A stretch of DNA of 64,000 nt. Origin: Lewinella sp. W8. Lineage in GTDB: Bacteria > Bacteroidota > Bacteroidia > Chitinophagales > Saprospiraceae. A program made the translations under genes and the position numbers. Shown here piece after piece: positions 1 to 64,000 of the stretch. The notes beneath the pieces were generated by a model. The model ran no database searches, was not told the DNA's origin, and worked only from the letters and a program-made list of their open reading frames with translations. Position 1 is the stretch's first letter, and each line of letters opens with the position of its first letter. Location: positions 310,001 to 374,000 of the forward strand of contig NZ_SNAQ03000002.1 of the NCBI RefSeq assembly GCF_004375085.3. Direction: 5' to 3'.

Positions 1-86
1 CGCCCTGCTCCCTCAAAACGGCACTTTACACCCAAAATCCATAAATCACTATTTACCAAAGAATTAGCAAAACATGACATATTTGG

Positions 87-117
87 CTTATGTGTAGCCT
101 TATGTTTCACCTTATGT
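87..117 (+). repeat. Three CTTATGT repeats with 12-bp period upstream of integrase
   Basis: The heptamer CTTATGT occurs at 87-93, 99-105 and 111-117, exactly 12 bp apart, 49 bp before the integrase start. GTTATGT at 8792-8798, near the other end of the element, shares six of the seven bases. Phased short direct repeats beside attP commonly bind the integrase arm domain or an excisionase; that role is an inference. They could equally be operator sites for the integrase promoter. Confidence 0.6.
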
Positions 118-165
118 AAATCGGGTACACTTACCACTAACTTAGAGGCAGCAAAAAGAAAAACC

Positions 166-1440
166 ATGCCGCCGCGCCCGAACTTTTATTTAGAACGCCC
201 GAAGCCAGGAAAGCCTACCGCAATATCGCTTCACTTCAATTGGAGCGGGGCGCAACTTCGGATGAGTACGAAGGAATATGTTTTACCTGAACATTGGGAT
301 AAGAAGACCCACCGGATAAAGGAAAAATTCACCGATATAAACCCTGACTACATCGAAGTAAACCGGGTGCTCGATGAACTGGCAATGTTTGTCACCAATA
401 CTTACAACAAGTTTCGCCGCGAACGGAAATTAGTTGAACTAACCCCCGAAGTATTGAAGCGGTACTTAGTTGCCTATCGGCAAGGCCGAACCGATGGACA
501 GCCAGCCGAACCTGTTTTGGATTACTACCGCCGATACATGGAAGACCGGCTAAGGAGTTCCTTAAAGGCAAGCACCACCGACAGCGAAATGGTTAGCCTA
601 AACCTTTTTGAACGTTTCGCCGCCACCCTACCGGGCGAACTCCATTTTGAGCAAGTAACGCTTCGCTTATTTGAACGTTACCGGGATTGGTTTTGGAACA
701 ATACAGATACCGGGGATTCGACTATCCACAAGCACCTAAAGCGATTCCGCCAAATGTGCTCCCATGCCGCCGCAAGCGGTCAGGATATGGGGTGCGACGT
801 GAACGCCATTAAATTAGCCTCGCAACTTCGTTTAAGCCCCGCAGCAAAGGAAACCATTGCACTATACACCGAAGAATTACAAGCCCTTCACCAGTTGGAT
901 TTATCCTCCAAGCCTCACTTAGAGAAGGTCCGGGACTTGTTTGTTTTTTTCTGTCACATCGGACTACGTTTCAACCGGTGGAAAGAAGTTGGCCCGGACA
1001 ATTTCACCGTGAAGGATGGAACGTATTACCTAGACATTTATACCCAAAAAGGAAAGGCAAAACGGGTCATCATTCCGTTGGATCCTATGGCCGTAGAGAT
1101 TGGTAAGAAGTACGGATTCAAGCCACCAAACATTACCGGCCAAGTATTCAACCGACAAATAAAAGAAGTTTGTCTTCTCGCTGGATTCACGGAGGAGATA
1201 CGGCAAGTGAAGCAGATTAAGGGCCGGTCGGAAATCTTATCTACTCCTAAATATCAATTGGTTAGCACTCACACGGCCCGCCGATCATTCGCAACGTCTG
1301 CCTATGAAGCGGGCCTTCCCGTCCGGGACATTATGGCCCTTACCGGCCACAGTCAGGAAAAAACGCTTATGCGATATATCCGGGAAGACCCCCGACGGAA
1401 CGCAGAGCGTATTGCAAAACATAACCGATTCAATAAATAA
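166..1440 (+). CDS. Tyrosine recombinase/integrase
   Basis: Site-specific recombinase of the Bacteroidota phage/transposon integrase type, expected to integrate and excise this element at the adjacent tRNA-Asp. The 424-residue protein has an arm-binding N-terminal domain (about 1-85), a SAM-like core-binding domain (about 115-205) and a catalytic domain (about 230-410). The catalytic set is visible: Arg268 in GLR, Lys295 in the beta hairpin, His369-x-x-Arg372, His395 in TGHS and the nucleophile Tyr404 in MRYIRE. Length and domain order are normal and it appears intact. The only feasible start is the ATG in AAAACCATGCCG. A 57-codon gene follows after 2 bp, suggesting co-transcription. Confidence 0.95.
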   Translation: MPPRPNFYLERPKPGKPTAISLHFNWSGAQLRMSTKEYVLPEHWDKKTHRIKEKFTDINPDYIEVNRVLDELAMFVTNTYNKFRRERKLVELTPEVLKRYLVAYRQGRTDGQPAEPVLDYYRRYMEDRLRSSLKASTTDSEMVSLNLFERFAATLPGELHFEQVTLRLFERYRDWFWNNTDTGDSTIHKHLKRFRQMCSHAAASGQDMGCDVNAIKLASQLRLSPAAKETIALYTEELQALHQLDLSSKPHLEKVRDLFVFFCHIGLRFNRWKEVGPDNFTVKDGTYYLDIYTQKGKAKRVIIPLDPMAVEIGKKYGFKPPNITGQVFNRQIKEVCLLAGFTEEIRQVKQIKGRSEILSTPKYQLVSTHTARRSFATSAYEAGLPVRDIMALTGHSQEKTLMRYIREDPRRNAERIAKHNRFNK

Positions 1441-1442
1441 CC

Positions 1443-1616
1443 ATGCCGACAGAAACCATATCCGAAGTGCTCGAAGCCTTCAACGCAGAAATGACGCCCA
1501 TCCCCACAGGCCCAATTACCGCAGAGGAAAAGCTCGCCCTACTCAAAGAAGACAGGCAGAAACTGCGCGCCCTGGTGGATAAGCTAAGCAAGCTAGTCAA
1601 GCAAGCGGAAGCCTAA
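1443..1616 (+). CDS. Small helical protein, 57 aa, downstream of integrase
   Basis: A 57-codon reading frame starts 2 bp after the integrase stop codon and ends just before a hairpin. The product has a proline-containing N-terminal half (MTPIPTGPIT) and a charged amphipathic C-terminal helix rich in Lys, Leu and Glu, of coiled-coil type. No family is recognised. Tight spacing after the integrase and the terminator-like structure directly behind it argue that it is the last gene of an int transcript, possibly a recombination directionality or accessory factor; that is only positional inference. Confidence 0.6.
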   Translation: MPTETISEVLEAFNAEMTPIPTGPITAEEKLALLKEDRQKLRALVDKLSKLVKQAEA

Positions 1617-1625
1617 AAACAAAAA

Positions 1626-1667
1626 ACCCCGCCGGTGCAAATGCCTGGAAGCTTCACCGAGCGGGGT
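1626..1667 (+). terminator. GC-rich stem-loop after the integrase unit
   Basis: ACCCCGCCGGTG pairs with CACCGAGCGGGGT (one bulged base) around a 17-nt loop, directly after the 57-aa gene. On the plus strand no U-run follows, but on the minus strand the stem is followed by TTTTTTGTTTTT, so it would work better as a minus-strand or bidirectional terminator. It separates the integrase unit from the next gene. Confidence 0.5.
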
Positions 1668-1695
1668 AATTCACTTAATGTAAATCTTAACAAAG

Positions 1696-3129
1696 ATGCG
1701 TCTTTTAAAATCAATCCCAAAGAATCGGGAGTTCTACAATGAGCACGGCCGCAACCTTAGAGCCTTTGCCCTTATCGCTAACATCGGTCAACTGCTTTCG
1801 GCCGCGTCCCTATCGCTGGCTGTTTATACCCTGCTTTCTGATGCCATAGCGGGCCGGGGATTAACCCTCGCAAGTACAATCATTGCCACCGCTGCCGTCC
1901 TGGTGGGGATCTTCATCGAACTGGCAAACCGTATGTTAGCCCGCCCAGCAATTCGCCCCGCCGTTGTCCGCAATCAGTTTGCAGACGACCCCGAGCAACG
2001 CAAGCGGCACCGACTACTCACAAGGTTCAGCCGTTTAGGTTTGGTAGTCGTTGGCTCCCTTTCCTTTGGTCTTTCCTATATGGGGAGCATGGACGCCGGG
2101 GAACTGATTACCGACCAACCGCCCGCCCCCGCCCTGGATAGCTTGGCCCTGGTGTTTCAAGCCGATACCGCCGCCCTGTTAGCCCCCTACCGGATACGCG
2201 CCCAGGCAGCGAACGAAGAATTTACCGCGACCGCCGCCGCAAAGGAAAAAGCCGCCCAGGATTACGCCGGATGCGCCGCCAGGGGGAACGGTTGGTGCAA
2301 GAAGAAACAACGGGCAATACTCGCAGAAATAGACGCCGCCCGCGCTGCCTATAACGCCACCTTAGCCACTATTGCCACCGAACGGGGAAAAGCATTAGCC
2401 CAGGCCATTAAAAGCCGTGACGCCGCCAACAATGAAGAACGGCAACGGGTGGCCGAGCTGACGATGGAAGCCGAAACCAAGAGTAAATCTAACGGGTACA
2501 TTTTCGCCGTTGTCACCGCTTCGGGGCAATTGGTTTTCTACCTGATGTTTTACCTGATCTTACAGATAACCGCCGGTAGCGAAATAGAGGAGGAGCTACA
2601 ACCAAATGAGTTCAATAATCTACCGTCCGTTACTGCCGACCTAAAGGCACTTATTAGCCACCGGGTAGAACGTGGAGCACGGCGATTGATAGCCCGGACC
2701 TTTGGGGAGCGTGACCGCCTGGAAGCCCCCCTACCCTACGTTAGCCTATACCAGGAGGAGGCCACCCCGCCGCCGGTTATCGCCAAGCGTGAACCAAGAT
2801 TTTACCAACGGTCCGAAGACCCGGCCACACACGAAACAACGGCCACCGCCCCGCGTGCCCTTTATAGCACACCAACCACACACGGCACACACGAACCACA
2901 CACGGCCACCGTACACACGAAAGCACCCTATATGAGTGCAGACCTACGGGAAGCAAAGCAACGGCTCAAACAGTACAAGAAGCGGCTGGGAGAGCACAAA
3001 CAGAAAGCCATAGCCCAGGAACGGAAGTACGGGGAAGTGAAGACCCGCACAGCCGATGCAATCACTAACAACCTGGAGAAGGTGGAGCAATGGAAGCAAC
3101 GGGTAAAAGCATTGAGCAATGAAGGGTAA
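1696..3129 (+). CDS. Four-TM protein with coiled-coil domain, unknown function
   Basis: A 477-residue membrane protein of no family that I recognise. Hydrophobic segments lie near residues 23-47, 58-76, 114-130 and 268-292. Between TM3 and TM4 is an Ala/Glu/Lys-rich helical region (about 150-265) with a short Cys-containing stretch (CAARGNGWCKKK). The C-terminal tail (about 295-477) contains a His/Thr-rich low-complexity stretch (residues about 375-412) encoded by CACACA-like DNA and ends in a basic coiled coil. It is the largest non-replication gene of the element and lies upstream of the capsid gene. A role in virion assembly, host envelope interaction or release is possible but not shown. 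A 27-codon gene overlaps its end, pointing to translational coupling. Confidence 0.75.
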   Translation: MRLLKSIPKNREFYNEHGRNLRAFALIANIGQLLSAASLSLAVYTLLSDAIAGRGLTLASTIIATAAVLVGIFIELANRMLARPAIRPAVVRNQFADDPEQRKRHRLLTRFSRLGLVVVGSLSFGLSYMGSMDAGELITDQPPAPALDSLALVFQADTAALLAPYRIRAQAANEEFTATAAAKEKAAQDYAGCAARGNGWCKKKQRAILAEIDAARAAYNATLATIATERGKALAQAIKSRDAANNEERQRVAELTMEAETKSKSNGYIFAVVTASGQLVFYLMFYLILQITAGSEIEEELQPNEFNNLPSVTADLKALISHRVERGARRLIARTFGERDRLEAPLPYVSLYQEEATPPPVIAKREPRFYQRSEDPATHETTATAPRALYSTPTTHGTHEPHTATVHTKAPYMSADLREAKQRLKQYKKRLGEHKQKAIAQERKYGEVKTRTADAITNNLEKVEQWKQRVKALSNEG

Positions 3130-3202
3130 GTTTTGGACCACCGCAGATAGTGTAGCCGTCCTGCTGCTGTTCGTTGTCCTGCTGCTGCTGCTGCATCAAT
3201 GA
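3119..3202 (+). CDS. 27-aa single-pass membrane microprotein
   Basis: ATG at 3119 lies inside the last codons of the 477-aa gene (the overlap ATGAAGGGTAA contains its stop in another frame) and opens a 27-codon frame ending TGA at 3200-3202. The product has a short basic N-terminus (MKGKFW), a few polar residues, then an almost uninterrupted run of Leu/Val (about residues 12-25) and ends HQ. The Leu run is encoded by CTGCTG repeats. The stop/start overlap suggests coupling to the membrane protein. Small hydrophobic peptides in phage-like elements can be holin-like, toxin-like or subunits of membrane complexes; nothing decides here. The CTG repeat could alternatively be simple low-complexity DNA. 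Confidence 0.5.
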   Translation: MKGKFWTTADSVAVLLLFVVLLLLLHQ

Positions 3203-3598
3203 CCGCCCGCCCATCTTCCTGGATAGTTTGGCAGGGACGTTAAATCCTAATGGGGTTAATCAGCATAGTGCAGGGTATAGTAATACTACACCCACTCGCG
3301 GAGCCACCTACACCACCGCCCGCCTAAAGAGAGATAACCCTTGCCCCATTAAGGTCTTTGGCGCTCTTTCAAATGTTTATCCACGACTCCACATCAATGA
3401 TATAAACGCGACTTTTTAGCTAAAAAAATTACAGATGAACTACCCACCCCGCCCGCCGCCAAGACCCCGAAAGGGCATTGTTTTCCGCAGCCACCTACGA
3501 TAATGTTTATCCGCGTCCAAACCACACGCAGACCGCTGATGAAAACCCGACCCCCCATAGCTAAAAAAGAGGGGGGGGGTACCTAAAAAAATGAGAAT
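3203..3598. other. Intergenic region with DnaA-box-like repeats, palindrome and G9 tract
   Basis: About 400 bp without a convincing gene. It holds two copies of AATGTTTATCCRCG (3372-3385, 3502-3515), which resemble the DnaA box TTATCCACA. It also has a perfect 14-bp palindrome TTTTTAGCTAAAAA (3413-3426), a second TAGCTAAAAAA at 3557-3567, and C6 at 3551-3556 that can pair with a run of nine G at 3571-3579, 19 bp before the next start codon. A plus-strand 81-codon frame (3174-3419) has no protein-like composition and is not called. Confidence 0.55.
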
Positions 3599-4180
3599 AT
3601 GAAACCAAGATTTTCCTTAAAGGACTTCCGGCAACTGGCAGAGCAGCTACAAACGGAACCGGATGTACCCCGCCTCCTGGACAACCTTGCGCTAACAAAG
3701 GAGGAGCTGGATTTACTGTACCTATTTACTGATAATTACCGTGAAGAAATATGGGGGCATGGGATGTGCTACGAAACGGAAGAAGCCTTACCCCATGTGC
3801 ACAGCGCAAGTGCTGTTTTGGCCCAGGTTTACGAATACAAGGAAGGTCATAAATACAGCGAGCGGGAGTACTACAATACGTGGACCTACGGGCATTATGC
3901 TATGTGGTATAAATACTTCCCAGATGACTTTAGTGGGATGACGATTGGAGAGGCCGGAAGAAAACTTGCAAAGGAATACGGCCATGACGAAAAGTGGGTT
4001 GCCAACTTTAGGAAAAGGGTGCCCAAGTATTCCACACCCAGCCAGCGGCAAAAGCACTCAAAAATCATTTACCAAATTCACTGGCGAGTGATTAGCCAGG
4101 GTATAGAAATTCCGACCGCTCTAAAAAATGATTTACACGCCCTTTGGAAGAAACATAAGAGAAAACGCACGGTACGATAG
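3599..4180 (+). CDS. Hypothetical protein, 193 aa
   Basis: No family recognised. The protein is soluble, acidic in its first half and strongly basic at the end (KKHKRKRTVR), rich in Tyr, Trp and His in the middle (residues about 50-115, e.g. YYNTWTYGHYAMWYKYF), and helical by composition. The basic tail suggests nucleic acid contact, but that is inference. Its start is 20 bp downstream of a nine-G homopolymer, so expression could be sensitive to slippage. It lies directly upstream of the RHH-like gene and the capsid gene and is probably in the same transcript. Confidence 0.65.
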   Translation: MKPRFSLKDFRQLAEQLQTEPDVPRLLDNLALTKEELDLLYLFTDNYREEIWGHGMCYETEEALPHVHSASAVLAQVYEYKEGHKYSEREYYNTWTYGHYAMWYKYFPDDFSGMTIGEAGRKLAKEYGHDEKWVANFRKRVPKYSTPSQRQKHSKIIYQIHWRVISQGIEIPTALKNDLHALWKKHKRKRTVR

Positions 4181-4232
4181 CAAATCGCATTGCGACAGCT
4201 CCCACCTTTGCAATGCAAGTAAATACAATCCA

Positions 4233-4631
4233 ATGCCTAAAGTAAATGCCGTTTTCAGAATGGATCCCCAGGACAAAGAATATGTCGAAGCGGAGGCCGC
4301 GTATCACAATATCACGCCTTCCACCTATCTGCGAATCCTAACAGCGTCTAGCGACCCGGATAAAGATTTAGTCGACCGTGTACGAACGCGCCACATCGTC
4401 AACGAACTAAACCGGATGGCCCTACCAACAGAGGGAGCACTTTCCGCAGTTAACGACGTGGAGCTGATGTATGCCATCGGAAAACTTTGTTCCTACACTT
4501 CCGCAATAATGACGTGCCGGTATTTGGGCCGAATTGCAGAAGCGAAAAAACTTGAACATGAACGCGCCGCCGTGGAATCCGATTTATACCGCCTGTTTGG
4601 GGCGGCCATGGAAGCGCAAAAGCATAACTAA
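4233..4631 (+). CDS. MobC/ribbon-helix-helix-like protein, 132 aa
   Basis: ATG at 4233 (MPKVNAVFRMDPQDKEYVEAEA) is preferred over an upstream in-frame ATG at 4128, which lies inside the preceding gene and would add 35 residues of unlikely sequence. The first 35 residues match the pattern of ribbon-helix-helix or MobC-type proteins: a beta strand (VNAVFRMD) followed by a helix with AAYHNITPSTYLRILT. The rest is helical with no recognised domain. Possible roles are relaxosome accessory factor, repressor of the element or origin-binding partner of the Rep protein. It sits 41 bp before the capsid gene. Family assignment is by pattern only. Confidence 0.6.
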   Translation: MPKVNAVFRMDPQDKEYVEAEAAYHNITPSTYLRILTASSDPDKDLVDRVRTRHIVNELNRMALPTEGALSAVNDVELMYAIGKLCSYTSAIMTCRYLGRIAEAKKLEHERAAVESDLYRLFGAAMEAQKHN

Positions 4632-4672
4632 CCCTATTAACAACAGCCTACGGGCTATAAAAACGAAACTAA

Positions 4673-5851
4673 ATGAGTGCAACTAAAATCCGAACGGAGA
4701 AAGAAATCAAAGAAGACCGTGCGGCCAAAGTAGCCGACCTGGAAGCCCTGGAAAACAAAGCCAGGGGAAGGGAAATGACTAACGAGGAGCAATTAAGGTT
4801 TAACCGCCTATTCACCGAAATCGAAGACTTAACCGGAGAATTGAAGCAGGGCCAACGTCGTAGACAGCTTTGGGCACAAGGGGCCGACCGTCAAGACGGA
4901 AGAACGCCCAACAGAGGCAGCCGTGTGGGGAGAAATTCCGCCCCCGCACTTCTTGGGGACATGGCTACTTCATTAGTAAGGGGTGAAATCAATCGCCGGG
5001 ACGGGTTAACCTTCAGCTCTAACAATCACATAATTGAAACGGACAACGTCCTAAGCAATATCGCTTACCAACTTTCCACCGAAAACCGTCTAACGGAACT
5101 AGGTGCAAGGTTGGAACCGATGGCAAACTATTCTGTGTTGCCCGTTGAGGAGCAACGAGCACAGGGGCAACATTGGACGTCCGGGGACCAAGTACAGGCC
5201 GATACCGCCATGGTAATGTCCGCCCGTGACATCGATCATAAGACCTTTGTTGCAATGGTCAAGGCTGATAAGAATTGGCTTATTGACGGTGGGGAACTTG
5301 CCCGCGACTACATTGGAACGTCTTTGGCCGCGACGATGAATGAGCAGTTAATTGCTTCGGTCCTTCACGGTAGCGCAGCAAACAAGCAGCCTGACGGGAT
5401 AGACAATACTGCCGGCATCCCCACGATTGACGCGGGTGGAGCAAGCGTAACCGACCACGGATTCCACCTGGACGCAGTTTCCGAGCTAATGTCGAAAAAC
5501 GTCCGCCGGGAAAATATCGGATACATCTACGGGAATAAAACCTTCCGACAAGTTGCTGGACTAACGGGGACTGATGGGCAGCCCCTGATGCCGCCCGCCG
5601 CCATTAGTGACCTTCGCCACTTCCACACGACAGCCGTGAAAGAAGACTACGGAGCCGGAAACGATCAAACCCGGATGTACTTCGGTGACTTCTCTAACCT
5701 TCTTGTTGCCCTTGGTGGCACGTTCCGTATGGAATTGGTGGAGAAATACGCAGATACCCTACAAACCGCCTTCCTGGTTTGGATGCGGTACGACATTCAA
5801 GTAATACGCCCTGACAACTTCGTAATTGTGGAGAACCTATCCACGACGTAA
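4673..5851 (+). CDS. HK97-fold phage major capsid protein
   Basis: Structural subunit of an icosahedral tailed-phage-type capsid (phage_capsid, HK97 family). The 392-residue length is typical. Residues about 8-65 form a charged coiled coil, the delta or scaffolding domain; a basic linker follows (about 60-90), then the HK97 fold from about 95 to 390, with recognisable P-domain text such as LARDYIGTSLAATMNEQLIASVLHG, an NKTFRQVAGLTGTDGQPL stretch and the terminal VWMRYDIQVIRPDNFVIVEN strand. No head protease, portal or terminase gene lies anywhere nearby, which is abnormal for a tailed phage: these genes are normally adjacent. A helper phage would have to supply them. Encapsulin is the main alternative for an isolated HK97-fold gene, but the N-terminal delta domain and the integrase/Rep context favour a capsid. 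Confidence 0.92.
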   Translation: MSATKIRTEKEIKEDRAAKVADLEALENKARGREMTNEEQLRFNRLFTEIEDLTGELKQGQRRRQLWAQGADRQDGRTPNRGSRVGRNSAPALLGDMATSLVRGEINRRDGLTFSSNNHIIETDNVLSNIAYQLSTENRLTELGARLEPMANYSVLPVEEQRAQGQHWTSGDQVQADTAMVMSARDIDHKTFVAMVKADKNWLIDGGELARDYIGTSLAATMNEQLIASVLHGSAANKQPDGIDNTAGIPTIDAGGASVTDHGFHLDAVSELMSKNVRRENIGYIYGNKTFRQVAGLTGTDGQPLMPPAAISDLRHFHTTAVKEDYGAGNDQTRMYFGDFSNLLVALGGTFRMELVEKYADTLQTAFLVWMRYDIQVIRPDNFVIVENLSTT

Positions 5852-5879
5852 AGACCTTTTTTCGATTCTCATTTAATAA

Positions 5880-6280
5880 GGGCCTGGACGGGGCGGGTTG
5901 GAAAGTCACCCGCCCCCGAAGGGATACCCACAAAGAAACTCCGAGCGGTGTCGGAATCAAGTTTACCCTTCTTGACCCGACGCGGCTCAGCCTATGGCAG
6001 AGCGGGGGCGGTAGCGTCTTCCTGGTTAGTACAGCCGCCCCCCTACCATAGAATTTAGCGGAACTGCTTTGGCCTAGACCGCGCATAAAAAGGGGATGCC
6101 GCCCGCAGGGTGGCAATAAAGAACTTGACTAGCTGGGGTTCACGAACGCCAATTCGCCCAGCTATCGAATAACTGCATTTTTCAACCGCCCTTGCGGGGC
6201 ATAAAAAAGCCCCGCCGTACGCCAATACGACAGGGCAAAATTCATTCATTATGTCTTGTGACATATCGAATAACTGTTAC
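5880..6280. other. Multi-hairpin region upstream of rep: candidate replication origin
   Basis: About 400 bp between capsid and rep genes with at least six inverted repeats. These are GGGGCGGGT/ACCCGCCCC (5890-5898/5908-5916); a nested pair CTATGG/CCATAG (5992-5997/6046-6051) enclosing GGGGGCGG/CCGCCCCC (6004-6011/6035-6042); GCCgCCC/GGGtGGC (6098-6114); AGCTGGG/CCCAGCT (6131-6137/6157-6163) with GTTC-AC-GAAC inside its loop; GCGGGGC/GCCCCGC (6194-6200/6209-6215); and ATGTC-TTGT-GACAT (6251-6264), which includes the rep start codon. The 13-mer TATCGAATAACTG is repeated at 6163-6175 and 6264-6276. Stem-loops with direct repeats next to a rolling-circle initiator gene are the usual layout of double- and single-strand origins. 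A 3' UTR or packaging signal is the alternative. Confidence 0.6.
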
Positions 6281-7948
6281 ACAAATTTACAGGAAAATAC
6301 CCGCCTTTCCAATTCTGACAAGAGTTCGCCCAGCACGACAACCCCCGATAAGTATAACGGGGGTTCCCATGCAGAGAAACCCGTTCAATTCATCGGGGTA
6401 GACAAATTTGTGGTGACCTTGCAGGGGGTAAAACTCCCCGATAATGTATCGGATACCTTTGGTGGCGCAATTTCCCTAACGAAGGATTTAACCCTATCCA
6501 CCGGGTACGAAGCCGCCAACGGTCGGAAGGTATTGGGGACTAGGTTCTACAAACTTGCTTTTACCATCCGGCACGGGACGGAGTACGAACCCGTGGCCCA
6601 TCTGCTGTATTTCAGCCGTGACGGGGCGGCCCGTAGTGAATTAACCATCCGAAACCATGTTCTGTATCGGAAAGGCTGGACAAATACGCTCACAGCCATT
6701 TTAAGAGCCCTTAATGCCCAAATCTACTGTTACACCGCCATAGACATTGCCGTAGACGGATACGGCCACCTGAATACCTTTTCCCGTGTATTCAAAGAAG
6801 ACAGCGTAAGGAACTACGGCCGGGGTACTATGACTGCTTACTTTGATAGCTCCGGTAAGAATTTGGCCGGGGTAGACTTGGGAGTAAAGACTGCTGACAA
6901 CCGAATAACGATTTACCGGAAGTCCGAAGACTACGAAAAAAAGCCGTATATCAAAGATGCGCACGAAGCCGCCGGGCTGGATACTTCGCAGCCGGTAGAC
7001 CGGACGGAAGGAAAATACCGCCGCAAATTTCTTGCCCGTATTGGCGGGATGGCAAGCGAAGACGACCGCGCAGCCCTAGAGGAGGCGTATGAGGGCATTA
7101 TTAAATCAAAGAAGGCCCGAACTAAAAAGAAGTACGCAGAAAGCAAGGCTATAAAGCAGGGCCGGGACAGGGAGATAAAGCAAGTCCGGGAAGATGCAAA
7201 GGCCGCCATTGCCCAGGTGGACTACCACAGCCCCGAGGCCGACGCGATTCGTAAGGACAGAGAGGACCGTATAGACGCGATACGGGCGAAGTATCGTAAA
7301 CGGCGCAACCTGCTGCAAAAAGAATTGAGAGAGATTAAGGAGGAGGTAGAAATGGGCATAGTTATGATTGACGATGCCAATAACGACCTGCTCACGAATG
7401 GCATATTTGATTACCGCCGCCTGGAAGATCCCGCCGTACTTGCGGACATTCACAAAAAGGGCGCGAACAGCCTGATAAAGCTCCGTAGACAGCGAAGCGA
7501 AAACGAAACCCGCCCCGACCAACAAGAATATATAAACATCATTGATTACGACGCCCTAAGAGCATTAGACATCAAACTAAAAAAGGTGGCGAAGGCTCCT
7601 AGCCCGGTGTGGGGAGTGCAGCGGAAAATATCGTTTGATATGCGCAATTCCTTTAGGGAATTGGATATGATGCAGGGGGAAACGGCGTTTTTGGAAGCCA
7701 TGCGCGAAAGCGCAGCCTTAGCCCGCAAGTTTGGTATTGCGGACTGGTTTTATAAGAGCCTGGATAAGTGGGAAAAGGATAAGGAATATCATTGGGCGAT
7801 AACGTCAGCAATGAAGTCCGCAGAGGAGCGGAAGGTCTATTCGGTGGCGCGTCTACCTGGATTTATCCCGCCCGATTACCGGATGCCATCAAAACCCGTT
7901 GACGTATCGCGGATAAATGATCTTTCCACAGCCATAAACGCCGCCTGA
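6251..7948 (+). CDS. Rep_trans-like rolling-circle replication initiator
   Basis: Likely nicks a double-strand origin through a tyrosine and starts rolling-circle replication of the excised element. Signature segments match the Rep_trans/replication initiation factor family: YTAIDIAVDG (about 162-170) as the acidic metal-binding motif, RITIYRKSEDYEKKPYI (about 218-234) carrying the candidate nucleophile tyrosines, and DRTEGKYRRKFLARI (about 250-264), equivalent to the family's arginine/glutamate strand. The 565 residues are much longer than typical members. A charged coiled-coil region (about 275-370) and a C-terminal domain are added. The annotated ATG is the only upstream start and overlaps a small stem-loop. 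The next gene overlaps by one base (TGATG), implying coupling. Which tyrosine is catalytic cannot be decided by eye. Confidence 0.75.
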   Translation: MSCDISNNCYTNLQENTRLSNSDKSSPSTTTPDKYNGGSHAEKPVQFIGVDKFVVTLQGVKLPDNVSDTFGGAISLTKDLTLSTGYEAANGRKVLGTRFYKLAFTIRHGTEYEPVAHLLYFSRDGAARSELTIRNHVLYRKGWTNTLTAILRALNAQIYCYTAIDIAVDGYGHLNTFSRVFKEDSVRNYGRGTMTAYFDSSGKNLAGVDLGVKTADNRITIYRKSEDYEKKPYIKDAHEAAGLDTSQPVDRTEGKYRRKFLARIGGMASEDDRAALEEAYEGIIKSKKARTKKKYAESKAIKQGRDREIKQVREDAKAAIAQVDYHSPEADAIRKDREDRIDAIRAKYRKRRNLLQKELREIKEEVEMGIVMIDDANNDLLTNGIFDYRRLEDPAVLADIHKKGANSLIKLRRQRSENETRPDQQEYINIIDYDALRALDIKLKKVAKAPSPVWGVQRKISFDMRNSFRELDMMQGETAFLEAMRESAALARKFGIADWFYKSLDKWEKDKEYHWAITSAMKSAEERKVYSVARLPGFIPPDYRMPSKPVDVSRINDLSTAINAA

Positions 7949-8475
7949 TGAAGTTCACCGACCTACCCACCACCAAGCGGGGCGACGTTGGGGAACGTAT
8001 CGTCTACGACCATTTACGGGCCAAGGGATGCCACATCTACGAACCCGAAGACGGCCCCCACCCTATTGACCGGTTTATGGTTGCCCGTGATGGCCAATGC
8101 TTCGCTTTTGATGTGAAGACATACCGCCGTCAATTCACCCGCCCGTACACTGGAATAGATGCCCCCGACTTTGAGAAATACACTTCTTTGCGGGGTGTTA
8201 CGGTCCTGCTGTTTTTCGTGGATGCTTTTGAACGGTGTATCTACTGGATAAAGATTAACCCGGAAGGCCACCGCGCCCCATCTGATGAACCGGCCACCGG
8301 TAACGGACTGATATACGAACATCGGAAGGTGTACTTCCCCCTATCCGATATGACGGTCTTACGCGCCCTTACTGATGAAGAACTAAGGGAGCTTGGCCCC
8401 CAGGACCGCCCCGAGCGGTACGAATACACCCGCCCCTATTTCCTGACCGATAAAGCCCAGGCCGATGCTAACTAA
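7948..8475 (+). CDS. PD-(D/E)XK-type nuclease, 175 aa
   Basis: A small protein with a complete PD-(D/E)XK signature: Glu16 in the first helix (GDVGERIVYDHL), Asp41 in HPIDRF and Asp55-Val-Lys57 in FAFDVKTYR, with the usual strand spacing. Such small stand-alone folds occur in Holliday-junction resolvases, replication nucleases and DNA-processing enzymes of mobile elements. Coupled to rep by a TGATG overlap and itself overlapping the next gene by 11 bp, it likely acts in replication or resolution of the element's DNA, possibly creating packaging ends in the absence of a terminase; the last idea is speculation. Confidence 0.75.
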   Translation: MKFTDLPTTKRGDVGERIVYDHLRAKGCHIYEPEDGPHPIDRFMVARDGQCFAFDVKTYRRQFTRPYTGIDAPDFEKYTSLRGVTVLLFFVDAFERCIYWIKINPEGHRAPSDEPATGNGLIYEHRKVYFPLSDMTVLRALTDEELRELGPQDRPERYEYTRPYFLTDKAQADAN

Positions 8476-8764
8476 TACCGTCACGACGATCACAGTAAGC
8501 CCGGAGGAGTTACTCGATGCCCTGGAAGAAAGATTGCAGGATAAACGCTCCCAAGCCTTCGGACCCATTCTAAAGCGGTTGCAGTTTGTCACCGTCGACC
8601 AGGTGGCCACAATGGCCCAGGTAAGCCCGCAGACGGTCCGAAACTGGACAAAAGAGGGAATTTTAACCGAGGCCCGGAAGGGATGCAAAGAGCGGTATCT
8701 ACTTTCCCGGGTGCTCGATTTTATTGCGGCAAGGGATGACCGGAAGCACAAGCACTCTAAATGA
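8465..8764 (+). CDS. MerR-like/HTH_17 DNA-binding protein, excisionase-like
   Basis: The 99-residue protein has an N-terminal helix (PEELLDALEERLQDK, about 13-27) and a winged helix of the MerR/HTH_17 type at about 41-80 (FVTVDQVATMAQVSPQTVRNWTKEGIL followed by RYLLSRVLDFI), ending in a basic tail. This architecture is standard for Bacteroidota excisionases and element regulators. It is the last gene of the element, next to the presumed attR, so in the circular form it would be immediately upstream of the integrase; that supports a recombination directionality role. A transcriptional regulator of rep is the alternative. Confidence 0.75.
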   Translation: MLTNTVTTITVSPEELLDALEERLQDKRSQAFGPILKRLQFVTVDQVATMAQVSPQTVRNWTKEGILTEARKGCKERYLLSRVLDFIAARDDRKHKHSK

Positions 8765-8818
8765 CATTAAAATGACAAAGCGAGGGCAAAGGTTATGTAC
8801 GGCACCCCTTAAACGCAC

Positions 8819-8845
8819 AAAAGCCCCTGAAAATCAGGGGCTTAG
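8819..8845 (-). terminator. Terminator of tRNA-Asp
   Basis: On the minus strand AAGCCCCTGA pairs perfectly with TCAGGGGCTT around a 3-nt loop and is followed by TTTTG, two bases downstream of the tRNA 3' end. This is a good intrinsic terminator for the tRNA. Confidence 0.8.
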
Positions 8846-8847
8846 TG

Positions 8848-8921
8848 CGGTCTGGACGGGACTCGAACCCGCGACCTCCGGCGTGACAGGCCGGCATTCT
8901 AACCAACTGAACTACCAGACC
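8848..8921 (-). tRNA. tRNA-Asp (GTC)
   Basis: The minus strand gives a complete cloverleaf: acceptor stem GGTCTGG/CCAGACC with discriminator G, D-arm with GTTCAGTTGGTTAGAA, anticodon loop CTGTCAC with anticodon GTC, and T-arm GCGGGTTCGAGTCCCGT. The CCA end is not encoded. It lies at the right edge of the capsid-carrying element and is its probable attachment site. Confidence 0.95.
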
Positions 8922-9119
8922 AGTAGTCTTCGCTATTCAAGAATTTTACTGCGTTTCAGTAAGTGTTTTCTCAAATGCTGCGCAAATATAGGGTCATCGA
9001 ATCACTCCCTGCAAGCATTCCGGCAAGAAAACCGATACTTTTTTTGCGTGCTTTCGCTAGGTCATTGAAAACCAAGCAAAAGCACGCAGAAAAAGTTTTG
9101 TCATCAGGTAGGGGCCAGA

Positions 9120-11636
9120 CTAGCGCGTCAGCACAATCCGTTTGGTGTAGAGCTGGCCTCGGGCCCGGAGGCGAACGAAGTACATCCCGGCCGCGGCACG
9201 GCCGCCGGCCGCATCCGTAGCGTCCCAGCGCCAAGAATACGTCCGGTCACCGTTGGGGTTGACCCTGGCCGACTGCACCACCCGGCCACTCACGTCCAGC
9301 ACGTCAATGCCCACCTCATCCATGAAGGGCAGCTCGAAATTGATCGTTACCGCCTCGCGGAAGGGGTTCGGGATGGCCACTACGTTAGCAAAGTCCGAAG
9401 GATCCTGCTCCGTGACGCTGGTGGGGAAACAGCTCGGTGGAACAATGACGTTGATCTGCTGGGTGCAGGTCGCCGTCAGACCGGAGGCATCGGTAGCCGT
9501 CCAGGTGAGCTCGGTGGTTTCCTTAAAGATGGTATCCCCCACCAGGGAAGACAGCCCGTTGGCGCTGAGCAGCGTCACGCCCTCACAGTTGTCCGCCGCA
9601 ATGGGGTCAAAGTCCGTATTGGAAATGACCACAAAATCGCAGCTGAAAGTCGAGTCCAATTTGACGGTCACCTCGGGACAGTCGAGGGTTGGTGCCGTCA
9701 CGTCGTTGACCGTCACGTCAAACGTACAGGTGGAGCTTTTGCCCGTTTCGTCGGTTGCCGTGGCGGTGACGGTAGTGACGCCGACGGGGAAGTTCGTTCC
9801 ACTATCCTGTGAGTAGGTAATGGTCACTGTGCTCGAACAATCATCCGTGGCCGTGGCCGTGAACTCGGCCGTCGCCATACAATCGGCACCCACGTCGACG
9901 GAAATGGGCTCGGGGCAGGCGATCACCGGCGCGGCTTCGTCCTGACAAACCACCGTGCCGGCGGAGAAGGAGACGTTGTCAATGAATATCCGCTCACTTC
10001 CCGCATCCAAGTCCGCCTGAATAGTTAACCGGATGGGATCATCGTAGGATTCGGTGATGGTATAGGTAACCGTGGTCCACTGCCCAATGGTTAAGTCCGG
10101 AAAACCTCCACTGCCATCCGCAGCAGCATCAAAAATTTCTTCCAGAAGGCCGAAAGACTCATTCAAAATTACTGCGGTAAATCTATCCGTTCCGGTTGAG
10201 GAACTTTCGTAGGAGGTAGATCGTATAAAGTAATCAAAACTTACCGTCACCCCGGAAAGGCCAGCAATATCAATGGGGGCGAAAACTGCGGAGACGAGTC
10301 CATCCGTATCTTCAAACACAAATCCCTTTTCGCCATCCGTGAAGGCGGCATCGGGATCATCCGTCACCCCCAGGGCATCGCCGTCCGTCAGTCCGGCCTC
10401 TCCACTAGTACCAAGCCTTGTCGGCGCAAAGGCCGTGATAAAACCGAGTTCCTTACCTCTGCCACCCGTGGTCACGGTAGGCTGCCCCTGGTTGTTTTCT
10501 AAAAAACGAAAGATTACTGGGTTCCCCGTATCTACGTAATCTTCCTGTGAAGCCAGGGCATCCTCGAAGCTGGTGCTGGGGGGGGCATTGGGCTCACAGT
10601 CACCGTCGTCAATGGTCAGGGCAAGTGCCGTCAGGTCCATGCTGGAGGCACAGCCTCCTTCGCCGCGTACGTAGTAGGTAGTGCCGAGTTCAGCGCCCCC
10701 AAAAAAGTCGTACTGGTCGGAAGAAGTCCGGGCTACTTCCTGGGTACCTTCGGCGTCGGAGTAGATCACCCATTCGGTGGCGTTCCCCAGGCTTCCGGAG
10801 ATTTCCATCCGGAAGGGAACACCGGGACATACTGTTGCCGGTGATTGCCCCAGGGCAGCGAGGGACGGCTCCGTGCACTCGGGCCAGTCGGCCTCTACCA
10901 CGCCCGTGGAAAAGATAATATTATCGATGGCCATCTCCTCCGCACTGGCGTTGGTATCAAACTCGATCACCAGCTGGACGGTCGCCCCCGCCAGGCCGGA
11001 AAGGTCAGCCGTCAGGGTCGTCCAGACTTCGGTGGTAGGGATGGCCTCGTTGATGGCGGAAAACAGCATGGTGCGGTCACCGGTAGCGGTATTTATCAGA
11101 TAAATTTCGATGCGATCATCGGCACCGTCGCCGTTTTCGTAGCTGGTATTGGCGACGATGTAGGACATGGAAAACATCGTGCTTCCGTCCACTACGACGG
11201 GATTAAACCGCAGGGTCGCCAGACCGTCGGGGTCCTGGAGCACGTAGATATTGTTGTTTCCGCTGGGGGGAGGGTTCGCGGCAATGTCAATGGTCAGACT
11301 GCCCATGTCGTTATCCGGAGTCGGCGCTACGGTGTAGTCAACGACGCCGAAAAGCTCTCCGTCGGTCAGACCACCTCCCGCGTCACGATCCCGCGTGGGC
11401 GTGTAGGTTACCTGGTAACCGGGAATTGCCCCCATGGTGGCCGCGTTGGGTTGCGTCTGGGGTGCCATGGTGGCGGGGAGAATGTGTTCGGTGAAGGGGG
11501 AAAGTGGATCCACGTAGTGGTGGGAACCGGGGGTACTGGTGCTGAAGTCCTGGGTGACCTGCGCCGACAGCCCCCCAAAGGCGAGGACGACGAAGAATAG
11601 CCCGGACAATAATCGAAGTGAGTGCAAATAATTCAA
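9120..11636 (-). CDS. Secreted HYR-domain protein with type A T9SS sorting domain
   Basis: An 838-residue exported protein. A signal peptide (about 1-25, ending GGLSAQ) is followed by two stretches resembling jelly-roll/MAM-like beta domains (about 110-245 and 400-560, each with FDN(N)(I/V)xFSxG-type ends). Then come HYR-type Ig-like repeats (about 565-660 and 660-750; APVIACPEPISVDVGADC, TATDDCSSTVTITYS, TATDETGKSSTC). The C-terminus (about 755-838; AIPNPFREAVTINFELP to GMYFVRLRARGQLYTKRIVLTR) is a type A T9SS sorting domain, so the protein should cross the outer membrane and be surface-attached or released. The ligand is unknown. The gene stands alone with 260 bp of upstream DNA. Confidence 0.9.
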   Translation of the reverse strand: MNYLHSLRLLSGLFFVVLAFGGLSAQVTQDFSTSTPGSHHYVDPLSPFTEHILPATMAPQTQPNAATMGAIPGYQVTYTPTRDRDAGGGLTDGELFGVVDYTVAPTPDNDMGSLTIDIAANPPPSGNNNIYVLQDPDGLATLRFNPVVVDGSTMFSMSYIVANTSYENGDGADDRIEIYLINTATGDRTMLFSAINEAIPTTEVWTTLTADLSGLAGATVQLVIEFDTNASAEEMAIDNIIFSTGVVEADWPECTEPSLAALGQSPATVCPGVPFRMEISGSLGNATEWVIYSDAEGTQEVARTSSDQYDFFGGAELGTTYYVRGEGGCASSMDLTALALTIDDGDCEPNAPPSTSFEDALASQEDYVDTGNPVIFRFLENNQGQPTVTTGGRGKELGFITAFAPTRLGTSGEAGLTDGDALGVTDDPDAAFTDGEKGFVFEDTDGLVSAVFAPIDIAGLSGVTVSFDYFIRSTSYESSSTGTDRFTAVILNESFGLLEEIFDAAADGSGGFPDLTIGQWTTVTYTITESYDDPIRLTIQADLDAGSERIFIDNVSFSAGTVVCQDEAAPVIACPEPISVDVGADCMATAEFTATATDDCSSTVTITYSQDSGTNFPVGVTTVTATATDETGKSSTCTFDVTVNDVTAPTLDCPEVTVKLDSTFSCDFVVISNTDFDPIAADNCEGVTLLSANGLSSLVGDTIFKETTELTWTATDASGLTATCTQQINVIVPPSCFPTSVTEQDPSDFANVVAIPNPFREAVTINFELPFMDEVGIDVLDVSGRVVQSARVNPNGDRTYSWRWDATDAAGGRAAAGMYFVRLRARGQLYTKRIVLTR

Positions 11637-11896
11637 GAGTCAATAATTGGTGTTGCACACAGAAGTGCATAGGTGAACAACACCCCAATAATGATCTACC
11701 GATAATCTGAATGAATCCTGGAGCGAACTAGTGGTGGGCAGATGTTTTTCTCAGGGTGTTTTGAACGGTTTTTACCCGAGTAAGATAGGTCCAATCTTCA
11801 ACTAACCAAAGGGATAAGCATAGGGGAAAACCCCCAATCTGATGGGCGTTTTCCCCCGGTACAAATAGATTCTGATGCAGATTACGGCAATTCGTA

Positions 11897-12754
11897 CTAC
11901 TCCAGGGCAAACTTGACGGGCAGGTTAAACCGCACCCGCACGGGTAGCCCCGCCTGAATACCCGGCTTGAAGCGCTCCCCTTCCCGGCTAATGGCCTCGA
12001 CGGCTTTTTGCGCCGCCTCGGAACAGCCACCACCAACTTTACGCACCACTTTTACGTCGCTGATGCTGCCGTCCTTTTCTACGGTGAACTGTACCACCAC
12101 CGTACCCTGAATGTTGTTCTCCCGGGCCAGGGTCGGGTACTTCACCCGGCTTTGCACGAAGGAAAGCAGCGCCCGGTCGGAACATTGCTTCGCCTCTTCT
12201 CCCGACAGCCCGAAACATTCACTGCCGAAGACGGGCATCCGCTCCACAAAAAGCAGGGGCTCGGAAGACTCCTCCACGGGGGGAGGTGGCGGCGGTGGAG
12301 GTGGTGCAGGCGTGGGTTCGGCAATTTGCGGCGGGGGAGCCAACACCGGCTCCTGGTCGTCAATACCCTGATCGATGAAATCAACGGTTTCCACCTCAGG
12401 TTCGGGGGTGGCTTCAATCACCGGGGGTGGCGGCGGCGGGGGTGGCGGGGGTGGTTTGTGATCGGTCGGTGGAATGTCCACTTCAATAATGTCTTCGGTG
12501 TCCATGACCAGATCGTAGACGTGGGGGCCCGATTCGGGCTGAGTCCAGTTGATGGTCAGGAAGGTGGCCAGGATGGCCACGCAGAGGGACAGTCGGTGCA
12601 GAGGAGCCCGGTAACTAAAAACACTGGCGGCCTTCCCCTTGACGGACTGCGGCGCCCGCAGGCGCCGTAAGAGCAGGATGACGAGCAGCACCAACAGGCA
12701 CAAGCCCCCCAGCCCCAGCAGCACCGTGGTGCCGCTGAACGTATAAATCAGCAT
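11897..12754 (-). CDS. TonB-like energy transducer
   Basis: Couples the inner-membrane proton gradient to outer-membrane TonB-dependent receptors. The 285-residue protein has two N-terminal hydrophobic segments (about 5-28 and 50-68) instead of the usual one. Two polyproline rods follow (about 97-111 and 145-154) with acidic spacers, and then a TonB C-terminal domain (about 195-285; VKYPTLARENNIQGTVVVQFTVEKDGSISDVKVVRKVGGGCSEAAQKAVEAI). Residues 1-30 with the basic loop LLLRRLRAP resemble a truncated BlaR-like membrane segment. No ExbB/ExbD is nearby. It lies between two T9SS substrate genes in the same direction but with gaps of over 160 bp. Confidence 0.9.
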   Translation of the reverse strand: MLIYTFSGTTVLLGLGGLCLLVLLVILLLRRLRAPQSVKGKAASVFSYRAPLHRLSLCVAILATFLTINWTQPESGPHVYDLVMDTEDIIEVDIPPTDHKPPPPPPPPPPPVIEATPEPEVETVDFIDQGIDDQEPVLAPPPQIAEPTPAPPPPPPPPPVEESSEPLLFVERMPVFGSECFGLSGEEAKQCSDRALLSFVQSRVKYPTLARENNIQGTVVVQFTVEKDGSISDVKVVRKVGGGCSEAAQKAVEAISREGERFKPGIQAGLPVRVRFNLPVKFALE

Positions 12755-12869
12755 ACGACAATGAGGTTAAATGATGAATGGATTCGCCCGGCCAGACGCT
12801 TGCCTGATAGATGTACGGAAGGCCCAAATTGGTGGGTTAGGGGTAAATTTTCCGTCCCGCACCCGGGGT

Positions 12870-12912
12870 CACGGCCCTACCCAATTCCTGGCACCTGCGC
12901 GCCGTCGCCCAA
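12870..12912 (+). repeat. Copy of the GGCACCTGCG...TCGCCCA repeat
   Basis: CACGGCCCTACCCA, a short spacer, GGCACCTGCG (12890-12899), five bases and TCGCCCA. The same longer unit recurs at 36067-36100 and the core recurs at 26529, 49211, 59274, 62565 (minus) and 62595. Confidence 0.6.
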
Positions 12913-12922
12913 TAGTCTTCCC

Positions 12923-15388
12923 CTACTTAATGACCGTGATCGTGCCCGTCCGCTGCCTAACCTCACCGTCGACGTACCGCAGGCTGATCCGGTAGGTGTA
13001 AACCCCACCACTGACGGTATTCAGGTCCGTGGTCGGTTCCGGCCACGCCGCCGCATCGCCAACCCCGGCGTAGCGCAATCCACCCCAGCGATCGTAGATC
13101 TCCAGGGACTGCACCCGCCGCACCGCCGGGCCCAAATAGGCCCGAAACCGGTCATTGATGCCGTCTCCGTTGGGCGTGATGGCGTTGGGCAGATATACCT
13201 CGCGGGTGGGCAGGACCGTGACCGGAGCCGCCGCCAACCGCACGCAACCATCCGCATCCCTCACCCTAAGCTTCAGGGTATCCGTGGCCGTCGGCAAGGC
13301 ACGGGGCGACGGACAATCAGTGCAGTCAAACCACCCCTCCGGGGACCAGGAGAAGGTGGCATCTTCCAGGGAACGGTTCGTCACGTAGTCCACGGATAGC
13401 CGCTGCCCCAGGTTTACCCGGGTCGTGGGCAGCCTTAATTCGAGGGTGAAGGGATTGGGTTCCACGACCTCCACCGGATCAGCAACTACGGCGCAACCGG
13501 TAGCGTCCACCACCCTTACCCGGTAGGTTCCCCGCGGCACCCGGTAGGCGCGCTGCCGGGGCACCCCCGCTTCGTTCAGGAAGAAGGTGAAGGGGCCCGT
13601 CCCGCCGGAAAAATCAACCAGCACCCGCCCGTTGCCGTCCGCGTCCGTACAGAGGACGGGTTCAGCCCCGGTGGTGAGGGAAAGCGGCGGCGGTTGGGGC
13701 AACTGAAATTCGTAATCGTAGGGGCAACCAAGGCTATCCTCCAGCCGCAGGCGCACCAGGCTGGTGTCCAGTGCCTCCAGCACCGGTTGTTCACCCAGCA
13801 CCGTGCCGCTTCGTCCGCGCCACACGTAGCTGGTCACCGCCGAGGCGGGCTCCACCAGGGGTACGATCCTACCGTTGGTGTCGCCGCCACACTGCAAGCT
13901 GTCGATGGAAAAACTAACGGCAAAGGGCTCCGGCGGCCGGGCAATCTGGGGCGCACTGAGGCGACAGGCGTCTCCCGCCTCGACGCGCAATTGGTAGGTA
14001 CGCCCATCCATTTCGTCGGAGGGAATGGACAGCGACATGGCGGTTGCTCCGGGCAGGGCCACTCCGTCCCGGTACCACTGGTAGCGATAATCGGGGCCTT
14101 CTCTTCCGGTCAGCAGCAGGCCCCGCCGGCAAGCTTCACCCCCGGCGTTTTCCACGATGGCGCGGCGGGTGACCGACGCATCAATGTCTTCCGGCCGCAC
14201 GCGGGGCGGCAGGACCTGCCGCAGGTCCACGGCGTCCAGCACCCAGTAGATTTCGTAATCAAAAAAGACCTCCGCTTGCTGCAGCGCCTGGGTCATGGCG
14301 CCCCCGAACGCCAGGTAGCGAATGGGCTCGGCCGGTGCCGTGAAGTCAATTTGAAAGCGCTCTAGCTGGCGGTTACGGTCCACCCGGATGGCGACCGAAT
14401 CCAGGGGCGTCCAGTTGTCCCAGTCCCCGCCGAAGATCAGGCTATCCCGGCCCCGAAAGCGATAGGGGGTGGAATCGGGCACCGCACTGTAGTACCAGCT
14501 CAGATTCTGAAAAACCTCTCCGGAGAGCATAGAGGACATCTCGATGAGGTCACCTCCGGCAATGTCCAGGTTAAAGGTCAGCCGGTAGGTTCCACCGGGG
14601 ACGGTCGGTTCCCGTAGCTCGACCATGGCCGTTTCGATGGTCGTGATCTGGGTGGCTTCGTAGGCCGCAAATCCGCCGATCAGAGAAGCGTTACTGCCCA
14701 GGTCGACGTAGGGTAAAAAGGGAGAATTGATGCGCTGAGCGTAGCAGCGTAAAACGTGTTCAATGGTCGTAATCGAGTTGCCCGGCAGCCAGGCGTCCAC
14801 GCAGGGGAGCATTTCTCCGGAGAAGTAGCAGCCCTGGCACTCCGGCAAGTCCCGGCGGGCCTCAAAACTGGCATTCGGAATCAGGTTTCCTTCGGTTATT
14901 TCCGGGACGGTGGAGCAATCACAGTCGAGTACGTCGTTCAGGTCCACCAGCCCGTCACCGTCGTCGTCGCGGCCGTTGGCGCAGTCTTCCTTCGAACAGC
15001 CCCCCGCCACGAAGATCAGTTCTCTGGTGACGTTACACTCCCCGTCGCGAGCGTACCGCAGTCCGAACTCCACACCCTCGGGGTTACCCACGAAGGTTAG
15101 GGTATCTCCCGTGGCGCCCACGATGGCCGTGTCGTTCCGGTACCATTGCAGGTCCAGGGAGCCGGGGAAAAGGGCCGTGAGGCGGACGCCCCCGCAGCTC
15201 AGGTCCATCGTCTCGACGATGGCCAACAAATCTCGGCTCCGGCAATCGCAGTCGGGGTCCGCCAGGTCCACCAGGCCGTTCCCGTCATTATCGACCCCGT
15301 CGGCGCAGTTTTCGCTCTGCGCACCCAACACCCCTGCCCCGAAAAAGAGGAGAATGATCAGCAAGAATCGTGGAGGGATGGGGAACAT
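12923..15388 (-). CDS. Secreted protein with type B (gliding-associated) T9SS sorting domain
   Basis: An 821-residue exported protein. I choose the ATG at 15388 because it places a normal signal peptide (MFPIPPRFLLIILLFFGAGVLGAQ) at the N-terminus; the in-frame upstream ATG at 15487 would bury it behind 33 charged residues. After the signal come two Cys/Asp-rich repeats of the DGVDNDGNGLVDLADPDCDC kind, which look calcium-binding. A carbohydrate-binding-like beta region follows, then several Ig/PKD-like repeats with VxDxxGC motifs (SprB-type repeats). The end (about residues 735-821; VYLPNAITPNGDGINDRFRAYLG to TGTITVIK) is the gliding-motility-associated C-terminal domain, a type B T9SS signal. 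Probably a large adhesin or surface protein. Confidence 0.88.
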   Translation of the reverse strand: MFPIPPRFLLIILLFFGAGVLGAQSENCADGVDNDGNGLVDLADPDCDCRSRDLLAIVETMDLSCGGVRLTALFPGSLDLQWYRNDTAIVGATGDTLTFVGNPEGVEFGLRYARDGECNVTRELIFVAGGCSKEDCANGRDDDGDGLVDLNDVLDCDCSTVPEITEGNLIPNASFEARRDLPECQGCYFSGEMLPCVDAWLPGNSITTIEHVLRCYAQRINSPFLPYVDLGSNASLIGGFAAYEATQITTIETAMVELREPTVPGGTYRLTFNLDIAGGDLIEMSSMLSGEVFQNLSWYYSAVPDSTPYRFRGRDSLIFGGDWDNWTPLDSVAIRVDRNRQLERFQIDFTAPAEPIRYLAFGGAMTQALQQAEVFFDYEIYWVLDAVDLRQVLPPRVRPEDIDASVTRRAIVENAGGEACRRGLLLTGREGPDYRYQWYRDGVALPGATAMSLSIPSDEMDGRTYQLRVEAGDACRLSAPQIARPPEPFAVSFSIDSLQCGGDTNGRIVPLVEPASAVTSYVWRGRSGTVLGEQPVLEALDTSLVRLRLEDSLGCPYDYEFQLPQPPPLSLTTGAEPVLCTDADGNGRVLVDFSGGTGPFTFFLNEAGVPRQRAYRVPRGTYRVRVVDATGCAVVADPVEVVEPNPFTLELRLPTTRVNLGQRLSVDYVTNRSLEDATFSWSPEGWFDCTDCPSPRALPTATDTLKLRVRDADGCVRLAAAPVTVLPTREVYLPNAITPNGDGINDRFRAYLGPAVRRVQSLEIYDRWGGLRYAGVGDAAAWPEPTTDLNTVSGGVYTYRISLRYVDGEVRQRTGTITVIK

Positions 15389-15800
15389 GGAGAGGATTAT
15401 CGTTTCCCGGGAGGGGGCGGCATCCAGCGGGATTGCCTCGATTCGGGGAAAGGTGTCTTCGCGTTTACGTGGCCGGTAATTGGGCAACGGCCCCGAGATC
15501 AGTCACTCATCGGGATCGTTGATTCTTAGGAGAATGCAACGGCGTGCGGGTGCAACGTACATCCCAGGGGCGCCAGGACACAAGGTAAACGTAAGGAGAG
15601 CAATCCCCTGGCAGGCAGGTGACGAATCCCGAATTTCTCTCGGTACGTAAGGAAAAACCCTCCTTGGCGCCTTCGGCCCAAAGTAACTTTGGGAAAAAGC
15701 CGATTTGTCGGATTCCGTAATTTGGCAAACAAATCTCGCTTTTCGTCAAACGATACCCAGGCAATATTCCGTTAACGTTCTGTTTGCTTAACTTGGCGTG
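15389..15800. other. Divergent intergenic region, 412 bp
   Basis: Lies between the minus-strand surface protein gene and the plus-strand peptidase gene, so it must hold both promoters. I see CCAAAGTAACTTTGG (15680-15694), a near-palindrome with 7-bp arms CCAAAGT/ACTTTGG around one base, and AT-rich DNA from 15715 onward, but no box that I can assign with confidence. Reading frames here have no protein-like composition. Confidence 0.4.
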
Positions 15801-17045
15801 ATGAAAAGGCTCCCCCTCCTACTCCTGTTGCTGCTTCCAATTCTCGGATTTGCCCAACCGCCGGCGAGTATTGGACTGGACATGGCCACCAGCCTGCAGG
15901 ACTACGATGGCAGCCTCATCCCGCCCCGGGCCTACCCCACCTACGAGCTGTACGAGAGGATCATGACCGAGCTGGCTGCCCGGTATCCGGACAACTGCGC
16001 CCTGGAAGAATGGGGCGTCTTACCTTCCGGCCACCGCATCCTTACGCTGAGAATTACGAAGAACGTCCGCCGCTCCGTGGGCAAGCCCCAGGTATTACTG
16101 ACGGCGGCCATGCACGGCGACGAAACGGCCGGTTACTGGCTCATGCTGAAGCTGGCCGAGCACCTGCTGCGGGCCGAACCGGGCCGCCTGCTGGAGGACA
16201 CCGAAATCTTCATCAATCCCCTGGCCAATCCCGACGGCGCCTTCCCCCGGGGAGGGCAGTCGCTGGCGGGTTCCCGCCGGGGCAACAGTCAGGGCGTCGA
16301 CCTCAACCGAAACTACCCCGATCCCGACGACGGGGCCCATCCCGACGACTACGCCTACCAACCGGAAACGCGCATCTTCATGGAGGCCGCCCGGAGGCAC
16401 AGCTTCGACCTGGCCCTTAACCTCCACGGAGGGGCCGAAGTCTTTAATTACCCCTGGGATACCTACCGACAGCGGCACGCCGACAACGACTGGTGGCGCC
16501 GCATCAGTCGGGATTTTGCCAGCCGGGCCCAAACGGCCAGCGGCAACGGCCGCTACTTTCAGGGCCGCCATCAGGGAGTGACCAACGGCCACGACTGGTA
16601 CCCCATTGCCGGCTCCCGCCAGGATTACATGAACTACTACCACCGCTGTCGGGAAGCCACCCTGGAGGTGACCAAAGCCAAGCGTTTTCCCGCCCGCGAA
16701 CTGCCCAGCCTCTGGAAGTACACCCGCACCGCGTTGCTGGGGTACCTCAACGAAGCACGCCGCGGCGTGCACGGTTACGTGGTCGACGCCAATACCGGCA
16801 AACCCCTGAAGGCCCACGTGTCCATCCCCGGCCACGATTACGCCAACTCCGACGTTTTCACCGACCCCCGCTACGGTAACTTCTACCGCTTCCTCTCCAC
16901 CGGAACCTATCAACTGCAGGTATCCTCCCAGGGTTACGAAACCGAATGGGTTTCCCTCAACGTGAAGGATACCCAGCGGACCGACCTCCGGATTGAACTC
17001 CGGCCGCGGATGAAGCCCACCGAACTGGCCGTCAGAAAGCGGTAA
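15801..17045 (+). CDS. M14 zinc carboxypeptidase with CarboxypepD_reg domain
   Basis: An exported peptidase that removes C-terminal residues from peptides. ATG at 15801 is chosen; a GTG three bases earlier would add only one residue. A signal peptide (1-19, ending LGFAQ) is followed by the M14 catalytic domain with zinc ligands His105-x-x-Glu108 (AMHGDE) and His209 (LNLHGG), substrate-binding Arg170/Asn171 in DLNRNYPDP, and catalytic Glu289 in REATLEVT. Residues about 324-400 (VHGYVVDANTGKPLKAHVSIPG...RTDLRIEL) form the transthyretin-like regulatory domain typical of carboxypeptidase D/M types. All key residues are present. It appears to be a single-gene unit. Confidence 0.92.
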   Translation: MKRLPLLLLLLLPILGFAQPPASIGLDMATSLQDYDGSLIPPRAYPTYELYERIMTELAARYPDNCALEEWGVLPSGHRILTLRITKNVRRSVGKPQVLLTAAMHGDETAGYWLMLKLAEHLLRAEPGRLLEDTEIFINPLANPDGAFPRGGQSLAGSRRGNSQGVDLNRNYPDPDDGAHPDDYAYQPETRIFMEAARRHSFDLALNLHGGAEVFNYPWDTYRQRHADNDWWRRISRDFASRAQTASGNGRYFQGRHQGVTNGHDWYPIAGSRQDYMNYYHRCREATLEVTKAKRFPARELPSLWKYTRTALLGYLNEARRGVHGYVVDANTGKPLKAHVSIPGHDYANSDVFTDPRYGNFYRFLSTGTYQLQVSSQGYETEWVSLNVKDTQRTDLRIELRPRMKPTELAVRKR

Positions 17046-17098
17046 GGCTTTGATCCGGCGTTTTCTCTTCATGTACCCTTAACCCTATCCGTATCGGC

Positions 17099-17875
17099 AT
17101 GTCTGGCAGCATTCCAATCTTTCTGCGGGAACATCAGGAGCTTTTACACTCCCTCGAGCTTCCGGTCCTGCGGATCGAGGCGACCCCCATCATGGATGGT
17201 TTGACGGGTGACTCACTTCCCCTGATGGAAAGTAAGTTCGGGGGGCTCCCCTACTTCCCGGACCACGTGGCCTGGCCAACCGATATCCAGGGAGACTTTA
17301 TGCTACCGGTAGCCCAGATCAACTTTTCCCAGGCTCCGGCATTACCGGGATTCCCGACTTCCGGCCTCCTACAGCTGTTCCTCTCCCCCACTTCCTGGTA
17401 CGACAACGTCGCCAAAGTCATCTATCATCCGGCGGACGATCTCAATTATCTTCCCCGCACGGACTTCAGTTTTCTGGAAGCGTCCGTCTTTGCGGAAAGT
17501 CCCATTCAGGCCGTGCACCGCTTGTCCTTTCGGCAAGATGTGGATCCGGGCTCTTCGTCAGATTTTCGGTTTGGCCAGCAATTTGGACCGCTCGCCGACC
17601 TGGAATTCCCCGACCAGCTATCCGACGAAGAAGCGGAAGAGTTTGATGAATACTTTGACGGTTCGGGCCACAAGATCGGCGGATACGGAGCCTTCACCCA
17701 GGATGACCCCCGGGATTACGGGGAGGCCAGCGGGAAGTCCGTCCAACTTCTACAAATCGACACCGACGAATTCATCACCTGGGGAGATATGGGCATTGGT
17801 CACCTGCTGATTGATCCGGAGGACTTACGGACGGGACACCTGGAACGGGCGGTTTTTTACTGGGATTGTCATTAG
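17099..17875 (+). CDS. DUF1963 (YwqG-like) protein
   Basis: A 258-residue soluble protein of the DUF1963/YwqG family, whose function is unknown. Family landmarks are in order: SKFGGLPYFPDHVAWP (about 41-56), LPVAQINFSQAP and GLLQLFLSP (about 66-98), GHKIGGYGAFTQDDPR (about 183-198), SVQLLQIDTDE...WGDMGIGHLLIDPEDL (about 207-240) and a final VFYWDCH. Length is normal. It has no obvious functional link to the upstream peptidase 53 bp away, though co-transcription is possible. Confidence 0.88.
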   Translation: MSGSIPIFLREHQELLHSLELPVLRIEATPIMDGLTGDSLPLMESKFGGLPYFPDHVAWPTDIQGDFMLPVAQINFSQAPALPGFPTSGLLQLFLSPTSWYDNVAKVIYHPADDLNYLPRTDFSFLEASVFAESPIQAVHRLSFRQDVDPGSSSDFRFGQQFGPLADLEFPDQLSDEEAEEFDEYFDGSGHKIGGYGAFTQDDPRDYGEASGKSVQLLQIDTDEFITWGDMGIGHLLIDPEDLRTGHLERAVFYWDCH

Positions 17876-17901
17876 GGGGAATCTTAGGCTGTTGGTATTT
17901 T

Positions 17902-17965
17902 GGTCTGTTGGTCTGTTGGTCTGTTGGTTTTTTAGTCTGTTAGTCCGTTAGTCTGTTAGTCCGTT
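17902..17965 (+). repeat. Eight-unit 8-bp tandem repeat
   Basis: Eight octamers in perfect register: GGTCTGTT three times, one degraded GGTTTTTT, then AGTCTGTT and AGTCCGTT alternating twice. It follows the DUF1963 gene and has no coding capacity. Copy number is probably variable through slippage. Confidence 0.85.
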
Positions 17966-18200
17966 AGTCCTTCACGGGAGGAAGGTGAAAGGATACCCCG
18001 ATAAAGTTTTCTCTTGCCACCGTTGATCACTTTCTCCACCCCAAAATCTCTCTGAAATCTTTTTCACTTTTTCCCGGGTTGTGGGCCTTGCCGCAGGGGA
18101 TACGAGTATTCCGTCTCGCTTCACGGTCCCTCACCCCGACACCATGCTTCAACCTAAGGACGGGCAAGAGGTTATGGTAGGGAAGCAAAGTCAGATTTTC

Positions 18201-18208
18201 TATCTTTG
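18201..18208 (+). promoter_or_regulatory. Promoter -7 box of pruA
   Basis: TATCTTTG followed by CCGCC, 28 bp before the pruA start, matches the Bacteroidota sigma-A -7 element TAnnTTTG exactly. The -33 element is not clear. Confidence 0.6.
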
Positions 18209-18236
18209 CCGCCCCTAACCAAGCCAAAGTACGTCC

Positions 18237-19868
18237 ATGTCTAACGCAATATTTAACATCGCCATTCCCGCCAACGAACCCGTGCTGGGATATGCTCCCG
18301 GTAGTCCGGAGAAGGCCGAGCTGCAGGAAGCCCTCAAGGCCGCAAAAAGTGAGGTCAAAGAACTCCCCGCCTTCATCAATGGTAAGCGGATTCTGGAGGG
18401 AGAAAAAGTTAGTGTGCACCCTCCCCACGAGATCAAGCATACCCTCGGTCATTTTTACCGGGGAACGCAGGATCACGTGCACCAGGCTATCGACGCCGCC
18501 CTAAACGCCAAGGAAAGCTGGGCGGCTACGCCCTGGCAGGAACGGGTGGCCGTTTTCCTGCGGGCGGCAGATCTGCTGAGTGGTCCCTTCCGCGCTAAAA
18601 TGAATGCGGCAACCATGTTGGCCCAAAGCAAAAATGCCTACCAGGCCGAGATTGATGCGGTGGCCGAGATGTGTGACTTCTTCCGCTTTAACGCCTACTT
18701 CCTGCAGGAAATCTACAAAGAGCAGCCCCTGCACAGCCCCAAACCTACCTGGAACAAGCTGGAGTACCGTCCCCTGGAGGGCTTTGTGCTGGCCATTACC
18801 CCCTTCAACTTCACCAGCATCGCCGCTAACCTTCCGGCCGCCCCCGCCATGTGTGGCAACACCGTGGTCTGGAAGCCCGCAGAAACGCAGATTTACAGTG
18901 CGGTAGTGATCATGGAGTTGTTCGAAGCCGCCGGACTGCCCCCGGGCGTCATTAACCTCATCTACACCGATGGTCCCGAAGTAGGGGACATCGTCTTCAA
19001 GCACCGCGAATTTGCCGGACTGCACTTTACGGGTAGCACCGGCGTCTTCCGTCATCTTTGGAAAGAGATCGGTCAGAACATCGAGCACTACCGTAGCTAC
19101 CCCCGGGTAGTGGGGGAAACCGGTGGCAAAGACTTCGTGATTGCTCACCCGAGCTCCGACGCCGAACAAGTGGCCGTCGCCCTACTCCGGGGTGCGTTCG
19201 AATTTCAGGGACAAAAATGTTCCGCTGCCTCCCGGGCCTACCTCCCCGCCAGCCTCTGGCCGTCCATCAAGGAGCGCCTCCTGGCCGACATGAAGACGCT
19301 CAAGATGGGTACGGTGGAAGATTTCGGCAACTTCATTAACGCCGTGATTGACGAACGGGCCTTCGACAAGATTGCCGGATACATCGATGGAGAGAAGGAG
19401 AACCCGAAGGTCGAGATCATCGCCGGAGGAAACCACGACAAATCAGAGGGCTACTTCATTGAGCCCACCGTGATCGTCACCACCGACCCGAAGTCGCGTA
19501 CGATGGAAGAGGAAATCTTTGGTCCCGTACTGACGATCTACGTCTACGAAGACGACCAGTGGGAGAACGCCCTCAAGCTGGTAGACGAAACGTCTCCCTA
19601 CGCGCTTACGGGTGCCGTCTTTGCCACCGACCGCAACGTCATCGATCAGGCCACTAAGGCCCTGCGCAACGCAGCCGGTAACTTCTACGTGAACGACAAG
19701 CCAACCGGTGCCGTAGTGGGGCAACAACCCTTTGGTGGAGCCCGCGGTAGTGGAACCAACGACAAGGCCGGTTCCGCCCTCAACCTCTACCGTTGGATTT
19801 CCCCTCGCCTGATCAAGGAGAATTTCGCGGCGCCACGCGATTACCGCTATCCTTTCCTCGGGGAATAA
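18237..19868 (+). CDS. pruA: L-glutamate gamma-semialdehyde (1-pyrroline-5-carboxylate) dehydrogenase
   Basis: Oxidises glutamate semialdehyde (from P5C) to glutamate with NAD+, the second step of proline catabolism. At 543 residues it matches the stand-alone P5CDH subfamily. It shows the family N-terminus (NEPVLGYAPGSPEKAELQEAL), the Rossmann segment ITPFNFTSIAANLPAAPAMCGNTVVWKPA (about 187-215), GSTGVFRHLWKEIG, general base Glu294 in VGETGGKD and nucleophile Cys328 in FQGQKCSAASRAY. The terminal segments FGGARGSGTNDKAGS and RWISPRLIKENF are also typical. No proline dehydrogenase gene is next to it. It is transcribed alone: a -7 box lies upstream and a strong terminator downstream. Confidence 0.95.
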   Translation: MSNAIFNIAIPANEPVLGYAPGSPEKAELQEALKAAKSEVKELPAFINGKRILEGEKVSVHPPHEIKHTLGHFYRGTQDHVHQAIDAALNAKESWAATPWQERVAVFLRAADLLSGPFRAKMNAATMLAQSKNAYQAEIDAVAEMCDFFRFNAYFLQEIYKEQPLHSPKPTWNKLEYRPLEGFVLAITPFNFTSIAANLPAAPAMCGNTVVWKPAETQIYSAVVIMELFEAAGLPPGVINLIYTDGPEVGDIVFKHREFAGLHFTGSTGVFRHLWKEIGQNIEHYRSYPRVVGETGGKDFVIAHPSSDAEQVAVALLRGAFEFQGQKCSAASRAYLPASLWPSIKERLLADMKTLKMGTVEDFGNFINAVIDERAFDKIAGYIDGEKENPKVEIIAGGNHDKSEGYFIEPTVIVTTDPKSRTMEEEIFGPVLTIYVYEDDQWENALKLVDETSPYALTGAVFATDRNVIDQATKALRNAAGNFYVNDKPTGAVVGQQPFGGARGSGTNDKAGSALNLYRWISPRLIKENFAAPRDYRYPFLGE

Positions 19869-19892
19869 GGCAAACAATAATGAAATGAAGGG

Positions 19893-19928
19893 AGGACCGA
19901 ATGGGTAAAACTGTTCGGTCCTTTTTTA
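19893..19928 (+). terminator. Intrinsic terminator after pruA
   Basis: AGGACCGAA (19893-19901) pairs perfectly with TTCGGTCCT (19914-19922), 12-nt loop, followed by six T. Confidence 0.9.
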
Positions 19929-19992
19929 TTGACTAGAACACGCTGGATTCATGCTCCTCACAAAGAAAAAACTCAAAAAATGACATCTATCA

Positions 19993-20023
19993 TTTTGAAT
20001 ATCTAAATATCTATATATCTTTA
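19993..20023 (+). promoter_or_regulatory. Probable promoter of the acetate-block porin gene
   Basis: TTTTG (19993-19997), an 18-bp AT-rich spacer containing three ATATCT-like repeats, and TATCTTTA (20016-20023), one mismatch from TAnnTTTG. The start codon is 51 bp further on. Confidence 0.5.
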
Positions 20024-20074
20024 CGGCATAGGTAAGCGAGTATTCACCATTTCCGTTTTTCGAAATCACTTATC

Positions 20075-21349
20075 ATGTCGATCATTCACCAACGGACCGC
20101 ACTTGCGTGCGGCCTGCTCCTGGCAGTGCTTTGCCTTAGCGCACCACTCGGCGCACAGAAAAACAGTGAGGATACTGATCACACTTACCGTCCGCTGAAA
20201 CTGAAGCTTGACGAAAAGGGTGACAAATACGTCCGCTTTATCCTTTGGCACCAGATGTGGGCCACCACCAATAATCTGGCTGGAGGCAGCAATAAGGTAC
20301 AGCTCACGCCCTCCATCCGTCGTTCCCGTATCCTGGCCTACGCCCAGATTTCTCCCCGCTTCCTGCTGCTCACCCATTTCGGGCTGAACGGCCTGACGCC
20401 CGGCAACCTGACTACGTTGGGGAATAACGGGGACGCCCCCCAGTTCTTCCTGCACGGAGCCTGGACGGAATTCAAGGTAAGTCAGGACAATTCGCTTTAT
20501 GTGGGGGCGGGCCTTCACTACTGGAACGGTTTGACCCGCCTCAGCAGCGCCAGCACCCTCAATTTCATGACCCTGGACCAGCCACGGCCATTTGCTCCCT
20601 GGCACAGTCTGGGATACGGAGACCAGTTTGCCCGCCACCTTGGGGTCTACGCGAAGGGGCAGTTAGGTAAACTGGACTACCGGGTGTCCGTCAACTCCCC
20701 CAGCCGGGCATCCCTCAATAATGGAGTTTCCTACGCTGCGTTGAGCAACATTACCTATAACGGTGTGATGCACGCGGATGCAGATAACCTGCCCACCGGA
20801 AACGGCATTTATCAGGGCTACGTCCGGTATAACCTTTGGGATGCGGAAGGAACCAAGCTACCCTACAACGTGGGCACCTACCTGGGCAAGAAGAAAGTAT
20901 TCGCCCTGGGTGGTGGCTTTTATCTGCACCCGAACGGTGCCTATGACCATACGGAAGGCCAGGAAGGTCACGTAGACGTCGGCCACTTCGCGGTGGATGC
21001 CTTTATGGACTTGCCCACCAAAGGTGGGTGCTTCAACGCCTACGCCTCACTCATGAACTTTGACTACGGAGAAAACTTCGTGGGCCGCTGGGCGGGCACC
21101 GGTACGGCCGTGTACGGGCAGGTGGGCTATTTCCTGCAGGCGGCCAAGATTATGCCTTACTTTGCTTATCAGGTGGGGAACTACGATGGCTTTGAGGAAA
21201 ACATGACCTCCTTTAATGCCGGGATTAACTACTTCCTCAACGGGCACAACGCAAAACTCACGCTGGAATTTCACCGCATCAACAACGATCTAACTACTAC
21301 GCGTGGAGACGTCAGCCAGCTACGGATGCAGGCGCACGTTTTCCTTTGA
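20075..21349 (+). CDS. Outer-membrane porin-like beta-barrel protein
   Basis: A 424-residue exported protein with a signal peptide (about 1-28, ending LGAQ). The mature part is rich in alternating aromatic strands and Gly/Asn turns (e.g. LLLTHFGLNGL, FFLHGAWTEFKVSQDNSLYVGAGLHYW, VGTYLGKKKVFALGGGFYLHP) and ends in a strand finishing VFL, consistent with an outer-membrane barrel of the porin type. It immediately precedes the DUF4212 and SSS transporter genes in the same direction, so it likely admits the carboxylate that these carry across the inner membrane. The substrate, acetate by context, is inferred. Confidence 0.75.
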   Translation: MSIIHQRTALACGLLLAVLCLSAPLGAQKNSEDTDHTYRPLKLKLDEKGDKYVRFILWHQMWATTNNLAGGSNKVQLTPSIRRSRILAYAQISPRFLLLTHFGLNGLTPGNLTTLGNNGDAPQFFLHGAWTEFKVSQDNSLYVGAGLHYWNGLTRLSSASTLNFMTLDQPRPFAPWHSLGYGDQFARHLGVYAKGQLGKLDYRVSVNSPSRASLNNGVSYAALSNITYNGVMHADADNLPTGNGIYQGYVRYNLWDAEGTKLPYNVGTYLGKKKVFALGGGFYLHPNGAYDHTEGQEGHVDVGHFAVDAFMDLPTKGGCFNAYASLMNFDYGENFVGRWAGTGTAVYGQVGYFLQAAKIMPYFAYQVGNYDGFEENMTSFNAGINYFLNGHNAKLTLEFHRINNDLTTTRGDVSQLRMQAHVFL

Positions 21350-21423
21350 TCAGGAGGGCTTCCGGCGATATCCGCCGGGAGCCACTGAACCAAACTATTC
21401 CTTCACCACAATAACCTGTCTTC

Positions 21424-21744
21424 ATGATCCTCGATCAAGAAAAATTAGCGCCGGAGAACGCCCCTACCGGGGGACCAACTCCGGAAGATCTGGCCCAAAA
21501 GAAACGGACGGCCTACTGGAAAGAAAACCTGAGCTATCTGGTGGCCCTACTGGCCGTATGGTTCGTCGTCAGCTACGGATGCGGTATCCTCTTCGTAGAA
21601 CAGCTCAACAACTACCGTATCGGCGGGGCAAAGCTCGGCTTCTGGTTTGCCCAGCAAGGTTCGATTTACGTATTTGTGCTGCTGATTTTCGTCTACGTGT
21701 ATCTCATGAACCGCCTGGACGACAAGTACGGCTTCGGGGAGTAA
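21424..21744 (+). CDS. DUF4212 small subunit of sodium:solute symporter
   Basis: A 106-residue protein with two TM helices (about 40-60 and 75-98) and the family pattern KKxAYWKENLSYLVALLAVWFVVSYGCGILF...LNNYRIGGAKLGFWFAQQGSIYVFVLLIFVYVYLMNRLDDKYGF. DUF4212 proteins are encoded next to SSS symporters of the acetate-permease-like group and are regarded as their small subunits. Here the symporter gene follows after 47 bp. Length and motifs are normal. Confidence 0.93.
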   Translation: MILDQEKLAPENAPTGGPTPEDLAQKKRTAYWKENLSYLVALLAVWFVVSYGCGILFVEQLNNYRIGGAKLGFWFAQQGSIYVFVLLIFVYVYLMNRLDDKYGFGE

Positions 21745-21791
21745 GCCCCCCATTACTCACCCTTTATCTAAACTAGAAAATTTAAGTTCCA

Positions 21792-23585
21792 ATGGACGTA
21801 CAAGCCTGGACCTTCCTCATCGTAGGGCTCACTTTTCTGCTCTACATCGGCATCGCCATCTGGGCGCGTGCCGGCTCCACCAAAGAATTTTACGTCGCCG
21901 GCGGCGGGGTACACCCCGTGGCCAACGGCATGGCTACGGCGGCGGACTGGATGTCGGCGGCCTCCTTCATCTCCATGGCCGGGATCATCAGCTTTGCCGG
22001 TTACGACGGCAGCGTTTACCTCATGGGATGGACCGGAGGCTACGTACTCCTGGCGCTACTGCTCGCCCCCTACCTGCGAAAATTCGGCAAGTTCACCGTC
22101 CCGGACTTCATCGGGGACCGCTACTACAGCAACACTGCCCGGACGGTAGCCGTGATTTGCGCCATCGTGGTTTCCTTCACCTACGTTGCCGGACAGATGC
22201 GTGGTGTCGGGCTGGTCTTCAGTCGTTTCCTGGAAGTTGACATCAACACCGGGGTGTACATCGGGACCCTGATCGTATTCTTCTACGCCATCATGGGCGG
22301 CATGAAGGGCATCACCTACACCCAGGTGGCCCAGTACTGCGTACTGATCTTCGCCTTCATGGTGCCGGCCATTTTCATTTCGCTGAACATGACGGGCAAC
22401 ATCATTCCCCAGTTAGGCTTCATCAGCGAGGTCAACGACGGTAGTGGCGTCGCCCTGCTGGATAAGCTCGACCAGTTGCACACCGACCTTGGCTTTGCGG
22501 AGTATACCAACGGCAGCAAATCCATGATCGACGTATTTGCGATCACCTTTGCCCTCATGGTGGGCACGGCGGGACTACCCCACGTCATCGTCCGCTTCTT
22601 CACCGTACCGAAGGTGAAGGACGCCCGCATCTCCGCCGGCTGGGCCCTGCTGTTCATCGCCATCCTCTACACTACGGCCCCCGCCATTGCCGCCTTTGCG
22701 CGTACGAACCTCATCGACACCATGCAGGACAAGGAATATACCGCCATGCCCGAATGGTTTAAAAAGTGGGAGGAAACCGGCCTGATTGCCTGGGTGGATA
22801 AGGACGGCGACGGCGCCATCAACTACGCTCCCGGAGCGGCCATGGAAGGTAAGCCCGTCGCCCAGCTGAAGGACGGCCTGCCCCTGCGCGGCGATTACGG
22901 TCAGGTGATGGTCGCCAACGCCGCCACGACCACCGAAAACGAGGTCTACATCGACAACGACATCATGGTGCTGGCCAACCCCGAAATTGCCGGTCTGCCC
23001 AACTGGATCATTGCCCTGGTAGCAGCGGGCGGTCTGGCCGCCGCCCTCAGTACGGCCGCTGGTCTGCTCCTCGTCATTTCCACGGCCCTTTCCCGGGACC
23101 TGATGCGCATGCAGATCAAGCCCAACATGAGCGAGAAAGAAGAGCTCTGGTGGGCCCGCGGCGGTGCCGCCATGGCCGTCATCGTGGCCGCCTACTTCGG
23201 CATCAACCCTCCCGGATTCGTAGCCGCTACGGTTGCCCTGGCCTTCGGCCTGGCCGCCGCCAGCTTCTTCCCGGCCATCGTGCTGGGCATCTTCGACAAA
23301 CGGATGAACCGCCAGGGGGCCGTTTCCGGCATGATTGTGGGTATCCTCCTGATGTTTGGCTACATGGCCGTCTACAAGCTGGGATGGTTCGTTGACGAAG
23401 TTCCGAGCAAGGACAGCTGGTGGTTTGGCATCTCCCCCGAAGGCTTCGGCACCGTCGCCATGGTGGTAAACCTGGCCGTCTCGCTGGTCGTCAGCCGCAT
23501 GACGCCTCCCCCACCCCAGTCGGTACAGGACATCGTAGAAGACATCCGCATCCCTAGTGGTGCCGGCGAAGCTCACGACCACTAA
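21792..23585 (+). CDS. SSS-family sodium:solute (acetate-like) symporter
   Basis: A 597-residue secondary transporter with about 13 TM segments. The N-terminus (YIGIAIWARAGSTKEFYVAGGGVHPVANGMATAADWMSAASFISMAGIISFAGYDG) is characteristic of the ActP-like SSS branch that pairs with DUF4212. A polar insertion (about 310-400) with a DKDGDGAINYAPGAAMEGKP segment lies between helices and contains an EF-hand-like acidic loop (DKDGDGAIN). GLAAALSTAAGLLLVISTALSRDL is the conserved late-helix signature. It probably couples Na+ to uptake of acetate or another short carboxylate. Acetyl-CoA synthetase at 26702 supports acetate. Confidence 0.92.
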   Translation: MDVQAWTFLIVGLTFLLYIGIAIWARAGSTKEFYVAGGGVHPVANGMATAADWMSAASFISMAGIISFAGYDGSVYLMGWTGGYVLLALLLAPYLRKFGKFTVPDFIGDRYYSNTARTVAVICAIVVSFTYVAGQMRGVGLVFSRFLEVDINTGVYIGTLIVFFYAIMGGMKGITYTQVAQYCVLIFAFMVPAIFISLNMTGNIIPQLGFISEVNDGSGVALLDKLDQLHTDLGFAEYTNGSKSMIDVFAITFALMVGTAGLPHVIVRFFTVPKVKDARISAGWALLFIAILYTTAPAIAAFARTNLIDTMQDKEYTAMPEWFKKWEETGLIAWVDKDGDGAINYAPGAAMEGKPVAQLKDGLPLRGDYGQVMVANAATTTENEVYIDNDIMVLANPEIAGLPNWIIALVAAGGLAAALSTAAGLLLVISTALSRDLMRMQIKPNMSEKEELWWARGGAAMAVIVAAYFGINPPGFVAATVALAFGLAAASFFPAIVLGIFDKRMNRQGAVSGMIVGILLMFGYMAVYKLGWFVDEVPSKDSWWFGISPEGFGTVAMVVNLAVSLVVSRMTPPPPQSVQDIVEDIRIPSGAGEAHDH

Positions 23586-23594
23586 GCTCCAACA

Positions 23595-23810
23595 ATGCCC
23601 CTGCGACACGTTAAACGTCCGGCCCTGATCGTGCTCTTCCTGGCCAGCATGCTGCTCCTCAACTTTCCGTTGATTGGGCTGGCGGAGTCCGTGATCGAAG
23701 CCGGACGTTTTCCGTTGTTGCTCCTGTACCTCCTGATCATCTGGATCGGTATCGTCTTCCTCATCGCCCGCCTCTACGGCGCTTCCCCAAAGCAGCGTAA
23801 GGATGAGTAG
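23595..23810 (+). CDS. Small two-TM membrane protein in the acetate block
   Basis: A 71-residue protein with a basic N-terminus and two hydrophobic helices (about 10-29 and 39-60), ending KQRKDE. It lies 9 bp after the symporter gene and overlaps the start of the sensor kinase gene by 8 bp, so it is translationally coupled on both sides. No family is named here with confidence. Its position suggests an accessory subunit of the symporter or of the SSS-type sensor kinase. Confidence 0.8.
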   Translation: MPLRHVKRPALIVLFLASMLLLNFPLIGLAESVIEAGRFPLLLLYLLIIWIGIVFLIARLYGASPKQRKDE

Positions 23811-26610
23811 TCTGGCCGCCGTTTCCATCTTCCTGGGCTACCTCCTGATCCTCTTCGGGGTGGCCTACATCGCCGAGGGCCGCCGGGGATGGCTGGGGCG
23901 CATGTTCCACAACCCATTTGGCTACGCCCTGTCGCTGACGGTTTACTGTACCGCCTGGACCTTCTTCGGTTCCGTGGGCCGGGCGGCCAATGATGGGCTC
24001 TCCTTTCTGCCCATTTACCTCGGCCCGCTGATGCTGGCCCCCGTCTGGCCCTTCCTGATGGAGAAGATCATCCGGATCGCCAAATCGGAACGCATCACCT
24101 CCATCCCGGACTTCATCAGCAGTCGGTACGGCAAATCCCGGACGCTGGGCCTGCTGGCCGCCACCTTTCTGGTCATCGGCACCGTGCCCTACATCTCCCT
24201 CCAGATCAAGGCCATTGCCGCCATCTTCGACCTGCTGACGGAAGGCACCACGCTCACCCACGCTCAACCATTTTATCGCGACAATGCCCTGTTTCTCACC
24301 CTGGTACTGGCGCTTTTTACGGTCATCTTCGGCGTTCGTCGCCTCGACGCCAATGAACGCCACCAGGGAGTAATTGCCGCCATTTCGTTCGAGGGGGTCT
24401 TTAAGCTACTGGCCTTCTTGTTCGTGGGCATTTTCGTCGTATGGGTGTTCTTCGGGCGGACGGATACGCCTTCCTTTTTTGAAGCACTTACGCTGCCCTC
24501 CCTGGCGGGGATGAGCAGTATTTCGGCCTCGGGAATCACCGGCTGGGACTGGTTCTGGCTCTGCCTGGTCAGCATGGCGGCCGTCGTGCTCTTACCCCGA
24601 CAATTCCACGTTTCCGTCGTGGAGAATAACAACATCGGAGACCTGAAAAGGGCCGCCTGGGTCTTCCCCCTCTACCTGCTCCTCATCAATCTCTTCGTGC
24701 TGCCTATCGCAGCGGCGGGATACCTGCACTTCGGGGCGGAGGGGCTGGCCAGCGCCGACACCTTCGTCATCAGCCTGCCCAAATCCCTGGGCTATCCCCT
24801 CGTGGCCACCATCGCCGCTCTCGGGGGCTTCGCCGCGGCCACGGGCATGGTCATCATGTCGACAATTTCCCTGAGTCTGATGATCAGCAACAACATCGTG
24901 CTGCCCTTCCTGCTGGAATTTGACCGTAAGGCCAACCGCAACGATTCGGACCTGAGCAAGCCACTCCTCAACATCCGGCGCCTCATCATCTTGTTGGTGC
25001 TGCTCCTGGCTTACGGTTACTACCAGAGTGTCGGCAACCGCTACTCGCTGGTCGCCATCGGACTGATCTCCTTCACCGCCGTCGCCCAGTTCGCGCCCAG
25101 CGTCCTGGCCGGCCTCTACTGGAAAGCCGCCACCAAGCGGGGCGCCCTCATCGGACTGGTTGCGGGCTTCATCTTATGGTCCTACACCCTGGCACTGCCC
25201 ACCACCGGGGGGATGCTGGGTTTCGGGCCGGAAATGATGGCAAACGGCCCCTGGGGACTTTCCTGGCTGCGACCCCATCAGCTCCTGGGCGCCGGGGGAA
25301 TGACGCCCATCGCCCACGGCGCCTTCTGGAGCCTACTGGTCAATTGCGCGGGGCTGGCCATCTTCAGCCTGAACGACCAACCCGACGCGATGGAAATCCG
25401 TCAGGCGGATTTCTTTGTCGACCACGACAAGTACCGCCGGAACAATCAGGAATACCAGACCCGCCGTCGCCGGGCCAAGGTCAGCGATCTGGAGCAGCTC
25501 CTGAGTCGGTTTACGGGCGCGAAGGGGGCCCGCAAGTTTGTCCGCAATGCCCTGGGTGCCGGTCGTTATGACCGTCTGCGCCGGGGAGGACTGGCCAGTC
25601 CGGAACTGCTGCTGAAGGTGGAGCAGAAATTATCCGGGGCCATCGGCACCGCTTCCGCCCAGGTACTGATGCGGGGGATTACCAAGGAGGATCCCATCAA
25701 ACTGGAGGAGGTGATTGCCATTTTGCGCAAGACGCAGGATGCCGTGCAGTACGGTAAGGAGCTGGAGGTTAAACAGTCCGAGCTGGAAGCCGTCACCACC
25801 CAGCTGCGGGCGGCCAACCAGCAGTTGCGGGAGCTGGACGAACTCAAGGCCGAGTTCATCAGCACCGTCACCCACGAACTACGCACGCCGATAACCTCCG
25901 TCAAGTCGCTGGCCAGAATCCTGCTGGACCACCACGATATGGAGGCCGAACAGCGGGCTACCTTCCTGAAAATCATTGTCTCCGAGAGCGAGCGGCTCAC
26001 CCGCCTGGTGAGTCAGGTACTGGACATCGAAAAGATCGAGCAGCAGCGATGGACGGACGAGGGTCACGTCCTGGACTTCAACCAGCTGGTCCGGGACGCC
26101 ATCAGCAGTCTCCGCGCCCTGCTCCGGGAACACGACATCTTCCTGGAAAAAGAGCTTCCGGAAACGCCACTCTACGTTACCGGTCCGGCGGACCGACTGA
26201 CGCAGGTGATCGTCAACCTGCTGGGCAACGCCATCAAATTCGTTCCGGACGAAGACGGCCAGATTCGGGTTAGCCTACGGAAAGACCCTGCGACCAGCAT
26301 GGCCGAACTCCGCATTCAGGACAACGGTCCGGGCATCCCCCCGGAGAAACACGAACTCATTTTTGAGCGCTTCACGCAGATCAGCTCCTCCACCCAGGGC
26401 AAGCCTTCCGGTAGCGGCCTGGGACTACACATCAGCAAGACCATAATCGAGCGTTGTGGCGGGAGCATCGGCGTAGAGGCCGGCTACCGGGAGGGTGCCG
26501 GATTTCTGATTCGATTGCCCATCAGCCCGGCACCTGCGCTGCGTCGCCCAGACAATATTTCACCCTCCGAAACCACCCCAAAAGCCCCCCCACCCCCGAC
26601 CTCAACCTGA
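23803..26610 (+). CDS. Hybrid SSS-transporter/histidine kinase sensor
   Basis: A 935-residue CbrA-like sensor. Residues about 1-560 form a 12-13-TM sodium:solute-symporter domain (SLTVYCTAWTFFGSVGRAANDGLSFLPIYLGP; FGVRRLDANERHQGVIAAISFEGVFKLLAF; SMAAVVLLPRQFHVSVVE). About 560-670 is a cytoplasmic linker ending in a coiled coil. The HisKA domain has His691 in TVTHELRTPITS, followed by HATPase with NLLGNAIKFVP, DNGPGIPPE and GSGLGLHISK boxes. All kinase motifs are intact. It presumably senses or transports the carboxylate and phosphorylates a response regulator, but no regulator gene lies in this window. The last residues (SPAPALRRPDN) are encoded by a copy of the dispersed GGCACCTGCG repeat, so the C-terminus may be a recent extension. 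Confidence 0.93.
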   Translation: MSSLAAVSIFLGYLLILFGVAYIAEGRRGWLGRMFHNPFGYALSLTVYCTAWTFFGSVGRAANDGLSFLPIYLGPLMLAPVWPFLMEKIIRIAKSERITSIPDFISSRYGKSRTLGLLAATFLVIGTVPYISLQIKAIAAIFDLLTEGTTLTHAQPFYRDNALFLTLVLALFTVIFGVRRLDANERHQGVIAAISFEGVFKLLAFLFVGIFVVWVFFGRTDTPSFFEALTLPSLAGMSSISASGITGWDWFWLCLVSMAAVVLLPRQFHVSVVENNNIGDLKRAAWVFPLYLLLINLFVLPIAAAGYLHFGAEGLASADTFVISLPKSLGYPLVATIAALGGFAAATGMVIMSTISLSLMISNNIVLPFLLEFDRKANRNDSDLSKPLLNIRRLIILLVLLLAYGYYQSVGNRYSLVAIGLISFTAVAQFAPSVLAGLYWKAATKRGALIGLVAGFILWSYTLALPTTGGMLGFGPEMMANGPWGLSWLRPHQLLGAGGMTPIAHGAFWSLLVNCAGLAIFSLNDQPDAMEIRQADFFVDHDKYRRNNQEYQTRRRRAKVSDLEQLLSRFTGAKGARKFVRNALGAGRYDRLRRGGLASPELLLKVEQKLSGAIGTASAQVLMRGITKEDPIKLEEVIAILRKTQDAVQYGKELEVKQSELEAVTTQLRAANQQLRELDELKAEFISTVTHELRTPITSVKSLARILLDHHDMEAEQRATFLKIIVSESERLTRLVSQVLDIEKIEQQRWTDEGHVLDFNQLVRDAISSLRALLREHDIFLEKELPETPLYVTGPADRLTQVIVNLLGNAIKFVPDEDGQIRVSLRKDPATSMAELRIQDNGPGIPPEKHELIFERFTQISSSTQGKPSGSGLGLHISKTIIERCGGSIGVEAGYREGAGFLIRLPISPAPALRRPDNISPSETTPKAPPPPTST

Positions 26611-26701
26611 TTTTTTTTCATCACCCCGGCGAGCGGTGGCCCCTCCACCTGGAAAATTGTCCACCGCCCGCTATCTTAACTCCCATCAAATGTTATCGAC
26701 C

Positions 26702-28609
26702 ATGCAGTTACCACTTCAGATTAAATCTTTCGATCACTACCAGGAGGTCTACCAGCAATCCGTGGACAACCCGGAGAGCTTCTGGGCCGAGCAGGCCAGA
26801 ACCTTTGACTGGCACCAGCCCTGGGATAAAGTGCTGGAGTGGGACTTCGAGGGGCCCAACGTCAAGTGGTTCCCCGGGGGCAAGCTCAACATCACGGAGA
26901 ACTGCCTGGACCGCCACCTCGAAGAACGGGGTGATCAGACCGCCATCCTCTTTGAACCCAACGAGCCCGGGGACCCCGCCATTTCCCTGACCTACCGGCA
27001 GCTGCTCGACGAAGTGAGCAAGACCGGTAACGCCCTGCGGGAACTCGGCATCGGCAAGGGGGACCGGGTGTGTTTCTACATGCCCATGGTGCCGGAACTG
27101 GCCATCAGTATCCTGGCTTGCGCCCGGATCGGGGCCATCCACTCCGTGGTTTTTGCCGGCTTCAGCGCTCAGGCACTGGCCGACCGCGTCAACGACGCCG
27201 AATGCAAAATGATCATCTGTTCGGACTACAACAAGCGCGGCGCCAAGACGATCCCCGTCAAAGAAGTCGTCGACGAGGCCATGGGCCTTGGCTGTCCCTC
27301 CATTGAAACCGTGCTGGTGCACCGAAATACCGGGGGAGACATCGGCTGGGACCCCAGCTACGACAAGTGGTACCACGAGGCCACCGAAGGGCAATCGACG
27401 GACTGCACCCCCGAGGTGATGGACGCCGAAGACGTCCTCTTCATCCTTTACACCTCCGGCTCCACCGGCAAGCCCAAGGGAGTGGTCCACACCTGCGGTG
27501 GCTACATGCTCTACACCGCCTTCAGTTTCCTGAACGTCTTCCAGTACCAGCCCGGCGACGTCTACTGGTGTACGGCGGACATCGGCTGGATCACGGGCCA
27601 CAGCTACATCCTCTACGGTCCACTGCTGGTGGGCGCGACCACCATGATGTTTGAGGGGGTACCCACTTACCCCGACGCCGGTCGGTTCTGGGAAGTGTGC
27701 GAGAAGCATAAGGTAAACCAGTTCTACACCGCCCCCACCGCCATTCGGGCCCTGATGGCCCGGGGCGATGAATTCGTGGAGGGCTACGACCTGAGCAGCC
27801 TGAAGGTGATTGGTTCGGTGGGGGAACCCATCAATCAGGAAGCCTGGGAGTGGTACAAAGAGAAGATCGGCAAGGACACCGTGCCCATCGTTGACACCTG
27901 GTGGCAGACCGAAACCGGTGGAATGATGATTTCTGGTTTAGGGGGGCACAGTCCGCAAAAACCCACCTTTGCCGGCTATCCCCTCCCGGGCATCCAGCCC
28001 TGCCTGGTGGACAAGGAAAACATTCAGGAAGTGGAGGGTAATCCCGCCTCGGGACTGCTCTGCGTGAAGTTCCCCTGGCCGAGCATGCTGCGTACCATCT
28101 GGGGCGACCACCAGCGCTGCAAAAACACCTACTTCAGCACCGTGCCCGGCATGTACTTCACCGGCGACGGCGCCCGTCGCGACGAAAACGGCATGTACCG
28201 TATCGTGGGCCGGGTGGACGACGTCATCAACGTTTCCGGTCACCGGATGGGAACGGCCGAAGTCGAAAACGCCATCGATGAGCACCCGGAGGTCGTTGAG
28301 ACGGCCGTCGTGGGCTACCCCCACGACATTAAGGGACAGGGCATCTACGCCTACGTCATCATGGGCCCCGGCGATCACAACGGAGATGAGGTTCGCAAGG
28401 AAATCATTGATATTGTCCGCAAGGAGATCGGCCCGATCGCCAAGCCCGACAAAATTCAGTTCGTGTCCGCCCTGCCCAAGACGCGTTCCGGCAAGATCAT
28501 GCGACGCATCCTGCGAAAAGTAGCCGCCGGGGAAGCCGATCAGCTCGGCGATACTTCCACCCTACTGAATCCGGAAGCCGTGGATGACATCATCCGGGGC
28601 AAGCGGTAA
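26702..28609 (+). CDS. acs: Acetyl-CoA synthetase (AMP-forming)
   Basis: Activates acetate to acetyl-CoA via acetyl-AMP. ATG at 26702 (MQLPLQIKSFDHYQEVY) is preferred. An in-frame ATG at 26690 adds four residues, and a GTG at 26636 would add an implausible leader. The 635-residue protein has the Acs N-terminal domain (FWAEQARTFDWHQPWDKVLEWDF...WFPGGKLNITENCLDRH), P-loop-like TSGSTGKPKG, the DIGWITGHSYILYGPL motif, VDTWWQTETGG, the hinge GRVDDVINVSGHRMGTAEVE and the catalytic, normally acetylation-controlled lysine in KTRSGKIMRRILRK. It follows the sensor kinase gene by 91 bp and ends the acetate block before a UUCG-capped terminator. Confidence 0.96.
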   Translation: MQLPLQIKSFDHYQEVYQQSVDNPESFWAEQARTFDWHQPWDKVLEWDFEGPNVKWFPGGKLNITENCLDRHLEERGDQTAILFEPNEPGDPAISLTYRQLLDEVSKTGNALRELGIGKGDRVCFYMPMVPELAISILACARIGAIHSVVFAGFSAQALADRVNDAECKMIICSDYNKRGAKTIPVKEVVDEAMGLGCPSIETVLVHRNTGGDIGWDPSYDKWYHEATEGQSTDCTPEVMDAEDVLFILYTSGSTGKPKGVVHTCGGYMLYTAFSFLNVFQYQPGDVYWCTADIGWITGHSYILYGPLLVGATTMMFEGVPTYPDAGRFWEVCEKHKVNQFYTAPTAIRALMARGDEFVEGYDLSSLKVIGSVGEPINQEAWEWYKEKIGKDTVPIVDTWWQTETGGMMISGLGGHSPQKPTFAGYPLPGIQPCLVDKENIQEVEGNPASGLLCVKFPWPSMLRTIWGDHQRCKNTYFSTVPGMYFTGDGARRDENGMYRIVGRVDDVINVSGHRMGTAEVENAIDEHPEVVETAVVGYPHDIKGQGIYAYVIMGPGDHNGDEVRKEIIDIVRKEIGPIAKPDKIQFVSALPKTRSGKIMRRILRKVAAGEADQLGDTSTLLNPEAVDDIIRGKR

Positions 28610-28637
28610 GAAGCAACTCACTTATCTATACTTACCT

Positions 28638-28672
28638 CCGCCTGCCGTCTTCGGACGGTGGGCGGGTTTGTT
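28638..28672 (+). terminator. Intrinsic terminator after acs
   Basis: CCGCCTGCCGTC (28638-28649) pairs over 12 positions (two G-U) with GACGGTGGGCGG (28654-28665) around a TTCG tetraloop, followed by GTTTGTTT. Confidence 0.85.
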
Positions 28673-28675
28673 TAG

Positions 28676-29070
28676 GATTGAGGCTTGAGGATTTAGGACG
28701 AAGGAAGGGAAAAGAAGGAAGATTGAAGAAGGAAGAAAATCCTGGAGGAGGTCTGCTCCGCAGGCCGGTCGTTTGTTTAGGCTCAAGGCTCAAGGATTCA
28801 GGAAGAAGGAAGTTTGATGAAGAAAGAAGGAGGTTCTGGACAAGGCTAGGAAAAAGGAAGACGGAAGACGGAAAGTAGCGTTCATCGGATGCTTCCCGAG
28901 CACCGTGAGGGATCATCCGATGCATCGCGGGCTTCTGAGGAAGCTTCTCGGGGCGACGGAAACACCTCTCTATCGGCCTGGAAGGCCGTTCCTTACTGCG
29001 GAGCGGGGTCTGCGGCCCGTTCGCAGAACGGCCCGGGCCCTGCGACACCCAGGATGAAGGATCAAGGACT
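28676..29070 (-). repeat. Dispersed mosaic repeat (copy in inverse orientation to 49.2-50.3 kb)
   Basis: Non-coding. Contains a purine-rich stretch of GGATTTAGG/GAAGGAAG motifs, the 40-nt palindrome CATCGGATG...CATCCGATG (28883-28922), and a module with GGCCTGGAAGGCC and CCGTTCGCAGAACGG hairpins (about 28973-29031). The same modules in reverse complement form the array at 49250-50330, and part of them lies inside the DUF1415 gene. Confidence 0.85.
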
Positions 29071-29154
29071 TAGGCTACAGAATAGGGGTATACATCAAAC
29101 CGCTGCCTTTTCGCGCACCTGTCCTTATTTTGCCGTTGATCCAATCCATCCCCC

Positions 29155-29901
29155 ATGCATCTCCGATCCCGCCTTCAGCAGGCTACTCCGCTGTACAACC
29201 TTTTCCAAAACACTCCCGGCTCCTGGAATACGGAGTGGATCAGCGCGGGTGGCGTGGAGAGCATCACCCTCGATTTACAGCACGGAATGGTCGAGCAAAC
29301 GGACCTCCTCCCCATATTACAAGCCATGCGGGCCGGGGGCAGCATCCCCCTGGTGCGGCTGGCCTGGAACCGCCCGGAACTGATCATGAAGGCACTCGAT
29401 TACGGGGTGGAGGGACTGATCTGTCCGATGGTTGATTCCGCCGCCGATGCGGCGGCCTTCGTACGGGCGGCGAAGTATCCTCCACTGGGTAACCGGAGCT
29501 TCGGCCCCTTCCGGGCCGGCCTGCATACCGACGAATACTTCGCGCGGGCCAACGCCGAGACCCTGTGCTTCTCCATGGTCGAAACGGCCGGAGCGGTAAA
29601 GGAATTAGCGGCCATCGCGGCAACGCCCGGACTGGACGGACTCTACGTCGGCCCCTTTGACCTCAGCGTAAGCCTGGGCCTGGAAAAACGGGCGGACTTC
29701 AGCGACCCGGAGCTTCTCCGCGTCATCGATGAGGTGCTGGCCGCCGCGAAGCGAAATAACCTCTTTACCGGCATCTTCACCGTCGATCCTCAAGACGCCC
29801 GGGCCATGGCCGAGCGGGGCTTCGACCTGGTCACCTGCGGCACGGCCAACCTCGTTTTCCAGCAAGCCATGCGGGACTGGCAGGCGGCCTGGGAGGCCTA
29901 A
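29155..29901 (+). CDS. HpcH/HpaI-family aldolase
   Basis: A class II, metal-dependent 2-keto-3-deoxy-type aldolase that splits or forms hydroxy-keto acids using pyruvate or a related donor. The 248-residue length is typical. Landmarks are SITLDLQHGMVEQ (about 36-48), IPLVRLAWNRPELIMKALDYGVEGLICPMVDSAADAAAFVRAAKYPPLGNRSFGP (about 57-115; the Arg and PPxGxRSFGP loop bind substrate), VETAGAVKELAAIAATPGLDGLYVGPFDLSVSLG (about 143-176; Glu and Asp are metal ligands) and GFDLVTCGTA (about 223-232). The exact substrate cannot be read from sequence. It is convergent with the next gene, 6 bp apart. Confidence 0.9.
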   Translation: MHLRSRLQQATPLYNLFQNTPGSWNTEWISAGGVESITLDLQHGMVEQTDLLPILQAMRAGGSIPLVRLAWNRPELIMKALDYGVEGLICPMVDSAADAAAFVRAAKYPPLGNRSFGPFRAGLHTDEYFARANAETLCFSMVETAGAVKELAAIAATPGLDGLYVGPFDLSVSLGLEKRADFSDPELLRVIDEVLAAAKRNNLFTGIFTVDPQDARAMAERGFDLVTCGTANLVFQQAMRDWQAAWEA

Positions 29902-29907
29902 CGCATC

Positions 29908-30951
29908 CTACAATTCCTGGAGGAAGGCGAGGGTATCTACTCCGTCGGCGTAGTCGGTCAATCCGGGCCGTTGGGCCCGGCCGAAGGGGAATGTAGGCAG
30001 GGAAAGGAAGCCATCCGGCGCCGCGATCAGCTGAATCTCTTCCCGGCGGTTGCGCAGTTCTTCTTCCAGCGAAGACACGTCCCGGTAGGTACTATAGTGC
30101 AGGGTAGCGATCCGGGAGGCGATCTGATCGTTTTCCACGATCATCAGCGGACCACTGAGGTAGAAGTTTTCCTTGTTCAGCGTCGTCAGGGCGTAGTTGT
30201 AATCAAAGTTATTTTTCCACTTCGTGTGGTTCTGGAGGGTTTTCCATTCGTGGAGGACTTCCAGCAGCGGATTGAAGTCATAGCCTTCCGGAACGTAGAG
30301 TTTGGATACGTTGCGGCAGCCCAGTCCGAAGTACTCAAAGATGTCCCTTCCCAGCGCCCGGAAATCCTCGGTGGTTTCATCGCCGCGCAGCACGGCGACG
30401 GCATTGCGATTTTTGCGAATCACGTGGGGGTACCGCCCGAAGTAGGCTTCAAAGTAGCGCGAAGAGTTGTTGGAGCCCGTCGCGATGACCGCGTCGAAGC
30501 CTTCCAGCCGGTCGGTGAGGGTAAAGTACGTTTCCGTCCGTTTGTCATATTTGGCCAGCAGCTTCAGCAGGTAGGGCATCACGTATTCATCCTTACTGCT
30601 CAGCTTGATGAGGGACCGGTGACCGGCGATGAACACCGAGAGCACGTCATGAAAACCCACCAGGGGGATGTTGCCCGCCAGAACCAGTCCGATGGTTTTG
30701 GGCGCGGAGGACCCGACGGCTTTCGGGGCCGGCCAGTCGGGTATGGCGTAGTTACGTACCCAGGCTTCCAGTTTTTCGCGGCGGAGGAAGGCATCCGCAA
30801 TGGCCATCAGGCTCGCTCGCTGGTGCTCCAGCGTAAACCAGTCGTTGTGAAACTGGGTGCGCTTTTGCAGCGCCTCCAGAAATTCATCGTTATCCCGTCT
30901 CAGGTGGTCGCCCAGGGCGACCATTACGTCAATTCGTTCTTGGAGCGTCAT
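29908..30951 (-). CDS. LuxC-type acyl-CoA reductase
   Basis: An NAD(P)H-dependent fatty acyl-CoA or acyl-protein reductase of the LuxC family, giving an aldehyde. The 347-residue protein shows LVLAGNIPLVGFHDVLSVFIAGHRSLIKLSSKD (about 110-142), AVIATGSNNSSRYFEAYFGRYPHVIRKNRNAVAVLRGDE (about 172-212), which holds the nucleotide-binding loop, and the catalytic-cysteine region DIFEYFGLGCRNVSKLYVPEGYD (about 222-246, Cys in GLGCRN). Bacteroidota commonly carry this gene singly; no luxD/luxE partner is present. The aldehyde's fate here is unknown. Confidence 0.88.
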   Translation of the reverse strand: MTLQERIDVMVALGDHLRRDNDEFLEALQKRTQFHNDWFTLEHQRASLMAIADAFLRREKLEAWVRNYAIPDWPAPKAVGSSAPKTIGLVLAGNIPLVGFHDVLSVFIAGHRSLIKLSSKDEYVMPYLLKLLAKYDKRTETYFTLTDRLEGFDAVIATGSNNSSRYFEAYFGRYPHVIRKNRNAVAVLRGDETTEDFRALGRDIFEYFGLGCRNVSKLYVPEGYDFNPLLEVLHEWKTLQNHTKWKNNFDYNYALTTLNKENFYLSGPLMIVENDQIASRIATLHYSTYRDVSSLEEELRNRREEIQLIAAPDGFLSLPTFPFGRAQRPGLTDYADGVDTLAFLQEL

Positions 30952-31065
30952 CCGTGTGGCTTGGTCCGGGATTAGTAACGCATCAGGGGTCGTTTGGATG
31001 AAGGAAGGAGAAATTAGTTCCCCAATGGCAAAATACTCCCCGGCAGGATCTGCCGGATACCCTAC

Positions 31066-31638
31066 CTATCCCCGCTGGACGATATTTCTCAGTTCCGGCA
31101 GAACCTCCGCTTCAAACCAGGGGTTTTTCCGCAGCCAGATGTTGTTGCGAGGAGAAGGGTGCGGCAAAACCAGCAGTTTATCCGGCAGGTATTCTTTCCA
31201 CGACCGGACGGTCTCCGTCAGGGTGCGCTTGCGCCGCTCCCCCAGGTAGCGGGCCTGGGCGTACTGCCCGATGAGGAGCGTTAATCCCAAATTGGTTAGC
31301 TGCTCCAAGAGTATTCCGTGCCACTGCGGGGCGCATTCCGGTCGGGGTGGCAAATCCCCCGACTTTCCCTTTCCGGGGTAACAAAATCCCATCGGGATGA
31401 TGGCAAAGTTGCGGGCATCGTAAAACTCCTCCACGCTTACGCCCAGCCATTCCCGCAGGCGGTCGCCACTCTTGTCGTCCCAGGGGATTCCCGTCCGGTG
31501 CACGATGCTGCCCGGGGCCTGCCCGATGATGGCCACCCGACTTTCGGGATGTGCGGCCAGCACCGGATTTACGCCGTGGGGCAAGTGGTCCCGGCAAATC
31601 GTACAATCTCGGATGCGATGAAGGATTTCCATCCCCAA
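31066..31638 (-). CDS. Uracil-DNA glycosylase family protein
   Basis: A 190-residue member of the UDG superfamily. Motif A is IIGQAPGSIVHRTGIPWDDKSGDRLREWL (about 37-66), and motif B is LPHPSPRNNIWLRKNPWFE (about 158-176), with LPHPSPRN in the position of the HPSPL loop. The N-terminal CTICRDH and further Cys residues hint at metal or Fe-S binding but do not give a clear four-cysteine set. The active-site Asp/Asn of classical family 1 is replaced by Ala-Pro as in families 4 and 5. It probably removes uracil or a related lesion; the exact family is uncertain. MGMEIL offers two close starts; the first is used. Confidence 0.8.
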   Translation of the reverse strand: MGMEILHRIRDCTICRDHLPHGVNPVLAAHPESRVAIIGQAPGSIVHRTGIPWDDKSGDRLREWLGVSVEEFYDARNFAIIPMGFCYPGKGKSGDLPPRPECAPQWHGILLEQLTNLGLTLLIGQYAQARYLGERRKRTLTETVRSWKEYLPDKLLVLPHPSPRNNIWLRKNPWFEAEVLPELRNIVQRG

Positions 31639-31662
31639 GAATAAGGAAAAGTGATCACTCCA

Positions 31663-32778
31663 CTATTCGTGCGCCCTTACGTTTACTTCCTCGATCTTTT
31701 TGAGTACCGGACCGGGATTATCCCCGTCCCGGAGCAGCGCATCGTAGTAGGTGAGCAAAAGCTTGCGACCAACGGTCAGTCCCGTGGCGGGATCTATCTC
31801 GCTGCGGAAATTATCCGGATAAATCAGCGGATTATCGGTCAGGGAATTATGCCCGAAGCCCGGCAGCAGGACCATGAACACCGCCGCCGATCGGTTCTCG
31901 ATCATGCTTCCGTAGTTCTCCTTGGCGTAGGGCCAGGTCCCGTCGGAGCAGAGCAACAGGGTGGGAAATGTGATTTGCCCTTCGTAGCGCACCGCCCGGG
32001 GCGGGATTCCCTCCATTGATGCGTAGGCTTTCACCCGGCCGTCCCGGGCCGCCAGGGCACCGGCAATCCTCCCCCCGAGGGAGTGCCCGAATAAGCCGAT
32101 GCCATCCAGTTGCAGCCGACCGGTAAACCGATTCGCTGCATCCGCCCGGTTCAGTTCTTCGAGGTGGCGTAGGACCAGGGTCAGGTCCTCCACCCCCAGT
32201 TCCGTAGGCGCCTGAAAAAAAGAATCCACCTTTTCGTAGGGGCCACCCATCATCCCCCGTGGCGGCCGAAAATCCTTGCTGGGAGGAATCACCAATCCGT
32301 CGCCGTAAACGGTATACCCGATGCCGGGCATGTCCACGGACACCACCACGTAACCGTGGCTGCTCAGCTCTTCGGCCAGCACCGTGTACAGGTAGCGTTC
32401 CGTTCCCCGTCCCGGAACAACGACAATCACCGGAGCCTTCCCGCTCCCTTCGACGAAGGGCGCCCGGAGGTAACTGTTCCCCGTCACCTTTCGGTAATCG
32501 GCGGACACCGGATTGTAGGGAGCCCTCACTTCGGAGGCGGACCTTTCCGCCGGATACCAAATCTGGACCATCAAAGAGCGGGGTGACCGTCCCCGTACGG
32601 GCCCGAACCGGGCCGGGCGATCAGTATCCGCCAATTCGAAGGAGACCGTACCGACCGGCAGTGGCCCAGTGGGCGGCGGCAGGTGAACGGTATCGGGCTG
32701 CCCCACCACAACGGTGGACCACATGAGGCAGGAAATCAGGAACAGTCGCGCGGGCAGCGGGGCAATCATACGAAGCAT
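31663..32778 (-). CDS. Exported alpha/beta hydrolase (PAF-acetylhydrolase-like)
   Basis: ATG at 32778 (MLRMIAPLPARLFLISCLMWSTVVVGQ) starts a normal signal peptide; the upstream in-frame ATG at 32811 adds 11 residues and is less likely. The mature 340 residues form an alpha/beta hydrolase fold: oxyanion-side VIVVVPGRGTERYLYTVLAEELSSHGYVVVSVDMPGIG, nucleophile elbow GLFGHSLGGR with the catalytic Ser, and FGHNSLTD near the end with the likely His. The layout (MVQIWYPAER... early in the mature chain) fits the platelet-activating-factor acetylhydrolase II group. Substrate unknown, probably an ester in the periplasm. Confidence 0.82.
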   Translation of the reverse strand: MLRMIAPLPARLFLISCLMWSTVVVGQPDTVHLPPPTGPLPVGTVSFELADTDRPARFGPVRGRSPRSLMVQIWYPAERSASEVRAPYNPVSADYRKVTGNSYLRAPFVEGSGKAPVIVVVPGRGTERYLYTVLAEELSSHGYVVVSVDMPGIGYTVYGDGLVIPPSKDFRPPRGMMGGPYEKVDSFFQAPTELGVEDLTLVLRHLEELNRADAANRFTGRLQLDGIGLFGHSLGGRIAGALAARDGRVKAYASMEGIPPRAVRYEGQITFPTLLLCSDGTWPYAKENYGSMIENRSAAVFMVLLPGFGHNSLTDNPLIYPDNFRSEIDPATGLTVGRKLLLTYYDALLRDGDNPGPVLKKIEEVNVRAHE

Positions 32779-32898
32779 TTGACCCCAAAATAGGAGGTTA
32801 TGCCTTCGCAAATCTTACCGGTCAACCTAAGTGCCATAATTTCTGGTGGCCCGCCATATGACCAGACCAGTAGCGGGAAAATGGCCATCCGGTGCTCG

Positions 32899-33777
32899 CT
32901 ACCTCCAGTCGTTGAATTCCTTAAGCGGAACCTTGATCCGTACGCTGATGGTGCCCTCCGACATCACCTTCAGGCCGGGAACGTAGTCGGATTCGACGCC
33001 CCGGCAGCGGGCTTCGTTGGCCGCGCTGCTCGCCGTCAGGCGTTCCATGCATTCCACGACGTGCTCGCCGTTAAGGCTGGCCTCAAAGGCGTTTTCGTCG
33101 AAGCGGGTCACGGAAAGCCGTCCGGAAAATATGGTCGAGGAAGTCAGATTTTTGGTATCCATCAATTTGATGGCGAAAGTCGCGGGTGCCACGTATTCCT
33201 CGATGGAAAGATTCGCCGCTTCGGAAGCCTCCACCTGCTCCAGGAGCGGTTGCGTGAGGGCCTCAATCTGCCGTACGGCCTCGTCGGGGGAAAGCTCCCC
33301 CGATTGCATCTTTCGGGAAATTTCCTTCGTTTTGGCGGCAATTTCTTCGGCATTCATCCGCATGGCCCCGGCTTCCCGGGCGCCCTTCTCCTCGTCGTAT
33401 TCCGCCATTTGCCCCCGCAGCAAAGCCTCTTCGGCCAGGTTAGCCTGCTGATCGGAGGTTTCGATCAGGACTTCGTCTTCGGGCAGGATCGGAAACTTAA
33501 CGCCATCCGGGAAGTTGACCTCCAGCTGTAGGTAATAGCCGTCGGGCACGCCCTCCAGGTTATCGCCCTTGACGATGTCGCCAGCCTCCGTGGGTAGGGC
33601 ATATTCGGCGAGGTAGACGGAGATGTGTTTACCGTCGGTGCCCACGCTGCCTTCCAGCACTTCAAACTTGGTAAAGCTTTTGCCGCCGTACTGGATGCTT
33701 TGGGCACGAAGGGTGGTAGAAGTAAATAGGAGAGCAAGGACCGTCAGGCCGTAAAAAAAGTGCTTACTGACTTTCAT
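32899..33777 (-). CDS. Exported protein of unknown function, 292 aa
   Basis: Signal peptide (about 1-25, ending STTLRAQ) followed by a beta-rich stretch (about 27-100), a charged helical middle (about 105-185; Glu/Lys/Gln-rich with MNAEEIAAKTKEISRKMQSGELSPDEAVRQIEALTQPL) and a C-terminal beta domain (about 190-292) with two widely spaced Cys. No family recognised. The Ser-Gly-Glu-Leu-Ser-Pro-Asp-Glu-Ala helix pair looks like a short helical hairpin. Periplasmic or surface location is inferred from the signal peptide alone. Confidence 0.75.
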   Translation of the reverse strand: MKVSKHFFYGLTVLALLFTSTTLRAQSIQYGGKSFTKFEVLEGSVGTDGKHISVYLAEYALPTEAGDIVKGDNLEGVPDGYYLQLEVNFPDGVKFPILPEDEVLIETSDQQANLAEEALLRGQMAEYDEEKGAREAGAMRMNAEEIAAKTKEISRKMQSGELSPDEAVRQIEALTQPLLEQVEASEAANLSIEEYVAPATFAIKLMDTKNLTSSTIFSGRLSVTRFDENAFEASLNGEHVVECMERLTASSAANEARCRGVESDYVPGLKVMSEGTISVRIKVPLKEFNDWR

Positions 33778-34028
33778 GAGGGGGGATTTGTTTGTCCGTT
33801 TATGGGTAAAGGGATTAGTCCGTTACGCGGAGCGGGAGAAATTACGCATTCCCGGATAGTCTCTTCGCTACGATGCTAGCATTCCGTTGCGAAAGTACCC
33901 GCGAAAGCCAATCCTGAAGCGGAAGCGGAGGCTACTCCGGGATTTTACCCGGGCCATCCCTACGCAAAGCGAATTATTCTTCCGACTTTACCCGTGGCTT
34001 GTCCGTGACTCGCCCAAAAGAACAGATC

Positions 34029-35576
34029 ATGCTCAACCTCTCCACCCTCCTGGAGGATAGTGCCCGGCGCTATCCCACCAAGGATGCCTTCATTTTCATG
34101 GATACCCACCTGAGTTACGCCCAGATCAACGGGGCGGCCAACCAGATCGCCAATGGCCTCGCCGCGGCGGGCATCCGGGCCGGAGATAAGGTCGCCCTCA
34201 GCTGCCTGAACCTCCCCTACTTCCCCATGATCTATTTCGGCATCCTCAAGGCCGGTGCCGTGGTGGTACCCCTGAGCGTATTGCTCAAGCGGGACGAGGT
34301 AGAATACCACCTCAAGGATTCCGAAGCCAAAGCCTATTTCTGTTTCCTCGGCGCGCCGGGACTCCCCATGCTGGAAGAAGGTTACGCGGGTTTCCGCTCG
34401 GTTCCCTCCTGTGAGCATTTCTTCGTCATCACCGCCCAACCTACGGATCCCTCGCCCATCGACGGACTGACCACCCTGGGCGCGCTCATGCAGGGGCAGT
34501 CTCCCACCAGGGAGACCGCCCAGACCGGCGCCGAGGATACGGCGGTGATCATCTACACCTCCGGCACCACCGGGCGCCCCAAGGGCGCCGAGCTCACCCA
34601 CAGCAACCTGGCGCTCAACGCCATCCTCTCCGCCGACCTGTACGGAGCGGGGGCGGAAGACAAACTCCTCACCGTCTTGCCGCTCTTCCACATTTTTGCC
34701 ATGACGGTCATGATGAACGCCGGCGTCTACCGCGGCGTCACCAACGTGCTCCTGCCGCGCTTTGACGCGGAGGCCGTTCTGGGGCTCATGCTCAAGCACG
34801 AGGTCAGCATCTTCGCCGGGGTACCCACTATGTACTGGGGACTGCTCAACTACGAAAACAAAACCTTCGACCTTGACGCTATTGCCGCCAAGCTGAAAAT
34901 GTGCCTCTCCGGCGGGGCTTCCCTGCCCGTTAAGGTGCTGGAGGACTTCGAGGCCAAATTCAACGTCCAGATCCTCGAAGGCTACGGGATGTCGGAGGGC
35001 TCTCCCGTCGTGACCTTCAACCAGTTGGAAAAGGGGCGTAAGCCCGGCTCCATCGGCACGCCCGTGTGGGGCGTGGAGGTTAAGATCGTGGGGGAAGACG
35101 ACCAAGAAATGCCCGTTGGCGAAAAGGGAGAGATCGTTTATCGGGGGCACAACGTCATGAAGGGCTACTTTAACAAGCCCGAGGCCAACGCCAAAACCAT
35201 CCGTAACGGCTGGCTGCACTCCGGGGACGTGGGCGTCATGGACGAAGACGGCTTCTTCTACGTCGTGGACCGCACCAAAGACATGATTATCCGCGGCGGA
35301 CTGAACGTCTACCCCCGCGAAGTGGAGGACGTGATGATGAAGCACGAGGCGGTCAGCCTCGTGGCCGTCATCGGAGTGCCGGACGATCAGTTTGGGGAGG
35401 AAATCAAGGCCTGCGTGGTGCTTAAGGAGGGTGCTGAAGTATCCGAAGAAGCACTCCGGGAATGGACCAAGGAGCGCATCGCCGCCTACAAATATCCCCG
35501 CCACGTTGAATTCCTCGAGGCCCTGCCCCAAAGCGCTACGGGAAAGATTTTGAAGAAGGAGTTGCGGAAGGGATAA
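34029..35576 (+). CDS. Long-chain acyl-CoA ligase / AMP-dependent synthetase
   Basis: Activates a fatty or other carboxylic acid as the acyl-CoA through an acyl-AMP. ATG at 34029 (MLNLSTLLEDSARRYPTKDAF) is chosen; a TTG at 33999 would add ten residues. The 515-residue protein has P-loop IIYTSGTTGRPKGAELTHSN (about 173-192), the gating segment, EGYGMSEGSPVV (about 317-328, adenine binding), WLHSGDVGVMDEDGFFYVVDRTKDMIIRGGLNVYPREVED (about 395-434) and catalytic Lys in QSATGKILKKELR at the end. Family members differ in chain length and aryl preference, which cannot be decided here. It is monocistronic. Confidence 0.93.
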   Translation: MLNLSTLLEDSARRYPTKDAFIFMDTHLSYAQINGAANQIANGLAAAGIRAGDKVALSCLNLPYFPMIYFGILKAGAVVVPLSVLLKRDEVEYHLKDSEAKAYFCFLGAPGLPMLEEGYAGFRSVPSCEHFFVITAQPTDPSPIDGLTTLGALMQGQSPTRETAQTGAEDTAVIIYTSGTTGRPKGAELTHSNLALNAILSADLYGAGAEDKLLTVLPLFHIFAMTVMMNAGVYRGVTNVLLPRFDAEAVLGLMLKHEVSIFAGVPTMYWGLLNYENKTFDLDAIAAKLKMCLSGGASLPVKVLEDFEAKFNVQILEGYGMSEGSPVVTFNQLEKGRKPGSIGTPVWGVEVKIVGEDDQEMPVGEKGEIVYRGHNVMKGYFNKPEANAKTIRNGWLHSGDVGVMDEDGFFYVVDRTKDMIIRGGLNVYPREVEDVMMKHEAVSLVAVIGVPDDQFGEEIKACVVLKEGAEVSEEALREWTKERIAAYKYPRHVEFLEALPQSATGKILKKELRKG

Positions 35577-36207
35577 TAACGGACTGATTTACAACCTACT
35601 ACTGACCGTTTTAGCGGGGGTTTGAATCGCTGGGCGGTGGGCGGTTGTACGAAGATGTGGGCTGAATTGTTCGGTTATGCTTTTTTCTAGAAGCTTGTTT
35701 TCTCTTGGTCAGTGATGACGCATTTCAGGAAGGAATCCCTGGTGTCGCCTTTCCCCGAAAGGCGACCACACCATCAAAGAGGGTAAGATAGTACAAGATC
35801 GATTGGCCACATTCTTTCGCGGAAAGCCCGTTAGGCACCCCAGTCCGGTTGGGTTTCCTTTCGAGGAAAGGAAACACCATATACTTATCCCTGGGTGATT
35901 CCGTCCCTCGACTGATCATGCTTTTCGTAAAGCCCGGAACTTGGGAAAGTTGAATCAAAATAATTAAATCAGTAGCGGCAAGTATACCTTGCCGCTACTG
36001 GACGCCTATACATTCGGGCGCGATTCCAACGGAATCGCAGATCACCAGGTACCCTAACGACCATACCACGGCCCTACCCACGTCTTGGCACCTGCGCGCT
36101 GCGGCAATTAATGAACTAAACCGAAACTCACGTCCCCACCTACTGACCAACAGTGTTCGGACGCCGCTTCACTCGGCGAGGCCTTCGTAAAGCAGGCTTC
36201 CGACCAA
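35577..36207. repeat. Intergenic multi-hairpin region, 631 bp
   Basis: No gene seen. It contains four short-loop hairpins. GTCGCCTTTC/GAAAGGCGAC (35744-35753/35757-35766, loop CCC) and GTTTCCTTTC/GAAAGGAAAC (35853-35862/35866-35875, loop GAG) come first, then AGTAGCGGCAAG/CTTGCCGCTACT (35971-35982/35988-35999) and GCGATTCC/GGAATCGC (36020-36027/36031-36038). It also holds a copy of the GGCACCTGCG repeat (36067-36100). A shorter relative of the hairpin series lies at 61830-61980. Confidence 0.75.
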
Positions 36208-37314
36208 TTACCGCAAAAAGAAGCCTACGGGCACGTTCTCGACCCCGTCGCCCCGCAGCCGGAACAGGCCACCCGAGCAGCCGAACCAGTGGTTACCCCG
36301 GCTATCCTCGAGCATACTCTGGATCCCCATAAAGGCCACCTCGGGTCCGAGCGGATTAAGGTCCTTGCACTGCCGGTAATTCGTAAAGTCAGTGCCATCG
36401 TAGCGGTAGACGCCCTCCCCGATGGTGGAGACCCAGAGATCCCCGGCCCGGTCTTCGTAGAGGGAGTAGGTATCCGCGTGGTGGAGGCCGGGGTGGTCCG
36501 GAAAACCCTGCATGCTTTTCCCGTCGTAGCGGATGAGACCACCCTCCCCCTTACGTTGCTCCGGATCGGGGTGATCGCGTTCGGCCACCCGGGTACCGAA
36601 CCAGACATTGCCCGCCCGGTCGTGGTGGATTTCCTGCACGTTATTGGAGGGAAGCCCGTCGGCTTCCGTAAAGTGGGTCCAGGACTGCCCGTCGTAGCGG
36701 GCGGCGCCGTAGCCGTCCCGACCGAACCAAAGATTGCCCGCCGGGTCCTCCTTCATGACGGTGACCCAGTCCATGGTCGTTTGGTAGTCCAGTAGTTCCA
36801 CGTTATCGGGAATGGGCAGTTCGAGGGGGACAAAAGTCTCTCCGTCGAAGAAGGCCACACCGCCCCAGGTGCGTACCCAGAGGATGCCCTCCCGGTCCAG
36901 GAGCAAGCCGGAGAGGCGGAAGTGCGGCAGTCCGTCGGCCTCCCCGTAGTTGGTGAAGGATTCTCCGTCGTAGCGGGACAAACCCTCGTGGGTGGCAAAC
37001 CACAGGTCACCCTCCCGGTCTTCCACGATGCTGACCACGGCGTTGTCGGCCAGGCCGTCGGCCTTGGTCCAGTACACCAGCGTATCACCATCGTAGCGCG
37101 CCACGCCCTTAGACAGCGTGCCGAACCACAGGGTTCCCTGCCGGTCCTCGAAGATTTCCACCACGTACTTACCGACTTGCTCCGGAGCTGCCGCCGCCAC
37201 CGGAGCGGGGGCATCATCGGACTCGGTGGAAACCGCCGCGGGGCCGCAGGAGAACAGGGTTGAAATGAATAGACAGACGAGTAGGGCCAGGCGCCCGCAG
37301 GAATCGAAGTTCAT
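36208..37314 (-). CDS. Beta-propeller lipoprotein (two-component-regulator propeller repeats)
   Basis: ATG at 37314 (MNFDSCGRLALLVCLFISTLFSCGPAA) gives a lipoprotein signal peptide with lipobox LFSC; the upstream ATG at 37425 would add 37 residues. The remaining ~345 residues are Reg_prop-type repeats of about 40 residues: (E/D)DRxGxLWFGTxxxGVxRYDGxxxxxxTxADGLxxNxVxxI, at least seven copies, making a seven-bladed propeller. Such propellers usually form the periplasmic sensor of hybrid two-component systems, but here no TM helix or kinase follows, so it is a free lipid-anchored propeller. The promoter shares its layout with that of the next gene upstream on the same strand. Confidence 0.88.
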   Translation of the reverse strand: MNFDSCGRLALLVCLFISTLFSCGPAAVSTESDDAPAPVAAAAPEQVGKYVVEIFEDRQGTLWFGTLSKGVARYDGDTLVYWTKADGLADNAVVSIVEDREGDLWFATHEGLSRYDGESFTNYGEADGLPHFRLSGLLLDREGILWVRTWGGVAFFDGETFVPLELPIPDNVELLDYQTTMDWVTVMKEDPAGNLWFGRDGYGAARYDGQSWTHFTEADGLPSNNVQEIHHDRAGNVWFGTRVAERDHPDPEQRKGEGGLIRYDGKSMQGFPDHPGLHHADTYSLYEDRAGDLWVSTIGEGVYRYDGTDFTNYRQCKDLNPLGPEVAFMGIQSMLEDSRGNHWFGCSGGLFRLRGDGVENVPVGFFLR

Positions 37315-37331
37315 GGAAAATTGATTTGCGC

Positions 37332-37377
37332 CAAACCTACGGGATGCCCGGGTAAAGGGATGTAAAAGCTTGTAAAG
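37332..37377 (-). promoter_or_regulatory. Promoter with 10-bp-phased GTAAA triplet (propeller gene)
   Basis: On the minus strand TAGGTTTG (plus 37332-37339) is a perfect -7 box 18 bp before the start codon. Thirteen bases upstream, on the plus strand, GTAAAG, GTAAAA and GTAAAG start at 37352, 37362 and 37372. The same arrangement with identical spacing precedes the 37429-38007 gene. Confidence 0.7.
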
Positions 37378-37428
37378 GGCTTCTTCAACACTATGCTGAA
37401 GGCGGAGAACCACCGCCCGAAGCATCCG

Positions 37429-38007
37429 TCATTTACCAACGGCAATCTGCCCGCAGGGCAGGGCGTCTATTTGCGGCAAAAGATTGTAAAACAGCTCCTT
37501 CCCCCGCAAAATAAATTCTGCCCGGTTGCCGCCCCGATCTTCGTTGAAGGCCCCCGGGTTGGCCTGGTAGAAAAGGGCTACCGAATAGAACAGGCAGTCT
37601 TCGTGGGGACCGATTGTCCTATCGAAACTTGTCGGCTCATCGAACGACGCGAGTTGGGTTATTCCGTAGCTAAATTTATCCCGTTTGTCCAGGGTCATCG
37701 TGTCCGACGGCAGGAAGACCTTGACGAAGGTATTCGGGGAGTTGGGGATGGAGATGGAGTCGGCGGAAAAACAAACCGACAATTCGATCGGGTGCTCCGT
37801 CTCGTTCACTATCCGCGAATAGAATACGAGGTAGCTGTAATTGTGGTGCTTATCCGTGGGTCCGGGATAGGGTCCGCCACGGGGATAGCTGTTTTGGATG
37901 GTGACGCCATCGTATTCCCGCTCGCTGTACCATTTCATGCCAAGGCTTTGGCCCTTAGCAAAGGTGCAGAAGAGCAGTAAAAAGAGTGTAGCGAAGGTGA
38001 ATTTCAT
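37429..38007 (-). CDS. Exported protein of unknown function, 192 aa
   Basis: A signal peptide (about 1-19, ending CTFAKGQ) and a beta-rich mature domain with GTTIQNSYPRGGPY-like text (residues about 34-48, DGVTIQNSYPRGGPYPGP), NETEHPIELSVCFSADSISIPNSP and a C-terminal RGGNRAEFILRGKELFYNLLPQIDALPCGQI. No family recognised; the NxTxxPIELxVxFxxDSI pattern looks like an Ig-like fold. It shares its promoter architecture with the adjacent beta-propeller lipoprotein gene, so the two are probably co-regulated although separately transcribed. Confidence 0.75.
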   Translation of the reverse strand: MKFTFATLFLLLFCTFAKGQSLGMKWYSEREYDGVTIQNSYPRGGPYPGPTDKHHNYSYLVFYSRIVNETEHPIELSVCFSADSISIPNSPNTFVKVFLPSDTMTLDKRDKFSYGITQLASFDEPTSFDRTIGPHEDCLFYSVALFYQANPGAFNEDRGGNRAEFILRGKELFYNLLPQIDALPCGQIAVGK

Positions 38008-38069
38008 GGCCGATCAGTAAGGATGAACGAGACTTCAACTGCCGCAAGCAGCAATGGAAACGATTTCCC

Positions 38070-38115
38070 CAAACCTACGGCGGATGGTCGTAAAGGGGTG
38101 TAAAAGCTTGTAAAG
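38070..38115 (-). promoter_or_regulatory. Promoter with 10-bp-phased GTAAA triplet (192-aa gene)
   Basis: Minus-strand TAGGTTTG (plus 38070-38077) with GTAAAG, GTAAAA and GTAAAG beginning at 38090, 38100 and 38110 on the plus strand. Spacing to the -7 box (13 bp) equals that of the copy at 37332-37377. Confidence 0.7.
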
Positions 38116-38129
38116 CCGGGGCTGGGGGG

Positions 38130-38234
38130 CTATTCTTCCAGTCCCCGCTTGCGAAACTCCCCCAGTTTCAGCGCCATGTCGCTGACCGAGATGCCCTGTT
38201 CGTAGCGATTGGCGCAGTAATGATCTGCGTCTCG
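38130..38234 (-). pseudogene. 3' remnant of an unidentified gene
   Basis: The minus strand encodes an open, protein-like stretch of about 34 codons (DHYCANRYEQGISVSDMALK and onward, ending GLEE-stop at 38130-38132). It is cut off upstream by a stop at 38235-38237, where the AT-rich island begins. Composition is that of a normal coding C-terminus (KLGEFRKRGLEE) and matches chromosomal GC. Parent family not recognised. It suggests that insertion of the island removed the gene's 5' part. Confidence 0.4.
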
Positions 38235-38237
38235 CTA

Positions 38238-38567
38238 AATCGTTTATTTTTCATAACAACTCGAATTTAAAGATTTTCAAAAAACGAGCTGTCCAGTTTT
38301 TGGGGAAGGCTACATAAGGTGCTCTGCGCAGTATTGAAATTATAAAAATTGTGTCGAGCGAAGCTCGAAAAAAAATTTGTAATTTGGAAATTGCCGCAGG
38401 CATGATGTTGGCGGAAGGGCGCAGCAGCGCTCTTCCGCTGACTTCATGCGCAGAGCTCCTTACTGCTAGAGAGAAGGGCGGAGCGCAGGGGAGACTTTTT
38501 CTTCAACTCCCAGCCGCAACGCAGTGCGACTGAAAGGAGCATTGTCGATGCGGCAAAGTTCTGCGTT
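38238..38567. other. AT-rich region with large nested inverted repeats
   Basis: Non-coding. GCTCTGCGCA (38321-38330) is the exact inverse of TGCGCAGAGC (38447-38456). Between them GCATGA/TCATGC (38400-38405/38444-38449) encloses a symmetrical 6x6 internal loop and CGGAAGGGCGC/GCGCTCTTCCG (38412-38422/38427-38437) with an AGCA loop. TCGAGCGAAGCTCGA (38354-38368) is a further small hairpin. ATAACAAC at 38253-38260 is the inverse of GTTGTTAT at 40021-40028 on the far side of the island gene. Confidence 0.65.
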
Positions 38568-39956
38568 TTATATATCAATTCTCATGCTTTTAAACTCCTC
38601 CCTAAAGTGTGACGTCCAATTTCCTGTATCCCAGCTAGTGTTTTCTCTAAACACTATAACCAAACGGTCTTTATCTAAAAAAGCCAGATGAGGCTTTAGT
38701 AATTCAAGTATATTGAACATTCGAAATGCGTATCGGCTCGACCTAATCTGTTCTATCAATGCATTTAGGAGGTACTTAGAGGGGACTTTAATTGATTCAC
38801 TTAGCATTTGAAGAGAGTACAAATCATGAGAATTCATATTTCTCGCGCTGTTGATAATTACTTCAGCCTTAATACTATCAGGAAGGTATTTTAGTTCTTG
38901 GAAAAAAGCCGTCTTCAAATCAAACTCATAGTCTGAACAAACAAAACTAAATTCTCCCTTACCATTTATTACCCCGTCAAGCAGAATCTCTTGTATTTCC
39001 TTATCCTTATTTGACTTCAAATGTCTAAATCCCGCGTCATCGATTTCTCTATAATTTCTCCAATTATACTCAATTAAAGCATTAACTGGCTTACTAAAAG
39101 TATACATAGCACTTGAAATAAGTAAATTACGAATCTGGATATGAGTACATTCACTTGTTAGCTTGGTGATGATTCTATCAAATGAGTTTCCTGTCATTAA
39201 ATACCCGGCCAAAGTACGGCTGTAGCCTTCTTCACCGCACTCATAAGTATTCATCTCATTATTTAGAATTTCACGGAAAGAATGATGAGGGAAATGAACT
39301 ACAATTTCAGGGATCAACTCTTTCTGTTCATGCAAAAACTCTAAATCATGTTCTTTTTGAAATCGGGCTAAGTGAAAAATGGCAGTTCTATTACCAGAAT
39401 AAGCTATTTCCTTGATCAAGCTATAGGATTTTCTCTGTTCTCCACTTTTCTGCATTACCCTGTAAAACAATCTGTCTCTAAGAGAACTACTCAAGATTAT
39501 ACTATCAATCGAATTAATTGTAGTTGAGATATAGCCTAGTTCATTGTCATCATAACTTTCTATGATTAGCTTATCGTACAAGATATTACTTAATACATCA
39601 TCACTCACAATACAACCTGACATCATAGCTACTCTGGTTGTATCAATTCGAACCTTTTCAAAAAAATCCACAAATTGATCGTAGCGCTTATCAATCAATG
39701 CCCACCCCAAATATCCTTTAAAGACTGGATTATTCGTTTCTTCATAATAAGTTAACAACGCTTCAACTGGTAATTTCTTTAACTTTTCATAATCTTTATA
39801 TGATCTGTCAGTAGTACCAGCATATCCTGTGAATTGATATGATAATAAATTGACTCCCTTTAACCGCAACACTGAATCTTCAGTTGACTGACACCCCTGG
39901 ATTATTACAGAAGACAACAACAATACAGTTAATAAAAAGCCTGGCAATCTACACAT
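38568..39956 (-). CDS. AT-rich orphan lipoprotein, 462 aa
   Basis: Signal peptide with lipobox (LLLSSVIIQGCQS, Cys at about 22) followed by about 440 mostly helical residues rich in Ile, Ser, Asn and Lys, with repeated short helices (e.g. LLTYYEETNNPVFKGYLGWALIDKRYDQFVDFFEKV) that suggest a TPR- or HEAT-like solenoid. No family recognised. Base composition is far more AT-rich than every neighbour, and the gene is alone between structured inverted repeats, so it was probably acquired. Its codon use (ATT, AAA, TTA) supports transfer from a low-GC Bacteroidota. Function unknown; not a recognised immunity or toxin protein. Confidence 0.75.
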   Translation of the reverse strand: MCRLPGFLLTVLLLSSVIIQGCQSTEDSVLRLKGVNLLSYQFTGYAGTTDRSYKDYEKLKKLPVEALLTYYEETNNPVFKGYLGWALIDKRYDQFVDFFEKVRIDTTRVAMMSGCIVSDDVLSNILYDKLIIESYDDNELGYISTTINSIDSIILSSSLRDRLFYRVMQKSGEQRKSYSLIKEIAYSGNRTAIFHLARFQKEHDLEFLHEQKELIPEIVVHFPHHSFREILNNEMNTYECGEEGYSRTLAGYLMTGNSFDRIITKLTSECTHIQIRNLLISSAMYTFSKPVNALIEYNWRNYREIDDAGFRHLKSNKDKEIQEILLDGVINGKGEFSFVCSDYEFDLKTAFFQELKYLPDSIKAEVIINSARNMNSHDLYSLQMLSESIKVPSKYLLNALIEQIRSSRYAFRMFNILELLKPHLAFLDKDRLVIVFRENTSWDTGNWTSHFREEFKSMRIDI

Positions 39957-40210
39957 AGGTTACTAATTACTGTGGTTTCACGATATTATTATTGACTTTC
40001 ATTATCTAGTTTCGCAGAACGTTGTTATATGCGCATTGCGTAAACACCGGCTATAGGCGCGAAATAATTGCGCATATCCCAACCTGCGGTCACCAAAATA
40101 CGCAACTCTGCAGTTAACAATGACCCAATTGACGTATTTACCCAAATTAACGTGTATCCCCCGCCCGGGCGGGGGATACACGCAACGCATAAATCTTCAA
40201 TATCCTCGCT
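39957..40210. repeat. Large inverted repeat and 32-bp perfect palindrome
   Basis: Non-coding. Arms CGCAG-aac-GTTG-tt-ATATGCGCA (40013-40035) and TGCGCATAT-cc-CAAC-CTGCG (40069-40088) form a 76-nt imperfect hairpin upstream of the AT-rich gene. At 40151-40182 lies a perfect palindrome, CGTGTATCCCCCGCCC followed at once by its reverse complement, with no loop. Confidence 0.75.
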
Positions 40211-40312
40211 TCATCCGTCCCAAGCCTTCATAAACGCCTCGCCCGAAAACACCTCCCGCATCCTTTGAATATTCCGCTTACTACCCCACAAACTAAAGGT
40301 CAGCAACTTCCA
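40211..40312 (-). pseudogene. Possible 3' gene remnant related to the DUF1415 C-terminus
   Basis: The minus strand encodes about 32 protein-like codons ending in a stop at 40211-40213, including KRNIQRMREVFSGEAF. About 29 of 33 bases here match the 3' end of the DUF1415 gene (42955-42990), which encodes ERNIQRMREVFREEE. The rest of the gene is missing; the stretch begins at the end of the neighbouring membrane-protein gene. It may be a duplicated gene end or a fragment. Confidence 0.4.
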
Positions 40313-40313
40313 A

Positions 40314-40751
40314 TCACGGAAAATTAAAGAACCACTCAACCAAAACACCTAGCACTACACTGATCGTGGCCGTCAAATAAGACAACCGCTTCAATTTAAA
40401 TGGATTGGCAAACGCCAACCATAGGCACAGCAGTCCACAAACCAACAGCGTGATGGTTCCGTACAGGGGCACGAGGCTATCGAACAGCCCTAAGTGATCA
40501 AAAATCGGATCCAGTAAAGCCGTAAATCCAAAGAGGGCCAGCGTGAAGTTGGTCTTTTCATCTCCAACCAATAAGTAGTAGCCCGCAATGAGGAGTTCGA
40601 CGCTAATGACTAATGGGCCAAATTGGCCGTAGTACTCCCGGCTAAGGTAGGCCTCCAGTCCCTGAGGAAATTCAACCGCCCAAAAAAAGGCCATACTCAA
40701 AGAAAGCCCCACAGCCAACAGCAACCATGCGATAATTTTTCTATTCCCCAT
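40314..40751 (-). CDS. Four-TM membrane protein, 145 aa
   Basis: An integral membrane protein with hydrophobic segments near residues 7-27, 45-62, 68-83, 93-112 and 122-140 (four or five helices), short polar loops and a basic KLKR near 118-121. No family recognised. It is a single gene in the low-GC accessory stretch. The upstream region (142 bp) holds nothing that I can name. Function unknown. Confidence 0.65.
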   Translation of the reverse strand: MGNRKIIAWLLLAVGLSLSMAFFWAVEFPQGLEAYLSREYYGQFGPLVISVELLIAGYYLLVGDEKTNFTLALFGFTALLDPIFDHLGLFDSLVPLYGTITLLVCGLLCLWLAFANPFKLKRLSYLTATISVVLGVLVEWFFNFP

Positions 40752-40893
40752 AAGGCTTTTTACGTTTTTGGCGTACCGATCGGGCTATGCGCAGCACCGC
40801 GAAAGGTTTTGTTGAAGGACTTCTCTAGTTTAACGCTTGGTGTTCAATGAAGAAGATTGGGTCCGTACGCTGAACGTGAAGCGTCCTTCGTTT

Positions 40894-41493
40894 TTATTTT
40901 GGCTTAGCGTAGTCAATCAATTCCTCCACGTACCGAAAATCACCCTGGATTTGCGTTAGCTTAATGAAATTCTTTACTGCCGGAGCGTACAACCAGACTT
41001 CCTTTTCTTCCGCACGGTAACCTCTGGAATTAGAAATCGTCCCGGTATACTCAATCGTGTAGGCCATAAAGGTTCCCGCGCCCACCGTTTCTTCTCGGTA
41101 CGAAAGTACTTTGGCGGTTTGACTTTGGTTCCCGGTGGTTCCATCCTGACTCGTCCAATTGTTTTCGTATTTCCATTGCTTACCCACTTCGAGCGGCCAG
41201 TCGTACTTCGGGGTTTCGCTGTCCTCCGGGGTAACAATTTGGGCCACGGGGGTGGTATCCCTGCCGTTACCGCTAACCATACTTAAAGCCCCGTCAAGCC
41301 GGATGACTTCACTCGTATCCGTTCCGTCCGAACGCACTTCTCCTGCGGTGGTTACGCCCTGATATTTCCAGACCCATTTTTCGCCCACCGCATAATCAGC
41401 TAAGGTAGGTTGCGGGGTAATACTGGATTCATTGTTGGCAGTACAGCCACTAAGCATGGCCAAAGCAGCCAGGATAAAAAACGTATTTCTCAT
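40894..41493 (-). CDS. Lipoprotein of unknown function, 199 aa
   Basis: ATG at 41493 (MRNTFFILAALAMLSGCTANN) gives a clean lipobox LSGC; the in-frame ATG at 41562 adds 23 residues that overlap the upstream gene's end region and is rejected. The mature protein is beta-rich with Trp-Tyr pairs (KWVWKYQGV, KQWKYENNW, EKEVWLYAPAVKNFIKLTQIQGDFRYVEEL), a pattern of lipid-anchored barrel or lipocalin-like domains that measure or bind hydrophobic ligands, but no family is assigned. It follows the sigma-factor pair in the same direction (85 bp gap), so it may belong to that regulon. Confidence 0.7.
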   Translation of the reverse strand: MRNTFFILAALAMLSGCTANNESSITPQPTLADYAVGEKWVWKYQGVTTAGEVRSDGTDTSEVIRLDGALSMVSGNGRDTTPVAQIVTPEDSETPKYDWPLEVGKQWKYENNWTSQDGTTGNQSQTAKVLSYREETVGAGTFMAYTIEYTGTISNSRGYRAEEKEVWLYAPAVKNFIKLTQIQGDFRYVEELIDYAKPK

Positions 41494-41577
41494 CGTTAAT
41501 TTTTTAGTTTGAAACGAACTAAGCGGATTAAAAAAATTGGCAAAGGTTGCTAAATTCCTCATCGCTTACCGTTGATT

Positions 41578-42222
41578 TTATTGTTCGAATTCCTTTATCT
41601 GCTCCAGTATGGCTGCCGATTTGGTAATTGGCTCCCATTCACTCCCCGACAGAAAGAAATCCCTAACCTTTGACGCTCCCTGATGGTCACTTAGCTGCCG
41701 GAACAGCCAGAAAGAAATAAAGGTGAGCACAAGGAACGCCAGTAAGTTGACGCCGCCGTAGACATATGGACTGGCCTTCAGCGCTTCGATGCTTATCCAG
41801 CATACCGACCAAAAGGGCAGCTGAAAGACGGAGAAGTTCAGGGCGTTGAAACTCGAAATCCTCAGTTTCGATAATTGCTTCTGTGTAAAGAGCACATCCT
41901 CACTGTTTCGGATTTCACTAATCAAGTGCAACTGATAGAAATAATTCCCGAGCACTACTGCCATAATCAGGGATATCGCACCAAAACCAATGGCCACGAA
42001 GTAGGCCTCGGAAAACGCCGCGACTACCGTAATGCTGAACAATAGCATTGTATAGGGCACGCCAATCAGCACCCCCGTCCATTTCGGACGGTTGAGTTTA
42101 CTGATTTGTCTATCCAGCTTCTGCCGCGAAAGATTTAAAGCAATCTCCTTATTTATGGTGAGGACACTTTGCATCTTCTGGTCGTAGGACCGCCAAATGT
42201 TTTGCAATTCCATGCTATCCAT
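41578..42222 (-). CDS. Membrane partner protein of the ECF sigma factor
   Basis: A 214-residue protein with a cytoplasmic N-terminal helical region (about 1-45; ELQNIWRSYDQKMQSVLTINKEIALN), two TM pairs (about 48-68, 73-95 and 128-145, 153-172) and a C-terminal cytoplasmic tail. It starts 5 bp after the sigma-factor gene. This arrangement, sigma-70 gene plus a small multi-TM protein with an N-terminal helical domain, is frequent in Bacteroidota, and such partners are considered anti-sigma candidates. It lacks the classical zinc anti-sigma motif, so the role is inferred from position. Confidence 0.75.
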   Translation of the reverse strand: MDSMELQNIWRSYDQKMQSVLTINKEIALNLSRQKLDRQISKLNRPKWTGVLIGVPYTMLLFSITVVAAFSEAYFVAIGFGAISLIMAVVLGNYFYQLHLISEIRNSEDVLFTQKQLSKLRISSFNALNFSVFQLPFWSVCWISIEALKASPYVYGGVNLLAFLVLTFISFWLFRQLSDHQGASKVRDFFLSGSEWEPITKSAAILEQIKEFEQ

Positions 42223-42227
42223 TCTCT

Positions 42228-42728
42228 TTACTTTTTGTGATTTTGAAACTTGAGTTTAAGCTTCTTCCTGATTCTGGAAATTTTGGTGGTTACGTTGGTT
42301 TGGGTGGTGGCCATAATGTCCGCAATCTCCTGGCTGCTCAGTCCTTCGAGATGCAGGAGGATTAAAGCCTTATCAATTTCTCGGAGTTCCCGGATGAATT
42401 TTCTTAGCAAGACAAAATTTTCGTCATCGGGAGATTCGTCATCCGCGTTTGGCACTTCAATTATTTGGCCAAGGCCTACCGTTCTCGCCCTACGTGTGCT
42501 GTTCTTCCGATAAAAAGAAATTGACGTATTCAAGGCGATCCGATAAATCCAGGTCGACCACTTATACTCTTCGCGATAATTGTCGATTGACCGCCATATC
42601 TGCAGAGTGATTTCCTGAATTAAATCATCCCGGTCGGATGCATCATTACAGTAGGTGTTAGCAACCTTGTAGATGATGCCCTTGTGACCGTCAAGAACCG
42701 ATAAGAATATTCTTTCTTTTTCGTCCAA
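42228..42728 (-). CDS. ECF RNA polymerase sigma factor
   Basis: A 166-residue extracytoplasmic-function sigma factor. Region 2 is at about 18-85 (IIYKVANTYCNDASDRDDLIQEITLQIWRSIDNYREEYKWSTWIYRIALN, with the DDLIQEI -10 recognition core). A short acidic linker (NADDESPDDEN) follows, then region 4 at about 108-160 (LREIDKALILLHLEGLSSQEIADIMATTQTNVTTKISRIRKKLK), an intact HTH. It directs polymerase to stress or envelope promoters. The gene downstream is its likely membrane partner and the lipoprotein gene after that a possible target. Confidence 0.93.
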   Translation of the reverse strand: MDEKERIFLSVLDGHKGIIYKVANTYCNDASDRDDLIQEITLQIWRSIDNYREEYKWSTWIYRIALNTSISFYRKNSTRRARTVGLGQIIEVPNADDESPDDENFVLLRKFIRELREIDKALILLHLEGLSSQEIADIMATTQTNVTTKISRIRKKLKLKFQNHKK

Positions 42729-42940
42729 ACTGGATGCTGTTTAGTCCATTATTCGGCCCAACGATAGATTTGTCACACTTCTCCCCCTTTTTCTTCCCGC
42801 TACCGGGATGGGCGACGCCTTCCGTGACCTTTCGCTGTAAGCACAAATTACTGCATCGAGCACCACCAGTGCATCCCACGCCGCACGAACCTGCGGCCCA
42901 AGTGCTTCAACCACCCCCTGACCAGACTTACCCTAAAACT

Positions 42941-43759
42941 CTACTCCTCCTCCCTAAACACCTCCCGCATCCGCTGAATGTTCCGCTCGGGGATGGCCTC
43001 CACGTCGGGGTAGTGCTCAATGGCGCGGGCTACGCCCGCGACGCGGAGGAGTTGCACCACCGGATAGGGAGCCCGGTTCGTGCGGTTGGCCGCATCCTTG
43101 AAGGAAAGGTCCGCAAACTGGTACTGGGGATGAAAATGGGCCAGCTGCACCAGCTGATCGGCCCCGGTCTCGGCCAGCACGTCTTCGAGGGTGGCGACAA
43201 AATCCAGAAAGGTGGGAAAATCCCGGAGGGTGCGGGAGAAGACCAAGAGCGTAGTTTCGGGCGCTGCGGGCCGCGATACATCGGATGACCCTTCGCTGCG
43301 CCCCGGAGACATCCGATGAACGCTACTTTCGTCTTCCTTCTTTTTTCTTCCTTCTTCTTCCTTAACCTCCGTTTCCCTAAATCCTGAATCCTGAGTCCTC
43401 AATCCTTCCTCTCCTCCCCCGCTCGGCCGACCAGTCAGCTCGTGCCTCGCGCCTGGGCGGACGAGCTCTCCTCCCTCTTCTTCCTTCTTCTTCTCTACTT
43501 CTTCCTTCTTCCCTCTTCCTTCTTCTCCCTCCGTTTCCCTAAATCCTAAATCCTCAATCCTAAATCCTAACCCTGGCTCCTGAGCCAGGAAACTTTGCAC
43601 CTGCGTCATCGCCATCTCAAAAGCCGTCGGAATGTCCGGTGCATCGATTTCCAGAAAGGCGACCTGACCGTTGCGTAAGGGATGGGCGGCGAAGGGACAG
43701 AGGCCGAAGCCGACCACCACGGTGTGCACCCAGTCCGTGACCGCCGCAGTGGGACTCAT
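42941..43759 (-). CDS. DUF1415 protein with ~100-residue repeat-derived insertion
   Basis: Family DUF1415 is of unknown function. The N-terminal part (about 8-62; VVVGFGLCPFAAHPLRNGQVAF) and C-terminal part (about 166-272; LLVFSRTLRDFPTFLDFVATLEDVL...HFHPQYQFADLSFKDAANRTNRAPYPVVQLLRVAGVARAIEHYPDVEAIPERNIQRMR) are intact and continuous in frame. Between them about 100 residues (about 64-165) consist of Glu/Lys/Gly-rich text with a repeated GFRETE...EEEGRKKKE motif. This insert is encoded by the dispersed intergenic mosaic repeat, including the 40-nt palindrome. Total length is 272 residues against about 170-190 for normal members. It overlaps the rluD gene by 4 bp (ATGA). Whether the protein still works is unknown; the insert sits in what is probably a surface loop. 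Confidence 0.85.
   Translation of the reverse strand: MSPTAAVTDWVHTVVVGFGLCPFAAHPLRNGQVAFLEIDAPDIPTAFEMAMTQVQSFLAQEPGLGFRIEDLGFRETEGEEGRGKKEEVEKKKEEEGGELVRPGARHELTGRPSGGGEEGLRTQDSGFRETEVKEEEGRKKKEDESSVHRMSPGRSEGSSDVSRPAAPETTLLVFSRTLRDFPTFLDFVATLEDVLAETGADQLVQLAHFHPQYQFADLSFKDAANRTNRAPYPVVQLLRVAGVARAIEHYPDVEAIPERNIQRMREVFREEE
43262..43570 (-). repeat. Mosaic repeat inserted in frame in the DUF1415 gene
   Basis: On the plus strand it shows the CATCGGATG...CATCCGATG 40-nt palindrome (43279-43318), pyrimidine-rich CTTCCTTCTT runs and two TCCCTAAATCCT...-type stretches (about 43374-43405 and 43533-43565). These are the modules of the 28.7 and 50.1 kb intergenic repeats, here kept free of stops in the gene's frame. 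Confidence 0.85.
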
Positions 43760-44811
43760 GATAACTGGTCGTTCTGCCGGCGGGGGCCCACGTAGGCGCG
43801 CCAGCGATCCAGGCAGGCGGTCATGTCTTCGGGCAGCTCACTGTCGAAGGCCATGCGTTTGCCCGTCTTGGGGTGGGTGAAGGCCAGACTCTTGGCGTGC
43901 AGGGCCTGCCGCGGACAGAGCTCGAAACAGCGCTCGGCGAAGGTCTTGTACTTGCTGTAGATGGTGCCCTTCACGATCCGGTCGCCACCGTACCGACTGT
44001 CGTTGAACAGCGGGTGCCCCATCCACTTGAAGTGGACGCGGATCTGGTGGGTGCGGCCCGTTTCCAGCTTCAGCTCCACGAGGCTGACGTAGTAGAGGGG
44101 CTCCAGCGTCCGGTAGTGGGTGATGGCGTGTTTGTGGTGCTCCTCGGGCTCCTCGTAGACCCGGTAATTCTGCCGGTTCTTCACGTCCCGCCCCAGGTGG
44201 GCGTTGATGGTGCCGGTGGGTTCCTCCGGCTCGCCCCAGCAGATAGCCTGGTAGGTGCGGTCGATGGAGTGATCGAAGAATTGGCGCGCCAGGTGCGTCA
44301 TGGCGAAGTCCGTCTTGGCGATCACCAGCAGGCCGGAGGTGTCCTTGTCGATGCGGTGTACGAGGCCGACGCGGTCGTTGTCGTTGCCCGGCAGCACGGG
44401 CAGGTCCTCCTTCTGCAAGTAGCCGGCCAGGGCGTTCACCAGGGTGCCGGTCCGGTGCCCCACGCCCGGATGGACGACCATGCCGGGGGGCTTGTAGACG
44501 ACCATGACGTCGTCGTCTTCGTAGCGGATGTCCAACGGGATGTCTTCCGGGATCAGGCTCGGCTCCCCCTCGGCGCGGTAGCGCGGCGTAACGACCGTGA
44601 TCAGCTGCCCGGGCATGAGCTTGTGGTTGGGGCGCACGGAGCGGCCGTCCACGCGAATGGAGCCCGCCTTGATGCCGTTCTGCACCCGGCTGCGGCTGAC
44701 GCCCGCCAGCTTATCGGCCAGAAACTTGTCGATCCGGACGGGCTTCTGCTTGGGGTCCACCAGAATCTGGCGGGAATCAAAAAGTTCGTCTTGTTCCTCC
44801 TCTTCGGACAT
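43756..44811 (-). CDS. rluD: RluD-family 23S rRNA pseudouridine synthase
   Basis: Converts uridines of 23S rRNA helix 69 to pseudouridine (inferred from family). ATG at 44811 (MSEEEEQDELFDSRQ) is chosen; the longer frame from 44994 adds 61 residues that extend into the upstream promoter region. The 351-residue protein has an S4 RNA-binding domain (about 24-72; RIDKFLADKLAGVSRSRVQNGIKAGSIRVDG) and the RluA catalytic domain with Asp155 in HRIDKDTSGLLVIAKT and late motifs ETGRTHQIRVHF and HAKSLAFTHPKTG. All standard. It is the upstream member of a two-gene unit with DUF1415. Confidence 0.93.
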   Translation of the reverse strand: MSEEEEQDELFDSRQILVDPKQKPVRIDKFLADKLAGVSRSRVQNGIKAGSIRVDGRSVRPNHKLMPGQLITVVTPRYRAEGEPSLIPEDIPLDIRYEDDDVMVVYKPPGMVVHPGVGHRTGTLVNALAGYLQKEDLPVLPGNDNDRVGLVHRIDKDTSGLLVIAKTDFAMTHLARQFFDHSIDRTYQAICWGEPEEPTGTINAHLGRDVKNRQNYRVYEEPEEHHKHAITHYRTLEPLYYVSLVELKLETGRTHQIRVHFKWMGHPLFNDSRYGGDRIVKGTIYSKYKTFAERCFELCPRQALHAKSLAFTHPKTGKRMAFDSELPEDMTACLDRWRAYVGPRRQNDQLS

Positions 44812-45111
44812 GTTGGGATAAATAAGGCTGCAAAGTAGATAATTTATTTGCGTCCGAAAGGTTGAATCATGCCTCCGAGCCTCCGCATCGTTTGGGCGCG
44901 ACGTCTTTAGGTTGGGGGCAACAAGTGCAGGTGCCAAGAGTCTCCTCCAAAGCCAGATTATCCGGTTGCTCCCCGGCGGGAAGCGGTCGTTCACCCGGGA
45001 CCGCTGCTCACGCCCCGTTGATCACCAACCCAAATTCGTCGTTCACCGATTTTAGTGGTTTGCTAGCCGCCGAAACCGGTTCTTTGCCCCATCGTTTTAA
45101 AGTGCAACCCC
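44812..45111. other. Divergent intergenic region, 300 bp
   Basis: Lies between rluD (minus) and the TonB receptor gene (plus). It holds a degenerate copy of the GGCACCTGC repeat on the minus strand (44937-44945). A weak promoter-like pair (TTTG at 45059-45062, TTCTTTG at 45080-45086) precedes the receptor gene. Nothing else stands out. Confidence 0.4.
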
Positions 45112-47490
45112 ATGAAATCACTGGTCCTTACGTTCTTTACGCTTATTCTCGTAATCCCCGCTGGCCTCTTCGGCCAGGCCACCGACATCACCCTCACCGG
45201 CCAGGTCGTGGACCCCGCTTCGGGCACGCCCGTGGAGTTCGCCACCGTCATGGTCGGCGACCGGAACAATCGCCAGGCCATCACCGGCACCACCACGGAC
45301 GCTGACGGACGCTTTACCGTGGCCACCGACCGCCAAAATATCTTCCTCGAAATCTCCTTCATCGGCTACGACAAACTCACCATCGAAGAGATCCCCGCCG
45401 GGCAGAAGGTGGTGGACCTCGGGACGCTCTCCCTGGCCAGCCAGTCGGCCATGCTCGACGAAGTGACCGTCCGGGCCGAAAAGTCCTCCACCGAGTTCAA
45501 GCTCGACCGCCGGGTCTTCAACGTCGGTAAGGACCTGAGCAGCACCGGCGCCAGTGCCCTGGAGGTGCTCAATAACGTCCCCTCCGTGAACGTCAGCATC
45601 GAGGGCGACATCAGCCTGCGCGGCAGCACGGGCGTGCAGGTACTGATCAACGGCAAACCCTCCGTCATCGCCAGCGAGCAGGGCAACGCCCTGGGTACCC
45701 TGACGGCCGACATGATCGAGTCCGTGGAAGTCATCACCAACCCCTCTGCCAAGTACGACGCCGAGGGCACCTCGGGCATCATCAACATCGTCCTGAAGAA
45801 GGAAGAGCGCAAGGGCATGAACGGCTCCATGACGCTGAACGTCGGTGCCCCCCACAACCACAGCCTCGGCCTCAGCCTGAACCGCCGCACGGAAAAGTTC
45901 AATCTCTTCAGTCAGCTCGGTGCCGGCTACCGGGAACTGCCCAACGACACCCGCTCCATCAACCGCGACCTCACCACCGGTAACGTTCTCTTCTCCGAAG
46001 GGGAGGAATTCCGTAACGAGCAATTCTACAACTTCGTGCTGGGCACGGACTACTACATCGACGAACGTAACGTCATCACCCTTTCGGGCAACTTTGCCTA
46101 CGAGGTGGAAGACCAGCCGTCCAGCACCGAGTTCCGCCTGGAAGACGTCAATGGCGACGAGATTTCCCGCTGGGCCCGCTCGGAAACCACCGAAGCCACC
46201 AATCCCAAATGGCAGTACGAGCTGAACTACAAGCGGGACTTCAAGGACGACAAGGACCACGATCTCGTTTTCAGCATCCTCGGCCGCTACTTCGGTAAGG
46301 ATCAGACCTCGGCCTTCCTGAACACCACCATCGAAGGACAGGACCGCGACGGCGAGCAACAGACCCGCACCGACTTCCTCGAAGCCGAAAACACCTTCAA
46401 GCTGGACTACACCCGCCCCTTCGACGACAAGTGGACGCTGGAAACCGGAGCGCAGTACGTCATCAAGGACGTCAGTAATGACTTCGCCGTCCGGAATCTC
46501 GAAAACGGCGTTTTCGTAGACAACCCCGACCTGACCAACGTCTTCAACTGGAACCAGAACGTGCTGGCCCTCTACGGTACGGGAGCCTACGAATTCGGTA
46601 AGTGGGGCCTCAAGCTCGGTATGCGGGTAGAGAATACCGACCTGCGTACCCTCCTCGAAACCACCGGGGAAAGCAACAACCAGAATTTCACCGACCTCTT
46701 CCCCAGCGCCCACAGCAGCTACAAGATCAACGAGGGTTTCTCGGTGCAGGCGGGCTACTCCCGGCGGATCTTCCGTCCCCGCCTCTGGGACCTGAACCCC
46801 TTCTTCAACATCCGTAACGATTTCAACATCCGCGTCGGCAACCCGGACCTCCAGCCCGAGTACACCGACAGCTACGAACTCACCAGCATCTTCATCTTCG
46901 GGGAAGCCTCCCTGAACGCCGGTGTCTATCACCGCTACACCACCGACGTAGTGGAGCGGGTTTCTTCCTTCGCCAACAACGTCAATACGGTGATGCCCAT
47001 GAACATCGGCACCAATGCCTCGACGGGACTGGAAGTGAACGGCAAGTACAGCCCGGGCAAGAAGGTCTCCTTCATGGGCGATTTCAACTTCAACTTCTTT
47101 CAGCGGGTCGGGGAGCTCGAAGGGCAGTCCTTCGATTTTTCGGCCGACCAGTGGTCGGGCCGCATCACGGCCAAGATGAAGCTACCCGCCGATCTGGAGG
47201 TTGAGGTGACCGGGCAGTACCAGTCCGCCTTCCAGACGGTACAGAGCACCGTGTCCGATCAGCTCTTCGCCGATATGGGGGTCCGCAAGAAGCTGCTGAA
47301 GGGACGGGGCGCCCTCAACCTGAGTGTCCGCGACGTCTTCGTTTCCCGCATTCAGGAGAGCCAGATTATCCAGGAGGACTTCACCATCTACAACCGCCGC
47401 TTCCGCGGACGCTTCATCACCCTCGGCTTCAGCTTCGGCTTCGGCAAGGGGGAAGCGATGGAATTCTCGGCCCAGAAACGGCACTTCTAG
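45112..47490 (+). CDS. TonB-dependent outer-membrane receptor
   Basis: A 792-residue outer-membrane transporter gated by TonB. Signal peptide (about 1-22, ending PAGLFGQ), an N-terminal CarboxypepD_reg-like domain (about 25-110; ITLTGQVVDPASGTPVEFATVMV), plug domain (about 115-215; LDEVTVRAEKSSTEFKLDRRVFNVGKDLSSTGASALEVLNNVPSVNV...GVQVLINGKPS...EVITNPSAKYDAEGTSGIINIVLKK), then an outer_membrane_beta barrel (CirA/FecA-unlike, of the family-3 barrel type) to the end. It has no SusD partner, so it is not a classic glycan system; ligand unknown. Transcribed alone; a convergent hairpin follows. Confidence 0.93.
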   Translation: MKSLVLTFFTLILVIPAGLFGQATDITLTGQVVDPASGTPVEFATVMVGDRNNRQAITGTTTDADGRFTVATDRQNIFLEISFIGYDKLTIEEIPAGQKVVDLGTLSLASQSAMLDEVTVRAEKSSTEFKLDRRVFNVGKDLSSTGASALEVLNNVPSVNVSIEGDISLRGSTGVQVLINGKPSVIASEQGNALGTLTADMIESVEVITNPSAKYDAEGTSGIINIVLKKEERKGMNGSMTLNVGAPHNHSLGLSLNRRTEKFNLFSQLGAGYRELPNDTRSINRDLTTGNVLFSEGEEFRNEQFYNFVLGTDYYIDERNVITLSGNFAYEVEDQPSSTEFRLEDVNGDEISRWARSETTEATNPKWQYELNYKRDFKDDKDHDLVFSILGRYFGKDQTSAFLNTTIEGQDRDGEQQTRTDFLEAENTFKLDYTRPFDDKWTLETGAQYVIKDVSNDFAVRNLENGVFVDNPDLTNVFNWNQNVLALYGTGAYEFGKWGLKLGMRVENTDLRTLLETTGESNNQNFTDLFPSAHSSYKINEGFSVQAGYSRRIFRPRLWDLNPFFNIRNDFNIRVGNPDLQPEYTDSYELTSIFIFGEASLNAGVYHRYTTDVVERVSSFANNVNTVMPMNIGTNASTGLEVNGKYSPGKKVSFMGDFNFNFFQRVGELEGQSFDFSADQWSGRITAKMKLPADLEVEVTGQYQSAFQTVQSTVSDQLFADMGVRKKLLKGRGALNLSVRDVFVSRIQESQIIQEDFTIYNRRFRGRFITLGFSFGFGKGEAMEFSAQKRHF

Positions 47491-47491
47491 C

Positions 47492-47570
47492 GCAGCATTT
47501 GGCCGTTCTTTCCGCAATGCTTCGCAAACCTTGAAGCTGTTTTAATTGGGCCGTTGGACCAAAATGCTGC
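47492..47570. terminator. Inverted repeat between convergent genes
   Basis: GCAGCATTTGG (47492-47502) pairs with CCAAAATGCTGC (47559-47570), one bulged base, around 56 nt, just after the receptor stop codon and before the convergent D-aminoacylase gene. A T-rich segment (GTTTTAATT) lies in the loop rather than after the stem, so efficiency as an intrinsic terminator is uncertain. Confidence 0.45.
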
Positions 47571-47606
47571 TCCCGGGTCTCGGTGGGTGAGACGCAAATC
47601 ACGTAG

Positions 47607-49151
47607 CTAACGCTCACCCCGCCGAACGACCTCTCCCGCCAATTCGCCCGTAAATTCTCCTGCTTCCACCACCACCTGACCGTTCAGGACGATGTACTCC
47701 ATACCCGTACTGAGTGCGTTGGGGTCGGTAAAGGTGGCGTGGTCGCGGACCGCTTCGGGACGGAAGACCAGCAGGTCCGCAGAATACCCGTCCTTCACCT
47801 TTCCCCGACCGGGCATCCGGAAGGTTTCGGCGGTTAGTCCCGTACTGCGGCGCACCATCTGCGCCAGGGTAAGTACCTCCTTGTCCACAACAAACTCCCG
47901 CAGCTTTTTGGAGAAGGTGCCGAACTTGCGGGGATGGGCCACGGTGCCGTCCGAGCAGGTCATCACCCACTCCTGCGCCATGAAGCGCTGCAGATCTTCG
48001 GGGATCATGTTGAAGGAGGCCACGTTCGCGCCCCCGGATTGCATCACAGCAATGGCCGCCTCCACCGGCGGCAGTTGGTAGGCATCGCTAATGTCGCGCA
48101 GGGTCATTCCGTTGAGGCTATCGACCTTCGCGAAGACGATCAGCAGGGATTCAGCGCCGCCGCGGCGGCGCAGGTTCTCGGCCATGTCGGTCTTGATGCG
48201 GGGCAGCAGTTCGGGCTCGTCAAATTTCCGGGTGTAATCCTCAAAACCGGCGAAGACCCACTTCGGGAGCAGGGCCTTGCTCAGGGAAGTGCCCGAGGCG
48301 AGGTAGGGGTACTGATCGGCGGTGATCGTCAGTCCGCGGCCGCGGGCCGCCTCGATGGTGTCGATGATGGCCTGGCTTTGTCCCCACACGTCCACCCCCA
48401 GGCACTTGATGTGGGAGATGTTGGCCGGCAGGTCGGCTACTTCGGCCACCCGGATGGATTCTAGTACGGCGGCCATCAGTCCGATGTTGTAGCTGCTCTC
48501 GTCCCGGATGTGGGCGTCGTAAAGGCCGCCGTAGGCGGCGGCAACCTTGGCCAGCTCGATGACCTCTTCGGTATCCGCGAAACTCGCCGGTGCGTAATAC
48601 AGGCCGGAAGAAAAACCCAGGGCACCGGCTTCCATCCCCCGGCGGACCATCGTCCGCATTTGAGACAATTCGGCCGCCGTCGGTGCCCGCTCTTCCATCC
48701 CCATGATGCGTTTACGGATGTTGCGGTGGCCGGTCAGGATAGCGGCGTTGGTGCCGATGCCGTTTTCCTCCCAGTGTTGCAATTGGGCCGCAATGTCGTC
48801 CACGCTATTGCCGTCGCTGCCCGTCACCACCGTGGTGACCCCCTGCATCAGGTAGTTGAGATTGACCCTCTTTACGGAATCGGACAGGTCCCGCAGCGCA
48901 TGGGTGTGCGGATCAATGAACCCGGGAGTCACGTAGTAGCCCGCAGCGTCAATGACCCGGCGGGCGCGGCGTTCCGCCGCGGTCGCTTCCCCAACGAACG
49001 TGATCTCCCCGTCCCGTACCCCGACGTCCGCCCGGTAGGCTTCCAGCCCCTCCCCGTCAATGACGGTCCCCCCGACAATCAAGAGGTCCAGTCGGTCCTC
49101 CCCGCAGGTAAGGCATCCACAACAAAGCAGTAACAGCAGGTATTTTTTCAT
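47607..49151 (-). CDS. D-aminoacylase-type amidohydrolase, exported
   Basis: Probably hydrolyses N-acyl-D-amino acids (or a related dihydroorotase-like amide). The 514-residue protein starts with a short signal peptide of lipoprotein type (MKKYLLLLLCCGCLTCGED). The amidohydrolase body follows: LLIVGGTVIDGEGLEAYRADVGVRDGEI (about 23-50), metal-binding GFIDPHTHALRDL (HxH, about 76-88), GSDGNS, a YDAHIRDES strand (His, about 213-221), NISHIKCLGVDVWGQS (His), TADQYPYLASGTSLSKALLPKW and MTCSDGTVAHPRKFGTF (Asp, about 385-400). The end (GMEYIVLNGQVVVEAGEFTGELAGEVVRRGE) is typical of N-acyl-D-amino-acid deacylases. Substrate not determined. Confidence 0.9.
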   Translation of the reverse strand: MKKYLLLLLCCGCLTCGEDRLDLLIVGGTVIDGEGLEAYRADVGVRDGEITFVGEATAAERRARRVIDAAGYYVTPGFIDPHTHALRDLSDSVKRVNLNYLMQGVTTVVTGSDGNSVDDIAAQLQHWEENGIGTNAAILTGHRNIRKRIMGMEERAPTAAELSQMRTMVRRGMEAGALGFSSGLYYAPASFADTEEVIELAKVAAAYGGLYDAHIRDESSYNIGLMAAVLESIRVAEVADLPANISHIKCLGVDVWGQSQAIIDTIEAARGRGLTITADQYPYLASGTSLSKALLPKWVFAGFEDYTRKFDEPELLPRIKTDMAENLRRRGGAESLLIVFAKVDSLNGMTLRDISDAYQLPPVEAAIAVMQSGGANVASFNMIPEDLQRFMAQEWVMTCSDGTVAHPRKFGTFSKKLREFVVDKEVLTLAQMVRRSTGLTAETFRMPGRGKVKDGYSADLLVFRPEAVRDHATFTDPNALSTGMEYIVLNGQVVVEAGEFTGELAGEVVRRGER

Positions 49152-49239
49152 GGCCGGGAATTTCTCGGCCTAAGGTAAGCAGTTCGGCCTGGCTCGTTCG
49201 GGCATCACGCGGCACCTGCGGTCCCTCGCCCCGAAGATC

Positions 49240-50340
49240 ATAGTGAGCAGCTGACTTCCCGACAACAGGTCGCGGGGCCCTTGCCGTTCTGCGAACGGAC
49301 CGCAGACCCCGCTCCGCAACAAGGAACGGCCTTCCAGGCCGATGGGGGGTGGTCGTTCGTCACTCCGGGAAACTTCCCCACAAGCTCACGATGCTTTCCT
49401 TCTTCAGTCTTCCTTCTTCTTCGCCTCAGCCTTCGCCCACTTGCTCTTTCAACACCAGTTTTTGATTGCCCATAATAACCGTTTGCCGACAATGGTCGCG
49501 GGGCCCTAACCGTTCTGCGAACGGACCGCGGACCCCGCTCCGCAGCAAGGAACGGCCTTCCAGGCCGATGGGGGGGTGGTCGTTCGTCACTCCGGGAAAC
49601 TTCCCCACAAGCCCGCGATGCTTTCCTTCTTCAGTCTTCCTTCTTCTTCGCCTCAGCCCACTTGCTCTTTCAACACCAGTTTTTGATTGCCCATAATAAC
49701 CGTTTGCCGACAATGGTCGCGGGGCCCTAACCGTTCTGCGAACGGACCGCAGACCCCGCTCCGCAAAAAGGAACGGCCTTCCAGGCCGATGAGGGGTGGG
49801 CGTTCGTCGCCCCGGGAAACTTCCTCACAAGCTCACGATGCTTTCCTTCTTCAGTCTTCCTTCTTCCTCAACTTTAGCCCACTTGCTCTTTCAACACCAG
49901 TTTTCAATTGCCCATAGTAATGGTTTCCCGACAATGGTCGCAGGGCCCTAACCGTTCTGCGAACGGACCGCAGACCCCGCTCCGCAACAAGGAACGGCCT
50001 TCCAGGCCGATGGGGGGTGGTCGTTCGTCACTCCGGGAAACTTCCCCACAAGCCCGCGAGGCATCGGATGATCCCTCGCGGTGCTCGGGAAGCATCCGAT
50101 GAACGCTGCTTTCCTACTTCATCCTTCCTCAGCCGTAGCCTATCTACTACCAACTTCTATCTGTCTTGTCAGCCTTAGCCTTTGTCCTAAATCCTCAAGC
50201 CTTGATCCTAAACCAGCGACCGGCCTGCGGAGCAGACCTTTTCCGAAATCTCCGGCTTCCTTCTTCAGTCTTCCTTCTTCTTCGCCTCAGCCTTCGCCTC
50301 CGTCCTAAATCCTCAAGCCCAAATCCTCTTTACCTTTACC
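49240..50340 (+). repeat. Tandem ~221-bp repeat array with mosaic tail
   Basis: About 1.1 kb of non-coding DNA. The landmark CCGTTCTGCGAACGG starts at 49284, 49510, 49731 and 49952, giving spacings of 226, 221 and 221 bp. Each unit carries CCGTTC-TGC-GAACGG and GGCCT-TCC-AGGCC hairpins, a TCGTTCGTC...CCGGGAAACTTCC segment, a pyrimidine run of CTTCCTTCTT type and CACTTGCTCTTTCAACACCAG. The last unit runs into the 40-nt palindrome (50062-50101) and TCCTAAATCCTCAAGC modules (to about 50330). Short frames in the units (starting MSANGYYGQ on the minus strand) repeat with the unit and are not genes. Confidence 0.92.
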
Positions 50341-50368
50341 CCCCAACTTCCAACCTTACAACTTCCCC

Positions 50369-51550
50369 ATGCATCTCTCCTCCCGCGCGGTGCGCGACCC
50401 CCAATTCCCCGAGCTGAACCCTCCCCACCAAATTCCCCTGGTGGCCGCCTCGAGTTTCATCTTTGATTCCATCGAACAGGGTATGGCCATCTTTGGCGGA
50501 GAGGAGCCCGGCCATATTTACGGTCGGTTCGGTAACCCGACCATCGACGCAGCGGCCGAGAAAATTGCCGCCCTGGAGGGACACGACCTGGAGACGGCAC
50601 CGGCGGGACTCTTCTGCGCCTCCGGCATGGCCGCGATTGCAACCGTCTTCCTGGGGTGCTGTGCGCCCGGACAGGCCGTGCTCACCCAGGCCGACCTCTA
50701 CGGCGGCACCACCGGACTCCTCGAACAACTTGCCCCCCGCGGCATCACGACCATCACCGCAGATTTACGGGACCACAATGCGGTGTCGGAGCTGCTGGAA
50801 CGCCATCCCGAAATCCGGATCATCTACGTGGAGACCCCCTCCAATCCCACGCTGCGGGTGACGGATCTACGGGCGCTGGCCGAGCTGGCCCACGCCCACG
50901 GCTCCCTGCTGGTGGCCGACAATACCTTCGCCACGCCCTTCGTCCAACGGCCGCTTTCTCTGGGGGCGGATATTGTGGTGCACAGCACCACCAAATTCAT
51001 CAACGGCCACGGCACGGGCATCGCCGGAGCGATCGTGTGTAAAGACCCCCAACTGCTGCGGGAGCAGCTCATTCCGGTCTACCGGCTCTACGGCGGCAAC
51101 GGCAACCCCTGGGACGCCTGGCTCGTCCTGAATGGCCTGAAAACCCTTCCCTTGCGTATGGAACGCCACAGCGAAAACGCCCTCGAGGTGGCGCAGTACC
51201 TGCAAAAACATCCGGAGGTGGCCCGGGTGAACTACCCCGGATTGTCCGACCATCCCGACCGGCCGGTGATCGACCGGCAAATGGAACTCTACGGGGGGAT
51301 GCTGAGCTTCGAACTCCGTGGAGGCACCGCCGCCGGCATGGCCTTCATGAACAAGATCAAGTTCTGTACCCTAACCCCCACCCTGGGGGACGTAGACACA
51401 CTCGTATTGCACCCGGCTACCATGAGTCACCGGGGCGTGGCCCCGGAGGTCCGGCTAGCGCACGGCATCACCGATGGGCTGGTTCGGCTGTCCGTCGGCG
51501 TGGAAAAGGTGGAGGACATTATTGCGGATCTGGCCCAGGCAATTGGTTAG
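50369..51550 (+). CDS. PLP-dependent trans-sulfuration enzyme (methionine gamma-lyase/cystathionine gamma-synthase type)
   Basis: A 393-residue Cys/Met metabolism PLP enzyme, either gamma-elimination of methionine or cystathionine, or gamma-replacement. Landmarks are GHIYGRFGNPTIDAAAEKIAALEG (Tyr and Arg that contact the neighbouring subunit's PLP), ASGMAAIATVFLG, YVETPSNPTLRVTDLRALAELAHAHGSLLVADNTFATPFVQRPLSLGADIVVHSTTKFINGHG (the Asp and PLP-Lys in TTKFINGHG), and SLGDVDTL-like PTLGDVDTLVLHPATMSHRGV near the end. Length is standard. Which reaction it favours needs comparison of active-site residues. The start codon lies immediately after the mosaic repeat, so its promoter must be inside repeat-derived DNA. 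Confidence 0.92.
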   Translation: MHLSSRAVRDPQFPELNPPHQIPLVAASSFIFDSIEQGMAIFGGEEPGHIYGRFGNPTIDAAAEKIAALEGHDLETAPAGLFCASGMAAIATVFLGCCAPGQAVLTQADLYGGTTGLLEQLAPRGITTITADLRDHNAVSELLERHPEIRIIYVETPSNPTLRVTDLRALAELAHAHGSLLVADNTFATPFVQRPLSLGADIVVHSTTKFINGHGTGIAGAIVCKDPQLLREQLIPVYRLYGGNGNPWDAWLVLNGLKTLPLRMERHSENALEVAQYLQKHPEVARVNYPGLSDHPDRPVIDRQMELYGGMLSFELRGGTAAGMAFMNKIKFCTLTPTLGDVDTLVLHPATMSHRGVAPEVRLAHGITDGLVRLSVGVEKVEDIIADLAQAIG

Positions 51551-51626
51551 TCTGCCGCCCATTTGGGAAAAGGGGCCAACGAACCGGAGAGATTTGAACG
51601 TCTATCGGGTCAAAACACCCCCCCTT

Positions 51627-52370
51627 ATGCAATTCAAGCTCCCCTTATTCCTAAGCCTTCTCCTTTTTCCCTTGGTGCTCTCGTCCCAGGACTTTCACCT
51701 CCGCGCGGAACTGGGCAGCAGTGCCTTCACTGAATCATCCGTCGATGCGGCGCGAGCCTTCGACCTTGGGCTGGAATACCACCTTCCCGCCGGACAAAAG
51801 CTCACGGTTTTTGCCGGTCTGGGGTGGCAGCACAACCGCTACCGCGACGTCAGTCGGGAAAATATCCCCTGTGACTTCCCGCTCGGCATCAAGGTGATCA
51901 CCTTCGCCGAAGACGAGACCTATACCATACGACGGCACGACCTCACGGCGACCGTTGGCGCAGCATACGCGCTCGGACGCATCAATTTCCGGAGTCACTT
52001 CACCCCCGCTTTCCGGATTGCGGACCGGGTCACCTACACCAGTGAACTGGACTTCAATACGCCGGGCCGTCCCAATAATTTTGTCTCCCTCACGCTACGG
52101 CCGGGAGAAATTCGGCGAGAAGGAAGTGTCGGTAGTACGATCGATTACACCAGCCGCTGGAATTTCCAGGCCGGGGCCGACCTGCTCTATCGGGTCGGTG
52201 GACGTGGTCAGGTAGGCGTTTCCTACCGGCAAATCGTATCAAATTTCCGGCTGTTCACGAAGACCGTGGAGTTCTGCGGCGCAAACGGCTGTGAACCAGT
52301 AGATTTTGAAAACTCCTCGGTAGACGCGGCCATCAGTACTCTTTCTCTTCGCTTCCTCTACCGCCTGTAA
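51627..52370 (+). CDS. Outer-membrane beta-barrel protein, 247 aa
   Basis: ATG at 51627 (MQFKLPLFLSLLLFPLVLSSQ) starts a normal signal peptide; the longer frame from 51474 overlaps the preceding gene and is rejected. The mature part has alternating hydrophobic strands with aromatic girdle residues (FHLRAELGSS, GLEYHLPAGQKLTVFAGLGWQHNRYRDV, RHDLTATVGAAYALGRINFRSHFTPAFRIAD, LLYRVGGRGQVGVSYRQIVSNFRLF) and ends LSLRFLYRL, an outer-membrane barrel terminal strand. Small porin-like or OmpA-barrel-like fold of unknown role. Confidence 0.75.
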   Translation: MQFKLPLFLSLLLFPLVLSSQDFHLRAELGSSAFTESSVDAARAFDLGLEYHLPAGQKLTVFAGLGWQHNRYRDVSRENIPCDFPLGIKVITFAEDETYTIRRHDLTATVGAAYALGRINFRSHFTPAFRIADRVTYTSELDFNTPGRPNNFVSLTLRPGEIRREGSVGSTIDYTSRWNFQAGADLLYRVGGRGQVGVSYRQIVSNFRLFTKTVEFCGANGCEPVDFENSSVDAAISTLSLRFLYRL

Positions 52371-52497
52371 AAAATTGCATTAGGGCGATCACCGCAGGTG
52401 CAGTGAAGCGAAATTCCGGCCCAGCCGGGATGAAGTGCAACGGAATCCTCGTGCTCGGCCGGGATGGAAGACGAGTCTCGTGTAGCCGGGAAACCCG

Positions 52498-52530
52498 GTT
52501 TGTAAATGTCCGGAGCTTCCCGTAGCTTTG
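52498..52530 (+). promoter_or_regulatory. Promoter of the DUF4173/winged-helix operon
   Basis: TTTG (52498-52501), 21-bp spacer, TAGCTTTG (52523-52530), a full match to the Bacteroidota -33/-7 pattern, 16 bp before the start codon. Confidence 0.65.
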
Positions 52531-52535
52531 TTTTT

Positions 52536-52546
52536 CAAAGCACTTT
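52536..52546 (+). promoter_or_regulatory. Probable operator CAAAGCACTTT
   Basis: The near-palindrome CAAAGCACTTT ends right at the start codon of the first operon gene. The surrounding 21 bp (TTTG, then TTTTTCAAAGCACTTTA) match the site before the 53594 gene at 19 of 21 positions. The winged-helix regulator encoded between the two sites is the likely binder. Confidence 0.55.
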
Positions 52547-53197
52547 ATGTCAAAGGCAATTCCAAACCCGATCAGTGACCTTCGCGAAATTCGCTCCCTG
52601 ATGGAGCGGTCCCGTTACTTCATTGGACTCAGTGGACTTTCGGGCATTGGCGCGGGCCTCTCGGCCCTCCTTGGAGTGGGGTTCGTAGTCGCTTACCAGT
52701 GGGCCGGGGGGCACGATCTGGTCTTCATCAGCCGCTCCCTGCGGCTGACTGCGGCCCATCCCTGGGGTATCGCCCCCCTACCCTTCCTGACCCTCACCGC
52801 CCTGGGGGTACTGCTGGGCGCCGTGGGGAGTGGATACTTCTTCACCGTCCGACGGGCGAAGCGTTTAGGGCAATCCCTGAGTGATCGGAAAACCTACCGT
52901 CTGATCTTTCATCTGGCGGTACCGCTGACCGTCGGGGCCCTTTTCTGTCTCGCTCTGGTGTACCACGAGCACGGGGGCTTCATCGGTCCCGCCACCCTCA
53001 TTTTCTACGGTCTGGCTTTGCTCAATGGCAGTGGCTACGCCCGCGAAGAACTAAGTTACCTGGGGTACCTGGAAATTACCCTCGGACTCATCAGCTGCTT
53101 TTTCATGGGTTACGGCCTGCACTTCTGGGCGCTGGGCTTCGGGGTGCTGCACATTGCTTACGGCATCTGGATGTACCAAAAATATGACCGGGCATGA
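52547..53197 (+). CDS. Six-TM membrane protein, 216 aa
   Basis: An integral membrane protein with a short cytoplasmic N-terminus and about six hydrophobic helices (near 25-47, 70-98 as two segments, 122-140, 146-163, 168-186 and 190-208). No enzymatic motif. It overlaps the downstream winged-helix regulator gene by 4 bp (ATGA). Triads of membrane protein, ArsR/MarR-like winged-helix protein and DUF4173/DUF4153 protein are conserved in Bacteroidota; function of the triad is unknown. An operator-like site directly precedes its start. Confidence 0.75.
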   Translation: MSKAIPNPISDLREIRSLMERSRYFIGLSGLSGIGAGLSALLGVGFVVAYQWAGGHDLVFISRSLRLTAAHPWGIAPLPFLTLTALGVLLGAVGSGYFFTVRRAKRLGQSLSDRKTYRLIFHLAVPLTVGALFCLALVYHEHGGFIGPATLIFYGLALLNGSGYAREELSYLGYLEITLGLISCFFMGYGLHFWALGFGVLHIAYGIWMYQKYDRA

Positions 53198-53517
53198 AAG
53201 AAGTAAAAATACCGGCGGCCCTGTCCATTACGGGGCTCAACAAACTTTTCAACCACCGCACCCGCATGGGAATTATGGCCATCCTCATGGTCAATGACTG
53301 GGTGGATTTCGTGAGCATCCGGGATGGCCTCGGGGTCACCGACGGCGGCCTGGCGAGCCACCTCAAAGCCCTGGTCAGGGAGGAACTGATTGAAGTCGAC
53401 AAGCAATTTGTCGACAACAAGCCCCGAACTACCTACCGGGCCACGCCCGCCGGGCGGGAGAGCTTCGAACAACACCTGGCCGAACTCGAAAGCTTCATCA
53501 AGCGAATTGATAATTAA
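53194..53517 (+). CDS. Winged-helix transcriptional regulator, 107 aa
   Basis: A single-domain winged-helix DNA-binding protein of the MarR/ArsR-like HTH_27 type: GLNKLFNHRTRMGIMAILMVNDWVDFVSIRDGLGVTDGGLASHLKALVREELIEVDKQFVDNKPRTTYRATPAGRESFEQHLAELESFI. The recognition helix is about residues 47-62 (TDGGLASHLKALVREE), the wing 66-82. The terminal helix likely mediates dimerisation. No ligand-binding domain. Translationally coupled to the membrane protein gene. CAAAGYACTTT sites before both flanking genes fit autoregulation of the operon. Confidence 0.9.
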   Translation: MKEVKIPAALSITGLNKLFNHRTRMGIMAILMVNDWVDFVSIRDGLGVTDGGLASHLKALVREELIEVDKQFVDNKPRTTYRATPAGRESFEQHLAELESFIKRIDN

Positions 53518-53571
53518 GCAGGCAGGCGTACCATCGCAATGCCTATTTCTGAATCCCAAAACTTTGATTTT

Positions 53572-53583
53572 CAAAGTACTTTA
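53572..53583 (+). promoter_or_regulatory. Probable operator CAAAGTACTTT before DUF4173 gene
   Basis: CAAAGTACTTTA contains the perfect palindrome AAAGTACTTT, 10 bp before the start of the DUF4173 gene. TTTG at 53563-53566 is preceded by AAAC rather than TAnn, so the overlapping promoter is weak by consensus. It matches the site at 52536-52546. Confidence 0.55.
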
Positions 53584-53593
53584 ACAACACCAA

Positions 53594-55099
53594 ATGACTT
53601 TTCTAAAAAACGCCTCTCCCTTTCTCTTTTCTGCACTGGCTTTCGCAATCCTGTTCCGCCACGGCGAGCTGGGTCTCAACGTATTTCTGTTTGATGCCGT
53701 GGTGCTGATTGCGGCACTCTGGTATCGCCCGGAACTCAGCAAACACCGGGCCTTTACCTGGGCGGTGGGCGGACTCCTTTTTTCCGCCGGAGCGGTCGTC
53801 ATCGTCCACGGCCCCGTCAGCTTTCTGGCCCACGGCATTAGTGCGCTGCTGGTGCTGGGCTTCGCCCAGGCCCGGGAATTGCGGTTCGTCTGGTTTGGGG
53901 GCCTGCTGGGAATCACTTCCGTTTTTACCGGAGCGGCCCGCTGGCAGCAACTCCGCGACCAACCCCAAGGCAGTGCTTCCAGCGCCCATCATGTTCCGGC
54001 CTTGCGGTGGTTGCGGCAGTCACTTATACCGCTGCTCATTGCGTTGCCCTTTTTTGCCCTGTACGCCCTGGCCAGTGAGCAATTTGGGGCCATTTTCGGC
54101 GAATTATCCAGGTTTAAGATCTTCTCCCGACTGTGGTGGGATACCCTCACTTTCTTCCTACGCTTCGGCCTGGGTGCCCTGATCATCACACCCCTTTTTC
54201 TCCTGGCGCAACGGCCTTCGGTTCTGCTGGAAATCGCGGCAACGTTCCGGGACCAGCTACCACGACGTCATCTGGAGAGGACAAAGCGACCTTTCTTTTC
54301 TCCCATTGCCCTAAAAGAAGAATACCGCCGGGGAGTACTGACCTTTGCCGTCCTGAACCTTTTGTTGGCGATCGTTAACGCCATGGATCTACGGTACGTA
54401 TGGATGTCTTCCGAAGATTTATCCGCGGCGACGCTAAGCCAGTACGTTCACGCCGGCACCTATAGTCTGATCTGCTCCATCCTCCTGGCGATGGTCGTAG
54501 TGCTGTACTTCTTTCGGGGAAATCTCAATTTCTACACCCGGGGGGAATGGCTCGGGCCGTTGGCCCGGCTCTGGATCGCCCAAAATGCGCTGCTGGCCGT
54601 CTCCGTTGGCTGGCGCAACTACCACTACATCCGGAAATACGGTCTGGCGGAAGGCCGAATCCTGGTGGTCTTCGTCCTCCTACTACTGCTCTTTGGGTTG
54701 CTGACGCTCTTCCGTAAAGTCCGGCATAAGTTAAGTGTGACCTACCTGTTGCAGGCCAACGGCCTGGCCGTCTGGTTTGCCCTCCTCCTTTTCGGGGCCA
54801 TCAACTGGCCGGGGGTCATTACCCGCTACAATCTGGCGGCTACAACCCGCAGCGAGGTCGACTTATACTACCTCACCCACGGCCTGCCAGGTGACAATAC
54901 CTTTCTGCTGTTACAATCGGAAGTAATCAACTACATCGACCTTCCCTACCGCAAAAGGAGAGATGCCATCTCTGCCCCGAAAAGCTGGCGATCCTGGAAC
55001 TACGCCGACTGGCGGAATATTCGGGCGCATAAAATCCATCGCGCAAAATTCCCCGTCATCAAGCGGGACAACCCCGATACCCAACCTTGGACAGACTAA
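53594..55099 (+). CDS. DUF4173/DUF4153-like multi-TM protein
   Basis: A 501-residue integral membrane protein with about 12 TM segments over residues 5-430 and a soluble tail. The ending (NLAATTRSEVDLYYLTHGLPGDNTFLLLQ...KRRDAISAPKSWRSWNYADWRNIRAHK) and RxGELGLNVFLFDAVVL near the start fit the DUF4173 family, whose function is unknown. It is the third gene of the operon with the winged-helix regulator and is preceded by its own operator-like site, so it may also be transcribed separately. Confidence 0.82.
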   Translation: MTFLKNASPFLFSALAFAILFRHGELGLNVFLFDAVVLIAALWYRPELSKHRAFTWAVGGLLFSAGAVVIVHGPVSFLAHGISALLVLGFAQARELRFVWFGGLLGITSVFTGAARWQQLRDQPQGSASSAHHVPALRWLRQSLIPLLIALPFFALYALASEQFGAIFGELSRFKIFSRLWWDTLTFFLRFGLGALIITPLFLLAQRPSVLLEIAATFRDQLPRRHLERTKRPFFSPIALKEEYRRGVLTFAVLNLLLAIVNAMDLRYVWMSSEDLSAATLSQYVHAGTYSLICSILLAMVVVLYFFRGNLNFYTRGEWLGPLARLWIAQNALLAVSVGWRNYHYIRKYGLAEGRILVVFVLLLLLFGLLTLFRKVRHKLSVTYLLQANGLAVWFALLLFGAINWPGVITRYNLAATTRSEVDLYYLTHGLPGDNTFLLLQSEVINYIDLPYRKRRDAISAPKSWRSWNYADWRNIRAHKIHRAKFPVIKRDNPDTQPWTD

Positions 55100-55130
55100 C
55101 GGACAATCAACATGACGGGTAACCAACCCG

Positions 55131-55823
55131 TTATTGCACGATACTCACCTCTTCAATCACCGGGCGGTAATTACTCGTCACGCTCCCCCCCACCGCGGGG
55201 GCTTCCACGCTGGTGTTGGCCCGGCTGCGGTCCAGGATGAGCCGAACGGGAATGGAGGGCAGAGAGACCAGATCCCGTGGCACCACGATCTGGGTAGCAC
55301 CCACCGTATCCTGGGTCCACAAACGGTCGGTGTAGATGGGATCGTTGAGGATCAGGCTCAGGAATACAACTTCGTTGTCCGCCACCCCGTCGCCATTCCA
55401 GGGAAGTACGTAGTCTTCTCCCGCGACGATGTTCGCTACGGAGTCCTGAAACTCGATGGGTACAATGGTGGTGGAGTTGGTAAATTCCCGTCCTTCCTCA
55501 TCGGTGTAGACGAAGGTGCCGCTTGCTTCAAAACCATCGCGGTTCAATTCGTAAATGGAGAGCGCCCGGTTGAAAACGAGGGCCTCACCGTTCAGGGTGA
55601 TGGACGCCCCCTCCCCCAACTGTAGCAGGGAGCCATTCGGCCCGCCCAAAGCGAATCCCGCCCGGGCGTAGGTGATGTCTTCATTCGCGTCATAGAGGAG
55701 GTCGAGATCCGGATAAATACGGTCGGGAGAAACGGGCTCACTGGTATCCAGTCCACAGCTGCTCCAAAGGCTCAATAACAGAAACGCCAGGCACCCGGCT
55801 AACGGAAAATGTTGCACTTTCAT
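55131..55823 (-). CDS. Lipoprotein of unknown function, 230 aa
   Basis: A lipoprotein signal peptide (MKVQHFPLAGCLAFLLLSLWSSC, lipobox WSSC at about 20-23) followed by a beta-rich mature part with several Asp/Asn-containing loops (VLPWNGDGVADNEVVFLSLILNDP). No family recognised. It starts 33 bp before the haloperoxidase stop codon region and is oriented in the same direction, downstream of it, so the two may be co-transcribed; a role in the haloperoxidase's environment is only positional inference. Confidence 0.7.
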   Translation of the reverse strand: MKVQHFPLAGCLAFLLLSLWSSCGLDTSEPVSPDRIYPDLDLLYDANEDITYARAGFALGGPNGSLLQLGEGASITLNGEALVFNRALSIYELNRDGFEASGTFVYTDEEGREFTNSTTIVPIEFQDSVANIVAGEDYVLPWNGDGVADNEVVFLSLILNDPIYTDRLWTQDTVGATQIVVPRDLVSLPSIPVRLILDRSRANTSVEAPAVGGSVTSNYRPVIEEVSIVQ

Positions 55824-55855
55824 TCAAACGGTAAATTGGGGAATCATGAAGTCAA

Positions 55856-58078
55856 TCAGTTTACTTGGAAAAAACCTCCCGCCTGATCATCAGGAGAGAA
55901 CAAATAGTAGGTACCCGTGGGTAAATCACGCGTTGGCACGGTAGCGCGCGGTCCGGCGGACCATTGCTCCAACAGCCGCCGCCCGTTGAGGTCGTACACC
56001 TCCAGGGTACGGCTAAAGTTGGTGTAGGGATCCAGCTCTACGATAACGTCCTGGCCCCGAGCCACGGGGTTGGGATAAAGTTTTAGTGGCTTCACCGTAT
56101 TTGCCACCGGGTCCACGCTGCTGAGTGATCCATTAAAAATTTCCTGCGCCCGGTCAAAGGCGTCGCTACCAATGTCCATGCCAATGATGCGACCATGGAC
56201 GTCATCCGCCGGGGGGTGAATCCCACCCCATATCCGGCTGAGGCTGGTTTCGTCCGAGGCGTCCCGGTAGGTCGCCCACTGCAGAACAACGTCTACGCTC
56301 GGCCCTTCTTCAAAGACCAGAAATTCATTCTTTTTGGCCACAAACTCTCCGACACCACCAGGGAAGTAGGGGCTCCCGGTAATTTCCTCCAGCACGGTAG
56401 CCGCCGCACTGCTGAAGGTAGAGTGCCCGGAAATATATCCGGCGAAGTTGGGGGTAACGAAGTTGGGGCGCTGATAGGGCATCCAGACGATGGGGTCAAT
56501 CCAGCCTACGCCCGCCACGTCCGTTTCGGGGTCTTCCACGTTATCGGGGCCCTTCCAGGCCCAGGCCTTGATGTTGGAAAACACCACGGGGCTGGCCACG
56601 GTATCCCCCTGTTCAAATCGCTCGATGTAGCCCGAGTCGTAGCGCATTCCTCCCGGATTGTACCGGGGAGCACCGGGATCACTGGCCTGGCCTTCTTTAG
56701 CCAGGTAACGGATGGCGGAGATCGGTCGGAGGTAGTCGTAAGCTCCCTTAATGCTCCAGGCCGTAATGGCCGCATCGTGCATGGTTCCGCCCAGGGTCAG
56801 GTAGGCCTTCACGTCGTATTCGAGCGGGTCCAGCTCCGGGCCCTGACCATTGAACCTCCGTTCAAAGAGCGGATGATCCATCACCTGATTGAAAATAGCA
56901 AACCAGTGCCCCGGCGGCGTTTCGGAGGCCGGGCCATCGGCCCAGAATTCCGCCAGGACGCGGGTGTAATCCCCGCGGGGAACGACGTTCGCTGGGTAGG
57001 GCTCTCCCGTTACGGGGTTTAGCTCCCGGCCATTCGAGCCAAAAATACCCCCTTCGTGCTCCCGGTAAAATTCCGGATAATCCGCAAAGTCCGTGGGGTA
57101 ATCCCCCTGGAAGTTCCCCAGCGCTCCGGGAGAGATGTCCCACATCACACTATCCGCCGGATCCAGGTGGCTGCTCCACTTAAGGACTAGCTCAAATCCC
57201 CAGCGGTACTCGTCCAACTCTTCCTGATCGTCAAACTGAAGCCGAGGCGGCGGACCAGGATCATGGTACACCGGGTTGTTCCCCCGGACGGGATTCTCGG
57301 GGGTAGGGTCACGGCGATCCTCGGCCGAAAGGGCAAAGGGCGTAACCTGGCCCCAACTGGCCCCAAGAAATGGAAGTACGCCGTCACCGATAACGTTGCC
57401 GGACTGATCCACGAAGGTCCCGGGGAAGGCCAGCGTTTGCCAGTGGTTGGGATCGAATAGCTGAAAAATGGAAAACCAGCGGGTGAATTCCAGAGGCGTG
57501 TTGACCGGCTCGGGGTACCCCACGTTTTCGTAATCGTTGCTTTCGTTCGCACCGTCACTCATGCCGTAGGCGATGATTTCCTGGGCGACGTAGTTCCCCA
57601 GGGCGGCTGCGGTCCCGTTCTGGTAATCCGTAGAAATGATGTTCTTGTCGTAGCCCAGGACGTCCATCAGGCTGTCCAGACGGGGCTCAATGTTTTCCCA
57701 CCGGGGGGCATTCTGGTAGCGGTGGCGCAACATCCGGTAGGCAGCATAACTTACTGCCTCCCGGGAGGCAGCTTCCCGATCTTCAAAATCCGGAATTCGC
57801 CAGGTTTCAATGTCCAGGCTTACGTTGCCCTGCACCGTCCCCATCAGGGCGGGGCTTCCCTCCCGATTGATGAGCGACCAGCAATCGTACATGGCCGCCG
57901 AGACGTGGTAGAGGTTGCGGGCGTGGACCGTCGGACGCGCAAAATCATTACGGATGGCGTTGAGCATCTCTTCGTTCCACTGGCGGGCAACGGAGTGGTC
58001 TTGCGCCAGCAGGCCCGAGGTGGATAACAAGGCAAAAACGAGGGCAAAAAGGTAGACGGGTAAGGATTTCCGGGGCAT
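55856..58078 (-). CDS. Vanadium-dependent haloperoxidase-like protein with type A T9SS sorting domain
   Basis: ATG at 58078 (MPRKSLPVYLFALVFALLSTSGLLAQ) gives a proper signal peptide; the frame from 58147 adds 23 residues upstream of a -7 box and is rejected. The 740-residue protein belongs to the PAP2/vanadium haloperoxidase superfamily: an N-terminal helical part (VARQWNEEMLNAIRNDFARPTVHARNLYHVSAAMYDCW), the oxyanion-binding motifs YLRPISAIRY, GYISGHSTFSSAAATVLEEI with catalytic His in SGH, and SRIWGGIHPPADDVHGRIIG with Arg and His. The end (about 665-740; LKLYPNPVARGQDVIVELD...LPTGTYYLFSPDDQAGGFFQVN) is a type A T9SS domain. Surface-exported halide oxidation or phosphatase activity is possible. 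Confidence 0.9.
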   Translation of the reverse strand: MPRKSLPVYLFALVFALLSTSGLLAQDHSVARQWNEEMLNAIRNDFARPTVHARNLYHVSAAMYDCWSLINREGSPALMGTVQGNVSLDIETWRIPDFEDREAASREAVSYAAYRMLRHRYQNAPRWENIEPRLDSLMDVLGYDKNIISTDYQNGTAAALGNYVAQEIIAYGMSDGANESNDYENVGYPEPVNTPLEFTRWFSIFQLFDPNHWQTLAFPGTFVDQSGNVIGDGVLPFLGASWGQVTPFALSAEDRRDPTPENPVRGNNPVYHDPGPPPRLQFDDQEELDEYRWGFELVLKWSSHLDPADSVMWDISPGALGNFQGDYPTDFADYPEFYREHEGGIFGSNGRELNPVTGEPYPANVVPRGDYTRVLAEFWADGPASETPPGHWFAIFNQVMDHPLFERRFNGQGPELDPLEYDVKAYLTLGGTMHDAAITAWSIKGAYDYLRPISAIRYLAKEGQASDPGAPRYNPGGMRYDSGYIERFEQGDTVASPVVFSNIKAWAWKGPDNVEDPETDVAGVGWIDPIVWMPYQRPNFVTPNFAGYISGHSTFSSAAATVLEEITGSPYFPGGVGEFVAKKNEFLVFEEGPSVDVVLQWATYRDASDETSLSRIWGGIHPPADDVHGRIIGMDIGSDAFDRAQEIFNGSLSSVDPVANTVKPLKLYPNPVARGQDVIVELDPYTNFSRTLEVYDLNGRRLLEQWSAGPRATVPTRDLPTGTYYLFSPDDQAGGFFQVN

Positions 58079-58103
58079 ACTTAAATCTTGATCGGTGGAT
58101 CGC

Positions 58104-58111
58104 CAAAGATA
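58104..58111 (-). promoter_or_regulatory. Promoter -7 box of the haloperoxidase gene
   Basis: Minus-strand TATCTTTG (TAnnTTTG match), 25 bp before the chosen start codon; it supports the shorter start. Confidence 0.65.
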
Positions 58112-58353
58112 CGATAATGGGTAACTTCGGGCGGAGGAATACCCCAATCCCGAATCAATTACCCCGGCAGGAATCGGCTATTGACCGCGGGCTGACCATC
58201 AGGACTGGCTGGCCTGCGTAATTTTTGGGTCAATACGCGCATATTTCAGCTTTTCCGTCTGGTGATGGGTAATCATTGGTCCGAAAATTCGCTCGGCGAA
58301 GAACACAATGCCTTTCTTTACGGGTTCAAATAACAACGCAACTCCTCCCCTTC

Positions 58354-59337
58354 ATGTCTGCCCTCTGGATTGGCTTCTTCATTTTTGTAGCAGTCTTGCT
58401 CTTTTTCGACCTCTTCGTCCTGAACAAGGAGGACCACGTTCCCCGTACGCGGGAGGCCCTGGGGTGGACGAGCATGTGGGTAACCATTGCCCTGGCCTTC
58501 AGCGCCGTTATCTACTTTGCCTACGAAAACGGATGGGTGGTTTCGGAGCTTACCGGACGCAATGCGGTGATCAAATACATCACCGGTTATCTGGTGGAGT
58601 TATCGCTGAGCATGGACAATGTCTTCGTCATTGCCGTGATCTTCAATTACTTCCAGGTCCCCCCGAAATATCAGCACCGGGTGCTGTTCTGGGGTATCCT
58701 TGGTGCCGTCTTTTTCCGGCTGGCCATGATTCTGGCCGGGGTCTATCTGCTTCAGCAATTCGACTGGATGTTTTATGCCTTTGGGGCCCTGCTACTCTAC
58801 AGCGCCTACAAAATGCTGAACCAGTCCGAGGAGGTTCACCCTTCGGAAAACCCCGTCGTTAAGGCCGTGAAGCGGATGTTTCCGGTAACGAATGATTACC
58901 ACGGCCATGATTTCTTCGTCAAGCGCCAGGGCATCACCTTCGTCACCCCGCTCTTCATCGCCCTGATGATGGTAGAAACCACGGACGTTATTTTCGCCGT
59001 GGACAGCATCCCCGCCATCCTGGCCATCACCACGGACTCCTTCCTGGTGTTTTCCTCCAACATTCTGGCCATTCTGGGACTGCGTTCCCTCTACTTCGTT
59101 CTTTCTTCGATGATCAACAAGTTCGAGCTGCTGAAGTACAGTCTGGCCCTGATCCTGGTGTTCGTTGGCGTTAAGATGCTCTTGCACGAAGTCTGGCACC
59201 CCGCCGAATGGGTTTCCCTGGCCGTCATCTTCGTCCTGCTAACCGGAGGTGTATTGCTCTCGCTGCTCAGCCCGGCACCTGCGTCCGCGCCAGATATTGA
59301 AGATCCCACCAAACTGACCCCGGAAAAGGAGGAATAG
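58354..59337 (+). CDS. TerC/Alx-family integral membrane protein
   Basis: ATG at 58354 (MSALWIGFFIFVAVLLFFDLFVLN) is the standard TerC N-terminus; the frame from 58276 adds 26 unlikely residues. The 327-residue protein has about 8-9 TM helices with the family's charged intramembrane motifs ELSLSMDNVFVIAVIFNYF (about 85-103, Glu and Asp) and MMVETTDVIFAVDSIPAILAITTDSFLVFSSNI (about 206-238). TerC/Alx proteins are linked to manganese export and tellurite or pH responses. The last dozen residues (SPAPASAPDIEDP...) are partly encoded by a copy of the GGCACCTGCG repeat. No ter gene cluster is nearby. Confidence 0.93.
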   Translation: MSALWIGFFIFVAVLLFFDLFVLNKEDHVPRTREALGWTSMWVTIALAFSAVIYFAYENGWVVSELTGRNAVIKYITGYLVELSLSMDNVFVIAVIFNYFQVPPKYQHRVLFWGILGAVFFRLAMILAGVYLLQQFDWMFYAFGALLLYSAYKMLNQSEEVHPSENPVVKAVKRMFPVTNDYHGHDFFVKRQGITFVTPLFIALMMVETTDVIFAVDSIPAILAITTDSFLVFSSNILAILGLRSLYFVLSSMINKFELLKYSLALILVFVGVKMLLHEVWHPAEWVSLAVIFVLLTGGVLLSLLSPAPASAPDIEDPTKLTPEKEE

Positions 59338-59340
59338 AGC

Positions 59341-60450
59341 TTACTGGATCAGGCTGTTGTAAAAACGGGTTTCGGTCATCGCGCTCCATGGCCTGGCCAG
59401 CTCCCGGAATCGCTTGATGGAGGCATACACCTTGCCGGCAACGGGGTCTTCGGCGGCATAATCTTCGATGACCCGGACGGCGGCCTTGCGGGCCGTTTCG
59501 ATCAAATCATCGGGGAAGGGACGAATGGACAGGGTGTCCACCGCCCGGAGCTTTTCCAGATACTCGGCATTTTTTGCCTCGAAGGTAGAGATGGTGTACA
59601 TGTTGATGTAGTGGGTCGCGACCGCAAAAATGCGCTGCAAATCCGGCGGAAGGCTCTCGTACTTTTCCTTATTTACGAAGAATTCAAAGGCCGTCCCCGG
59701 TTCGTGCCAACCGGGATAGTAGTAGTATTTGGCGATTTCGTGGAAGCCCATGATGTAGTCATGGTAGGGCCCCACCCATTCGGTGGCGTCCAGGATGCCC
59801 CGTTCCAGTCCGGTATAGATTTCGCCGCCGGGGAGGAGCACCGGCGTGCCGCCCAGCGCTTCCAGCACCCGGCCACCCAGGCCGGGCATCCGCATTTTCA
59901 GTCCCCGGAAGTCTTCAATACTGTTGATTTCCCGATTGTACCAACCGCCCATCTGCACGCCGGTATTGCCGCCCACGAAGGGCACCAGATTATAGTCGGC
60001 GTACAATTCGCGCCACAATTCCATACCACCTCCGGCCAGGAGCCAGGCGTTCATCTGCTGGGCGTTGAGCCCGAAGGGATAACCGGCGAAAAACTGGGCG
60101 GCCGGCGCTTTGCCGGCCCAGTAATAGGCCGCGCCGCTACCCACCTCCGCGGAACCCTGCCGGACGGCATCAAAGGCCTGCAGAGCCGGCACGAGTTCAC
60201 CGCCGCCGTAAACGGTGATGTTGAGGCGGCCGCCACTCATCTCCCGACACAGGTCGGCCAGTAACTGACATCCTTCGCCAAGGACCGGGAAGCCCGGTGG
60301 CCAGGTGGTGACCATTTTCCAGTCGTAGCGCTTGCCGCTGACCAGTCGCTCCGTTTCGGGTGCCTGCGCCTTGCCGCCCAGCAGACGCAGGCCGACCGGC
60401 AACGCCAGGGTGCCCGCCGCCAGGCCCTTGAGGAAGTGGGATCTTTTCAT
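59341..60450 (-). CDS. TRAP transporter solute-binding protein (DctP/TakP-like)
   Basis: A periplasmic binding protein of the TRAP family. Signal sequence (about 1-30; MKRSHFLKGLAAGTLALPVG, of Tat-like style without a twin Arg). Family text includes VTTWPPGFPVLGEGCQLLADLCREMSGGRLNITVYGGGELVPALQAFDAVRQGSAEVGSGAAYYW, PFVGGNTGVQMGGWYNREINSIEDFRGLKMRMPGLGGRVLEALGGTPVLLPGGEIYTGLERGILDATEWVGPYHDYIMGF, where Arg in KMRMPG should bind the carboxylate, and YYYYPGWHEPGTAFEFFVN. This layout matches the TakP alpha-keto-acid group. No DctQ/DctM permease genes are within the window, so the partner is elsewhere. Confidence 0.9.
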   Translation of the reverse strand: MKRSHFLKGLAAGTLALPVGLRLLGGKAQAPETERLVSGKRYDWKMVTTWPPGFPVLGEGCQLLADLCREMSGGRLNITVYGGGELVPALQAFDAVRQGSAEVGSGAAYYWAGKAPAAQFFAGYPFGLNAQQMNAWLLAGGGMELWRELYADYNLVPFVGGNTGVQMGGWYNREINSIEDFRGLKMRMPGLGGRVLEALGGTPVLLPGGEIYTGLERGILDATEWVGPYHDYIMGFHEIAKYYYYPGWHEPGTAFEFFVNKEKYESLPPDLQRIFAVATHYINMYTISTFEAKNAEYLEKLRAVDTLSIRPFPDDLIETARKAAVRVIEDYAAEDPVAGKVYASIKRFRELARPWSAMTETRFYNSLIQ

Positions 60451-60490
60451 CTCCGGGAGAGTTTTCCCACCAAGGTAGGCATTGGTGTGC

Positions 60491-61081
60491 TTACTTCAGA
60501 CGAAATACCCTCCGTCGAATGATGGCCAGCGTAACGGTAGCACTTTTGGGGTACCAGCCGGAGGAAAAATTCTTATTGTGGCTATCAATCATTGACCAAA
60601 AAGAAGGTGTACTTGAATTGACCAGTACCTCCTCCTTGGGAGATTGAGTCGGAATACCAAATTCATCACATAAATCAGATAAGTAGTACTTGAAGTCTCC
60701 AAAGATCGTTGACCGATTTCCACCCAAAAAGGTTTCCGCTAGCACTCCAACCTCGTCTCTGACAATGATGGAGTAGGTGTCTTCTCTGCCTAGTTCAATT
60801 AACTCAAATCCAATATCGCTTTGGAGGAGTTTCAGGACTTCCCAGGGGCTTCTACCCTCAGTGGATAAGATTTCAAGGTCATATTTGAGGTAAAATTCAT
60901 GTTTCCAGTCACCTATCAGGTAATCTCCGTTCTCAAACAACGCTTGAAATAATCCCGTCATCAAGCTCCCCCGAAAACCCATAAGTCTGTCCTTCGGTAA
61001 ATATTGTCTACCGATATGTAATGAAGACCGGTAGGTTACTCTTGGCCTATCTCCGGCAAAGGGGATTATCCTGTACTTCAT
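60491..61081 (-). CDS. Hypothetical protein, 196 aa
   Basis: No family recognised. A soluble, mixed alpha/beta protein with a basic C-terminus (SATVTLAIIRRRVFRLK). GC content is visibly lower than in its neighbours, suggesting later acquisition. It begins within the stop region of the YigZ gene (ATGA overlap at 61078-61081), so it is translationally coupled to it. Features such as GRSPWEVLKLLQSDIGFELIELGREDTYSIIVRD do not fit a named domain. Confidence 0.6.
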   Translation of the reverse strand: MKYRIIPFAGDRPRVTYRSSLHIGRQYLPKDRLMGFRGSLMTGLFQALFENGDYLIGDWKHEFYLKYDLEILSTEGRSPWEVLKLLQSDIGFELIELGREDTYSIIVRDEVGVLAETFLGGNRSTIFGDFKYYLSDLCDEFGIPTQSPKEEVLVNSSTPSFWSMIDSHNKNFSSGWYPKSATVTLAIIRRRVFRLK

Positions 61082-61743
61082 AATGATGTCTCCTCCAACA
61101 CCTCCACGTCCAGCCCCTCCACTTCGTAGTCCTCGTCCACTTCTTCCAGGTAGACCCCGGCCACGGCGGCCTTCAGCTCCCGGAGGCGGGCCGGCACCGT
61201 GGAGCGGGGCAACTCCAGTCGGACGGTAGCCGTATTCCCGAAGTCCTGTTCGGCCATCTCCAGGCCGAGTTGACTGAGGGCGGACATCACTGGCGACATC
61301 AGTTCGTACCCGAAGCGGAGAATGACCGACCTGGTGAGCGGCTGCCAGGTCGTCTCCACCGCTTCGAGAGCCGCAACGGCTCCCGCCCGGTAGGCGTTGA
61401 TGAGTCCCGAAGTACCCAGTTTGGTGCCCCCGAAATAGCGGGAGACAATGATGACCACGTCGCTCAAGCCCGCCTTATCTATTTGTCCGAGGATGGGCTT
61501 TCCGGCCGTGCCGGAAGGCTCACCGTCGTCGTTAGCGCGGTAGCGGTCCCTTCCCGGACCGAGCCGGTAAGCGTAGCAGTGGTGGTTGCACTTAGGGTGG
61601 GCCTTCTGCTGTTCCTCCACGGCAGCCAGGGCCTCCGCTTCCGTACGCACGTGCCGTAGCTCCGCCACGAACTTGCTGCCCCGGTCGCGAAATTCCCCCG
61701 ACGAGGAGCCCGCAGGGATCAGGTACTGATCAGGATTTGTCAT
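61078..61743 (-). CDS. YigZ/IMPACT family protein
   Basis: A 221-residue UPF0029/IMPACT-family protein. ATG at 61743 (MTNPDQYLIPAGSSSGEFRDRGSKFVAEL) is preferred over a frame that begins at 62004 and crosses repeat DNA. The N-terminal domain shows KFVAELRHVRTEAEALAAVEEQQKAHPKCNHHCYAYRLGPGRDRYRANDDGEPSGTAGKPILGQIDKAGLSDVVIIVSRYFGGTKLGTSGLINAYRAGA, the family hallmark. The C-terminal DUF1949 ferredoxin-like domain follows (about 140-205). Members are thought to act in stress-related translation control; precise activity is not established. It heads a two-gene unit with the 196-aa gene. Confidence 0.92.
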   Translation of the reverse strand: MTNPDQYLIPAGSSSGEFRDRGSKFVAELRHVRTEAEALAAVEEQQKAHPKCNHHCYAYRLGPGRDRYRANDDGEPSGTAGKPILGQIDKAGLSDVVIIVSRYFGGTKLGTSGLINAYRAGAVAALEAVETTWQPLTRSVILRFGYELMSPVMSALSQLGLEMAEQDFGNTATVRLELPRSTVPARLRELKAAVAGVYLEEVDEDYEVEGLDVEVLEETSL

Positions 61744-61829
61744 GCCACAAAAGTAAGTGGGGCAGTTTACTCTGCGGGGTGAGTTGGGTATTCTTAATCC
61801 TCCTCGGGGAACCAATGAATGATTGGGAA

Positions 61830-61980
61830 AATGGTAGGGTCGCCTTTCGGGCTTGCACGGCCAGATGGACGGGGAAAGGCGGCACCCAAAATGTATTCCT
61901 GTGAATGACGGGTCGTCAAGGCATGCCTTGACGCTACGGTAACCACCAATCATCCGCCGCGATTCCGATGGAATCGCCGA
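61830..61980. repeat. Compact copy of the multi-hairpin repeat
   Basis: Contains GTCGCCTTTC (61838-61847) with an imperfect inverse GGGAAAGGCGG at about 61872-61882, the 20-bp perfect palindrome CGTCAAGGCATGCCTTGACG (61914-61933), then GCGATTCC-GAT-GGAATCGC (61959-61966/61970-61977). The series (GTCGCCTTTC hairpin, CTTG(A/C)CGCTAC palindrome, GCGATTCC hairpin) is shared in order with 35744-36038. Confidence 0.7.
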
Positions 61981-62000
61981 ACCACCTCCCCGATCATTTT

Positions 62001-62540
62001 TCAATCCCGCTGGTTGGCCGCCTTCATGTAGGTGTTCAGCTCCTTGTAGTCCAGCTTACCGCCCACGGCCTTGAGGTAGTCCATGATCTGAACGGCCTTC
62101 TTGATGCGGGTTTCGCTGCGTTTGGGTTTGGCAATCACGTAGATCAGTCCGCGTTGCTTGCCGGGCGTCAGGGTGTGAAAGACGTCGTAGGCTTCCTCGT
62201 CCAGGGCCCAAAGCTCGGCCAGTTCTTCGGGTAGTGGCATCCCGTACTCGCTTTCGTCCGGACTGATGGTCAGCTCGGCATCATCCCCCTCCTCGATGCC
62301 AAATTTTTTGCGCACTTCCTTGCTGATCGTAATGAAGTAGTTCCCCTTACCGTCCGGCATCAGTCCGCTGTGGATACTGCCCTGTCCGTTGATGGTCACG
62401 ATCACCCTCCGGTCCGTTTTGCCTTCCTGCTCAACGATGGGCGCGACGGCACTCCGCTTGATGGGGAAAACCGTGTAGTAAATGCCCCCGTAATTGAGGT
62501 CTTCGTCGGCGAGTTGAAGGGTGGCCGTAATGGAAATCAT
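62001..62540 (-). CDS. DUF1905/YdeI-like protein, 179 aa
   Basis: ATG at 62540 (MISITATLQLADEDLNYGGIYYTVFP) is chosen; upstream in-frame codons run into the inverted repeat at 62565-62604. The N-terminal beta domain (about 1-90) shows DUF1905 text (GIYYTVFPI...VIVTINGQGSIHSGLMPDGKGNYFITISKEVRKKFGIEEGDDAELTI). The C-terminal helical part (about 95-170; LPEELAELWALDEEAYDVFHTLTPGKQRGLIYVIAKPKRSETRIKKAVQIMDYL) matches the YdeI/OmpD-associated family. Such fusions are common in Bacteroidota. Function not established; E. coli YdeI is linked to peptide/polymyxin resistance. Confidence 0.85.
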   Translation of the reverse strand: MISITATLQLADEDLNYGGIYYTVFPIKRSAVAPIVEQEGKTDRRVIVTINGQGSIHSGLMPDGKGNYFITISKEVRKKFGIEEGDDAELTISPDESEYGMPLPEELAELWALDEEAYDVFHTLTPGKQRGLIYVIAKPKRSETRIKKAVQIMDYLKAVGGKLDYKELNTYMKAANQRD

Positions 62541-62564
62541 GGTCTGTTTAAATTGGGCGCGGAG

Positions 62565-62604
62565 CGCAGGTGCCCTGCCGTCACAAGATAGCAAGGCACC
62601 TGCG
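62565..62604. repeat. Inverted pair of GGCACCTGCG repeats
   Basis: CGCAGGTGCC (62565-62574) and GGCACCTGCG (62595-62604) face each other across 20 bp. Each is followed, on its own strand, by the CGCCCA half of the bipartite repeat, so two full copies point outward. They can also form a 10-bp stem upstream of the YdeI-like gene. Confidence 0.7.
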
Positions 62605-62662
62605 TTCATCGCCCAAGTTTTCAAAAGATACGCGGAAAGGATGCATTACACGAGCTAATCCA

Positions 62663-63775
62663 CTACCGTTTCAGCAATTCCATCACCTTATCCACCGGTA
62701 GGGCTTCTATCCGGTGGCCGTCCCGGCCAACCATGGTTTCGGCGGCAAAAAGGGAATTGATGATGGCCTCCTCCGTCGCCTCGATCGTGGCCAGGAACAG
62801 GGGAGACATCCCAGCGTTGCGCAACTCGGCTACCGTTCGCACCCGGTCCTGCCCCGCTACGATGCGGTTTTCCTCCGCCGTGGAAAAGGCGATGACGTAA
62901 TCTCCGCTACCGTTGCTGGCGATGCCCCCCGTGCGCGCCAGTCCGAGCATCGCGCGCTTGGCCAGGCGCTCCAGGTTGCGGGCGCCCAGGGGCGCATCGG
63001 TGGCCACCACGATCATGCAGGAGCCGTCGGCCCGTTCCTCCAGTTGGTCCCTGAAGTAGTACTGCCCCAGCTCGGGGCCAATTGGCACGCCAGCGATCTG
63101 GAGCACACCCCCGAAGTTGGTTTGCACCAGCACCCCAACCGTGTATCCACCCAGGCTTGCGGGAAGTTGGCGGGAAGCCGTTCCGATGCCGCCCTTCCAG
63201 CCAAAACAAACGGTGCCGGTTCCCGCCCCGACGTTCCCCTCAATCACCGGGCCACCCTCCGCTACGGACAGGGCGTCCAAAACATCGCGTTCCGTCACGT
63301 GGCGGCCGCGAATGTCGTTGAGGTAACCGTCGTTGGTTTCCCCCACTACGGCGTTGACGCTGCGCACGCCTTCGTTTCCCGGAGCCGACAGGCAGTGCGT
63401 AACCAGTCCGCGGATACCGGTGGCCACACTCAGGGTATTGGTGAGGATGATGGGGGTCTCCAGATTGCCCAGTTCCCGAACCTGACTGTATCCCGCCAGT
63501 TTTCCGTATCCGTTGCCCAGGTAGATGGCGGCCGGCACCTTCTCCCGGTACAGATCACCGGCGTGCGGAAGGATGGCCGTCACGCCCGTGCGCACCGCTT
63601 CGCCCTCGATCCTGGTGACGTGCCCCACCCGGACGCCCGCCACATCGGTGATGGCGTTGTGCTTTCCCGGGGGCATCACTCCGATGATTATTCCCCGCTC
63701 CCGGGGCCGTTCCTGTGCCATGAGGGATAAGGTAAGGAGGAAATAAAATACACTCAGAGCGAGGGTCTTTTGCAT
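62663..63775 (-). CDS. P1-family peptidase (DmpA/BapA-like), exported
   Basis: A 370-residue N-terminal-nucleophile aminopeptidase that self-cleaves and removes N-terminal (often D- or beta-) residues. Signal peptide (about 1-20, ending SLMAQ). Family text: GPxNAITDVAGVRVGHVT-like KHNAITDVAGVRVGHVTRIEGEAVRTGVTAILP (about 37-71), NGYGKLAGYSQVRELGNLETPIILTNTLSVATG, GNVGAGTGTVCFGWKGGIGTASRQL (oxyanion and substrate), VATDAPLGARNLERLAKRAMLGLARTGGIASNGSGDYVIAFST, where the Gly-Ser of NGSGD is the autocleavage site and Ser the nucleophile. All present. Periplasmic or exported location follows from the signal. Confidence 0.92.
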   Translation of the reverse strand: MQKTLALSVFYFLLTLSLMAQERPRERGIIIGVMPPGKHNAITDVAGVRVGHVTRIEGEAVRTGVTAILPHAGDLYREKVPAAIYLGNGYGKLAGYSQVRELGNLETPIILTNTLSVATGIRGLVTHCLSAPGNEGVRSVNAVVGETNDGYLNDIRGRHVTERDVLDALSVAEGGPVIEGNVGAGTGTVCFGWKGGIGTASRQLPASLGGYTVGVLVQTNFGGVLQIAGVPIGPELGQYYFRDQLEERADGSCMIVVATDAPLGARNLERLAKRAMLGLARTGGIASNGSGDYVIAFSTAEENRIVAGQDRVRTVAELRNAGMSPLFLATIEATEEAIINSLFAAETMVGRDGHRIEALPVDKVMELLKR

Positions 63776-63825
63776 CGGAGTAATCGTTTCCCGACAAGAT
63801 AAGACGAGCCCGAAAGATGACCGGA

Positions 63826-64000
63826 TCAGGAGGCGGGGGCCGGGGCGTGACCGCCCCCCAGAATCATCCCGTCGCCCATTTCGATGATCCGGTCCGTGCG
63901 GCGGGCAAAATCTTCGTCGTGGGTCACCACCAGGAGGGAAAGGCTCCGGCTGACGCTGAGGTCCCGAAAAACCTGAAATACGTTTTCGGAATTTTTACTG
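63826..64000 (-). CDS. ABC transporter ATP-binding protein, C-terminal part (window edge)
   Basis: The minus strand reads SENVFQVFRDLSVSRSLSLLVVTHDEDFARRTDRIIEMGDGMILGG and stops at 63826-63828. VVTHDEDFARRTDRIIEMGDG is the H-loop and terminal strand of an ABC ATPase, closest in style to LolD/MacB-type lipoprotein or efflux transporters. The Walker and signature motifs lie beyond base 64000, so it is partial only because the window ends. Confidence 0.85.
   Translation of the reverse strand, partial: SKNSENVFQVFRDLSVSRSLSLLVVTHDEDFARRTDRIIEMGDGMILGGGHAPAPAS

Follow-up and report, generated by a model that had tools for sequence, protein, structure and literature searches.

The window, a 64,000-nucleotide stretch of the Lewinella sp. 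W8 genome, begins within what the evidence supports as a complete integrative element that combines a phage-type capsid gene with a gene for a Rep_trans-like initiator. We favor the explanation that this is a phage satellite which replicates itself and makes its own shell but would borrow portal, terminase and tail from a helper phage, and put the probability of this reading at roughly one half. The element is 8,879 bp long (left end at position 14967 of locus L002) and has a GC content of 0.512 as compared to 0.575 in window positions 9001-64000. A 15-bp core repeat bounds it on both sides, the left copy lying beyond the view of the first-pass annotation. The boundary at the 3' end of a tRNA gene favors a satellite, as does the left-flank sequence in a congener (G002), whose distance from tRNA-Asp is about 0.56 kb as against 21.7 kb. 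The first-pass annotation had described an intact tyrosine integrase and further genes on one strand adjoining tRNA-Asp; all the genes it named were confirmed in position and on the plus strand, and all eight main genes are open frames. The membrane protein, ORF4 and the NikA-like protein were missing from its list. Integration at an att site, an integrase and a replication gene of its own and the lack of a full set of particle genes are features that the element shares with phage satellites. Rfam searches of positions 1-9000 returned only the tRNA and a sub-threshold match to CcsR1 (0.11), which was taken as chance.

Table 1. Features of the integrated element and its insertion site (window coordinates).
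Feature	Position	Strand	Evidence or remark
Integrated element	1..8845 within the window, left end at -33	+	Direct-repeat bounds, lengths
Tyrosine integrase, 424 aa	166..1440	+	PF13102 4.5e-10, PF00589 1.5e-8, PF17293
Small ORF, 57 aa	1443..1616	+	55-aa ORF in equivalent position in L007
Membrane protein, family marker	1696..3129	+	Hydropathy: hydrophobic segments 25-43, 56-74, 271-297
ORF4, 193 aa, no assigned function	3599..4180	+	L007 homologue, 25% identical
NikA-like/RHH DNA-binding protein, immediately 5' of capsid	4233..4631	+	PF21983 0.0031, below cut-off
HK97-type major capsid protein, 392 aa, helical N-terminal (delta-like) region	4673..5851	+	PF05065 9.7e-21; TIGR01554 9.7e-24
Structured non-coding gap, capsid to rep	5852..6250	+	Folding z -3.64 as RNA, -3.29 as DNA
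Conserved covarying hairpin, loop GTTT..TTC	5940..5992	+	Candidate double-strand origin (Rep nick hairpin) or rep leader structure
Rep_trans-like rolling-circle initiator, 565 aa	6251..7948	+	PF02486 matches of relatives; Foldseek RepDE 4cwc 4.7e-5
PD-(D/E)XK-like protein	7948..8475	+	Adjoins rep in all six elements possessing one
HTH (MerR/HTH_17) protein: regulator, excisionase or small-terminase-like	8465..8764	+	HTH_17 1.7e-7
attR core TGCGGTCTGGACGGG = tRNA-Asp 3' end	8846..8860	.	Exact attL copy at window -33..-19
tRNA-Asp(gtc), integration target	8847..8921	-	ARAGORN; Rfam RF00005 1.2e-14

The capsid protein is of the HK97 type and full-length as first described, with residues 10-387 covering positions 2-384 of the 385 in TIGR01554. 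Its delta-like region was seen as helices at residues 9-30 and 37-74 in a weak structure model (mean pLDDT 52.5, from 5 sequences). A five-member capsid profile matched HK97 gp5 (3qpr, 3.5e-8) and, over profile positions 6-93 only, the capsid of the cf-PICI EcCI2 (9gyi, 2.8e-6), which was also matched by the weak model (6.1e-7). The gene is open and full-length in five elements whose capsids share merely 23-34% identity, suggesting selection for function. The first-pass annotation had proposed that a structure model could separate a phage capsid from an encapsulin; sequence profiles favored phage capsids, but the fold search with this poor model matched phage capsids and encapsulins equally. 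Encapsulins were absent from the Pfam matches, none was so named among the 37 PDB sequence matches of the capsid profile, and the helical N-terminal region (weak model) does not agree with encapsulins, which have a family match and no delta domain. Among INPHARED phages the capsid was 20-29% identical to its matches (20 of 33 listed; best E 1e-4, Marinobacter phage AS1), and among plasmids matches were found in 93 Piscirickettsia records, of which the 8 listed align to 55% of the capsid at 26% identity.

The Rep protein is probably Rep_trans-like, judging from its relatives and a structure model. The window Rep itself has no Rep_trans family match in Pfam, so that this part of the first-pass annotation stands on the PF02486 matches of relatives, the RepDE fold match and the catalytic residues. 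D169, G211, Y222, K224, R251 and E253 are invariant across six relatives; compared with RepD, the catalytic Tyr and the Lys two residues on are kept along with the acidic metal residues D169 and E253, and one of the three acidic positions (motif N') was not located. The active-site Arg of RepD (Arg189) is not conserved, the position being Thr in the window, L007, L081 and L090, Lys in L017 and Arg in L064 only; its change strongly reduces RepD activity according to excerpts of PMC4797284. In a search of the PDB with the Rep profile, RepDE-type chains (4cwc, 0.27) scored no better than a ribosomal protein (0.28). The fold and the partial catalytic motif favor the satellite explanation, while the unconserved Arg and the profile result weaken it. 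In the gap upstream of rep, 0 of 100 shuffles folded as low, as RNA or as DNA, and the covarying hairpin lies 290-324 nt 5' of rep in six of seven Rep_trans-like elements. An RNA model of this hairpin, run over 398 family genomes with stricter filters, recovered its two training elements only and missed the window itself.

The PD-(D/E)XK-like protein had been called a nuclease; E16, D41, (D/E)55 and K57 are conserved in 6/6 aligned relatives, but no family matched above chance. The excisionase-like label of the HTH protein was upheld for the HTH alone, as PHROGs matches to this one HTH (DNA binding 1.8e-7, terminase small subunit 3.4e-7, excisionase 5e-6) do not distinguish between regulator, excisionase and small terminase. 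This was also the only one of eight proteins matched by PADLOC (mad1 at 4.2e-8 and a type II methyltransferase model at 9e-4), and we read these matches as reflecting a generic HTH. The start codon of the NikA-like protein at 4233 is an assumption, and the protein in its position in the sister element L008 has an RHH_1 match (4.5e-5). The small ORF had no match in Pfam, and for the membrane protein none of the matches in Pfam, PHROGs, NCBIfam or PADLOC was accepted as a real family assignment.

The gene set recurs in a second genome, that of Neolewinella aurantiaca (L007), where the eight genes occur in identical order. The first-pass annotation had proposed a search for this order at tRNA-Asp; the order recurs, but the site is tRNA-Arg, and recurrence at another tRNA favors a satellite. 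Related capsids are present in sister elements of three other genomes (L008, L009 and L100), which have an AAA_25 ATPase gene instead of Rep. Two of these encode a P27-type small terminase (L009 1.1e-14, L100 9.8e-8), and L009, from a MAG labelled ALOHA, also encodes an S78 prohead protease (1.8e-43), which again favors a satellite. The capsid elements thus form a series with no recognised packaging genes (window, L007, L008), with small terminase (L100) and with protease and small terminase (L009), in which the bare capsid marks one extreme. Such a series within one tRNA-integrating, replication-module-swapping family makes the order in which packaging parts were gained or lost testable. The membrane-protein profile was present in 61/298 family genomes, and among 395 phylum-wide genomes the own genome was the sole match; this marker makes such elements easily found in the host's Bacteroidota family. 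In 45 loci, chosen by membrane protein or capsid, the capsid was found in five, which weakens the satellite explanation. Since most surveyed members of the larger family, whose marker is the membrane protein, are without a capsid, the capsid is best seen as a module that these elements swap. The first-pass reading of a minimal satellite is partly supported, holding for the integrative element, the capsid and the Rep_trans-like gene, with the qualification that the capsid is a variable module and sisters keep packaging genes.

Pfam and PHROGs searches of the element revealed no portal, large terminase or S78 protease. The own genome had one PF05065 match and none to PF04860 (portal), PF03354 (large terminase), PF04586 (S78 protease) or PF05119 (P27 small terminase), one family being searched for each, in line with the first-pass claim that these genes are missing beside the capsid. 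Head genes just left of base 1 would have spoken against that claim, and none was recognised by eye among ORFs of at least 90 aa in the 15 kb to the left. PF04860 and PF03354 were found in 0/6 host genomes, and the S78 and P27 matches in these genomes were all inside elements, apart from one sub-cut-off P27 match. This absence and the length of the 12 bounded loci (~7.4-12.7 kb) favor a satellite. The 2.9 million contigs of IMG/VR were scanned for the capsid (by single protein and by profile), for Rep and for the membrane protein. These scans, which reach only fairly close relatives, returned no relative; this weakens the satellite explanation and is odd for a frequently packaged element. INPHARED phages had no match to Rep, the L009 capsid or the L009 membrane protein.

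These results directly support which genes the element contains, where it ends, that its gene set recurs, to which family its capsid belongs and that Rep resembles its proposed family, and they are consistent with the following cycle. The integrase would insert the element into tRNA-Asp via the 15-bp core, and the element would later excise. Rep may then nick the candidate origin hairpin ~290 nt 5' of its own gene and the circle would be copied by rolling circle. The element would make its own HK97-type shell, presumably small enough for ~9 kb, and a co-infecting helper phage would provide portal, large terminase, maturation protease and tail.

The capsid might instead be a weapon or size-setter that co-assembles with, resizes or poisons the helper head, with the element carried in a mostly helper-made particle; we regard this as possible but not probable. 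A shell subunit kept alone, with protease and portal absent by the families tried, would fit, as would the S49 peptidase of the sister element L064, which has no capsid match. Satellites commonly remodel hijacked capsids according to excerpts of PMC10945586 and PMC12409344. The capsid's own delta-like helical region (weak model) argues against this role, and the capsid, protease and small terminase of L009 point to a full shell in that element. To our knowledge capsid remodellers are scaffolds or small proteins and not a full major capsid gene, which also counts against it. It is unlikely that the element is an integrative mobilisable element moving by conjugation, with the Rep_trans-like protein as a MOBT relaxase, the NikA-like protein as its helper and the capsid as a passenger. 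In excerpts of PMC6499999, MOBT relaxases and Rep_trans initiators are distantly related with motifs in common, and RelSt3-type MOBT relaxases have an N-terminal HTH and PF02486. Rep here lacks an HTH match and falls outside this type, its first 42 residues being a low-confidence N-terminus (pLDDT <50); the NikA-like match that would favor mobilisation is weak and below cut-off, and an intact capsid in five divergent elements does not suggest a passenger.

Quite improbable is a capsid-only element that packages rolling-circle DNA into an HK97-type shell of its own without tailed-phage terminase or portal and uses the membrane protein in release, which would make it a minimal virus-like lineage shuffling capsid and replication modules. 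The chance is slimmer still for a particle that is tail-less or vesicle-like and needs no tailed phage as helper, in which the membrane protein would act in exit or coating. That protein is the best conserved of the eight genes (61% between window and L007) and marks the family, but capsid-less elements retain it (in loci selected with this protein), so that its role does not depend on a capsid, and neither Pfam nor PHROGs revealed a packaging ATPase in the element. A decayed prophage that lost its other head genes is unlikely, and we give it the least weight. Capsid fragments (182- and 123-aa frames) in two family genomes would agree with decay, but the att ends, the eight open genes, the similar size of sister elements and the fact that a second species has the same compact set of genes, in the same order, at a different tRNA all argue against it.

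Among the results listed from the open-licence PMC literature, there was no paper on satellites in the host's Bacteroidota family. As judged by description, the element resembles VEIME and Tycheposon-type satellites, which are likewise small integrative elements that carry an integrase gene along with genes for replication; the ALOHA label of the MAG behind L009 is a further likeness. Excerpts of PMC11389934 name these satellites as proposed marine families. PICMI of Vibrionaceae are small marine satellites like this element, but the excerpts available describe them as without capsid-remodelling genes. The Charybdis-element was considered as a match and is, from excerpts of PMC12324425, a different element. 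pT181-type Rep_trans replicons and MOBT elements share their initiator fold with Rep, and with it some of the catalytic motif, though not RepD Arg189; we know of no capsid in pT181-type plasmids or MOBT ICEs. MulchRoom and MiniFlayer, satellites of Streptomyces phages, likewise have shell genes of their own; the source excerpts give them terminase, portal, capsid and scaffold with no obvious replicases, the reverse of the element here. If the satellite explanation is true, a satellite needs to own no more than a single shell gene and can borrow the parts for motor and tail. cf-PICIs are likewise integrated satellites encoding their own HK97-type major capsid; in excerpts of PMC10690885 they encode capsid, protease, portal, connectors, both terminase subunits and HNH. 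Of this set the maturation protease is found in the sister L009 and not here, portal and large terminase are lacking by the families tried, and the small terminase is represented at most by an HTH that resembles an excisionase as much. Unlike cf-PICIs, the element has the capsid alone of the packaging set, together with a Rep_trans-like initiator.

The window is C22:310001-374000 of a 6.18-Mb host assembly of 91 contigs, and every gene of the element's coding span (166-8764) is on the + strand. An exact copy of the final 15 bases of tRNA-Asp (8846-8860) is present at -33..-19 (negative positions are left of window base 1), giving an element of 8,879 bp. A further 14-bp copy of the repeat was found farther left, at -10085. 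About 50 bases, comprising this outer copy and the bases left of it, matched the bases adjacent to tRNA-Asp at 84-86% in five of the 11 congener loci compared (L105, L106, L107, L108 and L112); window 8810-8860 was matched by that congener stretch as well. The left flank (-13466..-12846) matched at 78% a stretch about 0.56 kb from tRNA-Asp in the congener G002 (L108), as compared to a distance of 21.7 kb in the window genome. These matches fit two tandem insertions at tRNA-Asp, the element and a neighbor of about 10.05 kb, both apparently absent from G002. The G002 match is strong evidence for an empty site, though not complete, as some bases between are not covered by it.

Genes of the integrated element in order along the coding span
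Feature	Location	Strand
Integrase	first gene of 166-8764	+
57-aa ORF	within 166-8764, after integrase	+
Membrane protein, 477 aa	within 166-8764, after 57-aa ORF	+
ORF4, 193 aa	within 166-8764, after membrane protein	+
NikA-like protein (weak likeness)	within 166-8764, between ORF4 and capsid	+
HK97-type capsid, 392 aa	within 166-8764, before Rep	+
Rep, 565 aa	within 166-8764, after capsid	+
Nuclease-like protein, 175 aa	within 166-8764, after Rep	+
HTH protein, 99 aa	last gene of 166-8764	+

Among the products of the neighboring insertion (-10085..-34; L002 4915-14966) are an FG-GAP/RHS/TcdB-mid/SpvB-like protein of 2065 aa and one of 850 aa with no Pfam family; no integrase was seen among its ORFs by eye. 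A second tandem case, L100 777-12748 in G288, has three att copies, at tRNA-Lys, 3815-3836 and 12732-12748. A capsid element of 8.9 kb makes up one part of it; the other, on the tRNA side, encodes an apparent DNA-cytosine methyltransferase along with a Vsr-like protein (recognized by eye, not HMM).

Sequence profiles place the capsid with tailed-phage capsids (PF05065, 9.7e-21; TIGR01554, 9.7e-24 across nearly the whole length). A profile of five capsid members matched further phage or GTA capsids besides HK97 gp5 (3qpr, 3.5e-8), and no entry named encapsulin was present among its 37 listed sequence matches; those with E > 0.1 look mostly like coiled-coil or other chance matches. The HK97-type capsid reported by the first-pass annotation is supported by these sequence profiles. 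The AlphaFold check it had proposed gave a mixed answer, matching phage capsids but also encapsulins: the model was weak (pLDDT 52.5) and, of 113 fold matches at E <= 0.001, the 50 shown mixed both, so the fold search does not settle between them. A helical stretch at its N-terminus is consistent with a delta domain.

Capsid protein search matched four of 148 genomes including the window's own, the others being Neolewinella aurantiaca SSH13 (G015, L007) from the same genus as the window's host, a Phaeodactylibacter MAG (G039, L008) and an ALOHA Saprospiraceae MAG (G056, L009). A further capsid-profile search of genome contigs returned the same three. Over 298 family genomes the capsid profile matched eight, full length in the window's genome (G000), G039, G056 and G288 (L100), weakly in G061 and G917, and as fragments in G851 and G887. 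These truncated frames (G851:C323:3947-4432, 182 aa; G887:C25:84723-85088, 123 aa) are perhaps decaying elements. All eight main genes were found in identical order in L007, as anticipated for a second genome, but at tRNA-Arg with a 17-bp repeat rather than at tRNA-Asp. Identity between window and L007 was 39% for integrase, 61% for membrane protein, 25% for ORF4, 24% for the NikA-like protein, 30% for capsid, 43% for Rep, 51% for the nuclease-like protein and 30% for the HTH protein. L008 is 26% identical to the window in the membrane protein, versus 61% for L007, yet 33% identical in the capsid, versus 30%; the capsids do not track the remainder of the element, which fits exchange of modules. 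The L009 contig (9,523 bp) carries a 390-bp repeat (92.6%) at 401-785 and 9136-9523, 8.7 kb apart, holding small-terminase coding at both contig ends and reflecting either related satellites in tandem or a mixed circular assembly.

Matches to the membrane-protein profile were present in 61 of 298 family genomes (E <= 0.001, strong and weak matches pooled, at most five per genome) and, over 395 phylum-wide genomes, in the window's own alone. We compared 45 loci: 40 fetched (39 chosen by membrane protein, L100 by capsid) plus the window, L007, L008, L009 and L017. One integrase cluster was found in 29, some loci being cut by contig ends, the capsid in five, a Rep_trans-like cluster in seven and an AAA_25-type cluster in five; L009 encodes a different AAA_25 protein outside that cluster. 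The proteins scanned also included VapE-like, DUF5906, DUF3987 and Rep_1 replication types, and P27 small terminase (L009, L100), S78 protease (L009) and S49 peptidase (L064). The membrane protein marks a common integrative-element group with many replication modules. ARAGORN detected tRNAs in 18 loci, 12 of which had a repeat of at least 15 bases shared by a tRNA 3' end and the integrase side, bounding about 7.4-12.7 kb; by our own estimate about 0.02 such repeats are expected by chance over the whole test. L095 was excluded from the bounded loci, since the repeat there represents another copy of the tRNA. L064 8359-16655, in G002 of the same genus, has the membrane protein and a Rep_trans-like Rep with no capsid match; its peptidase is S49/ClpP-like, and a 226-aa protein clusters with proteins of L061-L063, L077 and L084.

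The window Rep itself had no Rep_trans match in Pfam. PF02486 was matched by four of six homologues scanned (L018, 1e-9; L020, 1.5e-5; L064, 4e-4; L081, 0.02), with only L018 passing the cut-off and no match for L017 and L090. The six-member Rep profile reached RepDE-type chains only at 0.27-0.82, with ribosomal proteins alongside at 0.28. The Rep model (pLDDT 68.7) gave two Foldseek matches at E <= 0.001, 4cwc (4.7e-5) and 4cwe (1.2e-4), both staphylococcal rolling-circle initiators. D169, G211, Y222, K224, R251 and E253 were invariant over six relatives, as expected from RepD and RelSt3, for which passages of PMC4797284 and PMC6499999 describe a catalytic Tyr with Lys at position +2, and acidic metal residues. 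Against the Rep_trans reading stand the profile scores above and the position of RepD Arg189, which is Thr in the window, L007, L081 and L090, Lys in L017 and Arg in L064. We read the window Rep as a divergent member of the Rep_trans type. The nuclease-like protein kept E16, D41, (D/E)55 and K57 in six relatives, its gene adjoining rep in all six. Rep_trans-like proteins also occur in different gene settings in three further genomes from the order (L018 8932-10185, L020 9165-10613, L019 6585-9518); L020, with a lysozyme-like ORF nearby (recognized by eye), may be a different kind of small prophage.

None of 100 shuffles folded as well as the 399-nt gap before rep (z -3.64 as RNA, -3.29 as DNA), and corresponding gaps gave z -7.54 in L007 and -3.59 in L064. 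The L008 stretch upstream of the RHH gene (z -1.38) overlaps an 81-aa ORF in part and does not count as a matched control. A covariance model built from L064 and L007 and searched over the 794,880 bases of the 45 loci matched the window gap (0.0042), the L017 gap (0.031) and, partially on the reverse strand, L007 (0.39). Across four rows, 11 of the 13 pairs in the first hairpin changed on both sides with pairing kept; the alignment had been fitted to the structure. A separate pattern, devised once the alignment had been seen (hairpin, loop GTTT-N4-8-TTC, then CTC), had 14 matches in the same bases. Six lay 290-324 nt upstream of the start of rep, in six of the seven Rep_trans-like elements (window, L007, L017, L064, L081 and L085), with none before rep in the seventh, L090; the remaining eight were scattered. 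A conserved loop on a variable paired stem at fixed distance to a rolling-circle rep is what a Rep nick hairpin would look like, and we regard it as a candidate for one; alternatively, the hairpin could be a leader RNA for rep.

The first-pass annotation had also proposed looking for helper prophages with matching portal and protease, and six genomes were searched (G000, G015, G002, G039, G056 and G288) with one family for each part. No match to portal family PF04860 or large-terminase family PF03354 was found in any, S78 (PF04586) was found solely in the G056 element, and P27 (PF05119) was confined to the G056 and G288 elements except for one G056 match below the cut-off; of 14 known control genomes, 3 or 4 gave matches in these searches. 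The element likely works as a satellite that would integrate at and excise from tRNA-Asp, be copied by rolling circle starting at the candidate hairpin origin, and have its own shell filled and finished with portal, terminase, protease and tail of a helper phage. We infer this helper supply because those parts are missing from the element.

Within the literature open without subscription we found no paper linking Saprospiraceae with phage satellites, and only the Charybdis preprint (PMC12324425) mentions rolling-circle and major capsid protein together with phage satellite. The satellite literature consulted also includes PMC11389934. Of the kinds described in this literature, cf-PICIs come closest; passages of PMC10690885 describe these with a whole head and packaging set, and for that reason the element is not classed as a cf-PICI.
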